48,771 nucleotides of DNA from Nanobdellota archaeon (GCA_022564635.1 JADFLA010000005.1:1-48771), one strand, 5' to 3'. Positions 1-48,771 are shown, counted from the first letter of the stretch. Numbers and translations: made by a program. Notes: a model not told the origin generated them from the sequence alone.

Positions 1-114
1 AAGATAAGATGCAGAAAACCACATCATAGAAATATTGTAACTTGTTTACTTGGATTAAAACACAACATTAAGACGTTACTTAGAGTTAAAGCTTTAATCT
101 TATTTTGTTATTTT

Positions 115-150
115 CGCACCAACCTCGGTTTTGGTGCTATAAAACATCGA
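115..150 (-). terminator. Hairpin downstream of the FHA gene, possible terminator
   Basis: gcaccaa...ttggtgc inverted repeat just 3' of the minus-strand ORF stop. Confidence 0.35.
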
Positions 151-182
151 AATAAGTAATAATAAATTGAACAATCTTCCTA

Positions 183-1223
183 TTAGAAGTGTTTTACATC
201 TAAAGAAAAAATCTCTCCTGATGTTTTATGTTGGTATTTAGAGGCTTCTTTTAGTTTTCTTAGATTAAGTTTTTCAATTGAAATCATTGGCCCACCAGTC
301 AATGGTATATCTAAATAGGCTCCTGGCTCAAGTTGTGTCTGTTCAATTGGGTAACTTTTTGAATCCTCAGAACTAGGTGGACAGTATCCAGATCCATTCT
401 TACTCCCATTATCTTTATAGACAAAAAGGCCAGTGTCCCTATCAAATTTAATTTTACCATGATAAACAGAAGCCCCTCTACTAGGTACTACAATATCAGG
501 TTGATTTTTCCAACCTTTTTTCCCGATTGTATATTCCCTGTTAGGGTCAAGAGCATGCGAGGATATAACACCTAACCAGTCATCATATACGGTTATAGCA
601 ACTAAACCCCCATGATCTATACTATGTGCTCTTAATTCTTCAACAACATCATGAGGCACACGAGCTGTATCATTAGGATGTTGAATGCTATTCCCCTTAC
701 GTATGTGGACTAAAGGTGAAACTTGTTGTGTAAACATCGCACCATAGAATTTGCTGTAAGTATCTGTATCAAACAAATTGGGTGCTGAACCATCTGTATA
801 CAATTTCCACTTGAATTGTTTGTTAAGCTCTCTCACCATATCAATCATTTCTGTAATTCCTGTTGGATATATAACTATTTTATGTAAATAATCTCGATCC
901 CACACAGAGTTTGCAAAAGGTATAAATTTTGCATCAACACGAGGAAAAGCATCTAAAGCATTGATTACAGATTCTAAGGTCTCTGCCCTATGTTCTGGCT
1001 TTGGCTGAACAAAAATCTTATATGGATACTCATAATCCATAACAGGTGAATCACGAGAATCATCTCCAAAATTTTTGCTAAGAGTATTCCAAGATTCGTC
1101 ATTCCGATGCCATCCAGGGTTCGGCCATCCAGTGCTCCAATTATCAGGTAGATTATCCAAAATATAAGAGTGTTGTTTTATAAGTTCCTCTATTTGCTCT
1201 TCAGCTAAAGTAGTTTCCCCCAT
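183..1223 (-). CDS. Hypothetical protein with C-terminal FHA-like domain
   Basis: 346 aa ORF; C-terminal YTIGKKGWKNQPDIVVPSRGASVYHGKI...YKDNGSKNGSGY matches the FHA pattern (IG...D..SR..H..I...D..S.NG). N-terminal region not recognised. Confidence 0.75.
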   Translation of the reverse strand: MGETTLAEEQIEELIKQHSYILDNLPDNWSTGWPNPGWHRNDESWNTLSKNFGDDSRDSPVMDYEYPYKIFVQPKPEHRAETLESVINALDAFPRVDAKFIPFANSVWDRDYLHKIVIYPTGITEMIDMVRELNKQFKWKLYTDGSAPNLFDTDTYSKFYGAMFTQQVSPLVHIRKGNSIQHPNDTARVPHDVVEELRAHSIDHGGLVAITVYDDWLGVISSHALDPNREYTIGKKGWKNQPDIVVPSRGASVYHGKIKFDRDTGLFVYKDNGSKNGSGYCPPSSEDSKSYPIEQTQLEPGAYLDIPLTGGPMISIEKLNLRKLKEASKYQHKTSGEIFSLDVKHF

Positions 1224-1346
1224 AGGATAATTAACAGCAGAACTACTATATAAATCTTCCTATTTTTTACTATGTATAAGTAACAAATTTGAATACTTCC
1301 AAACCCAGAAAACTATATATAAAACCTATTTAAATAGCAAATATAC

Positions 1347-1778
1347 ATGAAAATAGAGAGATCAGCAGGTGCAATTGTGTTTATAAAGGAAAAAGAACCT
1401 ATATATCTGCTATTACATTATGAAGCAAAACACTGGGATTTCCCAAAAGGCAATATCGAAAAAGGAGAAAAAGATCAAGAAACAGTAAAAAGGGAGATAG
1501 AGGAAGAAACCGGAATCAAAGATATTGAAATTGTTAAAGATTTTAAGGAAAAAATTCAATATTATTTCAAATTTAAAGATGAGTTAATTAATAAAACAGT
1601 TATTTTCTACCTTGCAAAAACCAAAACAAAGCAAGTAAAACTATCCTTCGAGCACATAGGATCTGAATGGCTCCCTTACGATAAAGCAATTGAAAAATTA
1701 ACCTTTAAAAATGCAAAGGAAATATTAAAAAACGCAAACAATTTCTTAAAAACACATAAAACCTTGGATGATTTTTAA
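1347..1778 (+). CDS. NUDIX hydrolase (diadenosine tetraphosphatase-like)
   Basis: Nudix box: GNIEKGEKDQETVKREIEEETGI. Confidence 0.9.
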   Translation: MKIERSAGAIVFIKEKEPIYLLLHYEAKHWDFPKGNIEKGEKDQETVKREIEEETGIKDIEIVKDFKEKIQYYFKFKDELINKTVIFYLAKTKTKQVKLSFEHIGSEWLPYDKAIEKLTFKNAKEILKNANNFLKTHKTLDDF

Positions 1779-1818
1779 AACAATATCTTTTTAAATAACT
1801 AATGTCTTTATAATAATC

Positions 1819-2607
1819 ATGAAAAGAATAGAAAAAGCCAGAGCAGCTTTTGAATCTAAAGACATAGAAGCAACAAAGAAGGCACATTCAGCTAAAGCTT
1901 TAAAGGCTGCTGCAGAGCATCACAAAACTACTGGATCTTATGTAGGTGATTTTGTTTATGGAGCTATAGATGGCTCTGTAACCACGTTTGCAGTTGTTTC
2001 TGGAGTTGTAGGTGCATCATTATCTGCAAATATTGTAATAATTCTAGGCCTTGCAAACCTTATTGCTGATGGATTTTCTATGGCTGTTGGTAACTACTTA
2101 AGCTCAAAATCCAATATAGAATTTATAGAAAGAGAAAGAAAGAGAGAAGAATGGGAAATAGAAAATTATCCTAAAGGAGAAGTAGAAGAAATAAGAGAGA
2201 TATATAGAAAAAAAGGTTTCAAAGGAAAAAATTTGGAGAATGCAGTAAAAACAATAATCTCTAATAAAGAAGTTTGGATAGACACAATGATGAAGAATGA
2301 ACTTAATCTTATTGAAGACAAAACTTCCCCTGTAAAAAAAGGGGCAGTCACATTCGTATCATTTGCTTTAGTTGGATTTATACCATTAATACCTTATTTC
2401 CTATCCTTTTTTTCTGAAACAATAAAAGCATCAGTTTTTCAACTTTCAGTTATCATGACATTTATTGCTTTCTTCTTTATCGGCTCTGCAAAAGTTTATG
2501 TCACCAAAAAGAACTGGTTAATTAGTGGTTTAGAAACATTATTAGTAGGAGGAGCAGCAGCAATAATTGCTTATGGTATTGGGTATTTCTTGAGAGGATT
2601 GGCGTAA
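1819..2607 (+). CDS. VIT1/CCC1-family transporter
   Basis: DGSVTTFAVVSGVVGAS...GLANLIADGFSMAVGNYLSSKS and C-terminal TM helices are typical of CCC1/VIT1. Confidence 0.88.
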   Translation: MKRIEKARAAFESKDIEATKKAHSAKALKAAAEHHKTTGSYVGDFVYGAIDGSVTTFAVVSGVVGASLSANIVIILGLANLIADGFSMAVGNYLSSKSNIEFIERERKREEWEIENYPKGEVEEIREIYRKKGFKGKNLENAVKTIISNKEVWIDTMMKNELNLIEDKTSPVKKGAVTFVSFALVGFIPLIPYFLSFFSETIKASVFQLSVIMTFIAFFFIGSAKVYVTKKNWLISGLETLLVGGAAAIIAYGIGYFLRGLA

Positions 2608-2667
2608 GCTTATGAAAAAAGAAATTTCCATTCGGAATATTAAAAAAACTTAAGCATGAAATGGTAT

Positions 2668-3816
2668 TTATGAAAATTTCCTAACAAAATCCTCTAATCC
2701 CATTTCTAATATATTATGATATTTATGATCTCTTAAAAATTCTTGGATTCTATCGAAACTTCCACCACCAACATCAACGTCACTAGTCATATAAGCGAAT
2801 GTTGTAACCGAATCATGGTCTTCTTCAGTTCCAGTTAATTTACTATTTACAACTCTTGCTAAATTTTCATCTAAACCTCTGGCTTTAGTATATGCTCCAT
2901 ATTCTTCTTTTTTAACATTTCCCAATTGTCTTTCTACAGCTTGTGCTTTTCTTTGTATCAATTCACTGCATATTCTTTCGACACCCTCTTTGTCACTAGC
3001 GTAATATGCAGTATCTAATTCTTTTCTTAAATCTGAGTCAAAAATCTTTCTATGCTCAGTAGAAGCTACTTCCCATATTGCTCTATCATTGCCAATTCTT
3101 CTTACAAAATCTCCATAAGATGTTTGTTCACCCATTATTTGATGTGAAGTTTCATGAACATTTGTTGGTACTAAATGGTGTCTTCTTATTTCTCTATCTC
3201 TTGCATATCTTTGAGACATATTTAATACCATTTGAACAAATTGTGGGTCATTGACAACTTCACTTTCTTGATGTCCATCAACTAACTCTTTCCCTATACT
3301 CTGTAAATAAATTATAAATCTATCTAAAGGAGAATATAAATCAGAATTTTGTTGCAATTTCTCATAGAGTTCTTGAGATTCATCTTTAAAAGCAGATTCT
3401 ATTGATGTTGCTAATGGTGTTCCTAAATATCTCTTTGCTACAGGTTTTGCTATATCAGGAAATTTATCTTTTCCATCTCCATAACCAAAAGTTTCTAATT
3501 CTATAGGAATATCAAATGGGTTTATACGAACAACATACCTTCCATTAGTATAGTGGTAACCACCTTCAACAGCAATTCCTAACTCTTTATCTTTACCAAT
3601 TCCCTCTATTTGAACATTATATGTTCCAGGATCTACGTCTTCAGGTGCATAAAGTCTTTTGACTTCTCCAAGTATTCCTGCTACAGGTAATCTCAAAGAT
3701 TCTGGACCACTATAAGAACTAATTAAACCTGCTGACTTTCTTTCATTTAGTCTATCAGATACAATTCCAAATGGATTTCGAAATCTCATTTTATCACTAC
3801 TATTTAATGGTATCAC
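2668..3816 (-). CDS. Hypothetical protein with HExxH zincin-like motif
   Basis: Intact 382 aa ORF; motif NVHETSHQIMGE (HExxH). Confidence 0.6.
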   Translation of the reverse strand: MIPLNSSDKMRFRNPFGIVSDRLNERKSAGLISSYSGPESLRLPVAGILGEVKRLYAPEDVDPGTYNVQIEGIGKDKELGIAVEGGYHYTNGRYVVRINPFDIPIELETFGYGDGKDKFPDIAKPVAKRYLGTPLATSIESAFKDESQELYEKLQQNSDLYSPLDRFIIYLQSIGKELVDGHQESEVVNDPQFVQMVLNMSQRYARDREIRRHHLVPTNVHETSHQIMGEQTSYGDFVRRIGNDRAIWEVASTEHRKIFDSDLRKELDTAYYASDKEGVERICSELIQRKAQAVERQLGNVKKEEYGAYTKARGLDENLARVVNSKLTGTEEDHDSVTTFAYMTSDVDVGGGSFDRIQEFLRDHKYHNILEMGLEDFVRKFS

Positions 3817-3949
3817 TAGTATATAAATCTTTCGTTTTTTAAGTACTCAAATCAGTTTGGAAATTTCTAACTAAAGTACAGTTAATCACCAAACCCTTCT
3901 TACTTTTAAACCCTTTAGTTTCTCAAAGATAACCTTTAGGTAAAAATTC

Positions 3950-4050
3950 CAACAACATGGCGGTGGCGAGGCGGGGGTTGTCCCCTTCGGGGTGCCGAGT
4001 AGGGCAAATTGCGAAGCAATTTAACCGTCACCTGCCTTTGTTGTTGTTGT
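3950..4050. ncRNA. GC-rich structured element, putative ncRNA or palindromic repeat
   Basis: Sharp GC island in an AT-rich gap: outer complementarity caacaaca (3950)/tgttgttgttg (4038-4049), ggcggtggcg (3959-3968)/cgtcacctgcc (4026-4036), ccccTTCGgggg-type hairpin (3982-3992), aaattGCGAAGCaattt hairpin (4006-4022). Confidence 0.45.
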
Positions 4051-4116
4051 AATTTTTAATTGAATATTTAAAAAATACACAAAATATTATAAATTAGTAA
4101 AATTATAGACTTCAAA

Positions 4117-5832
4117 ATGAAAAACCACGAAGTAGCAGAGCTACTAAGGAATATAGCACAACTTCTAGAAATAAAAAACGAGCTAATTTTTAGGATAAGA
4201 GCATATGAAAAAGCAGCTTTAGTTATTGAAAACCTAGATGAAGATATAGAAGATGTGTGGAAACAAGGCAAACTAGAGGATATACCTGGAGTTGGAGAAG
4301 CACTAACAAAAAAAATAAGTGAATTTCTTGAAACAGGTAAATTAGAGTATTATGAAAAACTAAAGAAACAAGTCCCTGTTAATATGGAAGAATTAGGTAA
4401 AGTTGCTGGTTTAGGACCAAAAACTATAATGAAGCTATACAAGGAATTAAATGTAAAAAATCTAAAAGATCTGGAAAAAGCAGCTAAACAAAAGAAAATT
4501 GAAAATATTGAAGGCCTTGGAGAAACAGTTGAAGAAAACATATTAAAAAGCATCGAATTTGCAAAATCAACTGGTAACAGATTTCTATTAGGAACTGCCT
4601 TGGATATTGCAGAAGACATTAAAGATATATTAAAAAAATTTAAAGAAGTCAATAATGTTGAGATTGGAGGATCTTTAAGGAGAAGAAAAGAAACTATAGG
4701 AGATATTGATATTCTTATTACATCAAAAAATCCAGCAAAAGTGATAGATTTCTTTACAAAAATGGATGATGTAGAAGATGTCTTGGCAAAAGGTCCTACA
4801 AAAAGCTCTGTAAGGCTTAAAGAAGGCTTGCAAGCGGACTTAAGGGTATTGCCAGAAAAAATTTATGGTGCAGCTTTACTATATTTTACAGGCAGCAAAC
4901 AACATAACATTGTTCTAAGAAAAATTGCAATAAAGAAAAGAATGAAATTATCCGAATATGGAGTTTTTAATAAAAAAACAAACAAATTATTGGCTGGAAA
5001 AACTGAGGAAGAATGTTATAAGAAATTAGGACTAAGATACATAGAACCTGAAATAAGAGAGGATGGAGGAGAAATAGAGCTAGCAATGAAAAATAAATTA
5101 CCAAAACTTATTGGCTATAATGATTTGAAAGGAGATTTACAGATGCATACAAAATATTCCGATGGCAACAATACCATAATGGAAATGGCATTAGCATCAA
5201 AAAAACTTGGTCATGAATATATTTGCATAACAGATCATGTTGGAGAAACTTTTAAGATTACAAATTCATTAAATGAAAAAAGAATAAAGAAGCAAAGAAT
5301 AGAAATCAATATGGTAAATAAAAAGTTGAAAGGTATTGTTATTTTACAGGGTGGTGAAGTGAATATTAGGGATAATGGGAGTCTTGATTTAAAAGATAAT
5401 GTACTTAAAGAACTTGACATTGTTTTAGCTGCCATACACTCTGGCTTCAAAAATCCAAAAGAAAAAATCAATAAAAGAATAATTAGAGCAATGGAAAATC
5501 CTAATGTTGATATTATAGCTCATCCTTCTGGCAGATTAATTAATCAAAGACCAGCAATAGAATGGGATTTTGACGAAATTCTGGAAAAAGCAAGGCAGAC
5601 AAAAACTGTTTTAGAAGTAAATGCTTCCCAGGAAAGGCTAGATTTGAAAGATGTTCATGTAAGTGCAGCAGTAAAAGCTAAAGTTAAACTTTCAATAGGA
5701 ACTGATTCCCATGAAACTGATCAGCTAAGAAATTATAAATTAGGAATAGCAACCGCAAGAAGAGGCTGGGCAGCAAAAAAAGATGTAATTAATACTTATT
5801 CTGTTAAGGATATGTTAAAGTTGTTGAAATAA
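4117..5832 (+). CDS. polX: Family X DNA polymerase with C-terminal PHP domain
   Basis: 571 aa; HhH regions, GGSLRRRKETIGDIDILI nucleotidyltransferase motif, PHP motifs DLQMHTKYSDG, ITDHV, HPSGR, GTDSHE. Confidence 0.95.
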   Translation: MKNHEVAELLRNIAQLLEIKNELIFRIRAYEKAALVIENLDEDIEDVWKQGKLEDIPGVGEALTKKISEFLETGKLEYYEKLKKQVPVNMEELGKVAGLGPKTIMKLYKELNVKNLKDLEKAAKQKKIENIEGLGETVEENILKSIEFAKSTGNRFLLGTALDIAEDIKDILKKFKEVNNVEIGGSLRRRKETIGDIDILITSKNPAKVIDFFTKMDDVEDVLAKGPTKSSVRLKEGLQADLRVLPEKIYGAALLYFTGSKQHNIVLRKIAIKKRMKLSEYGVFNKKTNKLLAGKTEEECYKKLGLRYIEPEIREDGGEIELAMKNKLPKLIGYNDLKGDLQMHTKYSDGNNTIMEMALASKKLGHEYICITDHVGETFKITNSLNEKRIKKQRIEINMVNKKLKGIVILQGGEVNIRDNGSLDLKDNVLKELDIVLAAIHSGFKNPKEKINKRIIRAMENPNVDIIAHPSGRLINQRPAIEWDFDEILEKARQTKTVLEVNASQERLDLKDVHVSAAVKAKVKLSIGTDSHETDQLRNYKLGIATARRGWAAKKDVINTYSVKDMLKLLK

Positions 5833-5833
5833 A

Positions 5834-6466
5834 TCAAGAAACAGCCTTTAGCACCAACTCAAACTCTTCTTCAGGTGTTCCAGAACCATCAACATCAACA
5901 ATTAAATCTTTTTCTTTATAATAATTTATCAAAGGCTCTGTTTTCTCTCTGTAAACTTTTAATCTTTCTTTAATAGCCTCTGGTTTGTCATCTTCTCTTT
6001 GATTTAAAATTCCAGAGCATTTATCACAAAAACCTTCCCTATTGGGTTTTATAAAATCAAGATGATAAATAAAGCCGCATTTGCTGCATACTCTTCTCCT
6101 GCTTATTCTTTCTACAATAACTTCATCACTTGCTTGTATATTTACAACTTTGTCAATTTTAATATCTTTAATTTCTTCTGCCTGATTTATAGTTCTTGGA
6201 AATCCATCCAAAATAAATCCATTTTTACAGTCATCATTTTGTAGTTTTTCCTTAATCATCTCTATAACAACATCATCCGGAACCAATAATCCTCTATCCA
6301 TCAAAGATTTAGCTTTTACTCCTAACTCTGTTTTCTGAGCAACATTTTCCCTCAACATATCACCCGTAGCTATGTGTGGAATTCCTAGCTTTTTGCTTAG
6401 CTTTCCTGCAGCAGTTCCTTTTCCAATGCCTGGTGGTCCTAATAACACAATATTCATTCTAACCAA
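5834..6466 (-). CDS. adk: Adenylate kinase (zinc-lid type)
   Basis: P-loop GPPGIGKGT; ATGDMLRE; Cys4 lid CSKCG...CDKC; DGFPRT. Start may be the internal MNIVLLGPPG. Confidence 0.95.
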   Translation of the reverse strand: MVRMNIVLLGPPGIGKGTAAGKLSKKLGIPHIATGDMLRENVAQKTELGVKAKSLMDRGLLVPDDVVIEMIKEKLQNDDCKNGFILDGFPRTINQAEEIKDIKIDKVVNIQASDEVIVERISRRRVCSKCGFIYHLDFIKPNREGFCDKCSGILNQREDDKPEAIKERLKVYREKTEPLINYYKEKDLIVDVDGSGTPEEEFELVLKAVS

Positions 6467-6926
6467 AGTATCCTAGATCTTCTTCGATAGTTGATTCTTT
6501 TTCCCAAGAATCTTTCATTTTATTTAAGAAATCTAATAACTCTTTTTTCATAATCAACCATTCATTAAAGAAACCATTTAAAAAATCTGCCTGTTTTTTC
6601 TCATCACTACTTAAAATTAATTCTATAATATTTCTGTTAGTTTTCATTAATTTTTTGAATAAATTGTACATATCATTTTTTTCATCATCAGAAAAATACC
6701 TTACCTCATACATACTGCTTAATGAAGAAGCATCAGGATGCACTAAATTTCCAATAACTTCGATATAAAATTCCAGCTTTTCTTCTATCCTTCTTAATAC
6801 ATTCCTAATAAGAAATCTAGTATTTTCTAAATTACTTATTTCAAACTCCGAATCTATTTCTTTAAATTTTGGTAATTTAAATTTCTTGCTTAGTTTATTG
6901 TATTCTTTCTCTATTTCATTAACCAT
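6459..6926 (-). CDS. Hypothetical protein
   Basis: 155 aa ORF overlapping the adk start, so co-transcribed arrangement. Confidence 0.6.
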   Translation of the reverse strand: MVNEIEKEYNKLSKKFKLPKFKEIDSEFEISNLENTRFLIRNVLRRIEEKLEFYIEVIGNLVHPDASSLSSMYEVRYFSDDEKNDMYNLFKKLMKTNRNIIELILSSDEKKQADFLNGFFNEWLIMKKELLDFLNKMKDSWEKESTIEEDLGYFG

Positions 6927-6981
6927 GTAGAATTTGGTATTTAATAGGGGTATTTATGCTTTGTGGATTTTATATAGAATT

Positions 6982-7872
6982 CTAATTCGTAGTCAAAACA
7001 ACAACACTGCCATCATCATCAATTAAAATAGAATGCTCTGCTTGAGAGATCATACCTTTGTCTTTGTCTGCTAACGGTGGATGTGCATGCAACATTCCTA
7101 ATTGTCCCATTTCTTTTAATGCATATTTTGCTTTACCACCAAATTTCCTTGTAAGCCATCTTGTTGTAAAAGGTAAATTATCATAACCTTCAATTTCCTT
7201 AAGAACTTGTCTTGTTATTGGATTTCTTACAGGTTTTTTATTGCTTAATTCGAAAACTGTTGCAGTTCCAGAATCCTGTACAATACCAGCCCCAGTGCTG
7301 GCAAACGGTTCAACAGCAAAAACCATTCCTTTATCTATTTTTGTTTTATCTCCATTATCAAAATTTGGAATATTTGGTTTTGTATGCACTTCATATTTTC
7401 CTAAACCATGTCCGGATAAATTTTTCACAGGAGCAAAATTATAGTTTTGTATTGTTTCTTGTATTACTTTTCCAATCTCACCCAAAGTGATTCCAGGTTT
7501 TATTATTTTTACAGCATTATCCAAAGCCTCTTCTGCGGCTTTTATTAAATCTGAATATTTTCCAGATAAATCAACTGTAACAGCAGTATCTCCGATAAAG
7601 CCATCAACATGCACACCAACATCCAAACAAACTAATTGATCAGAAAAAATAGTTTTATCCTCATCATCCGGACAGTAATGTGCAGCAATATGGTTGCATG
7701 ATATTTGCGCAGGAAATGCTGGCTTGCCACCTAATTCCTGAATTTTTTCCTCTATTTTATCTAAAACGTCTATCATAGAAGTATTCTTTATAACTAAACC
7801 TTTCCCATATTCTCTAATCTGTGCAGCTATTTTCCCTGCTTGTTTATATTTTTCAATTTCTTCTTTGTCCAT
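6982..7872 (-). CDS. map: Methionine aminopeptidase (type II)
   Basis: Motifs NHIAAHYCPDDEDKTIF, CLDVGVHVDGFIGDTAVTVDL, LSGHGLGKYEVHTKPNIPN, AVEPFAS. Confidence 0.95.
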   Translation of the reverse strand: MDKEEIEKYKQAGKIAAQIREYGKGLVIKNTSMIDVLDKIEEKIQELGGKPAFPAQISCNHIAAHYCPDDEDKTIFSDQLVCLDVGVHVDGFIGDTAVTVDLSGKYSDLIKAAEEALDNAVKIIKPGITLGEIGKVIQETIQNYNFAPVKNLSGHGLGKYEVHTKPNIPNFDNGDKTKIDKGMVFAVEPFASTGAGIVQDSGTATVFELSNKKPVRNPITRQVLKEIEGYDNLPFTTRWLTRKFGGKAKYALKEMGQLGMLHAHPPLADKDKGMISQAEHSILIDDDGSVVVLTTN

Positions 7873-7910
7873 GGAATTAGAGATTTAACCTTGATTTATA
7901 ATTTTAACGA

Positions 7911-9209
7911 TTATTCTATCTTCGTAATCCTGTAAATAACTCCTAATTTATCATCGGAAATATATAATGCACCTTCAGAATCAAAGATTGCATCTACTGG
8001 CCTGCCTTTTTTTGATCCACTTTTAAGCCAACCAGAAATAAAATCTTCCTCCCCTACAATTTTGTTTCCTTCAATATCTAGTCTTACAACTTTATACCCT
8101 GTAGGAACTTTTCTGTTCCATGAACCATGGTATGCTACTATAAGATCCCCTTCCCATTCCTGGAATTGTTTGCTTTCAATAAACCTTAATCCTAAAGGTG
8201 CAGAGTGTGCTTGCATATCCCATAAGCTTGGTTCTGTATTTGTACAAAAATTAGCATCATTAAATTTTGGATCTACAATTTTCTTCCCATAGCAATATGG
8301 CCATCCATAGTGTTTCCCTTCTTTAACAATATTAATTTCTTCTGGCGGAAGATCCTCTCCTAACCAATCCCTTCCATTTTCAGTTGCCCACATTTCTCCA
8401 GTCACTGGATGGAATATAAATCCTACCGCATTTCTAAGTCCTTCTGCGAAAATCTTTTTATTGGACCCATCATCGTTAAATTCTAAAATTGCAGCATTTT
8501 CTCTCCTGGGTTCTTTGCATACATTGCATGAAGAGCCAACTGAAACATACATTTTACCAGAAGGACTAAAACCTATTGTTCTGGAAACATGACTATTTCC
8601 TGAAGGAAGATTTACAACATGCTCTGCCTTGCCTATATCTCCATTATTTTGGTATTTATATCTGCTTACCTTGTCTTCTCCCGTTATATACAAATAACCG
8701 TTGTAAAATGCTATTCCATGAGGTCTATTATTGAGTCCAGATATAACCGTTTTTACTTCATCAGCTTTTCCATCTTTATCCAGATCTGGTAATGCAAGAA
8801 CCTTTCCTCCTAAAGGTATTATACCATATAGTCCGGAAATACTAGGCATTGTTACAAATAAAATTCCATCAGGGGAAAAAGCCATAAACCTTAGCGATCC
8901 TAGACCTCGCTCAGTAAATTCTGATATTGTAAATCCATCATGTAGTGTTAAGCCTAAACCTGTATTATCCCTTTGGATTATTTCCTCAGGCACTTCCTCC
9001 TCAACAGGCTCTAACTCTTCTAAAATTTCTTCCTCAGGTTCTTCAAGTACATCTTCAATTGGAATTTCTTCTATAACTTCCGGTTTTTCCAGTACTTCTT
9101 CAGGAACAGAAACTTCTTGTGTAGCACAACCAATAATAAAAATAATAAAAACAACAATTAATAATTTTATAATAAGGGATTTTCTAGAATTAGCCTCTTT
9201 TTTTGCCAT
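7911..9209 (-). CDS. Glucose/sorbosone dehydrogenase-like beta-propeller lipoprotein
   Basis: Likely true start MAKKEANSRKSLIIKLLIVVFIIFIIGCATQE (cat at 9207-9209; the track start at 9266 is upstream). Lipobox Cys, Glu/Pro-rich linker, then PQQ-type propeller motifs (RPHGIAFYNGYLYIT, GWPYCYG, AYHGSWNR, GRPVDAIF). Confidence 0.85.
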   Translation of the reverse strand: MAKKEANSRKSLIIKLLIVVFIIFIIGCATQEVSVPEEVLEKPEVIEEIPIEDVLEEPEEEILEELEPVEEEVPEEIIQRDNTGLGLTLHDGFTISEFTERGLGSLRFMAFSPDGILFVTMPSISGLYGIIPLGGKVLALPDLDKDGKADEVKTVISGLNNRPHGIAFYNGYLYITGEDKVSRYKYQNNGDIGKAEHVVNLPSGNSHVSRTIGFSPSGKMYVSVGSSCNVCKEPRRENAAILEFNDDGSNKKIFAEGLRNAVGFIFHPVTGEMWATENGRDWLGEDLPPEEINIVKEGKHYGWPYCYGKKIVDPKFNDANFCTNTEPSLWDMQAHSAPLGLRFIESKQFQEWEGDLIVAYHGSWNRKVPTGYKVVRLDIEGNKIVGEEDFISGWLKSGSKKGRPVDAIFDSEGALYISDDKLGVIYRITKIE

Positions 9210-9210
9210 C

Positions 9211-10960
9211 TTATCTGTTATAAATTTCAGGATTTTTAAAACTTTCACTTCCACTACAACTTCCACTCTGACGTTCTATTTGTAAGGTTTCATCACCAGT
9301 CATCTCAACAAGTATTTTTCCTGAAGGTACTGTTTCAAAATCCCTGATAACATTTGCACCTTCGTAACAATAAATAGTTCCATCAGCAGTAACTTGAGAA
9401 AATTCTCTGTTGATTGCTCCGCTTTGTTTGGGAATGAATTTGAATAATGATGGTTCAGTAAAAATTCCTGCAATTGAAACTACTTGAATGCTAGGATCCT
9501 CAAAATGATCAACAAAAGCAAGGTATACATTCCAATCAACTACATATTTTTTAGGGGAAGTTTCATGAAACCAATTTCCCTTTAAAGTATTTGGAACATC
9601 TTGCATCACAATACCGCAAGTTCCATCTACTCTGTTAATTAAACCATAAAATTGTTGTTTCATATTTTCCGGATAATAATCAAATGCACAATTTAGGTAT
9701 TGATCTCGAGTAGGATACCTTTCCGGTTTTATAAAATCTAATGGCTTTCTTAAATCTATCAATCCAAAATCGAAATTACCTTGTTTTAATCCAACTTCTC
9801 CCAATAAAGTGCCTTCATCTACTTTGTCTAGAAGTACTTTCGTGCATGAACCTTCTGAGTCTGTTGAAAAAGATTCACATTCTACTTTCTCTATTATATC
9901 CTTAACTTCATTTGATAAAGTTTTAACATGATTATAATATCCTATGATATCTTTGCATAGTGCAAAATAAATGACATAATCAACTGGATCTTGCGTTGCC
10001 CCTTCACTCCAAGCTACACTAGTTATGTAAACGTCAGCCGGCGCATACAACGGGTAGGCATAACTAGTCTCATACACTCCCAGGTGTATATGCGGATGCT
10101 GAGTAGGAAAAGTATGTCCTGGTGGTCCTAGATTCCCTAATGGCGTTATAGACTCTACTTCATTCATATCCACGGGAAACGTTGTAAATAATTTATCATC
10201 GCATTCAGGCAACAGTGTCATTTCGTCTTCAGTTGGAAGTTCTATTCTGTAGATTTTTTCTTTCTTTATAATTCCTTTTACTTCAACTTCATGCCGTTCA
10301 TCACTTCCACTTTCTTGAATTACTTTCTTTGTTGTATCTTTAATCAATTCCTTATCAATATTTACTTTCTTGCTTCCTACTTCATAATCAATGATAATAT
10401 TTACTGTTTGATCTTCGCTTTCCGAGGTAAAATAATGCCAATGCATTTTACCTTTTGTTCCTGGCTCAATTGTATATTTACCATTAAATTCTTCACCAAA
10501 ATTTATTTTATCGAGGACATCCCATGCCCTTAGAGAATATTTTTCAATACCACCACTATTTACTTTACTTTTTTTATTGTTTGTAAATAATTCCATCTTT
10601 GCTCTTAAAATTGTAATTGTTTCCTGACCGTCGTTATATACAAATATTTCAGATTCATCACCTTTTAAGGAACCTTCGTTTGGAAATTCATGCGTAAATA
10701 AAATATCATCTTCTTCCAAGAAAATAGTAGCTGAAATTGGAAAACTTCTTTTTATTGATTCTGTTCTAGGATCAAATTCACCAGAAGTTTCGTGTTCATC
10801 TTCCACAAATTCCTCTTGAACTATCATTTCAGGAACATCTTCAAATCCAGGAGCAGGAACCGGTGAAAATGTTGTTTTAGGTTCAAACCTCAGAAATTTG
10901 AGTAGTGCACCCAATGACCACAAAAGAAAATATCAAAATTAATACTAACCTCTTTTCCAT
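9211..10960 (-). CDS. Secreted lipoprotein with M23-like region, likely frameshifted near its N-terminus
   Basis: Track ORF 9211..10923 lacks an ATG. An out-of-frame ATG at 10958-10960 encodes MEKRLVLILIFSFVVIGCTTQISEV then TGA; removing one T from GAGGTTTGAACC (plus-strand AAA at 10885-10887) joins both frames. Body has HPHIHLGVY, YPLYAPAD, FDFGLIDL. Confidence 0.65.
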
Positions 10961-11056
10961 AAGATAATCATTAAATTAGGGTTTTATATAATTTTGGGTA
11001 ATATGGGCAGAAGTTTTTTGGTAAAGATTATAAATATTCTATAAATAACATTTTAC

Positions 11057-11362
11057 ATGAAACTTTTATTCATCTGCACATTTAATTTACAACGAAGCCC
11101 AACAGCAGCAGAAATATTCAAAGATAAGTATGAAACTAAATCCGCTGGTGTGGGTGAGAATGCTAAACAACCTTTGACTGCTGAATTACTTAAATGGGCC
11201 GATGTCGTATTTGTGATGGAAGAAGAACATAGGAAGTTTATTTCAGAGAAATACCCTAAAGAATATTTGAAGAAGAAGATAATTAATTTACATATTCCTG
11301 ATATGTATTATTTTATGGATGAAGAATTGGTTAAGATTTTTAAAGAGAAAGTTAAATTTTAA
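11057..11362 (+). CDS. Low-molecular-weight protein tyrosine phosphatase-like protein
   Basis: CX5R signature: FICTFNLQRSPTAAE. Confidence 0.8.
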   Translation: MKLLFICTFNLQRSPTAAEIFKDKYETKSAGVGENAKQPLTAELLKWADVVFVMEEEHRKFISEKYPKEYLKKKIINLHIPDMYYFMDEELVKIFKEKVKF

Positions 11363-11407
11363 ATTCAAACTGTGTTTTTATAAAATAAGAAATCAATAGA
11401 CGTATTT

Positions 11408-11635
11408 CTATTTTGCGGCCTTCGCACCTATCCCTTTAGTGGCATGGCCCCCTTTGCTATATCTCAAGAACATCCCGATAGTTCTCTCATCTTCTTGCTT
11501 CTGTTTCTGCTGTTCGGGAGTAAGATCGGGAGTAGTGAAAGTCATAATTTCAGGCTTGTCTTTTCTGAACTTTGCATACCTTTCCTTCTTTGGATTTACT
11601 TTCTTTTTTTTGTTTTTGTTTTTTTTCTTTCCCAT
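11408..11635 (-). CDS. Small very basic protein
   Basis: 75 aa, MGKKKNKNKKKKVNPKKERYAKFRK...; favoured over the overlapping plus-strand ORFs. Confidence 0.55.
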   Translation of the reverse strand: MGKKKNKNKKKKVNPKKERYAKFRKDKPEIMTFTTPDLTPEQQKQKQEDERTIGMFLRYSKGGHATKGIGAKAAK

Positions 11636-11675
11636 ATGTATCCTTAAAAAGATAATTCAAAGGGTTTATAAATCT

Positions 11676-12116
11676 TTACTTGAAAAATCCATTATATTCA
11701 GAGCTTACCACACACTGACAACTGTTTACGTTTTTTGTTTTCAACCACCTTAATAAAAGTGATCTATTTAGACCTGTGCTGATTTTAACTGCTATCTTTT
11801 TCCAATTAAATAGTAAGTAAATAGCGGAAACTACATTCCCAATAGCAAATAAGGCAACAATCCAAATTGCAGCAACTTTTTTTGATTCCGCATTTAAATA
11901 TATGATTATGGAAAACAAAATGAGGCCAAGAATTAAGTCTAAAAATATTCCAAAAGTGATAGACCATGGGTCCACGAAAATTGAAGCTAAACCAGTAAAA
12001 ACCGATACGCTACTCAAATTTAGCCACGCTATAGAATAACCAACAAAACCAAGCAAACCTAGCCACGTAACTGCCTTTAATACGTTCATCTGGTTCATAT
12101 GCACATCAGCGTTCAT
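11676..12116 (-). CDS. Membrane protein, unknown
   Basis: 146 aa with several hydrophobic helices. Confidence 0.55.
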   Translation of the reverse strand: MNADVHMNQMNVLKAVTWLGLLGFVGYSIAWLNLSSVSVFTGLASIFVDPWSITFGIFLDLILGLILFSIIIYLNAESKKVAAIWIVALFAIGNVVSAIYLLFNWKKIAVKISTGLNRSLLLRWLKTKNVNSCQCVVSSEYNGFFK

Positions 12117-12238
12117 ACTCGTATAAAAAATTATTGCCCAGAAAAGGTCCTGTGATACTGTATCGGTTTTTAACTTGTAGAAGTTTCATCTTCAACCAAC
12201 ATAATTCAAATCTTTATCTCGATTTTAATTTTTGTTTC

Positions 12239-12541
12239 CTATTCCCATCCATCATCATCTGTTATTTTAGGCATATCTCTTGACACTATCATTTTAACTT
12301 TATCGGAGTCCCAATCAGGATGCAACTTTCTAGCTTCATTATACCTTTTCTTAAATTCCTCATTCCATTCTTCTTTAGTTAGTTTCATTTTTTCTTTTTC
12401 CCCCCCCTTTTCCTTGTCAGCTTCTTCGTAGCCTTTCATGAATCCTGCTTCTTCAGGACTCATCTCTCCTTCTTCCACTAACTTTTCTCTGCCTTCTTCA
12501 TCATAAACTGAATCTTCCTTTTTTTCCTCTTCTTTAACCAT
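12239..12541 (-). CDS. Acidic hypothetical protein
   Basis: 100 aa charged ORF with coding-like composition. Confidence 0.5.
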   Translation of the reverse strand: MVKEEEKKEDSVYDEEGREKLVEEGEMSPEEAGFMKGYEEADKEKGGEKEKMKLTKEEWNEEFKKRYNEARKLHPDWDSDKVKMIVSRDMPKITDDDGWE

Positions 12542-12672
12542 AGTTTACCACCCTCAATTAACCTGTTACATATAGAACCATATAAAAAGTTTATCAAATA
12601 GGTTATGGTTTTTAGGAAATTTTAAACAGATAATGTTAGGAAGCTTTTTTATGCTTCAAAATTCTTATATAC

Positions 12673-12792
12673 ATGGTACAATTCAAGAAGTTCTATTACA
12701 ATGCTAAATTTCCTAAGAAGGGTTGAATTGAGATAGTAAAAAACACCTATTCTTCAGCAATTCTACTATACAAGAATTTGGTTAATGCTTAA
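12673..12792 (+). pseudogene. Short ORF remnant with in-frame TGA
   Basis: MVQFKKFYYNAKFPKKG-TGA-IEIVKNTYSSAILLYKNLVNA-TAA. Confidence 0.35.
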
Positions 12793-12845
12793 AACCAAAA
12801 AGTTTATATATTATTTCTTACATTTCTTACTTATAAGAATTAAAG

Positions 12846-13103
12846 GTGATTATTATGCCATTATTAGAGATAAAAAGTGCAAAAATTACGAAAAAAGGAC
12901 AGATTGCTATTCCCAAGCATATAAGGGATATTGAAGGATTCAAGGAAGGTTCTAAGATAGCTATATTGGCATTTGATAACAGGATAGAATTAAGGCCTAT
13001 GAATCAAGTAGATGAAAGATTGTTTACTGCTTTGGCAACTGAAAAAATTTTAGCTAAGGATTGGAACAGCAAAGAGGATGAAAAGGCATGGAAGAACTTA
13101 TGA
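12846..13103 (+). CDS. AbrB/MazE-like antitoxin
   Basis: AKITKKGQIAIPKHIRDIEGFKEGSKI swapped-hairpin motif; overlaps the downstream toxin gene. Confidence 0.85.
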   Translation: MIIMPLLEIKSAKITKKGQIAIPKHIRDIEGFKEGSKIAILAFDNRIELRPMNQVDERLFTALATEKILAKDWNSKEDEKAWKNL

Positions 13104-13420
13104 AAGGAGATGTTGTAGTTCTGCCATTCCCGTTTTCTGATTTAAGCGCTTCAAAGAAAAGGCCAGCCTTGGTAGCTGCAACATTGGAAGGGCATGATGT
13201 TATCTTATGCCAGATCACAAGCGTAGCAAGAAATGACAATTATTCAATAAGCCTTAAGAATCAAGATTTTAAGCATGGTAAATTAAATGTGGATAGTGTA
13301 ATAAGACCAAATAGGTTATTTACAGCTGATAAATCAATTGTATTGTATAAAGCTGGTTATCTCAAGATAGGTAAGATAAAAGAAGTTGAAAAGATGATTG
13401 TTAAGATATTTACTCATTAG
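13088..13420 (+). CDS. MazF/PemK-family toxin
   Basis: MKGDVVVLPFPFSDLSASKKRPALVAA...ILCQITS. Confidence 0.9.
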   Translation: MEELMKGDVVVLPFPFSDLSASKKRPALVAATLEGHDVILCQITSVARNDNYSISLKNQDFKHGKLNVDSVIRPNRLFTADKSIVLYKAGYLKIGKIKEVEKMIVKIFTH

Positions 13421-13651
13421 TTATTTTACCCCTTTACATCCTTCTTGTAATCTATTTATTAACACATTTTGAAGTTTGATTGAAAAAAGTAATTATTAAA
13501 TAGATAATGTTGTTGGTTTGAAAGATGTGTAGAATTGTAAAATGTGTGTTAGGCGACCCATTAGGCACAAAGGGGTTTTTAAGCCACCGTATTGCATTAT
13601 TTCTATAGTTTTTAATTTTCTTTAGCCCATTTACAATATTCTTTTGCAAAT

Positions 13652-14020
13652 TTAACTAACTATAAACCTTAAATTACCAAAACTCACATTCCAGAAATAA
13701 TAATTTAGAATCAAATAGACAGTAATCATTAAAGTTATAGTGAATATCTTAATTTTTATATTTTTGATTTTCATTATGGATTCAAAATAATAATACATCG
13801 GAAAGTATTTTATCGGAAGAATAATGTAAATAAATGCTAATTTTATTATGAAAGAAATAGTAAATCCAAAATTGTCAATAATATATTTCATAAATGGATT
13901 GCTTTCAATATGTCCTTTCTGCAAAGCGAAATAAGTTGTTGCTGCATCAAAAATATTACCTAAACTAGCGGTAATGGCTAAAATAAGAATTAGTTTTAGG
14001 ATGGATTTGTTGTTAAGCAT
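13652..14020 (-). CDS. Small membrane protein (DUF5658-like)
   Basis: GNIFDAATTYFALQKGHIESNPFMKYII followed by TM helices. Confidence 0.6.
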   Translation of the reverse strand: MLNNKSILKLILILAITASLGNIFDAATTYFALQKGHIESNPFMKYIIDNFGFTISFIIKLAFIYIILPIKYFPMYYYFESIMKIKNIKIKIFTITLMITVYLILNYYFWNVSFGNLRFIVS

Positions 14021-14130
14021 CTTCTGGATAAGGATAAGAAATAGTTTTTAAAAACTTTACTTTGATTCTTTTGCCCATTCACAAGATTTATAAATTAATT
14101 CTCTTTATTAAAACAGTATTTTAAAAGAAA

Positions 14131-15567
14131 ATGTCTCTACTCTCAAAATCAAAATATCTAATTGGGTTGCAATGCCCTAAACATCTATGGTTATCAGTTC
14201 ATGACCCTTCTAGAATACCAGAACCTGATGAATCTACTCAGTATAGGTTTTCACAAGGGCATTTAGTTGGAGAATTGGCTAAAAAAGTTTTTTTGAAAGG
14301 TATTGATGTTCCTGTTGAAGATTTTTCAAAAAATCTTAAATTATCCAAAGAATTGCTTTCTAAAAGAAAACCTTTATTTGAGGCTGCTTTTATGTTTGAA
14401 AATCTATATTCTAGGGCAGATATACTAAATCCTGTAAATAAGGATGAATGGGACATCATAGAGGTTAAATCAGGAACTAGTGTCAAAGAACCTAATGTTG
14501 ATGATGTTGCATTCCAAAATTATTGTTATACTAAATCCGGACTTAAGATAAGAAAATGTTTTCTTATGCATATCAATAATGAATTTGTTAAAAATGGTAA
14601 GATAGATCCTAATAAGCTATTTACGCAAACCGAGATAAGTGATGAAGTTAAAGAAACAGATGTTAAAGTTTCTGAGATGCTTAAGATCATGAATTTGAAA
14701 GAGTGTCCTTCATGTTTGATAGGTGTTCATAGCATAAAACCTTATGAATGTCCATTAAAGGATGAATGCTGGTCTAGTCTTCCAGATGATAATATATTTG
14801 ACCTTTATTCTGGAGGCAAAAAATGCTTTGATCTGTATGAAAAAGGCATAGAATCAATAGCAGATATTCCAGATGATTATAAATTAAGCTCTAATCAATC
14901 AATCCAGAAGGAATGTTCTTCTGGAAAAGTTCATATTGAAAAGTCTAAGATAAAAGAATTTCTTTCTACTTTAAAGTATCCATTATATTATCTTGATTTT
15001 GAAACTTATGCAACTACAATTCCCCTGTATGATGGTCTAAAACCTTACCAAGCTATCCCTTTCCAGTTTTCTTTGCATGTTGATTCAAAAAAATCTGTTA
15101 AACATCATTCTTTTCTTTCTACTTTAGGTGATTCTCGTTTAGAATTTTTGAAAGCCTTGAAGGCAGTTATCGGTCCAACTGGCAGTATAGTTGCATACAA
15201 TCAAAGTTTTGAAAAAAATATACTTAAATCACTTTCTGTTATGTATCCTTCGTATAAGGACTGGGTAGATTCTATTTTGGATAGGTTTGTTGACTTACTT
15301 ATCCCTTTTCGGAAGTTTTACTATTACAATCCAAAACAAAAAGGAAGCGCATCAATAAAATATGTTTTACCTGCAATAACCGGAAAAGATTATTCCGGAT
15401 TAGATATAGCTGATGGAGAAACCGCAAGCTTAGAATACATGAACATGATCCATGGACCTAAACAAACCAAAGAGGAAATAATGAAAATCCGGGAAGATCT
15501 AGAGAATTATTGTAAATTAGATACTGAAGGGATGGTTTGGATTGTTGAAAGGCTTGGGAAGGTTTAA
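14131..15567 (+). CDS. DUF2779 protein: Cas4-like PD-(D/E)XK nuclease plus DEDD exonuclease-like domain
   Basis: N-terminal IGLQCPKHLW; SRADIL...WDIIEVKSG; CPSC...ECPLKDEC cysteines; C-terminal YYLDFETYA, VAYNQSFEKNIL, YCKLDTEGM. Confidence 0.85.
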   Translation: MSLLSKSKYLIGLQCPKHLWLSVHDPSRIPEPDESTQYRFSQGHLVGELAKKVFLKGIDVPVEDFSKNLKLSKELLSKRKPLFEAAFMFENLYSRADILNPVNKDEWDIIEVKSGTSVKEPNVDDVAFQNYCYTKSGLKIRKCFLMHINNEFVKNGKIDPNKLFTQTEISDEVKETDVKVSEMLKIMNLKECPSCLIGVHSIKPYECPLKDECWSSLPDDNIFDLYSGGKKCFDLYEKGIESIADIPDDYKLSSNQSIQKECSSGKVHIEKSKIKEFLSTLKYPLYYLDFETYATTIPLYDGLKPYQAIPFQFSLHVDSKKSVKHHSFLSTLGDSRLEFLKALKAVIGPTGSIVAYNQSFEKNILKSLSVMYPSYKDWVDSILDRFVDLLIPFRKFYYYNPKQKGSASIKYVLPAITGKDYSGLDIADGETASLEYMNMIHGPKQTKEEIMKIREDLENYCKLDTEGMVWIVERLGKV

Positions 15568-15628
15568 ATATTGACCTGAGGTAACATATGATTTAGTGGT
15601 CTTAAAATGTCAAACTGGAAAAAACAAA

Positions 15629-17425
15629 ATGAAAAAACAAAAATATTCAGTTAATCAAAATCCTGCAGAAACGATATTGGCTTGGGTAAATTCTGGAGAG
15701 ATTGCTATTCCTGAAATTCAAAGACCTTTCGTTTGGGACTCAACAAAAGTTAGAAATTTAATAGATTCACTTTACCAGGGATATCCCATTGGATACCTGA
15801 TTATCTGGCGCAATCCAGATGTAAGATTAAAAGATGGTAAAACTTCTGAAGGGAAAAAAATACTAATCGATGGTCAACAAAGAATAGCTGCATTAATGAC
15901 ATCAATACTTGGAGAGGAAATATTAAATAAAGATTATAAAAAAATTATTATTAAAATTGCATTTAACCCATTAACAGAAAAATTCGAAGTATTAAATCCT
16001 GCAATTTCTAAAGATTCTAGTTGGATACCCAATATTGGGCCCATCATTACAGGACAAACAAGATTAACTGCTGCAATAAATGAGTATTGTAATAAAAATC
16101 CTAAAGCTGATAGAAATCAGATAGAAGATTCATTAGAAAGCTTAAAAGAAGTTATTAAAAAGCAGATTGGTCTTATTGAATTAGAACATAATCTAGACAT
16201 TGAAACCATAACTGAAATTTTTATTAGAATAAATTCTGAAGGAGTACCTCTAAGTCAAGCTGATTTTGCCATGTCGAAAATAGCAGTAAATGAAACTTAT
16301 GAAGGTTCTATATTAAGAAAATGTATTGATTATTCATGTCATTTAATGATATCTCCTGAATTTTATACAACTATTAGGGATGTTGACAAAGATTTTGCAG
16401 AATCCGAATATTTCCAAAAAATTTCTTGGTTAAAAAATGAAAGTGATGATCTCTATGACCCCAGTTACAAGGATCTATTAAGGGTTGCCTTTACTTCTGA
16501 ATTTAATAGGGGTAAACTTGCAGATTTAGTTAGTTTATTATCTGGAAGAAATTTTGAACTAAGAACTTATGAGGAAGAAATTGTAAAGGATTCTTTCGCA
16601 TTACTCAAAAAAGGTATTTTAAATTTTATCAATGAGACAAATTTTAAAAGATTTTTGATGATAATTAAATCTGCTGGATTTATTTCACCCAATCTTATTA
16701 GGTCTAAAAACGCATTAAATTTTGCTTACATATTATATCTTAAACTCAGATCTCAAGATTATAATCCATCAGATATAGAAAGATATGTGCGTAAATGGTT
16801 TGTATTGAGCATTTTGACTGGTAGGTATTCCGGTTCACCAGAATCTAGATTTGATTTTGACATACGTAACATTGCTAAGAAAAAATTTGAAGAGTTCCTG
16901 AATGATGTTGAAAGTGCCGAATTATCCGAAGCTTTTTGGACTGCAGGCCTAGTTCAAAGTTTGAATACTTCTGTTTCTAGCAGCCCTTATTTTAATGTAT
17001 ATTTAGCTACTCAAGTGAAATCAAATGATAAGGGATTTTTATCTAAAGATATTACTGTAAAGGATTTGATAACACATAGGGGAGACATACACCATATCTT
17101 CCCAAAAGGATATCTTAAAGATAACAAATTGAAAAGAGGAGAATACAATCAAATCGCTAATTATGTATATATGCAATCAGAAATTAACATAAAAATTGGG
17201 AATAAATCACCTAAAAGTTATTTTACAGAATTACTTGAACAATGTGATGGCGGAGAAGTTAAGTATGGTGGAATAAACGAGAAATTAGGACTTCAACAAA
17301 ATCTGAAAATGAATTGTGTGCCTGAATCAATTTTCAATATGGAAATAAGTGATTATGAGAATTTTTTGAAAGAAAGAAGAAAATTAATATCAATAAAAAT
17401 TAAAGAATATTATTTTTCACTATAG
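15629..17425 (+). CDS. DUF262 domain protein with HNH-like C-terminus (GmrSD-like)
   Basis: [57 protein letters not shown]. Start [10 protein letters not shown] at 15629 preferred over 15596. Confidence 0.88.
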
Positions 17426-17475
17426 ACAAACCAGAAAATTATAACTGACACTCCAAAAAATAAGGTGAAGTAATA

Positions 17476-19830
17476 ATGAGTCTTAACGAAGCAGACACAA
17501 GAGCGAAACTAATTGATCCAACTATCCACAAGATTGGTTGGACTGAAAATCTCATTAGAAGAGAAAAAACTGCTGGAGCAATTGAAGTCATTAATGGTAA
17601 TCCTAAACGTAAAACTGGAAGAACTGATTATTTATTGTGCTTGCCTGCTAGAGAAGATCAAAACCCACTGCCCATTGCTATAGTAGAAGCAAAGAAAGAG
17701 AATGATCCATGTACACTTGGCCTGGACCAGGCAAAAGATTATGCAAAATATCAACACGTTCCTTTCGTATTCTCAACTAACGGTCATTTGTATGCCGTGT
17801 ATGATTTTTTTAGCGGAAAAATAAAATCTGACATCCCATTAAATGAGTTCCCAGCGCCAAATAAATTAAGAGAATTATATGAAAAGAAAAAAGGCTTTAG
17901 TTTAGACTCAGAAGATGCTAAGGCCTTATTAGTACCTTATGCTGGAGGACAATCTGAAAGAAGATATTATCAAGATGCTGCAATTCGAGCAGCATTAGAA
18001 AAGATTGCTTCAGGCAATAAAGGGAGTAATAGAGTATTGTTATCTTTAGCTACTGGAGCTGGAAAAACCAGGATAGCTGTTCAATTATTACATAAAATTG
18101 CTTTATCTGGTCAACTTAAAAAGGCATTATTTGTATGTGACAGAAATGAGCTTAAAAGGCAAGGATATGGAAGTTTATTTGGTACATTCGGAGACAATGT
18201 TGCAGTCGTGGGGAAGAAAAATCCACAGAAAAATGCTAGAATTATTGTAGCTACATACCAATCATTAGGGATAGATGATGAAGGAGATCAATCATTTTTT
18301 CTAGATAATTATCCCAAAGATTATTTCAGTCACATCATAATTGATGAGTGTCATAGAAGTGCATGGAATAAGTGGAGTATTGTTTTAACTAACAATACTA
18401 AAGCTGTTCAAATTGGATTAACTGCAACTCCAAGGAAAATAGTGGGAGAGAAATCTCCTGAAAGAGACATAGATGAGAAGATAAGTAAGAATAATATCAA
18501 GTATTTTGGCGAGCCAGTATATGAATACAGTTATATCCAAGGTCAAGAAGACGGTTACTTGGCAGCTTTGGAGTTAATTAAAAGAAAAGTAACAATTGAT
18601 GATTTGTGGCTGACAAGAGAAGAATTGCTTAAAAAAGGAATTAAAAACAAAAAAACTGGAAAATTGTTAACGGATAATGAAATCAAGGAAATATATACTA
18701 AAAAGAATTTTGATAAGGAATTGGTATTGCCTGACAGAAGAAAAGCTATGATTAATGATCTTATTAAGAACTTGGAGGATACTGGAGGACTTAAGCAAAA
18801 AACAATAATATTTTGCGTAAATGATCTTCATGCACATGATGTTGCTAATGATATTCATAATATTGCGGTGGATAAAGGATATAGAGATACTAAAAAACTA
18901 GTTTTCAAATTTACACAAAAGGGTGTGGATGCAGGAACACTTGGTGAAAGTCAAGAAACATTAATGGGTAATATGAGGGGCAGTAAAAGCTCCCATTTTA
19001 TTGCAACAACCGTTGAATTGTTAACAACCGGTGTTGATTTACCTTGTGTTGCTAACATTGTCTTCTTTAGTTACGTTTCCTCGCCTATTCAATTTTATCA
19101 AATGTTTGGAAGAGGAACGAGAATTGACACTGTTTTTGATAAGTTCATGTTTAGGATTTATGATTATACTAATGCAAGTAGATTATTTGGAAAAGAATTT
19201 ATTTCAATAGCAAGAGATAAGCCGTCTAAACCATCAAAGAAAAAGAAAGAATTAGTTATTGGAGAAGCATCAGGATTTTATGTTAAAGTTAAAGATGAAG
19301 GCATATTTATCATAATGAAAGATAAAGAAACTGGAAAAGAGAGACCAGTACCAGTTGAAGAATATCAAGCAGATCTCGCTGTTAGATTGGTAAAAGAAGC
19401 ACACAATATTGATTTACTACGTGAGATGTGGATAAACCCAGATTCTAGAAAACATTTAGTTAATGCCTTACCTGGAGGAGAACAAGGTGCAAATTTACTT
19501 AGAAATATTTTAAAATTAGAAAATTGTGATTTATTTGATTTATTCGCTAATGTGGGATTTGGAATTGACCCAAAAACTAGAAAAGATAGAGTTATTGGAT
19601 TTGAGTATAAGAATTCTGATTGGTTAAATTCATTACCTACTGATGCTGCATCCGTTATTAAGGAAATTGCAAAACAATTCAGTAAAGAAGGCATTGAAGA
19701 ATTGGAGAATGATGACATTTGGAATGTTCCGAGTGTAAAAAGAGCTGGCGGTTATAAATCGGTAGAAAAGTTTACAGATGACATTAAATCATTAATAGTT
19801 GATGTTAAGAAGAGGATTTTAGCAGCATGA
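17476..19830 (+). CDS. hsdR: Type I restriction endonuclease subunit R
   Basis: RTDYLL...IAIVEAKKEN nuclease motif, LATGAGKTRIA Walker A, IIDECHRS DEAH-like box, QMFGRGTRID motif VI. Confidence 0.93.
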   Translation: MSLNEADTRAKLIDPTIHKIGWTENLIRREKTAGAIEVINGNPKRKTGRTDYLLCLPAREDQNPLPIAIVEAKKENDPCTLGLDQAKDYAKYQHVPFVFSTNGHLYAVYDFFSGKIKSDIPLNEFPAPNKLRELYEKKKGFSLDSEDAKALLVPYAGGQSERRYYQDAAIRAALEKIASGNKGSNRVLLSLATGAGKTRIAVQLLHKIALSGQLKKALFVCDRNELKRQGYGSLFGTFGDNVAVVGKKNPQKNARIIVATYQSLGIDDEGDQSFFLDNYPKDYFSHIIIDECHRSAWNKWSIVLTNNTKAVQIGLTATPRKIVGEKSPERDIDEKISKNNIKYFGEPVYEYSYIQGQEDGYLAALELIKRKVTIDDLWLTREELLKKGIKNKKTGKLLTDNEIKEIYTKKNFDKELVLPDRRKAMINDLIKNLEDTGGLKQKTIIFCVNDLHAHDVANDIHNIAVDKGYRDTKKLVFKFTQKGVDAGTLGESQETLMGNMRGSKSSHFIATTVELLTTGVDLPCVANIVFFSYVSSPIQFYQMFGRGTRIDTVFDKFMFRIYDYTNASRLFGKEFISIARDKPSKPSKKKKELVIGEASGFYVKVKDEGIFIIMKDKETGKERPVPVEEYQADLAVRLVKEAHNIDLLREMWINPDSRKHLVNALPGGEQGANLLRNILKLENCDLFDLFANVGFGIDPKTRKDRVIGFEYKNSDWLNSLPTDAASVIKEIAKQFSKEGIEELENDDIWNVPSVKRAGGYKSVEKFTDDIKSLIVDVKKRILAA

Positions 19831-21050
19831 AACAAGAACTAGTTCTTAAAAAGAATTTTCCAGAAGGGTGGAAATGGAGTATTCTTGGGGAAATTGCTAC
19901 TTACTATAATGGTAGGGGCTTCAAGTCTGGAGAATGGAGCAAAGAGGGATTACCAATAATTCGTATTCAAAATTTAACCAAGACTACAGATCACTATAAC
20001 TATTATAATGGTCCATACGATAAAAATTATCATGTTAAAAATGGAGATCTTTTGCTAGCTTGGTCTGCAACTCTAGATATATTTGTTTGGGATTCTTCAG
20101 ATGCCTTATTAAATCAGCATATTTTCAAGATTGAGGTTGATAATTCCAAAATTGAAAAGAAATATTTTTTTTACTATATAAAACAAATAATTGAAAAAAT
20201 TAAACAACAAATTCATGGAGGGGGAATGAAGCATATTACTAAGAGTAAATTATTATCCATCCCCATAGTCCTACCCCAAATTAAAGATCAACAAATAATA
20301 GTCTCAAAACTTGATAAACAAATGAAAGAAATTGAAATGATGAAGAAAGCATCTAACACTCTAAAGGAATATTTGGAAGAGTCACTTTACAGCTTTGTTG
20401 AAAGTATATTTGAGAATAAATTTGAAGAAATGAAATTAGATGAACTTATTGATTTCGTAAAAAGTGGTATATCGCGAAAATTTGAAACAACAAATGTAGG
20501 GGTTCCAGTTATGAGATCAACTAATATAAAGATTAAAACTTCATCCATAAACTTAGATGATATCAGATATTGGTATTGGGACGATACTAAAGGGGACGAT
20601 ACCAAGAAATATCTGCTTGATCAGGGAGATATATTACTCAATTTTATCAATAGCCCTGCACAGATTGGAAAGGTTTGTATATATAGATCTGAGTTTAAGG
20701 ATTGTATTTACACTACCAATTCATTTAGGATAAAGTTTGATCAAAGGAAATTACTTCATAAATTTTTTAGAATATTCTCTTTGAGTAAATATTACAGAAA
20801 GCAAATTGAAGCCACCACAAAAAGAGCAGTAAACCAGGCCAGTTTTACTCAGAAGGACTTAAGAAATATTAAGATTCCGCTTCCCTCCGTAGAGTTACAA
20901 GAAAATTATATTTTCAAATTCGAATTAATTGAAACGGAACTTCAAAACATTATAAAATCGTTTCAAATCTCCAGTGAAGCAATATTACTACTCCAATCAT
21001 CAATCTTAAACGAAGTATTCGGAAAATACGAAATTCCTGAGGAGGCATAA
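19827..21050 (+). CDS. hsdS: Type I R-M specificity subunit S
   Basis: PEGWKWSILGEIATYYNGRGFKSGEW, ISPIVLP-type TRD ends, two TRD halves; ATGA overlap with hsdR. Confidence 0.9.
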   Translation: MKQELVLKKNFPEGWKWSILGEIATYYNGRGFKSGEWSKEGLPIIRIQNLTKTTDHYNYYNGPYDKNYHVKNGDLLLAWSATLDIFVWDSSDALLNQHIFKIEVDNSKIEKKYFFYYIKQIIEKIKQQIHGGGMKHITKSKLLSIPIVLPQIKDQQIIVSKLDKQMKEIEMMKKASNTLKEYLEESLYSFVESIFENKFEEMKLDELIDFVKSGISRKFETTNVGVPVMRSTNIKIKTSSINLDDIRYWYWDDTKGDDTKKYLLDQGDILLNFINSPAQIGKVCIYRSEFKDCIYTTNSFRIKFDQRKLLHKFFRIFSLSKYYRKQIEATTKRAVNQASFTQKDLRNIKIPLPSVELQENYIFKFELIETELQNIIKSFQISSEAILLLQSSILNEVFGKYEIPEEA

Positions 21051-22624
21051 TGAAAAACGGATTAAACAATCAATCAAGCATGAATTCTTACATTAAATCA
21101 ATTTGTGACATTATGCGTAGAGATAGAACCAAAGGAGCAATGCAGTATATTCCAGAACTTACATGGATGATGTTTCTTAGAATATTAGATGAAAAAGAGC
21201 TTAATGAAGAAAAAAGAAGAAAATCAGTTGGAAAATCATTCACATCTTCATTAAAATTACCCTATAGGTGGAGAGACTGGGGAAGTTCTGAAGGAAAGAA
21301 AAGAATAGAACTAACTGAAAAAGGAAAATTAGATGATTTTCTAAATTTTGTTAATAGATACATCAGCCCTGAAGAAATAAAAAAGGGAAAGGAAATGGGT
21401 CTTATTCAATATATGAAATCATTTGAAAAAAATCCCAATGCCTCATTAAGACAAAAAATTATTTCTCAAATATTTAGGAATCTAGATCGTACACATTTAG
21501 CAATTGAAAGAAATCTATTAGATGTGTTAGACATGGTAGACAAATTAAGCACCGAGTCTATAGATGACACACATCAGTTCCCACTATCACAATTATATGA
21601 AGGATTGCTTTTGAAAATGGGCGAAAAGAATAATGATGGTGGACAATTCTTTACACCAAGAGAAGTAATAAGGGCTATGATAAGGGCTGTAAAGCCAAAA
21701 ATAAAGGTTAAAGGAGAAGATGTTAAATTTTATGATCCCTGTTTTGGAACAGGTGGTTTTTTAGCAGAAACTCATGTTTACTTAACAAATCCAGAGTTAT
21801 TCGGTAAAGATCTAAACGCTACTGAAATAAAATATTTAAAGCAAAATGCTTTCTGGGGTTTGGATAATAGTGATGATGCTTTTCCAATAGCATTAGCTAA
21901 TTTAATTCTTCACGATATTGATTATCCTCATTTAGGATTAAAAAACACTCTTAGTGGAAAAGAACAATACATGGAGTTATTTAAAGATGCTCCTGGACAG
22001 TTTTATTATATCTTTACTAATCCCCCTTTCGGAGGAAAAGAAGGAGAAGACTCTAGGGTAAATTTTACCTTTAGGACAGGAAATACTCAAATTTTATTCT
22101 TGCAACATATTATAGATTCCTTAAAAGATGGTGGAACTTGTGCAATGGTTATTGATGAGGGAGTTTTATTTAGAACTAATGAAATAGCTTTTGTTCAAAC
22201 TAAAACTAAACTTCTGGAAGAATGTAATTTGTGGTGTATTTTAAGCTTACCTCCAAACATTTTTGTGAATGCTGGAGCAGGAGGTAAGACAAACTTGTTA
22301 TTTTTTACTAAAGGAAAAAGAACAGAGAAAGTATGGTACTATGATATGTCACATATTAAAGTACTTAAGAGATCTCCATTTACATTAGACAAATTTAATG
22401 ATTTTTTTACAAGATTATTTTCTAATAATGAAAAAGACAAGATTAGCGATAAAAGTTGGTATGTTGATATTAAATCAATAGAGAAAAAGAATTATGATAT
22501 TAAGGCGGTTAATCCTAACATTAAAGAAAAGATAATTCCTAAGCCAGAAGATTTGATTAAGATTATTGAGGACTCACAAAAAAAGATTAGTGAAGGTTTA
22601 GAAAAATTAAAAGAAATAAAATGA
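21050..22624 (+). CDS. hsdM: Type I R-M methyltransferase subunit M
   Basis: GQFFTPREVIRAM, DPCFGTGGFL, TNPPFGGKEG; TAATG overlap with hsdS. Confidence 0.95.
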   Translation: MKNGLNNQSSMNSYIKSICDIMRRDRTKGAMQYIPELTWMMFLRILDEKELNEEKRRKSVGKSFTSSLKLPYRWRDWGSSEGKKRIELTEKGKLDDFLNFVNRYISPEEIKKGKEMGLIQYMKSFEKNPNASLRQKIISQIFRNLDRTHLAIERNLLDVLDMVDKLSTESIDDTHQFPLSQLYEGLLLKMGEKNNDGGQFFTPREVIRAMIRAVKPKIKVKGEDVKFYDPCFGTGGFLAETHVYLTNPELFGKDLNATEIKYLKQNAFWGLDNSDDAFPIALANLILHDIDYPHLGLKNTLSGKEQYMELFKDAPGQFYYIFTNPPFGGKEGEDSRVNFTFRTGNTQILFLQHIIDSLKDGGTCAMVIDEGVLFRTNEIAFVQTKTKLLEECNLWCILSLPPNIFVNAGAGGKTNLLFFTKGKRTEKVWYYDMSHIKVLKRSPFTLDKFNDFFTRLFSNNEKDKISDKSWYVDIKSIEKKNYDIKAVNPNIKEKIIPKPEDLIKIIEDSQKKISEGLEKLKEIK

Positions 22625-23451
22625 AAATCTCTTTGTGTAAAAAAGTGGATTACTCAATGTTTCATTGGGGCGTTACAGTTCCCAAAGAATTAGAAAAACC
22701 ATTTTATCAAGGTAAAAAGTTAAAACCCGGAACCCAAAGAAATATAACAATTTTTTGGGATAATAAGCAATATGATGCTAGATTAAGATTAGTAAAGAGG
22801 AAAGAATATTCGCATGTTTATCAAATTAGATGGGACAATCATACTGAAATATTAAATAAAGTTAGAAATACGTTCATACATAGTTATGTAATTCTTGAAA
22901 GTAAACATGAAAGTCTTAAACAAAAATCTAAAAAGCAGTTTAGGTCTTTTTTTGAAACCGGACAAAGAGAAGTATTGAAAATCACCCCATTAAATAGGAA
23001 TGTTTTCAAATTTGATACGTATATTAAGATTGACTTGGGATTTAATCAATTATTTGAAAGGTTGGCTAATGAAAATGTTTTTGGATGGATGTTCGGAAAA
23101 GAAAAAGAAGAATTTATCCAAACTTCTACTCCTTGGTATTCAATAAAAGAATTAAAAAATCATATTGAGACTAAAAACGTAATATATTACCTTGCTGATA
23201 CAAAAAATAAAGAACTTTATATTGGAAGTGCGAATGTACTCGGAAATAGAGTCAAGCGAAATCGTTCTGAAATTCCAAATTGGGATAAATTTAGATTTGA
23301 TGTTATTAGAAATAAATATTCAAAATTTTTAAGAAGAATAGAAAATCATATTATTAGAACTGTAGCGAGTCTAATAAAAAACATACCTTCCTATTCTTCC
23401 TTAAATATAAGTTATTATAAATTAAAAAATAAAAAAAGTTTAAAATATTAA
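22621..23451 (+). CDS. GIY-YIG domain protein, possible nuclease
   Basis: C-terminal NVIYYLADTKNKELYIGSANVLGNRVK...RRIENHIIRTVASLI gives GIY, YIG, Arg and Glu positions; ATGA overlap with hsdM. Confidence 0.75.
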   Translation: MKISLCKKVDYSMFHWGVTVPKELEKPFYQGKKLKPGTQRNITIFWDNKQYDARLRLVKRKEYSHVYQIRWDNHTEILNKVRNTFIHSYVILESKHESLKQKSKKQFRSFFETGQREVLKITPLNRNVFKFDTYIKIDLGFNQLFERLANENVFGWMFGKEKEEFIQTSTPWYSIKELKNHIETKNVIYYLADTKNKELYIGSANVLGNRVKRNRSEIPNWDKFRFDVIRNKYSKFLRRIENHIIRTVASLIKNIPSYSSLNISYYKLKNKKSLKY

Positions 23452-23454
23452 TTT

Positions 23455-24108
23455 TTATTTAAAACTACAGTAACTATTGTGAGAAACAATAATATTGTCT
23501 AGGATATTTATATTCAATAAATTTCCAGCTTTTTCTAAAGACCTTACAACTTCTCTATCCTCATCACTAGCCTCACAATCACCACTAGGATGATTATGTA
23601 CTAATATGATTGCATTGGCACTTGCTTTGATTGCTTCTTTGAAGACTTCTCTTGGATGGACTAGACTTGAATTTAGGGTTCCAACTGATATAATTTCATC
23701 TTTGATTATTTTATTCTTGCTATCTAGAAATACAGCTATAAAGTACTCTTTTTTCTTGTCTTTTAGTTTTTCCATGTAATGATGAGCAATATCAGAAGCA
23801 TTAGTAATAACTTTCTCGCAGATCTTACCGGAACAAACACGTTTACTTAATTCAAATGCAGCAATTAATTTAGCAGCTTTTGCTAAACCAATACCTTTTA
23901 TCTTCATTAGTTCAGTTAAAGACAATGAATTTATCTCATCCAATCCATAAATATTTATTAAATTATTACTTAAATCAATAACATTTTCTCCTAAAGAACC
24001 AGTTTCTAATAGTAAAGCTAAAACTTCAGAATCATTTAAACTATCAATTCCTTTACTTTTTAATCTTTCCCTTGGTCTTTGCTCTATAGCAATCTCTTTT
24101 AATCTCAA
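23455..24108 (-). CDS. radC: RadC-family protein (HhH + JAB domain)
   Basis: RERL..KGIDSLNDSEVLALLL, HhH IKGIG, JAB VHNHPSGDCEASDED. Confidence 0.92.
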   Translation of the reverse strand: MRLKEIAIEQRPRERLKSKGIDSLNDSEVLALLLETGSLGENVIDLSNNLINIYGLDEINSLSLTELMKIKGIGLAKAAKLIAAFELSKRVCSGKICEKVITNASDIAHHYMEKLKDKKKEYFIAVFLDSKNKIIKDEIISVGTLNSSLVHPREVFKEAIKASANAIILVHNHPSGDCEASDEDREVVRSLEKAGNLLNINILDNIIVSHNSYCSFK

Positions 24109-24166
24109 ATCTACCGCCTCTTTGCTATTCGCGTTTTATTTCAAACGAGGTTAAGGAATTTAGAGC

Positions 24167-24206
24167 ATTACTCATATATAAGTCTCACGCGTGAATGTCC
24201 AGTGGT
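24167..24206 (+). repeat. 40-bp direct repeat, left copy
   Basis: attactcatatataagtctcacgcgtgaatgtccagtggt; about 80% identical to 27444-27483. Confidence 0.65.
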
Positions 24207-24254
24207 CAAAGATTTATTTTCAATATAGAAAATAAGCACTGGACATGTGCGCGT
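24187..24254. repeat. Long imperfect hairpin in divergent promoter region
   Basis: acgcg/cgcgt, atgtccagtg (24195-24204)/cactggacat (24237-24246), ttattttc/gaaaataa nested arms. Confidence 0.7.
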
Positions 24255-24314
24255 AAGCTATTTAAGTGAGTTATAACTAATTATTTGAATATATCTAGGA
24301 GATATCCCTAAAAA

Positions 24315-25823
24315 ATGAAAGTTTTACTGGATACTAACATAATAATACACAGAGAAGCTAGTGCCGTTTTTAATGAAGATATTGGCACTTTGTTTGGTTG
24401 GCTTGACAAACTTCACTATGAAAAATGCATTCACCAATTAACGATAGATGAAATTGAAAAACATGAAGATAAAAAGGTAGTTGAGACGTTTAAAGTAAAA
24501 TTAAATAACTATGTCTTATTAAAGACCGAAGCCCCATTAGCACCTTCTGTACAGAAAGTAAGTAAAGCTCAAGACAAAACACCAAACGACTTTAATGATA
24601 CTCGATTAATTAATGAGTTAGCCAACAACAGAGTAGACTATCTAATATCAGATGACAAAGGAATTCACGAAAAAGCACATATACTTGATATGGATTCTAG
24701 AGTATTTACAATAGATTCTTTCCTTGAAAAAGTAACTACAGAAAATCCAGATTTAGTAAATTATAAAACCCTTTCTGTGAAAATATCATACTTTGGAGAT
24801 GTTAACCTAAAAGATATTTTTTTTGATTCTTTTCGAGAAGACTATAATGGATTCGATGACTGGTTTAATAAAAAATCTAATGATATTGCATACGTCTGTT
24901 TAGATTCTGATAATACCCTAGCATTTCTTTATTTAAAGAGGGAGAATGAAGATGAAAATTATATGGATATCACTCCAATTTTCCCAAAGAAAAAAAGACT
25001 TAAAATAGGTACTTTCAAAGTAAATCTTAATGGATTCAAACTTGGGGAAAGATTTCTGAAAATCGTTTTTGACAACGCTTTAAAGCAAAATATTGATGAA
25101 ATCTATGTGACTTTGTTTAATAAGCGACCAGAGCATCAGAGATTAATCAATTTGTTTCTTGAATATGGCTTTAAATATTGGGGTAAAAAAAATACCCCTA
25201 GTGGAGAAGAAATAGTCTATGTAAGAAGCTTTGTAAAATCTGTTGATATATCTAATCCAAAATTTACCTTTCCCCATATTTCTTTGAAATCTGACGTGTT
25301 TATGGTATCAATTAGACCAGAGTACCATACTAATCTTTTTCCAGATTCAATATTAAGAACAGAATCCCCTCAAGAATTTGAAAAGAATGAAACATTCCGC
25401 AATGCTCTAAGTAAAGTTTTTGTTTCTAGATCGTGGGAAAGGAATTTAAAATCAGGAGATATTATTGTGTTCTACAGGACTGGGGGAATCTTTCAAGGAG
25501 TGGTTACTACCATAGGAATTGTTGAATCTGTAGTTACGAATATAAAAGATGAAAAAACTTTTATCAATCTATGCAAAAAAAGAAGTGTATTCTCTAATCA
25601 AGAATTATCAAAACAATGGAATTATAGTAACTCCAAACCTTTTGTAGTAAACTTTCTTTATGCTTATTCCTTTCCTCACAGAATAAATGGAAAGACACTT
25701 CTAGATTTAGGGATAATTAAAGATGTAGAAAGTTTTCCACAAGGCTTTAAACAAATTTCAAGAGATGATTTTGAAAAAATATTATCCAATACTAACACTG
25801 ATAATAATATAATTGTTAGATAA
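24315..25823 (+). CDS. PIN-GNAT-EVE/ASCH-like three-domain protein
   Basis: PIN: MKVLLDTNIIIHRE, DTRLINELANNRVDYLISDDKG. GNAT: LKIGTFKVNLNGFKLGERFLKIVFDNAL...IYVTLF..R..HQRLINLFLEYGFKYWGKK. PUA-like: VFMVSIRPEYHTNLFPDS...LKSGDIIVFYRTGG...GVVTTIGIVES. Confidence 0.75.
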   Translation: MKVLLDTNIIIHREASAVFNEDIGTLFGWLDKLHYEKCIHQLTIDEIEKHEDKKVVETFKVKLNNYVLLKTEAPLAPSVQKVSKAQDKTPNDFNDTRLINELANNRVDYLISDDKGIHEKAHILDMDSRVFTIDSFLEKVTTENPDLVNYKTLSVKISYFGDVNLKDIFFDSFREDYNGFDDWFNKKSNDIAYVCLDSDNTLAFLYLKRENEDENYMDITPIFPKKKRLKIGTFKVNLNGFKLGERFLKIVFDNALKQNIDEIYVTLFNKRPEHQRLINLFLEYGFKYWGKKNTPSGEEIVYVRSFVKSVDISNPKFTFPHISLKSDVFMVSIRPEYHTNLFPDSILRTESPQEFEKNETFRNALSKVFVSRSWERNLKSGDIIVFYRTGGIFQGVVTTIGIVESVVTNIKDEKTFINLCKKRSVFSNQELSKQWNYSNSKPFVVNFLYAYSFPHRINGKTLLDLGIIKDVESFPQGFKQISRDDFEKILSNTNTDNNIIVR

Positions 25824-25863
25824 AAATATTTAAATCGAAATATTAATAAATAATAAATTTAAG

Positions 25864-26325
25864 TTGTGTGCTATGGCTAAATTATTCTCTATAAAAGAAA
25901 AATATTCTGATAGAATTTATTCAAAGGAAAAATTAGTTGAGTTTAGAAGGCAGAATGTGAATATTGATAAAGGGGAATTTTGTTTAATTTATACTAGTTC
26001 TCCTGTAAAAAAGATAACTGGTTACTTCATTGTAAAAGAGAAGATTAGAACATCCATAAGGAAATTATGGGAACTGACAAAGGAATTTGCAGGAATTTCA
26101 TATAAAGAATTTAAAGAATATTTTAAGGAATGCAAATTAGGTACTGCTATTGTATTTAAAAAAATTCACAAATTCACAAAAACTTTGGGACTAGATGAAT
26201 TGCGCAAAAAAGTAGCTTTTAGACCACCACAATCATATTGTAATTTGAATAGATTGTTAATAGAACTATATTGCAGTTTCATTCCTCAGAAACAGTTGAG
26301 TATGTTTACTCATTTCAAGGAATAA
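25864..26325 (+). CDS. ASCH-like domain protein
   Basis: LFSIKEKYSDRIYSKEKLVEFRRQN...ITGYFIVKEKI, resembling the ASCH N-terminal pattern. Confidence 0.65.
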   Translation: MCAMAKLFSIKEKYSDRIYSKEKLVEFRRQNVNIDKGEFCLIYTSSPVKKITGYFIVKEKIRTSIRKLWELTKEFAGISYKEFKEYFKECKLGTAIVFKKIHKFTKTLGLDELRKKVAFRPPQSYCNLNRLLIELYCSFIPQKQLSMFTHFKE

Positions 26326-26365
26326 TTAATTTGTTTTACTCCATTTTTCTCCACCACCACACCTC

Positions 26366-26719
26366 CTAATTTTTTCTTTTGTCCATATAATAACCAGCGA
26401 TATCAGAAGCATTAGTAATAACTTTCTCGCAGATCTTACCAGAACAAACACGTTTACTTAATTCAAATGCAGCGATTAATTTAGAAGCTTTAGCTATTCC
26501 AATACCTTTTATCTTCATCAGTTCAGTTAAAGACAATGAATTTATCTCATCCATTCCAAAAATATTTATTAAATTATTACTTAAATCAATAACATTCTCT
26601 CCTAAAGAACCAGTTTCTAATACTAAAGCTAAAACTTCAGAATCATTTAAGCTATCAATTCCTTTACTCTTTAACCTTTCACGTGGTCTTTGGTCTAATG
26701 CAATCTCTTTTAATCTCAT
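26366..26719 (-). pseudogene. Truncated radC copy (HhH part only, no JAB domain)
   Basis: 117 aa nearly identical to residues 1-110 of the 23455-24108 product, ending GYYMDKRKN*. Confidence 0.85.
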
Positions 26720-26727
26720 TTTAAACT

Positions 26728-27138
26728 TTACAAGAATTCTTTTGGGCTTAATATCTCAATGCCTTTATATTTTCTTAATTTTAATAAATGACTGTCTCCA
26801 GATACTATATTTGCATTAACCGTAAGCGCGCAATTGATGAATTTGTTATCTTCTGGGTCTTCAATTATTACTTTTTCATCAAATTTTGGGATTATAATTA
26901 TAGATTTTTCAATAAAACCTTTTATTAAAAAGTCTTTATCCTTTTCTGTTACTGCTTTTTTGATATGATTCTTCTCAAATACTCCTCTAACCTCTTCAAT
27001 GATATCATAAGTAGTGTAATTTATTATTTTACCGGCAGCCACCAGCCTGATTAATTGAGCAGGTGCTCCATTTTCATTGATTGAAGCAGATATTAATATA
27101 TTTGTATCAAGAACTACGCTTCTGTCTTCTATATTCAT
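26728..27138 (-). CDS. PIN-domain toxin (VapC-like)
   Basis: VVLDTNILISAS, EDPEDNKFINCAL, NIVSGDSHLL. Confidence 0.88.
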   Translation of the reverse strand: MNIEDRSVVLDTNILISASINENGAPAQLIRLVAAGKIINYTTYDIIEEVRGVFEKNHIKKAVTEKDKDFLIKGFIEKSIIIIPKFDEKVIIEDPEDNKFINCALTVNANIVSGDSHLLKLRKYKGIEILSPKEFL

Positions 27139-27370
27139 GTATTTCAGCCTCTATTTGAGCTGAAGACATCTTTTTAGTCCTTTTCCTGATCCGATTGAAT
27201 TCTTCAATCCAGGCTTTTGAATCAAATTTCTTCATCACAATGGTGTCCTTATCAAGAGCATCCACTACAAAAACTGTATCGGTATCAGCATGAATCTGTT
27301 CACGCACCTCTTTAGGTATTATGATCTGACCTCTTTCTGACATCTTAGCTGTTTCCATATTAATCACCAA
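27107..27370 (-). CDS. AbrB-type antitoxin
   Basis: AKMSERGQIIIPKEVREQI; overlaps the PIN gene. Confidence 0.87.
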   Translation of the reverse strand: MVINMETAKMSERGQIIIPKEVREQIHADTDTVFVVDALDKDTIVMKKFDSKAWIEEFNRIRKRTKKMSSAQIEAEIHEYRRQKRSS

Positions 27371-27428
27371 GTTATAGTACGTTTTACGTATTTATAAACT
27401 TTTCGTAAAAATACGTTAAATACTTGGT
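27366..27428. promoter_or_regulatory. Nested palindromes upstream of AbrB/PIN operon
   Basis: accaagt (27366-27372)/acttggt (27422-27428) enclosing acgtattt (27386-27393)/aaatacgt (27409-27416) around a tttataaa box. Confidence 0.55.
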
Positions 27429-27443
27429 TAATTATTATAATGT

Positions 27444-27483
27444 ATTACTCCTTTATAAACCTCACGCGAAGATGTCCAGTGCT
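27444..27483 (+). repeat. 40-bp direct repeat, right copy
   Basis: attactcctttataaacctcacgcgaagatgtccagtgct; another atgtccagtg at 27493-27502. Confidence 0.65.
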
Positions 27484-27542
27484 ATATGAGCAATGTCCAG
27501 TGGTATTAAGAGAAAAACTTTGACCTAACTTTAGTTATACCC

Positions 27543-27665
27543 CTATCCCAACATCCCCAAATTCAATATATTCTTCCAGCTTTTGCCGGAATCGGTAGAA
27601 CAACCATTAATAAAAATAATAAAAAATAACAATACAAAAATCCAACAATCTTTTTTTGATTTCAA
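27543..27665 (-). CDS. Possible micro-lipoprotein or decayed lipoprotein N-terminus
   Basis: TTG-start 40 aa LKSKKDCWIFVLLFFIIFINGCSTDSGKSWKNILNLGMLG*; in frame with, and just after, the stop of 27669-28835. Confidence 0.35.
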   Translation of the reverse strand: MKSKKDCWIFVLLFFIIFINGCSTDSGKSWKNILNLGMLG

Positions 27666-27668
27666 ATT

Positions 27669-28835
27669 TCACCTTACATAAATTTTATACCCTTCTTCAG
27701 GAAATGTTTTAGGACAGCTACCTTCACCGTAAAATATGCCAAGTTCTGTTTCTGAAAGTAATTTTATGAATAAATGCTTTCTGTTAGAAATTTTATTATC
27801 AAAATATACATCATCAAAATAGCAAGCTGATTGCCCTACTGTAACATCAACAGGATCTGTAGGTACTTGATCTACATATGTTTGATCTCTACCCCTACCA
27901 ACACCGATCCAATTCACATTACCAGTTATACCAGCAGCAATTTCAAGTCGGTATTCATATGTTTCATCTGTTCCAGAATCTAAATACCAATATCCAGAAG
28001 CTGTTCCAACAATATCTCGAGAAACATCAGGGCATTCAGATGCAGGCATTATTCTATTACCTGTACCTAAAAGATCCAAGTATTCTTTTTTCATATCATC
28101 TGGAAAGAAATCATATGGACATAGTGCTGGTACATTTTTCGAGGTTGGACCCGGTGGAATATGCCGAGTAGGGTTTGCCATCTTGTTTTTGTGTGTTACA
28201 TCATATACGCCAAAATCCCAATTTCTTGCCTGCAGTGTTCCTTCTGAGTATGCAATCAAATCTCCAGCTTGAATAAAAACTGACGATGTCGCCAGATCCG
28301 GCGCTCCCATAAAAGGCTGAGGTTCTTTTGGTGATACTGCTTTAATCTTCGGAATTGGGTCTATAACATGATCAAAATAGTAAAAGAAATTATCATTTAC
28401 CCTAAAAACCAGTTTATATTCTGGGACACCATCACCTCTTTCATGATAAAAAGTTACCTCAAAAAATTCTGCATCAGCTGGGGCATAGACTGCAACTCTA
28501 GGTACACCCTGCTTGAGCCCAAGGTAACTATGGTAACTATGTGGTGGGAGTAAAGGAGGTATGATGTATGCAATTTTGCTTAAATCGGTAATATGGTGTG
28601 TGAACACAGGCGGAGGTTGTCCTGGGATTTTTTTCTGTTCTTCTTCATTTAGTTGTTCCGGTAGATATGGTTCCTTTGGTTCTTCAATCTTTTCCTTTTC
28701 TGCAACTTCTTCCTTGATGATTGGGGTTGCTATTTCTTGTTGGAGTTCTTCAACTATCTCTTCAGGAGCACAACCAGAAATAAAAATAATTGCAATAACT
28801 ATTACTAAAATCCAAATTGTTTGTTTTGATTCCAT
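27669..28835 (-). CDS. Lipoprotein with M23-like region, related to 9211-10960
   Basis: Lipobox FISGCAPEE, Glu/Pro linker, VYAPADAEF, YYFDHV, RNWDFGVYD, CPYDFFPDDMKKEYL. Confidence 0.75.
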   Translation of the reverse strand: MESKQTIWILVIVIAIIFISGCAPEEIVEELQQEIATPIIKEEVAEKEKIEEPKEPYLPEQLNEEEQKKIPGQPPPVFTHHITDLSKIAYIIPPLLPPHSYHSYLGLKQGVPRVAVYAPADAEFFEVTFYHERGDGVPEYKLVFRVNDNFFYYFDHVIDPIPKIKAVSPKEPQPFMGAPDLATSSVFIQAGDLIAYSEGTLQARNWDFGVYDVTHKNKMANPTRHIPPGPTSKNVPALCPYDFFPDDMKKEYLDLLGTGNRIMPASECPDVSRDIVGTASGYWYLDSGTDETYEYRLEIAAGITGNVNWIGVGRGRDQTYVDQVPTDPVDVTVGQSACYFDDVYFDNKISNRKHLFIKLLSETELGIFYGEGSCPKTFPEEGYKIYVR

Positions 28836-28842
28836 AATTCAC

Positions 28843-29448
28843 TTAATTAAAATCATAATCAAAATCACCAGAACCACCTAACCTAGGATCACTTAAATAT
28901 AAAGGTAGAATTTCACATCTTCCTGAATCTATATCTTCTTTACTAATTTCTCTGTCTAGTTTTCCATCACAAATAAAAACAGATCTACCAACACCACATA
29001 AATTAAAGGTTTTATCTGCTTCTTCGCTATAATAATAATGAAATGGCAGAATTTCAGGTGGAAACATTCTTTTAATACTTGCATCTGGGTCATCAGTATA
29101 TACAAGCTCAACATCCGGAAAATCATCTAAAATCTGTTTCGAAGAACCAGCTTCATGTAAATTATCATAAGCTATTTCCAAACGTTTTTCTAAAGTTTTT
29201 CCATTTATTATTTTCGGCTCAGGTTTGGTTGGCTCAACTACCTCTGGTTCTTGTACTTCTTCAACAATTTCAGGCTCTGGAACTGTTTCCTCAGCAATAG
29301 GCTCTGTTTCAAATGACTCTTCTTCTACTTCTGGGGTTTCTTCTATAATCTCAGGTTCTTCTGGTATTTCTTCAACCTCAGAAATTTGAGTAGTACATCC
29401 AATGACCACAAAAGAAAATATCAAAATTAATACTAGCCTCTTTTCCAT
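28843..29448 (-). CDS. Lipoprotein with Glu/Pro-rich linker
   Basis: MEKRLVLILIFSFVVIGCTTQISEVEEIPEEPEIIEETPEVEEE... Confidence 0.75.
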   Translation of the reverse strand: MEKRLVLILIFSFVVIGCTTQISEVEEIPEEPEIIEETPEVEEESFETEPIAEETVPEPEIVEEVQEPEVVEPTKPEPKIINGKTLEKRLEIAYDNLHEAGSSKQILDDFPDVELVYTDDPDASIKRMFPPEILPFHYYYSEEADKTFNLCGVGRSVFICDGKLDREISKEDIDSGRCEILPLYLSDPRLGGSGDFDYDFN

Positions 29449-29486
29449 AAGTTAGTCATTAAATTTAGTTTTTATAAAATTATTGT

Positions 29487-29762
29487 TCACAACCCAAAAC
29501 TATCAGAAAATTCTTTTATTCTTTCAAACTCTGTTAAAAAATTATAGCCTTGTTCTTTCATTATAAACGTCTTTCTGCCTTTTACTAGTTGTTCTTCAAT
29601 CATCCCCTTTTCCATGAGTATATTTACGTATTCCTTTAATTTTGCATGGGATAGATTAGATCTATACAAAAGATGGGTTGGTTTGATTTTACCTTCTTTA
29701 TTTTGGATAGACCTAAGGATATCAGCAATTATCTCTAATTTTCCACGTCTTTTTACGATCAT
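29487..29762 (-). CDS. Winged-helix transcriptional regulator
   Basis: RGKLEIIADILRSIQNKEGKIKPTHLLYRSNLSHAKLKEYVNILMEKGMIE typical archaeal wHTH. Confidence 0.85.
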   Translation of the reverse strand: MIVKRRGKLEIIADILRSIQNKEGKIKPTHLLYRSNLSHAKLKEYVNILMEKGMIEEQLVKGRKTFIMKEQGYNFLTEFERIKEFSDSFGL

Positions 29763-30493
29763 TTTACATGTCTTTTTGGTTTTTTCTTAAAAATTAGTAT
29801 AAACGGTATTAGGAGATATACAAATCCAAGTAATTGAATTAACTCCGCTAACACATAAATACTTCTTGAATATATCACAAAAACAAAAAAAACTTGAGAA
29901 ACCAAAAGTATGCCAAAAGCAATTACTACAAATCTTGCTTTCTCAGTTTTAATTTCTCTATAGTTATTGTAATAAGAATAGGTTATAAGCAAAAGAAGAA
30001 CAAATGATGTAACATAAAATAACTGATAATGTACAACACTAATCCAGGTTGCAAGAAATACAAAATAAACCAAAAGCGCAATAACTCTTTGATTTTTCCA
30101 AGTAAGCCTTGAAATTATTAGAAATAAAATCATAAATCCAAGCAGCATAAAGAAAAAATGTATAATTAATGCAATTGCGTTAATGTTATATGGAGTTAAA
30201 CTGGTAAATGTTTGATGAATTGAGCTTCCAAGTGCAGATCTTGTAATTGATGGCTTATAAATTGCCAGAGTTCCCATAATTTTTGCTATAAATGCAATGG
30301 TTAGAGACAAAAAAGCAGTGCTAAAGTATAGATATTTGTTTTCCTTTGTTAATTTGAAGCATTTATAACTATAGTATACAAGCAATACACTAACTATTAT
30401 AGCTATTAAATCAATAATAGAATCAAATCCATAGAACCATTTTGGGCCAAATAAATAAGAAGGAATCCCATAGGGTATAGTACCAAACACCAT
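29759..30493 (-). CDS. Multi-pass membrane protein
   Basis: About 7 hydrophobic helices; ATGA-type overlap with the wHTH gene. Confidence 0.75.
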   Translation of the reverse strand: MVFGTIPYGIPSYLFGPKWFYGFDSIIDLIAIIVSVLLVYYSYKCFKLTKENKYLYFSTAFLSLTIAFIAKIMGTLAIYKPSITRSALGSSIHQTFTSLTPYNINAIALIIHFFFMLLGFMILFLIISRLTWKNQRVIALLVYFVFLATWISVVHYQLFYVTSFVLLLLITYSYYNNYREIKTEKARFVVIAFGILLVSQVFFVFVIYSRSIYVLAELIQLLGFVYLLIPFILIFKKKPKRHVK

Positions 30494-30602
30494 AACTTAA
30501 AGAGTGTTTTTCCCTTTATAAACTTTATGCATCTTAGTTCTGTATTAACTGTTCATAATGATTAATAAAGACCTATGTTATACTAATATATCGAACTAAC
30601 AC

Positions 30603-30719
30603 CACCAAAAAGTTTTTTTGGTTAAAAATCAAGAGCAAGCTTTTCGACACCTCTTTTTGCTTGCTCTTGATAATATTTATATGAAAAACAAGCCATTACC
30701 CTCTTTTTGGCTTGTTTTT
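30603..30719 (-). terminator. Three consecutive hairpins, probable tandem intrinsic-like terminators
   Basis: Minus strand: aaaaacaagcca/tggcttgttttt (30684-30695/30708-30719), atcaagagcaagc/gcttgctcttgat (30628-30640/30659-30671), accaaaaa/tttttggt near 30603-30622; T-runs follow. Confidence 0.65.
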
Positions 30720-31080
30720 ATTTTTTATAGCATGTTCCTTTCTTATTTTTATATAAAAATTCATAACCGAACCCTATTATCAATACGGCCAAGATCATTA
30801 CATTAAGTATATTCCCAATGTCAATTATTTCTAATATACCCAGTAAAGCTAAAATTCCAACCAATAAAAAACCATAACCAGTTATTTGACAATGAACCCT
30901 GCCACACACCTTATAATTATAGAGGCATAAACCTCCAATTACAAAGAAGAAAATTATCAATAGTATATTTCTTAAGTTACCTGGTAAAAAATTAATTACT
31001 GTTATGATTACTGCTATGAGAATAAATACCCACAAACAATATTTGCCTGCAAAAATATCCTTCAAAATACTCACCTTCAA
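30718..31080 (-). CDS. Small membrane protein
   Basis: 120 aa with four hydrophobic segments. Confidence 0.65.
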   Translation of the reverse strand: MKVSILKDIFAGKYCLWVFILIAVIITVINFLPGNLRNILLIIFFFVIGGLCLYNYKVCGRVHCQITGYGFLLVGILALLGILEIIDIGNILNVMILAVLIIGFGYEFLYKNKKGTCYKK

Positions 31081-31148
31081 ATTTAAAACTAATAAAATAT
31101 ATAAATAATGACATTTTTTATCAGATAAATTATTGTCAAGGAGGAAAA

Positions 31149-31283
31149 ATGGTAGAATTAAAGTGTGGATGCCAAGTTACAGAAGAAGGTAAATTCATTG
31201 TTGGAGAGAATTGCAAGAACAATGAATGCAAAGAATGTAATACAATATCAGAGTTACATCCTTTTGGAGAAAATAGATTATAA
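31149..31283 (+). CDS. 44 aa Cys-rich small protein
   Basis: MVELKCGCQVTEEGKFIVGENCKNNECKECNTISELHPFGENRL*; strong SD caaggagg upstream. Not in ORF track. Confidence 0.6.
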   Translation: MVELKCGCQVTEEGKFIVGENCKNNECKECNTISELHPFGENRL

Positions 31284-31348
31284 ATATGGATGAATTTTAT
31301 TTACAGAAAAAAAATTAAAAAAAGAATTCTCAATTCAATAAATTTTGA

Positions 31349-31594
31349 CTAATCTTTACTTTCAGTACTTTCTGAACTCTCAGAACTTTCTTTACTATCT
31401 GAGCCACCTTTTGCAACATTAACTGCTTTTGGGCCTCTGTCTCCTTCTTCTACATCAAAGGTAACAGCGTCATTTTCATTTAATTGAACGCCCTCAGCTA
31501 ATCCAGTCTTATGGACAAAATACTCTTTTCCATCCTCTCCTGCTATAAATCCAAATCCCTTCCCCTCATTAAAAAATTTTACTGTTCCATTCAT
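31349..31594 (-). CDS. Cold-shock protein (CSD family) with Ser/Glu-rich tail
   Basis: [30 protein letters not shown] motifs. Confidence 0.95.
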
Positions 31595-31666
31595 TTTATT
31601 CCTCCATATTTAATTTAATCTCAGATTTATCTTGTAATATTTAAACATTCCTAAAAAAACCAGCCT

Positions 31667-32347
31667 TTAATACAATATCCCAACAACAATCCCTTCTACA
31701 TCCTTAAATCTTACCTTATCAGGATCTTCCTTGTAAAAATTGTCCCCTTTAGTTGTAAAGTAAACACCATTTTCATCCTTGCCAATATCAACAACCCTGT
31801 GTACAAAAGCATAATCATAACCATCTACATCATAAGCTATAATATCCCCAATATTAATATCACTGGCATATTTAGGCTTTATCTCAATGGTTGTTGTCCC
31901 TTTATCAATTAAAGGGTCCATTGAGTTGCTGTCAATGAAACTTCTCCATTTAGCATTTTTAATGTCTATCCTTACACTATTACTAAATACATTTACATCT
32001 GAATCTTGAATTCTATCAACAGGAGATGGTCTTTCTTCACCAAGCAACCTTTTCTCCTTATAAACTATCTTTTCTCTTTCAACGTATTTCGTCACAAAAA
32101 CTTTCTCTTTTATAGTACGGCCTGTCATAAGGGGCACTTTATTCTCATTGCCATTCTGAATATACAGTGTTTCTGTACATACGGTTTCTAATCCATCCTC
32201 TACACATACCTCTTCCTTGAAAAACTTCAGATTACCCTCTATTTTAACATCATTAGAACTATCTTCTATATAGCTAAGACTAACTAAAGCCAGCATAGTT
32301 CCGACTATAGCCAGCACTAAAACAAGACCTAAAATAAGCAATTTCAT
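31667..32347 (-). CDS. S24/S26-family signal peptidase-like protein
   Basis: FIDSNSMDPLIDKG, GDIIAYDVDGYDYAFVHRVVDI, TKGDNF. Confidence 0.85.
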   Translation of the reverse strand: MKLLILGLVLVLAIVGTMLALVSLSYIEDSSNDVKIEGNLKFFKEEVCVEDGLETVCTETLYIQNGNENKVPLMTGRTIKEKVFVTKYVEREKIVYKEKRLLGEERPSPVDRIQDSDVNVFSNSVRIDIKNAKWRSFIDSNSMDPLIDKGTTTIEIKPKYASDINIGDIIAYDVDGYDYAFVHRVVDIGKDENGVYFTTKGDNFYKEDPDKVRFKDVEGIVVGILY

Positions 32348-32456
32348 AGTATATTCTATAGGGTGGGTAGTATATAAATGTTTCTATTTTGTTGTTACTT
32401 TTAAATAGTAAAATAATGGAAAGGTTTATAAATGAGTTTACATACATATTCTTAAA

Positions 32457-33473
32457 ATGCGCAAAAGAAATTCTAGGGCTAGTAATAGAAGAACAAGACG
32501 TAATAGAGTGGGAAGTAATCCCAGTCTTGTGCAAAAAATAAATAGTATGTCAAACACTAAAAAAATCATTGGTGCAGCAACAATTGTAACTGTTTTAGCT
32601 GCTGGTGCTGCTGGTGTATTAGCGGGTATGTATTCTAATAATAATGAAATAGATTCTTCTTACTCTTCAGTCATCGAAGACCCTAGAGAAATTGGTGATG
32701 GAAACGTAACTTTTCAAGGTGTATTAGATAAAAGAGTTTCAGCTGAAGATTATTTAAATCATCTAAGTTCTACTATGCCAGAAATTCTTGAAGCTAAAAA
32801 AGAAGGATTTCTTCAAGGCATATATTATGATCCAAGCGACAAGCAATTGGAAAAAATTGCTTTACAGCATTTTGCAAATATAGATATGCCTATTGATGGA
32901 GACTTTCAAGCTTTTTTGGAATCTATAATTGACTATTCAAATACTATGAGAACACGAAAAACAAATCGAATCTCTACTGTTAGGGAAGGCTTAAGTGGTA
33001 AAGGAAATTATTCCTTTATGTTAGTATGGCCAACTGTATTTAAAAAAGGGAATTTTGTCAAAGAAGAAGATTTTCGTCTTGCCATGAGACATGAGTTATT
33101 TCACACAAGAGATGCCTTTTATGGAATTAGTTATGATGGAGTGTTAATTGATGATACTAAACTATCTGATAATTTTTTAGTTAATCTAGGAGAACTTCGG
33201 GCTACTGCCGTAGAAATTGAATATATTCTTAATCACCCTAATGAAATCAGTCCTGAATATACCTCTAATCGCTTAAATATTTTTGTTAAATGGCGAGATA
33301 ATATGTGTCCAATAAATGAATACGAGACTGAAATAAAGAAAAAACAACTTGCAGAACTTCCAATATCGGTTACTGTCAAAGGAAATTCTTTGAGAGGATA
33401 CTTTAAAGATTCAGAAAAATTTGTTGAAGCAAAATACACTAAACATAAAATTCCAAATTATTGTCTAAAATAA
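32457..33473 (+). CDS. Membrane-anchored HExxH protein
   Basis: N-terminal basic stretch then TM (IIGAATIVTVLAAGAAGVLAGMY); MRHELFHTRDAFYG and downstream GELRATAVEIEY. Confidence 0.65.
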   Translation: MRKRNSRASNRRTRRNRVGSNPSLVQKINSMSNTKKIIGAATIVTVLAAGAAGVLAGMYSNNNEIDSSYSSVIEDPREIGDGNVTFQGVLDKRVSAEDYLNHLSSTMPEILEAKKEGFLQGIYYDPSDKQLEKIALQHFANIDMPIDGDFQAFLESIIDYSNTMRTRKTNRISTVREGLSGKGNYSFMLVWPTVFKKGNFVKEEDFRLAMRHELFHTRDAFYGISYDGVLIDDTKLSDNFLVNLGELRATAVEIEYILNHPNEISPEYTSNRLNIFVKWRDNMCPINEYETEIKKKQLAELPISVTVKGNSLRGYFKDSEKFVEAKYTKHKIPNYCLK

Positions 33474-33482
33474 ATATAACAA

Positions 33483-33556
33483 TGAGCCCGGAGGGATTTG
33501 AACCCCCATTTCCTGGTCCGAGGCCAAGTGTGCGATCCAGGTTACACCACGGGCCC
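33483..33556 (-). tRNA. tRNA-Arg(TCG), with C at position 33
   Basis: GGGCCCG-TG-GTGTAACCTGGATCGCAC-A-CTTGG-CCTCGGA-CCAGG-AAATG-GGGGGTTCAAATCCCTC-type T arm-CGGGCTC-A; all stems pair. Confidence 0.85.
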
Positions 33557-33640
33557 TTAAACAACAATTTATTATTTTGATTTATAAACATTCCCTAATT
33601 TTTCAATATATTTATAATACAATTACTTTTAACTCTCCTC

Positions 33641-34858
33641 ATGAATTACAAACAAATATTGAAAGAACTGTACAGCTTAGAGAACATAAAATTCACACAA
33701 ACTCTTGTAAACATGAGTTTATTATTAAGAAAGTTAGACAATCCGCATAATAAACTAAAATACATTCATGTTGCTGGAACTAATGGAAAAGGCTCTGTTT
33801 GTGCGATGATTTCTTACATTTTAATAAATGCTGGCTATAAGGTTGGAATGTACACAAGCCCTCATTTAAAAAAATTTAATGAAAGGATAAGAATAAATAA
33901 TAAATTAATTTCAGATAAAGACATAGTTAAATATTATTTAAGAATTAGGAATTGTAAAACAAAATGTACTTTTTTTGAAATAACAACTGCAATGGCTTTT
34001 CTTTATTTTAATGATAAAAAAGTAGATTTTGTTGTTTTGGAAACTGGCCTTGGAGGAAGATTAGACTCCACTAATGTCATTACACCATTAATTTCTATAA
34101 TAACTAATGTTGCGTTTGAGCATACCGAATATTTGGGAAATAAAATAGAAAAAATAGCATATGAAAAAGCAGGAATTATTAAAAAAAAAATTCCTGTTGT
34201 TACGGCAGCTGAGGGCATTGCTTTAGCTACAATTAAAAAAATTTCCAATAAAGAAAATTCAAAGTCAATTATAATTAATAGAAATAAAATAAAAATTTAT
34301 TGCAATAAAAATAGTATAAGATTTGATATTGATAATCATAAAAACCTAAAATTGAAGAATTTAAATGGAAGTTTCCAAATTGAAAATGCAGCGATTGCAG
34401 TAAAAGCAATAGAGATATTAAACAATAATAAGAAAATTAAAATCAATAAAACAAATATAATCAATGGTCTAAAAAATGCCAAATGGCCCGGAAGATTCCA
34501 GTTCATTAGAAAAAATATATTAATAGATTGTGCACATAATCCAAACAGTTTCAAAATTTTATTCAATGAATTAAAATATATTGATTATAATAAATTAATC
34601 TTAGTGGTTGGTTTTTCTAATGATAAAGACATAAGAACAATATCAAAAATAATAAAACCATTAGCAGATAAGATAATAATTACAAAATCAAATAATGAAA
34701 GAGCTTTTAGTCCAATTACAATTAAAAAATATTTCAATAAAAACTCAATAATTATAAAAAATCCTAAAAAAGCATTAATATATGCAAAGAAGGTTGTAAC
34801 AAAAAATGATTTAATTTTAATTACTGGATCGATATTTTTGCTTGGAGAAATAATATAA
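33641..34858 (+). CDS. folC: Folylpolyglutamate/dihydrofolate synthase
   Basis: IHVAGTNGKGSVCAMI, TSPHL, VLETGLGGRLDSTN, DCAHNPNSF. Confidence 0.93.
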   Translation: MNYKQILKELYSLENIKFTQTLVNMSLLLRKLDNPHNKLKYIHVAGTNGKGSVCAMISYILINAGYKVGMYTSPHLKKFNERIRINNKLISDKDIVKYYLRIRNCKTKCTFFEITTAMAFLYFNDKKVDFVVLETGLGGRLDSTNVITPLISIITNVAFEHTEYLGNKIEKIAYEKAGIIKKKIPVVTAAEGIALATIKKISNKENSKSIIINRNKIKIYCNKNSIRFDIDNHKNLKLKNLNGSFQIENAAIAVKAIEILNNNKKIKINKTNIINGLKNAKWPGRFQFIRKNILIDCAHNPNSFKILFNELKYIDYNKLILVVGFSNDKDIRTISKIIKPLADKIIITKSNNERAFSPITIKKYFNKNSIIIKNPKKALIYAKKVVTKNDLILITGSIFLLGEII

Positions 34859-34908
34859 CCAAAACACTTATATATATTGAATATATATGGTATATGGGTG
34901 ATATATAT

Positions 34909-35142
34909 ATGGTCCAAGCTATGATTAACATATCAAAACAAACAAATCAGATATTAAATATTGTAAAGGCTAGACATAATTTAAAAGATAAGTCAGATGC
35001 AATAGAAAGAGTTGTTTTGGACTATGGAGAAAATATGTTAGAACCTGAATTAAGACCTGAATTCATCGAGAAAATTAGGAAAAGACAATCCGAACCTACT
35101 GTAAAGATTAAAGACTTCAGAAAACATTTTGGTTTGGATTAA
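34909..35142 (+). CDS. DUF2683/RelB-like antitoxin
   Basis: MVQAMINISKQTNQILNIVKARHNLKDKSDAIERVV; start at 34909 preferred because a TATA-like element lies at about 34869. Confidence 0.8.
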   Translation: MVQAMINISKQTNQILNIVKARHNLKDKSDAIERVVLDYGENMLEPELRPEFIEKIRKRQSEPTVKIKDFRKHFGLD

Positions 35143-35144
35143 AA

Positions 35145-35408
35145 ATGTACTCTTATGAATTAAGAAAAAGTGTAGAAAAAATATTCTTTAAATTATCAAA
35201 GAAAAACCCGAAACAATTGGACATTATTGAAAAGAAAATTCAAGAGGTCAGAAAAAATCCATACCACTACAAAAATCTCAGAAAACCTTTGCAACATCTC
35301 AAAAGAGTTCATATTGATAAAAGTTTTGTTCTTGCAGTTTCAGTAGACGAAAAAAATAAAAATGTTATATTTGAAGACTATGACCATCATGATAATATTT
35401 ACAAATAA
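35145..35408 (+). CDS. RelE-family toxin
   Basis: YELRKSVEKIFFKLSKKNPKQLDIIEKKIQEVRKNPYHYKNLRKPLQHLKRVHIDKSFVLAV. Confidence 0.85.
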   Translation: MYSYELRKSVEKIFFKLSKKNPKQLDIIEKKIQEVRKNPYHYKNLRKPLQHLKRVHIDKSFVLAVSVDEKNKNVIFEDYDHHDNIYK

Positions 35409-35411
35409 AGA

Positions 35412-35798
35412 ATGAAAAAAAACTGGAAATATGAAATAGCCAGAGACAGCATGGCCTTTGGCAGCATTCTTTTTTATTTAATCGTATTAGTAAGATCATT
35501 GATAGGTGAATATTTAGTTTTTGTTTACCAGCTTTTGATTGCTTTAATAATTTTAATCATATCCTCATTTATCATAAAAAATGCAAACCATCATTTAGCA
35601 AGAGCATTTGTTTTAGTGGTATTCACAAGCCTCTTCTACAAAGATAATTTTTACACTATATTTGCAGGACTTCTTTGGATTTTCATGATAGGCTCTGCAT
35701 TTTACATAAAAGAAAACAAGAAATCAATATATAAAGGTATAGTTTTAGGGATAATTGCTGCTTTGGTAAGTTATTATTTGAGTTTGGTTGTAGGTTAA
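35412..35798 (+). CDS. Small membrane protein
   Basis: 128 aa, four hydrophobic helices. Confidence 0.6.
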   Translation: MKKNWKYEIARDSMAFGSILFYLIVLVRSLIGEYLVFVYQLLIALIILIISSFIIKNANHHLARAFVLVVFTSLFYKDNFYTIFAGLLWIFMIGSAFYIKENKKSIYKGIVLGIIAALVSYYLSLVVG

Positions 35799-35843
35799 AT
35801 TATATTACAAACTTATCTCAATCTTACCTTTCTCTAAATAAGG

Positions 35844-36074
35844 ATGCACTTTCAGCTTTTCTTAGGATCATTTAAATTAAATGCCTCTGTCATGTCATTG
35901 GGAAAAGTCATACCCCGGCTATGTCCGATTCTTATTGGCTTCTTAATGTACTCTTTTTCTAGTTTTTTGGCTTTTAATTTATTAATAGAGGCTGAAGGAG
36001 AAAAAAGAAATTATGTAGATGCTATTAAGGTTGAGGAGAAAGTAAAAGATAAATTTAAATATTCCAAATACTAG
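35844..36074 (+). CDS. Small membrane protein
   Basis: 76 aa ORF with one or two hydrophobic segments and a charged tail. Confidence 0.4.
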   Translation: MHFQLFLGSFKLNASVMSLGKVIPRLCPILIGFLMYSFSSFLAFNLLIEAEGEKRNYVDAIKVEEKVKDKFKYSKY

Positions 36075-36083
36075 AATCTCTTT

Positions 36084-36322
36084 ATGGCTATTCGGAAGAT
36101 GATGAGTGAGGCTGATAAGAAGAAATTTGAAGAGGAAATTATAAAAAATATGAGGCTGAGCATAAAGGGGAAGGAAAGAGAATTTTCTCTGATGAGATCC
36201 TAAGGAAGTTAAAGGTTTTAGCTCCTTTCGATATTGCGATTGTAATTATTGCATCTCTAATATTTATTTACTTGAATGGAATACAATACTTTGTTACTTT
36301 AATGCTTTATGAAATTATCTAG
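36084..36322 (+). pseudogene. Frameshifted small membrane protein
   Basis: Adding one A to the A-run in ataaaaaatatg gives MAIRKMMSEADKKKFEEEIIKKYEAEHKGEGKRIFSDEILRKLKVLAPFDIAIVIIASLIFIYLNGIQYFVTLMLYEII*. Confidence 0.6.
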
Positions 36323-36372
36323 GTGACTCTGTTGACATCTATAATTTCTTCGTTTATTAAGACTAAATAGGA

Positions 36373-37590
36373 TTATAACTCAACATCCAAAACCTTGCTA
36401 ATTTCATCTTTGATCCTTTTCTCAAAATCTGGATTGGTTTCTCCTTCTTGTTTTTCGGTGCTTAGAGTTTGCATTAATTCCTTAATTAATGCCTCTTCTT
36501 TATTAGCATCAATATCTTTTAGTTTAATTTGTCCTAGATGCTCCTTGATTATCGCTGCTTCTGCATCCTCTGTTGATTTAGTGTCTATTTTGATTTCCTC
36601 AAATTCTTTTGTTGTTAAGGCATTTGTATTTTTCATGACAAAATAAGCTGATTTGTCATAAAGTTGTGTAAAAATTTCTTTGTAATCAATATCATGCGGT
36701 TTTCCTGAACTTAGAGAGCCAAATAATCTTATTAGAACAATAGTGTCATTGAATTCTTTGTCCTCAATTCCATTAATTATTTCATCGTAAATTTGTTCTG
36801 GATTTTTTCCATCACAATTTAGAATAATTTTATAGATATTATAAACTTGAATTGATTCCCATCTCAATTTATCATTATCCATTATATAGAATCCACCGGT
36901 TTCTAATTTTTCCAGTTCTGAGAATGAGTTTGGAAATAAGGGACCGGGGTAAGCAATTGTTCCATATCCATCAATTTTAGTATCTTTAACAATATGCACA
37001 TGACCACCTGCATAGTAATTAAAGTTTTTAGGTAATAAGGATAAAGGTTGTGTTATTATATTTCCCATGTCTTCTGGCTTTAATTCATCAATTCCAGAAT
37101 GGAACATGAATATTTTGTAGCCATCTTCTTGTTCTAAATTTTCTGTTATCAAATTTTCATAATATTTTTTTTCTAATGAATAACGCTTACCTAACATACC
37201 TGTTATTTTTGCCCCTGTTTTTTTGTCAATAGTAAAGTTTAGCTTTAATTTCCCGTCTATTTCTTCTCCTTTTACTACATTAATAAATAATCCTGCTTGC
37301 TCTAGAACATCAAGCATTGTTTTTCCCGATGGGGAATAATCATGACTTCCCGGTATAATGTAAACAGGAATATTTTTATCATTTAATTTTTTGAAAATAC
37401 TTACTGCTGATTTTAAATTATCAATTCTTGGTAATGATGTGTTGAATAAATCTCCAGAGATAAGGATAAAGTCTACATTTTCCTCCATGCATTTGTCTGC
37501 TGCTTTTTGGAAAGCTATTGTGGAAATATCTTTTAGCTTAGGATCTCTCCAAGAGCCTATGTGACAGTCTGCCATATGAGCGAATTTCAT
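36373..37590 (-). CDS. DNA repair exonuclease Mre11/SbcD-like
   Basis: MADCHIGSW, ILISGDLFN, YIIPGSHDYS, MFHSGID, YYAGGHVH phosphoesterase motifs. Confidence 0.93.
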   Translation of the reverse strand: MKFAHMADCHIGSWRDPKLKDISTIAFQKAADKCMEENVDFILISGDLFNTSLPRIDNLKSAVSIFKKLNDKNIPVYIIPGSHDYSPSGKTMLDVLEQAGLFINVVKGEEIDGKLKLNFTIDKKTGAKITGMLGKRYSLEKKYYENLITENLEQEDGYKIFMFHSGIDELKPEDMGNIITQPLSLLPKNFNYYAGGHVHIVKDTKIDGYGTIAYPGPLFPNSFSELEKLETGGFYIMDNDKLRWESIQVYNIYKIILNCDGKNPEQIYDEIINGIEDKEFNDTIVLIRLFGSLSSGKPHDIDYKEIFTQLYDKSAYFVMKNTNALTTKEFEEIKIDTKSTEDAEAAIIKEHLGQIKLKDIDANKEEALIKELMQTLSTEKQEGETNPDFEKRIKDEISKVLDVEL

Positions 37591-37670
37591 AATTAGGAGA
37601 AAATCAAGTTTAATTTAAATAATTAATCAAAAAATATTGATAATTCTTTATTTTTAATTAATGCTAATTT

Positions 37671-38420
37671 TTACTCTCCCCAAATATCAGTTTTAATTTG
37701 CTCTTTTTTTGCTCCTAAGTTTTCAAGCATTTCTATTTTTGCTTTGATGAATTCCAAAGGACCACAAAGATAATATAAGCTGTTTTCAATATCTTCTATA
37801 TTTTGTTTTAATAACTCAATATCTATTCTTCCTGTTCTTCCAGACCAATTATGTTCTTCTAAAGGTCTTGTTATTGTTATAGTGTAATTGAGATTTGGGT
37901 TTTGCTCTTTAATTTTTTTTAATTCTTCACTATAAACAATATGATTTGGAGTTTTTATACTGTAAAGGAAATTTATTTTATTTGGAAGCTTTTTGTCATT
38001 GCAGTACCTTATTATGCTCATTAATGGAGTAATTCCTAGGCCACCACCTATTAAAACAAGATTATTCTTCATAGTTTCATTGAAATAGAATTTTCCGTAA
38101 GGTCCTTTAAATATTAAGAAATCATTAACTTTACTTTTGAACAATTTGTCTGTAAATTGACCTACTAAATCCATTGTAATGTAAATATAATTTTTTTGTG
38201 TTGGACTGGAAGCTATTGAATAGGCTCTTTGGAATGTTTTATTGTCTTCAAACCTTATCATAAAAAACTGTCCAGGGTAAAAAGCAATTTCATTTCCATT
38301 TGGGATTTGAACACGGAATGTTTTTGTATCCGGAGCTTCATCTATGATTTCAATTATTTTGAGTTTATGGTCTTGGATGGTTTGTTGCATTTTTATAGGT
38401 AATAAAGAAAAATATATCAA
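37671..38420 (-). CDS. Ferredoxin reductase-like FAD/NAD(P)-binding oxidoreductase
   Basis: QRAYSIASSPTQ FAD motif, LVLIGGGLGITPLMSIIRY, YYLCGPLEFI. Confidence 0.92.
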   Translation of the reverse strand: MIYFSLLPIKMQQTIQDHKLKIIEIIDEAPDTKTFRVQIPNGNEIAFYPGQFFMIRFEDNKTFQRAYSIASSPTQKNYIYITMDLVGQFTDKLFKSKVNDFLIFKGPYGKFYFNETMKNNLVLIGGGLGITPLMSIIRYCNDKKLPNKINFLYSIKTPNHIVYSEELKKIKEQNPNLNYTITITRPLEEHNWSGRTGRIDIELLKQNIEDIENSLYYLCGPLEFIKAKIEMLENLGAKKEQIKTDIWGE

Positions 38421-38670
38421 CTTTTAAATGTTTTTATTATTAAATTTTTATTCAAAATTTATTAATAGGGTAATTAAAAGTAGATTTTATGTATTCCTAT
38501 AAAATTCTTACCATATATGATTATAGTAAATAATGAGAAATTAGAAAGTATAGTTGCAAGAGTTAAAAAATAATGCCATAACAAAAAGAGAATAACAGCG
38601 ACGATAACTGCTTAATAAAAGCTAAGAAAAGATAGACACAAAAAACCCACGAAATCTTGTGGAGATGGTC

Positions 38671-40563
38671 TTACTTAATCCTTACACACTCCAAATTCCT
38701 AGGAGCCACTGTTTCCAAGCGAAAATTCTTATGTAAAGCGCTTGCTAAATCTAAACACCTTGAGCTGTCTCCGTGATTGACAATTATTTTTTTAGGTCTT
38801 GGCTCGCATTTAGCAACAAAATTAAGCAACTGAGTTCGGTTGCTGTGTCCACTAAACCCTTCTACAGTATGCACTTCCAGTTTAATCTGAACAATCTCAC
38901 CTTTACCAGAATTGCTTACAGTATATTCTTTTTCTCCTCTTTGTACTCTACGGCCTAATGAACCTTCTCCTTGGTAATTTACAAAAATCATTGAGTTCTT
39001 TTTATTGTCAGCTAAATGCCTTAAATACTCAACAGATGGACCTCCTTGCAGCATGCCAGATGTTGCTAGTATAACACATGGTCCGGTATCTTCGATAAGT
39101 TGCATCCTCTCCTCTTGGCTTCCTACTCTTTTGAATATTTCCGATAAAAATGGATTTTGATCTTTGTGAAATATTAATTTACGTATGGTATTATTAAGAA
39201 ATTCAGGATATGCAGTATGTATTGCAGTAACATCCCAAATCAAACCGTCAATATAGACAGGTATTTTATCCATCGTACCATTCCTTACCATGCTCTCGAT
39301 CACAACCATTATCTCCTGGCTCCTGCCCACTCCCAGCGTAGGTATTAGAACTTTACCTCCTCTTTTTATTGTCTCATGCACAATTTTTTTTAGCTCTTCA
39401 TCACTTCTCTGTCTCTCTGTTATATTACTTTCCTTACCACCATAAGTAGATTCTAAAAGCAATGTTTCTAAACGAGGAAATACTGTTACAGCTGGATCAA
39501 GCAACATTGTTCTACCATATTTCTGGTCACCAGAATAAAGTATATTATGAAGACCATTGCCTACATGCAGATGCACCATAGCAGAACCTAAAATATGCCC
39601 TGCATTATACAGCGTTATTCTAATATCTGGTGTTACATCAGTTACCTCATCATACCCCAATGTAATTGTGTGCTTTACCATTTCCTTAATGTCTTCTGTA
39701 GTAAATATTGGGTCTTTGCCCTCTGAACGTTGTATTTTTACAAAATCCAGGAGCATCAATGACATAACATCCCTTGTTGGTTCAGTACAGTACACAGGAC
39801 CTTTGTAGCCATATTTAAAAAGATAAGGTACAAAACCAGAATGGTCAACATGAGCATGGCTTACAATAACCGCATCTAACTCATTTATATCAAACTCAGG
39901 AGCTTCCAAATAAGGATATGGATGTTGCTCAGATGCTACATCAACTCCACAATCCAGCAAAACCCTACTTTCAGGTGTTTGTAAAAACAAACAGCTTCGT
40001 CCAACTTGGCGTGCACTTCCTAAATAACTTATCCTTATCCACTCTTCCTTTTTTTCCCTTATCCAGCCGTCATAAATTCTATGGCCTACTTTATCCAGAA
40101 ACTTTCTTCTATAGTCGCTGTTTTTATACAAAACCGCTCTTATTGTTTCTATTAATTTTGACCTTATAGCTGGTTTTCTGTTTATAAATGGAACCCAAAG
40201 TGTTTTGCTTCTTATGTCTCTTAAGATAGCACCTTGCTTTCCTATTGCCAAACCAGGCTTTCCCGCTTCTATTATGACCCTTGATCTTTGAGGATCAAAA
40301 ATTATCTGGTCCACTCCAGCCTCTTCTGGAATTATTTTTTTAATTTCTTTCTCAGCATCCTCCATATCCATCGTAATACTTGGATCAGGTCTTAGCTCTA
40401 CCCTTTTCTTTATATCGTCAACTATCTTTTTGATAAGCCCATTATTGTTCAGAAAGAAATCCTTATCCTTTGTGTACAGCACAATATTAGCTCCTTCAAA
40501 ATTTGCTTCGCTTATCTTATCACTAGGCAAATTTTTAAGAATTTCTTTAATTATATCTGTCAT
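38671..40563 (-). CDS. Archaeal CPSF1-type beta-CASP ribonuclease with KH region
   Basis: VSHAHVDHSGFVP, YSGDQKYGRTMLLDP, LESTYGG, GRSQEIM, ATSGMLQGGPSVEYL, GFSGHSNRTQLL; N-terminal KH GKPGLAIGKQGAILRDI. Confidence 0.97.
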   Translation of the reverse strand: MTDIIKEILKNLPSDKISEANFEGANIVLYTKDKDFFLNNNGLIKKIVDDIKKRVELRPDPSITMDMEDAEKEIKKIIPEEAGVDQIIFDPQRSRVIIEAGKPGLAIGKQGAILRDIRSKTLWVPFINRKPAIRSKLIETIRAVLYKNSDYRRKFLDKVGHRIYDGWIREKKEEWIRISYLGSARQVGRSCLFLQTPESRVLLDCGVDVASEQHPYPYLEAPEFDINELDAVIVSHAHVDHSGFVPYLFKYGYKGPVYCTEPTRDVMSLMLLDFVKIQRSEGKDPIFTTEDIKEMVKHTITLGYDEVTDVTPDIRITLYNAGHILGSAMVHLHVGNGLHNILYSGDQKYGRTMLLDPAVTVFPRLETLLLESTYGGKESNITERQRSDEELKKIVHETIKRGGKVLIPTLGVGRSQEIMVVIESMVRNGTMDKIPVYIDGLIWDVTAIHTAYPEFLNNTIRKLIFHKDQNPFLSEIFKRVGSQEERMQLIEDTGPCVILATSGMLQGGPSVEYLRHLADNKKNSMIFVNYQGEGSLGRRVQRGEKEYTVSNSGKGEIVQIKLEVHTVEGFSGHSNRTQLLNFVAKCEPRPKKIIVNHGDSSRCLDLASALHKNFRLETVAPRNLECVRIK

Positions 40564-40790
40564 TTACATCATCAATTAGTATATTTTAAGAATACATTAT
40601 TTTTTCAATAATTTTCACATTAAATTTCTATCTTATCTTGCACAATTATTTGTTTAGTCATTATTTTATTTTCAACTTAATCTCATTATTGCACTAAAAT
40701 ACTATTAATAATAGGAAAATTTTCTCTATGTTTTCTTTAAGGAAATTTTTATCTTATTCTGTTTCTTCACAACTAATCTTAAGTTGTGTT

Positions 40791-40909
40791 TTGCGTTTTA
40801 ATTTAACTTTAAGCAAAACACCAAATTATTATTTTTTGTTATTTGTTGCGTTTTAGTTATAAAATGTTATTGAACTAAACTCTTAATCAAATAATTCTTA
40901 TTGCGTTTC
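40791..40909. repeat. TTGCGTTT(T/C) motif repeated three times at exact 55-bp spacing
   Basis: Copies start at 40791, 40846 and 40901 in the psmB-aCPSF1 gap. Confidence 0.6.
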
Positions 40910-40936
40910 AGAACTTTATTGTTTTTTAAGAATACC

Positions 40937-41575
40937 TTAAACCTCTATTTTAGTCACAATTTCCTTCGATAAAACCTTTTTTACACCATCTTTGGTTATG
41001 GTAACAATATCTATACCATCACCTGATGCTACATCTCTCTGCACAGCAGCATTTATGGATTTTACAGCTAATTTAATACCTTCTTCCACACTTACCTTTT
41101 TATGGTATAATGTTTCCAAAACACCATAAACCATTACGCTTCCAGAGCCAGAGGTTGTATAATCATCAACAACAACTATGCTGCCATCAGGAGCCAAATC
41201 ATAAATATGAAACCCCTCTTCATCTTTACCTCCAATTAAAAAATGTGAAATTCCTGGGATTAAGCTTAATTTTCTTATATTATTGTAAACCATCATTGAA
41301 AGCAGATTTGCAGCTTCTTTTACCGTACTTTCCCTATCAGTCCTAATCAGCTTTAATTTTAATTCTGCACGTATATATTTCGCCAATAACTGCACATCAC
41401 TTACAGTACCTGCAACCGTAACAGCTATATTCTCTGTTATATTTAGTATCTTTTCAAATTTCTTATGCGAAATAAGATAACCAGATGTTGCCCTTTTATC
41501 TGCTGCTAACACAATACCATCTTTACATTGCAAAGCTAAAGTTGTTGTACCTGTTTTTAATTCCTTATCAACCAT
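40937..41575 (-). CDS. psmB: Proteasome subunit beta
   Basis: TGTTTLALQCKDGIVLAADKRAT after short propeptide; GSGSVMVYGVLE. Confidence 0.96.
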   Translation of the reverse strand: MVDKELKTGTTTLALQCKDGIVLAADKRATSGYLISHKKFEKILNITENIAVTVAGTVSDVQLLAKYIRAELKLKLIRTDRESTVKEAANLLSMMVYNNIRKLSLIPGISHFLIGGKDEEGFHIYDLAPDGSIVVVDDYTTSGSGSVMVYGVLETLYHKKVSVEEGIKLAVKSINAAVQRDVASGDGIDIVTITKDGVKKVLSKEIVTKIEV

Positions 41576-41792
41576 TTTTTATCTTCAGAACTCTTATTTT
41601 TTGGTTATGCCTATGTTATATTTAAATATTACGTTTTTTGATTGTTAATAAAGTTTGAAACTTTAGTTTTGAATTTTATTAACACCAGAAAATTTCACTA
41701 TTTTAAATTAATTATGTAATTTTCTCGTTTAAAAATTCAATAAATTACTTTGAAATAAAAAAATTATTAATCTTAAAATAAAGAATTTATAT

Positions 41793-42551
41793 TTATTTCA
41801 AACTCTTCTCAAACAAACCATTCAAAGCACTAACAAAATGAGGGCTTTTTATCCATACTCCTGAATCATACTCAGGATCTTTTCCAGCCATAACAAAGAA
41901 TATTTCCTCATTGTCAATATTTACAAACCTTGCATCATGTTTTGTGCTAAGAACTTCAACATTATGTAAATCAACATTTACATTTGCATTTGTGTAAAAT
42001 TTAATCTTGACCTTTTTCTTTGACAAATTATCCTTTACTTTTCTTAAAACCTTAACCTTATTCTTTATGCCATCTTCATTTGTAACTATTGTAACAGATT
42101 TCTTTGCCCTTAAAAGCATATCTTTCATAAAACTATTAACCTTATTCCTCCCAACAACATAATCTGTTATGTCCTCTACATTAACTTTCTTTATCCCTGT
42201 TTTGTGTAACAGTTCCAGTTCTTTGAAAATATCTGTTTCTGATAGCTTCTCTACAGATTCTATTTGCTGCTCTGCATCTTCCTGCAGCTTTTTTTGAACC
42301 CTATCCAAAACAGCTTCTGGCTCCACAGCAATATATTTAATTGGCTTTCCTATCTTCATTATAATAAAGCCTTTTTTTTCTAATGACTCAAGAACATCAT
42401 AACATCTGCTTCTTGGAACTCCGGAAATTACAGCTAGCTCTGATGCAGCCGCAATACCCCTGCTTAACAAAGCAGTCCATATCTTAATCTCATAGATATT
42501 AAGCTTAAACCTTTCTCTTAGTTCTTGTATAGATTCCTTTTGCATTAACAT
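41793..42551 (-). CDS. TrmB-family transcriptional regulator
   Basis: FKLNIYEIKIWTALLSRGIAAASELAVISGVPRSRCYDVLESLEKKGFI. Confidence 0.93.
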   Translation of the reverse strand: MLMQKESIQELRERFKLNIYEIKIWTALLSRGIAAASELAVISGVPRSRCYDVLESLEKKGFIIMKIGKPIKYIAVEPEAVLDRVQKKLQEDAEQQIESVEKLSETDIFKELELLHKTGIKKVNVEDITDYVVGRNKVNSFMKDMLLRAKKSVTIVTNEDGIKNKVKVLRKVKDNLSKKKVKIKFYTNANVNVDLHNVEVLSTKHDARFVNIDNEEIFFVMAGKDPEYDSGVWIKSPHFVSALNGLFEKSLK

Positions 42552-42619
42552 ATTATAACTAAGAATGAATTACTTATATATAAAGGTTTCTATAATTTTG
42601 TTACTTTAGAGTGAGGACA

Positions 42620-43712
42620 CTATAAACTCAATTTTAGATCTGGTAAATCAAAAGCTTCTAATAACATATCCAGAGTTATTGGTTGCCGTTTTTTGCCTGG
42701 ATTTTTATGACCGTCCATGAAACCTCTTGTAAAGGCTTCTCTGAAATATTCTGGTGCAATACCAATCCCTAAATCTGGATTGTTTAAAGACTGAATTATT
42801 GCTTTTAAATCACGTTCTTTAGATGAATTAAATTTGTTTTTTCCTATAAAAACTAATCTCGGGAGTTGATTTTGGATGGCGTTATATTTACATGTATCCT
42901 CAAAATCCAACATTCCTATATGCAGATTGCCCCCTCCCTTCAGTAAATACTACATAATTGGCTACATGTAATGGAGACACCTTACTCCAGACAAAATTAT
43001 CTTCTGTTAACCTTTGCTGGGCTCCTGCCATCAGACCAAGTCCATAAGCAACAGTTGATGCAGCTTCAACATTCTGCACTTCTTGCCTATAAAGCTCATG
43101 CAGTCTAGTATCACCTTTTACTCTCATTACAGATGCTGCCAATTCCTCTTGTTTTGAATTATATGGGAATTCATATAACCAAGTCCCCTCTTTAAAAATT
43201 GTTAATTTATAGAAACTTTTTTGCCATTCAGGCATTCGATCTGCTTTATACTCTTTACCATAATGAATTATAGCTTCAGGCACATGAAGAACTGGGAATC
43301 CTTCTTCGATAAGAATTTCATTATAAGTTTGTGTCCAATTTAATTCATTATCAGCATCTGATATTACTTGTCCTCCAAGAGGATCGTATAAAATATTCAT
43401 TAAATTACGAGAGGATCTATATAATCCCTCTGTAGTTAAAGCTTGCTCTATTCTACATCCTTTTACTTTATATGAAGGACCATCTTCAACAAATTTTAAT
43501 AAACCACTTCTCCCCCCACTTCTAACCCCTTCAAAATCATATTCATCACCTTCAGTTATAACCACTGGCTTTACACTTGTGCCTATCTCAGAATTAACTG
43601 GTTCAACTCTAACTCCCGGCATATCAGTTAAATCTCTAAATTTAACTGTAGGTCTAGGTACTAATAAGCCATACTCCAAACCTCCGTATTGTTGATGATT
43701 GTTTGTATCCAT
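42620..43712 (-). pseudogene. Kinase-like (APH-type C-lobe) gene split by a frameshift
   Basis: Track ORFs 42900..43712 and 42620..42913 overlap. Removing one G from gaagggaggggg joins them as SPLHVANYVVFTEGGGNLHIGMLDFEDTCKY, with HxxN and DFE motifs. Confidence 0.6.
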
Positions 43713-43808
43713 TTTTCCACTATTCCAACTAGAAGATTTAATTGCATATTAATAAAAATAAGTATTTAAATCTTTCTATTTTGTCACATCTTAAAAGTAG
43801 TAATATTA

Positions 43809-43828
43809 AATAATCTGTTCGGATTATT
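43809..43828. repeat. Hairpin aataatc-tgttcg-gattatt
   Basis: 7-bp perfect arms. Confidence 0.45.
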
Positions 43829-43871
43829 AATTTACAAAAACAAAACATTTAAATAGTTCAGTTTTCTAAAT

Positions 43872-43921
43872 ATATAGTAGCGGAACTAAATAATTGAGTA
43901 ATAATTATTCCGCTACTATAT
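43872..43921. repeat. 14-bp perfect inverted repeat atatagtagcggaa/ttccgctactatat
   Basis: Arms 43872-43885 and 43908-43921. Confidence 0.9.
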
Positions 43922-43923
43922 TA

Positions 43924-43961
43924 GAGAACACAAACTATTTTAATCAATTATTTGTGTTCTC
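43924..43961. repeat. 11-bp perfect inverted repeat gagaacacaaa/tttgtgttctc
   Basis: Arms 43924-43934 and 43951-43961. Confidence 0.9.
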
Positions 43962-43985
43962 CGCTATATATCAAGGTGATTTGTA

Positions 43986-44225
43986 ATGGGAACAATAACT
44001 GTAAATGTTAATGATGAAGCTGAAAAAAAATTTAGGGAAACAGTAAAGGAAAATTTTGGAAAGAATAAAGGTACATTAGGGAAAGCGCTAACACAAGCTA
44101 TTGAAATGTGGGTAAAGCAATATTCTCATGAGGAAATTGGAAAAAGGCAAATAGCACTAATGAAAAGAGGATTCGATTTGGGAGGCTTTACCGTATCATC
44201 AAGAGATGAACTCCATGAACGTTGA
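43986..44225 (+). CDS. VapB-like antitoxin
   Basis: MGTITVNVNDEAEKKFRETVKENFGKNKGTLGKALTQAIEMWVKQ, archaeal antitoxin pattern; PIN gene follows. Confidence 0.7.
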   Translation: MGTITVNVNDEAEKKFRETVKENFGKNKGTLGKALTQAIEMWVKQYSHEEIGKRQIALMKRGFDLGGFTVSSRDELHER

Positions 44226-44300
44226 ACCGCACGAGCGACGAAACCGAACGACCGAAGGGAGTTTTGACGCTTGTTTCGCGAAGTGTGTCGCTTTCGAAGA
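44225..44300. repeat. GC-rich palindromic insert between antitoxin and toxin
   Basis: cgcacgagcgacgaaaccgaacgaccgaagggag...gtttcgcgaagtgtgtcgctttcgaag; gcgac-gaaac pairs with gtttc...gtcgc. Confidence 0.55.
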
Positions 44301-44323
44301 TGAATACTATGGTTGAAAAAGTA

Positions 44324-44388
44324 TTGATAATCGCACTAATTATTTTAAATAGGTGCAATTATCAAATCATGAAAATCAAAGATTTTCA
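44324..44388. repeat. Two hairpins upstream of PIN gene
   Basis: ttgataatcgcac/gtgcaattatcaa (44324-44336/44353-44365) and tgaaaatc-aaa-gattttca (44370-44388). Confidence 0.6.
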
Positions 44389-44470
44389 GGATGCCGAAAA
44401 TCATAACTATTTATATCAATTATTGTGATTTGCGTGCATAATCGGATTTCGTCAATAAAGTGAAATAAAT

Positions 44471-44935
44471 ATGAGAATGAATGTAAACCAATCAACGAAA
44501 TCCTCTATATCCTTTATTGATGCTAATATTCTAGGATATGCATACGAAAGATCAAATCTTCAAAAGCATAACATTGCAGCTCATTTGTTACGACCTTGTT
44601 GGCAAACGAAAACAAAATTTGCTTTATCAACTCAAATTTTAGGTGAATTCTTTACCCTCATTACAAAAAAAGTAAAAAAGTCTCTAGATACAAGAATAGC
44701 TCAGATTATTATTACTGACATTATTGACCTTCCTTATTGGAAAGTACTTTCCTACAATGAAAAAACAGTTATTATGGCTTTAGATATTGCAAGTAATTTT
44801 GGTATGCCTTATTGGGATTCCCTCATAGCAGCAACCATGACTGAACATGATATATCTACTATTTATACTGAAAACATAAAAGATTTTAAAGTGCCTTGGA
44901 TAAAAGCGATTAGTCCTTTCAAAATACGACTTTAG
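44471..44935 (+). CDS. PIN-domain toxin (VapC-like)
   Basis: SISFIDANILGYAYE, LSTQILGEFFTLITKK, GMPYWDSLIAATM, IYTENIKDF. Confidence 0.88.
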   Translation: MRMNVNQSTKSSISFIDANILGYAYERSNLQKHNIAAHLLRPCWQTKTKFALSTQILGEFFTLITKKVKKSLDTRIAQIIITDIIDLPYWKVLSYNEKTVIMALDIASNFGMPYWDSLIAATMTEHDISTIYTENIKDFKVPWIKAISPFKIRL

Positions 44936-45069
44936 AATGGATAGTAAAAATTAATAAAGTAGGTAAACACAAATATGAGGCTTATATCAGAGTAAAAGGA
45001 AAGAGCCAGAAATTAATATTAAATCAAAATAAAAACCCAAAAAGAAATAATAAAATAAAAAGAGAATAT

Positions 45070-46161
45070 TTAATCCCTTCTTCTTCTAACAACTACAAAA
45101 ACAATTAAAATAGCAATTATTATAAGTAAAACTTCTCCTGCAACCAAAACAGCTAAAAACGCATTTGATTGGAATAATGATTTTTCTTCTGTTACTGGTA
45201 AACTAGGTGCACTTACTATTCCAGCAGTTACTACATCTAGATCAGCTGGCTCTGTTACAACAGGAGGCTGAACAACTACAACTTCTTCTTCTTCCTCTTC
45301 CTCAGCAAAAATCTCACATTGAGCTACAACTAACTCAGCAGTTTCAGATTCTGTATCTCTTCCATCATTGAAAGTAACTTTAGATAATATTGGATATATT
45401 CCTGGTGCTACATCTTGGTCTACGTTAAAAGTAAAGGTTTTTCTGAATTTGCTATCATCGTCAAAAGGATCATCGCTTAAATCAAAAGTTTCCCTGAAGC
45501 TAACCCCTAGTTCAATGTTGGTAATCTCAAGATCTGCATCTTCCTGATCATCAGAGCCAGTATTTATGACAGCAGTTGACAACTGCACAGTTCTACTACA
45601 TTTAATTTCTGATGGTGTTAATGAATTTCTCAAAAATCTAACCTCGTCATCCTCCTTTTCAACCTCTAGAGTCAAATCCATCTTAACTTCTTGGCTTCCA
45701 TTTTTCTTTGTATCTCCTTCAACTTCTATTAACACATCAAAAGTATCTTCATCCACTTCTAAGGGAATTTTGAAAGTTATTTTCTTCTTTTCATCTCTGT
45801 CTTCCCTTAAATCAAATTCTCTACTTTCCTCTTCTAAGTCATCACCATCGTCAATTCCTTCTATAGTAACAGTAATCACTATGTCCTCTATTTCAACATC
45901 ATCATCACGGGTAAAGTTATTTGCCACTTCTATAGTGAATGTGACAGTATCGCCTGGAGCTGCTTCCCTATCGATATCATCATCATCTTCCAAGTTTTTA
46001 TCAGTTTTACTACCAACTTTAACATCAACATCTGTTATGATAAGATGGCCTCCATTTGTATCTTCAGCAACATTATCACCAATTACACCAGATACAATAG
46101 GTACTATTAATAGAACTAAAAATAATCCGATTATAACGCTGAATGTTTTATTTAGTATCAT
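45070..46161 (-). CDS. Acidic cell-surface protein with signal peptide and C-terminal TM anchor
   Basis: N-terminal signal, Asp/Glu-rich APGDTVTFTIEVANNF CARDB/S-layer-like repeats, C-terminal AFLAVLVAGEVLLIIIAILIVFVVVRRRRD. Confidence 0.8.
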   Translation of the reverse strand: MILNKTFSVIIGLFLVLLIVPIVSGVIGDNVAEDTNGGHLIITDVDVKVGSKTDKNLEDDDDIDREAAPGDTVTFTIEVANNFTRDDDVEIEDIVITVTIEGIDDGDDLEEESREFDLREDRDEKKKITFKIPLEVDEDTFDVLIEVEGDTKKNGSQEVKMDLTLEVEKEDDEVRFLRNSLTPSEIKCSRTVQLSTAVINTGSDDQEDADLEITNIELGVSFRETFDLSDDPFDDDSKFRKTFTFNVDQDVAPGIYPILSKVTFNDGRDTESETAELVVAQCEIFAEEEEEEEVVVVQPPVVTEPADLDVVTAGIVSAPSLPVTEEKSLFQSNAFLAVLVAGEVLLIIIAILIVFVVVRRRRD

Positions 46162-46424
46162 TATTTAACCACCTTAACCCTGTGAAATAACAACTAGTAT
46201 TTAAACTTTTTGTTATTGTACAATGGTAATAGAATTTTGATATTAAGAAATGGTTAAAAAATATAAGCAACAAGACATATATTTAAAATATTTTGGTTAA
46301 AAGTTGTAAAGTTCTAAAAACGTTCGATGAATAAATGTAGAATAATATTCTGTATAGTAAAATATTTCGATAGAAATTATTAAAAATAGAAGCAGATTCC
46401 CTAAGGTAAATAATTTAAAATAAA

Positions 46425-46823
46425 ATGACACTAAGATATAAAAACGCAGTTTCTCAAGATACTCCAGGCACAATAAATACTCAAGCCATTGCCCAATTAG
46501 AGAAATTTGCCGTATACGCTTTAAGTAAATTAGCTGATAATAAATCCAAAGGTGATTTTTTAATAGGTAATGAATATAAAGGTGAGTCTTCAATACGTAA
46601 TGACGGAAAACGTGAATATCGATTTCAGTACGGGGCCGTCTATAAGATTAGGAGTGGTATAAATTATTTTAAAATACCTCCTGGTAAACTTTCTTTTGAA
46701 AAAATGTTTAAAAATAGCGGTCATAGAAATTATGAATCTTACTTGGTAGAAATTGTTACACAAATAGAAAGTGCCCTTAAAGTTAATGGTTTAGAGTCCT
46801 TAATTCCCAGTCCTACTCATTAG
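46425..46823 (+). CDS. Hypothetical protein
   Basis: 132 aa with coding-like composition; favoured over minus-strand 46297..46593. Confidence 0.55.
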   Translation: MTLRYKNAVSQDTPGTINTQAIAQLEKFAVYALSKLADNKSKGDFLIGNEYKGESSIRNDGKREYRFQYGAVYKIRSGINYFKIPPGKLSFEKMFKNSGHRNYESYLVEIVTQIESALKVNGLESLIPSPTH

Positions 46824-46871
46824 TATATAAATTCTTAAAGCTGAAGTTTTATTGTTAAAATTATTATATTA

Positions 46872-47045
46872 CTATTGCTGCTGCATAGAAGCATCATCCC
46901 AATTATCTGTCCACATAGTACAATGCTTCTTACCTTCCCAATAATAGAAGCAGTTTTTCCCAAATTTTTCCCATCTAACACAACCATTACAACAAGCAGG
47001 TATATTTGATTTGTTTTCTTGTTTTGGTTCTAAGTTCGTTTCCAT
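46872..47045 (-). CDS. 57 aa Cys/Trp-rich small protein
   Basis: METNLEPKQENKSNIPACCNGCVRWEKFGKNCFYYWEGKKHCTMWTDNWDDASMQQQ*. Not in ORF track. Confidence 0.6.
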   Translation of the reverse strand: METNLEPKQENKSNIPACCNGCVRWEKFGKNCFYYWEGKKHCTMWTDNWDDASMQQQ

Positions 47046-47088
47046 TTTGATATGATATAGTTAGTATATACAGTTAAATATAAAAATC

Positions 47089-48189
47089 TTATGGTAGCCA
47101 TGATTTAGGGTTTTTTAATTTTTGCGGTAGATATTTTTCAATAACATAATTTAGGCCCCATTTTGCCAATGCTTGCTGCTCGCTCCTGACTTTCATCTTG
47201 TTCATCTGCTCTAAAGCTTTTCGCCATTCTTTATGGTGCCGGATAAAAGGATCATTCTTTAAAGCATCTTTGCCTCTTTTAATGTCAACATCCTTCAATG
47301 GATGCGTTGGTAATTTATAGTCAATAATATCTTGGGGAGTTACTCCTAAAAACTTAGCTTGTGGGACACAAAAATATTCATTGATATGAGCGGCATTTCC
47401 ACTGCCGACTTTTAACGTTCTATATATATTAGCATAACCATACATATCTCCATCTGTAAAAACATAAACAGGTAATTTCTTTGCATCACTTAATCTTCTA
47501 ATAAATCTTCTTAAAGCGCGAGTTGGAACCCCGCCCATCGAAATCAAAATACAATTAGCTTTTTTCCAATAGTTATGCTTTACTAATCTCTGGAACATAC
47601 CCGCAGTTTCAATAGCTAAAATAAATTTAGCACTGGTTTCAAACTTCAAGTGTTCCACAGAGGTTGGTATGGAATAAGCGCCTGAACCAAATTTAGTACA
47701 ATCAATTTTTATTTCCTTACCTGTATCCGGGTCTTTGTCAATCACAATCAACTTACCTGCAATTTCCCCACCTTTCTCTTCTGGTATAAAACCCAGCTGT
47801 TCACGATTAACCCCGATCATCGCTTCCAGATCATCCATAACAGTATCTGATTCTGGCTGTTCTTTGAAAGCCGCTTCTGCCCAGTTCTTAGAAATATAAT
47901 ACATCTCTCTTTTTGTTGTAATGTCATCTTCTCTGATGATATTCTTAGCATGTGCCATCATCCTCAATGTCTGCGCAAAAGTTTTAATAGTAGATGCAGT
48001 CAAAGTCCTTTCCTTCATTTTTCCCAGCAGTTCGAAGAAGCCGTCTTTTGAATCGTATTTAACATTGCTTAATGATCTCAATGGAGTTACTAATTGTGGC
48101 TGCTTTTTGGATAAAATATTTTTGTAAATATCTGTAGCAACATCGTTTATTTGGGCAACTACATTCAAACCTTTACTCTTCGCCTTCAT
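47089..48189 (-). CDS. top6A: DNA topoisomerase VI subunit A
   Basis: VYVFTDGDMYGYANIYRTLKVGS Toprim motif, GGVPTRALRRFIRRL, C-terminal LNYVIEKYLPQKL. Confidence 0.95.
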   Translation of the reverse strand: MKAKSKGLNVVAQINDVATDIYKNILSKKQPQLVTPLRSLSNVKYDSKDGFFELLGKMKERTLTASTIKTFAQTLRMMAHAKNIIREDDITTKREMYYISKNWAEAAFKEQPESDTVMDDLEAMIGVNREQLGFIPEEKGGEIAGKLIVIDKDPDTGKEIKIDCTKFGSGAYSIPTSVEHLKFETSAKFILAIETAGMFQRLVKHNYWKKANCILISMGGVPTRALRRFIRRLSDAKKLPVYVFTDGDMYGYANIYRTLKVGSGNAAHINEYFCVPQAKFLGVTPQDIIDYKLPTHPLKDVDIKRGKDALKNDPFIRHHKEWRKALEQMNKMKVRSEQQALAKWGLNYVIEKYLPQKLKNPKSWLP

Positions 48190-48771
48190 CTTTTCCTACC
48201 TCTGCAATTTCTTTGTCATATTCAGGATTGTCAATCTTGATTTCTTCAAGCTTTCCTCTTTGCGTTTCAAGTATTTGCTCTAAAAGAGTCTTCACCTTGG
48301 CTTCATCAACTTGTTTTAATCCAAGCAATTCCTTAAGTGCAGCACTTACGTGCGGTATGTATTTTTCAATATAGCTTCTTTTTTGACTTTCAGCATTGAT
48401 TCTTTTCTTTTTATTTACATATATGCCGAGTTTTCTGCCGCATTCTTGCAATGCAAGCTTAGCTTCTTTGATAATTTCTGGATAATGTGCTATTGCTTCC
48501 TTACTTTCTGAAGTAAAAGGGACCCAGACAGAACCAATATGGACTACAAGGGTAACAGGACCAACAGGTAATGCTCCTCTACTCTGGCTTAATCCATAAT
48601 TCCTCCAGGTAGTGTTAATAACGGACTTTGTTACTGCGCATGCACCTTGTTGATATAATAAAGGAACCCTATTTGCATATCTATAAAGATTCATAGATCC
48701 TTCTGCATTTTGTTGGCCACCATAAGCTATTCCTACCTCGACAACAAATGGATTACCTCTATAAACACTAG
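48173..48771 (-). CDS. top6B: DNA topoisomerase VI subunit B, C-terminal part, truncated by window edge
   Basis: Frame continues to the edge: SVYRGNPFVVEVGIAYGGQQNAEGSMNLYRYANRVPLLYQQGACAVTKSV; overlaps top6A start. Confidence 0.93.
   Translation of the reverse strand, partial: SVYRGNPFVVEVGIAYGGQQNAEGSMNLYRYANRVPLLYQQGACAVTKSVINTTWRNYGLSQSRGALPVGPVTLVVHIGSVWVPFTSESKEAIAHYPEIIKEAKLALQECGRKLGIYVNKKKRINAESQKRSYIEKYIPHVSAALKELLGLKQVDEAKVKTLLEQILETQRGKLEEIKIDNPEYDKEIAEVGKDEGEE

Follow-up and report, generated by a model that had tools for sequence, protein, structure and literature searches.

Type I restriction-modification loci that also encode members of the GmrSD nuclease family (RloF, TgvAB) are already known. 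Of the defence genes found beside GmrSD, those of type I systems are the commonest (Machnicka 2015, PMC4619093), and TgvAB, GmrSD-family genes in the VPI-2 type I locus of Vibrio cholerae, supply an experimental precedent (PMC11411939). For a second family of interest, DUF2779, an earlier prediction gave 3'-5' exonuclease activity, placing it in the RNase H-like superfamily and noting a DUF83 PD-(D/E)XK domain in addition (PMC3985635). The locus described here joins members of both families, and a putative GIY-YIG nuclease, to a complete type I system.

The locus lies in a stretch of 48,771 nucleotides (JADFLA010000005.1:1-48771 of GCA_022564635.1, hereafter the window), which is one contig, G000:C71, of the fragmented 1.43 Mb genome of a Woesearchaeota-type archaeon. 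Its resemblance to the TgvAB locus consists in a type I operon with an embedded GmrSD-family enzyme, so that restriction of unmodified and of modified DNA would be combined, as predicted here. Unlike TgvAB, where two genes stand inside the cluster, the window has a single DUF262-HNH gene 5' of hsdR, and DUF2779 and GIY-YIG genes besides. Equally, the DUF262 gene adjoins hsdR as the RloF/GmrSD homologues of type I loci adjoin hsdR or hsdS, but neither DUF2779 nor a GIY-YIG coupling is described for those loci in the sections of the paper concerned (PMC4619093). The single chain of DUF262 and a putative HNH domain resembles that of BrxU (HEC-05), which, by contrast, accompanies BREX.

As Table 1 shows, six open reading frames occupy 14131-23451, all on the plus strand. 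The original prediction, made from the sequence, had described six co-directional genes, and the ORF listing of the window agrees with it exactly. The DUF262 gene probably starts at the ATG at 15629 rather than at 15596, because a close relative (locus L170) aligns from 15629 and the in-frame start further 5' has not survived in the window; the gap to the DUF2779 gene is therefore about 61 bp and not 28. This gap and that of 50 bp before hsdR are short, and the genes on either side of them are uncoupled. The overlaps that had been claimed between hsdR, hsdS, hsdM and the GIY-YIG gene were all three confirmed by direct reading: the R/S junction is GCATGAAA, with an ATGA overlap, the S/M junction is ATAATGA, with a TAATG overlap, and the M/GIY junction is AAATGAAA, again with ATGA. 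We infer that the six genes are transcribed as a single unit.

Table 1. Features of the restriction locus, in window coordinates
Feature	Position	Strand	Basis
TATA-like element tttataaattaa, candidate archaeal promoter of the operon	14089..14100	+	~40 bp 5' of first ATG
DUF2779 protein, gene 1	14131..15567	+	Pfam DUF2779 (E = 2.1e-39), invariant residues, AF2 model, Foldseek
DUF262/GmrSD_N + HNH (DUF1524-like) protein, gene 2, BrxU/HEC-05-like	15629..17425 (ORF from 15596)	+	Pfam GmrSD_N, PADLOC HEC-05, motifs
Probable remnant of another hsdR start (MATDTSEK..., as in L170), brought in by the DUF262 cassette	17426..17460	+	27/35 collinear matches
hsdR, gene 3, PD-ExK nuclease + SF2 motor	17476..19830	+	NCBIfam EcoAI/FtnUII R, motifs
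hsdS, gene 4, two target-recognition domains	19827..21050	+	Methylase_S, PADLOC Specificity_I
hsdM, gene 5	21050..22624	+	N6_Mtase, HsdM_N, motifs
Putative GIY-YIG nuclease, gene 6	22621..23451	+	Visible motifs; PF01541 below cut-off

In a genome of the same genus (G388), the only one to show the site, some 89 bp replace window positions 7857-31667 and the conserved flanking genes are adjacent. The operon therefore sits inside an insertion of about 23.8 kb. Two toxin-antitoxin-like pairs and the PADLOC candidate pair PDC-M11A/B are also carried on this island.

The HsdR protein has ResIII, HSDR_N and EcoEI_R_C domains, and its nuclease and motor motifs are intact (DYLL...EAK, DECH, QMFGR). Its match to the NCBIfam EcoAI/FtnUII R family (NF046051; 9.1e-141) scores 470.7 bits against a cut-off of 550, so that by this rule it is a relative rather than a member. 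HsdS matches Methylase_S in two stretches (3.2e-31), as expected of two target-recognition domains, and PADLOC Specificity_I (3.3e-67). HsdM matches N6_Mtase (9e-51) and HsdM_N (2.2e-8), with the SAM motif DPCFGTG and an NPPF motif both present. Judged by these matches and motifs, the core is a complete and ordinary type I R-S-M system. The closest core found is that of the Carboxydocella plasmid pCCELLA01 (CP028515.1), with 50% identity in R and 53% in M; its gene order is likewise R-S-M but, unlike the window, it is without accessory nucleases. A further relative in Meiothermus (46% in R, 50% in M) has other genes between R and S. Within the archaeal phylum, HsdR relatives with a full motor reach at most about 39% identity over the aligned parts, and a scan of viral contigs for HsdR gave no match. 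Since the closest relatives found, on bacterial plasmids, share its order, R-S-M is the normal arrangement of this subfamily. The core was probably acquired horizontally from bacteria.

The DUF262 protein matches GmrSD_N (PF03235) at 1.4e-31, with 110.6 bits against a cut-off of 33.2, and its best PADLOC match is HEC-05 (BrxU; 1.2e-30). The N-terminal motifs QR, DGQQR and FxxxN are intact. At the C-terminus GmrSD_C (PF07510) scores 16.4 bits, below the Pfam cut-off of 23, though HHIFP and GNK motifs are visible. By homology this is a BrxU/GmrSD-type, type IV-like enzyme. Its gene has a close counterpart in L170, from a genome (G014) of another family of the same order, where it belongs to a type I operon, M-DUF3644-S-DUF262-R, unrelated to the window core. 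The 88% DNA identity covers window positions 15616-17460, that is, the gene and only some 35 bp beyond it. In L170 those 35 bp comprise the spacer and the first codons of hsdR (ATGGCAACTGACACTTCAGAA...), a start that is genuine, since bacterial HsdR homologues align from its residue 1. The same 35 bp in the window are non-coding and are followed by a different hsdR. The 27 in-register matches here are the highest of about 97,000 window positions, the next best having 25. The occurrence of closely similar DUF262 genes before different hsdR genes, along with the apparent remnant, means that the cassette moves between type I operons. On the simplest reading, the window copy seems to have come from an L170-type operon, bringing a piece of its hsdR. 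In L173, too, DUF262 lies immediately 5' of hsdR, and in L172 and two loci on plasmids it stands among the type I genes or follows them; many other close plasmid relatives are stand-alone.

The DUF2779 protein contains both catalytic motif sets of its family: D97, E111, K113, Q129, D289, E291, E361, D388, Y460 and D464 are invariant across 77 archaeal homologues. No PDB sequence matched the DUF2779 profile significantly. The AF2 model, with a pLDDT of 93.3, finds Cas4 in Foldseek (E = 2.7e-5), as well as AdnA and EXO5, with DnaQ-type exonucleases more weakly. The model and motifs together indicate an N-terminal Cas4/EXO5/AdnA-like PD-(D/E)XK domain and a C-terminal DnaQ-like (DEDD) 3'-5' exonuclease domain. 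The N-terminal fold and motifs are thus like those of Cas4, EXO5, AdnA and the COG2251-type RecB+RNase H proteins (PMC3985635), from which it differs in that the protein is without a helicase. The cysteines putatively binding an Fe-S cluster are kept at C15, C207 and C213, but position 201, a Cys in 66 of the 77 homologues, is Ser, leaving the four-cysteine Cas4-type pattern incomplete; the nearby C192 or C195 might stand in. The original prediction had held that the operon would combine modification-dependent with modification-sensitive restriction. This stands for the type I system and the BrxU/GmrSD-type enzyme, a pairing with both experimental and statistical precedent (PMC11411939 and PMC4619093, respectively). 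It does not extend to DUF2779: since the latter looks like a dual exonuclease and not like a modification sensor, it would add degradation, not modification dependence.

DUF2779 was found in 81 of the 371 genomes sampled from the phylum, a first-look search that may miss copies. An hsdS gene lies within 9 kb of DUF2779 at 12 of the 77 archaeal loci, the window included, where random placement predicts about 0.6, although this is a weak null given that defence genes cluster anyway; two of the 12 (L101 and L102) are near-identical. On the DUF2779 protein tree the 12 type I-linked loci form no clade and need 11 label changes, at least nine of them forced. The linkage to type I genes has therefore arisen many times, in nine to 11 lineages, and a single ancestral DUF2779-type I operon is ruled out by the tree. 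Gene orders vary, from DUF2779-R-S-x-M (L122) and DUF2779-R (L134), in which these genes succeed one another as in the window, to DUF2779-M-S-R (L104) and R-S-M-x-DUF2779 (L156). Other operonic neighbours include ResIII, C5 and N6/N4 methylases, the endonucleases Tsp45I and HinP1I, and GmrSD; more than 6 kb out, the same loci have mainly housekeeping genes. Direct operonic pairs of DUF2779 and GmrSD occur in the window, in L095, L099 and L128, and in the IMG/VR contigs L197, L200 and L202. DUF2779 overlaps its GmrSD or restriction partner directly in L099 (by 4 bp), L197 and L202, and in L200 the type I genes M, S and R lie no more than 9.5 kb away. In the parts of the literature consulted we found no description of DUF2779 linked to restriction operons, and the recurrent association is apparently undescribed so far.

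Restriction genes are not the only partners, however: 65 of the 77 archaeal DUF2779 genes have no hsdS within 9 kb, and copies on bacterial plasmids adjoin Qat, WYL, HATPase/PLD and SspD-containing (Ssp-type) clusters. Restriction is therefore a frequent but non-exclusive partner, and DUF2779 may instead be a general defence-island gene. In Ssp phosphorothioation loci with Pbe-like genes (L230 in Hymenobacter, L177 in Planktothrix), a relative of the GIY-YIG gene, DUF2779 and DUF262 are seen as neighbours; these loci differ from the window in that it is the DNA backbone that is modified, and not by HsdM.

The GIY-YIG gene presents a different picture. A GIY-YIG search of its own genome gave no match, and against PF01541 it reaches E = 0.034 and 14.9 bits, below the cut-off of 22.6. 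The motifs IYY, YIG, R, RIE and SLN are visible, containing the catalytic Tyr, Tyr, Arg, Glu and Asn, and on these it may be called a putative GIY-YIG nuclease. In the structure model, for which three sequences were used, the order of secondary structure fits the GIY-YIG fold. Its Foldseek matches are all non-significant (E > 0.7): the LlaJI.R1 N-terminal domain, the LEC2 B3 domain and a Grx N-terminal domain, which last we take to be GIY-YIG-like. With a pLDDT of 48 these are leads only; the N-terminal domain is possibly B3/EcoRII-N-like. Full-length relatives, of 46-47% identity, were found in two of the 371 genomes (G031 and G225), and none in phages, in IMG/VR or in 35 other genomes of the host family. 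No type I genes were found near either, and N6_Mtase has no match anywhere in G031 and none near the relative in G225. A relative at L006 has an N6_N4 methylase gene about 2.3 kb away. A truncated plasmid protein from Hymenobacter, 35% identical over 105 residues, is encoded directly 3' of sspBCD in a cluster with DUF262. That the GIY-YIG gene is a conserved accessory of type I systems is thus unsupported, and its coupling to hsdM is, as far as searched, unique to this locus.

The association of the accessories would, according to the original prediction, have to extend beyond this one contig. That of DUF2779 and DUF262 with type I genes does so; that of GIY-YIG with hsdM was seen nowhere else. 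The exact six-gene order, for whose conservation a search had been proposed, was likewise found only in the window, being absent from the 371 phylum genomes (in separate DUF2779, DUF262, HsdR and GIY searches) and from the viral and plasmid loci examined. L200 has five of the six kinds of gene in another layout.

How might these genes work together? We lean slightly towards a mosaic restriction operon, in which an acquired type I core has gained nuclease cassettes around it. R-S-M would methylate adenines at the HsdS target, and unmodified DNA would be cut through HsdR translocation. The DUF262-HNH enzyme, to judge by its BrxU and TgvAB homologues, would cut base-modified invader DNA that evades the type I system. 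DUF2779 would then degrade the DNA ends left by R-S-M or GmrSD, a job which in many bacteria falls to RecBCD/AddAB. The GIY-YIG protein, translationally coupled to HsdM, may act as one more nuclease, specific for a sequence or for a modification.

The main rival is simple crowding of a defence island, in which unrelated genes, acting independently and by no common mechanism, happen to stand next to a type I system of the usual sort; this we regard as rather unlikely. Each accessory is found elsewhere without type I genes, toxin-antitoxin pairs and the PDC-M11A/B candidate lie alongside within the same island, and the random-placement null leaves room for it. Yet the same-strand junctions are short or overlapping, the presence of GmrSD within type I operons is well established (PMC4619093 and PMC11411939), and pairs of DUF2779 with GmrSD or restriction genes recur in separate lineages. 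These recurring and sometimes overlapping pairs argue against pure crowding.

Two more specific alternatives concern the coupling to hsdM. The accessory nucleases could supervise the type I enzyme, firing once anti-restriction proteins inhibit HsdR or HsdM, a principle known for PrrC in the EcoPrrI locus (PMC12707154), and the fixed stoichiometry needed could come from the translational link between GIY-YIG and hsdM; the existence of the family without hsdM and the absence of any recognised sensor domain make this very improbable. We think it scarcely probable, too, that the GIY-YIG protein is a type II-like endonuclease for which HsdM/HsdS methylation is the protecting modification, so that DNA could be cut in a second way at type I sites or close to them. 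The coupling, the weak B3-like and GIY-like structural leads, the methylase gene near the L006 relative and the distant partial relative beside sspBCD would all suit such an enzyme, but the model is of low confidence, its fold matches are non-significant and relatives occur with no type I genes nearby.

Of the components of the mosaic operon, then, the core and the addition of GmrSD are of known kinds, GIY-YIG is specific to the locus, and the recurrent association of DUF2779 has apparently gone undescribed. A bolder proposal, which we put forward tentatively and hold to be doubtful, is that DUF2779 serves restriction systems in general as a finishing nuclease. Helicase-less, and degrading ends in the manner of RecBCD/AddAB, it would be joined to restriction genes of types I, II, III and IV in many DPANN archaea and in some bacteria, where it would destroy DNA already cut; GmrSD and DUF2779 would make up a two-gene module that recurs.

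The locus presents, in archaea of tiny genome, a type I operon at which nucleases dock and can be exchanged, and it apparently preserves a molecular trace of the transfer of one cassette. The recurrence of two of its accessories beside restriction systems suggests a common set of DNA-cutting enzymes available as add-ons. Of the leads, the recurrent restriction-associated nuclease is the most useful: DUF2779, a widespread dual-nuclease family, gains a testable role. If it does clear restriction fragments, this would explain how invader DNA, once cut, is disposed of in hosts possibly without RecBCD/AddAB-like enzymes.

The island that holds the restriction operon, of about 23.8 kb, is missing at the same site from a comparison genome of the same genus (window 7857-31667 vs 5984-6073 in its matching locus, L227). 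The operon has a toxin-antitoxin-like pair on each side (two in all; see the table). The 338-aa protein encoded next to tRNA-Arg gave no matches in a Pfam search, nor did a search of the five same-genus genomes match it.

Features of the window around the restriction operon
Feature	Position	Strand	Remark
AbrB-like + PemK	12846-13420		toxin-antitoxin-like pair
radC, full	23455-24108	-	carries one direct repeat copy
PDC-M11A/B pair	24315-26325		between full and truncated radC
radC, truncated copy	26366-26719	-	carries other direct repeat copy
PIN (VapC-like) + AbrB-like	26728-27370		toxin-antitoxin-like pair
338-aa protein gene	32457-33473		adjoins tRNA-Arg
tRNA-Arg	33483-33556

The type I operon of L170, which has the DUF262 cassette in common with the window, contains a further accessory, a DUF3644 gene (4935-6026) lying between hsdM and hsdS. 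In L099 a GmrSD gene (10513-12885) with DUF5655 fused at its C-terminus overlaps DUF2779 by 4 bp. The Ssp-type clusters of Hymenobacter (L230, 1375-11938; sspBCD present) and Planktothrix (L177, 1189-10446; sspD) share a helicase-HATPase-PLD module. A DUF2779 gene is inserted between HATPase and PLD in the latter, and a relative of the GIY gene follows sspD in the former.

The candidate defence pair PDC-M11A/B is bracketed by radC direct repeats of 347 bp with 92% identity (23761-24107 and 26372-26718). The cassette looks as if it had arrived with a partial duplication, or as if it might be lost by recombination.
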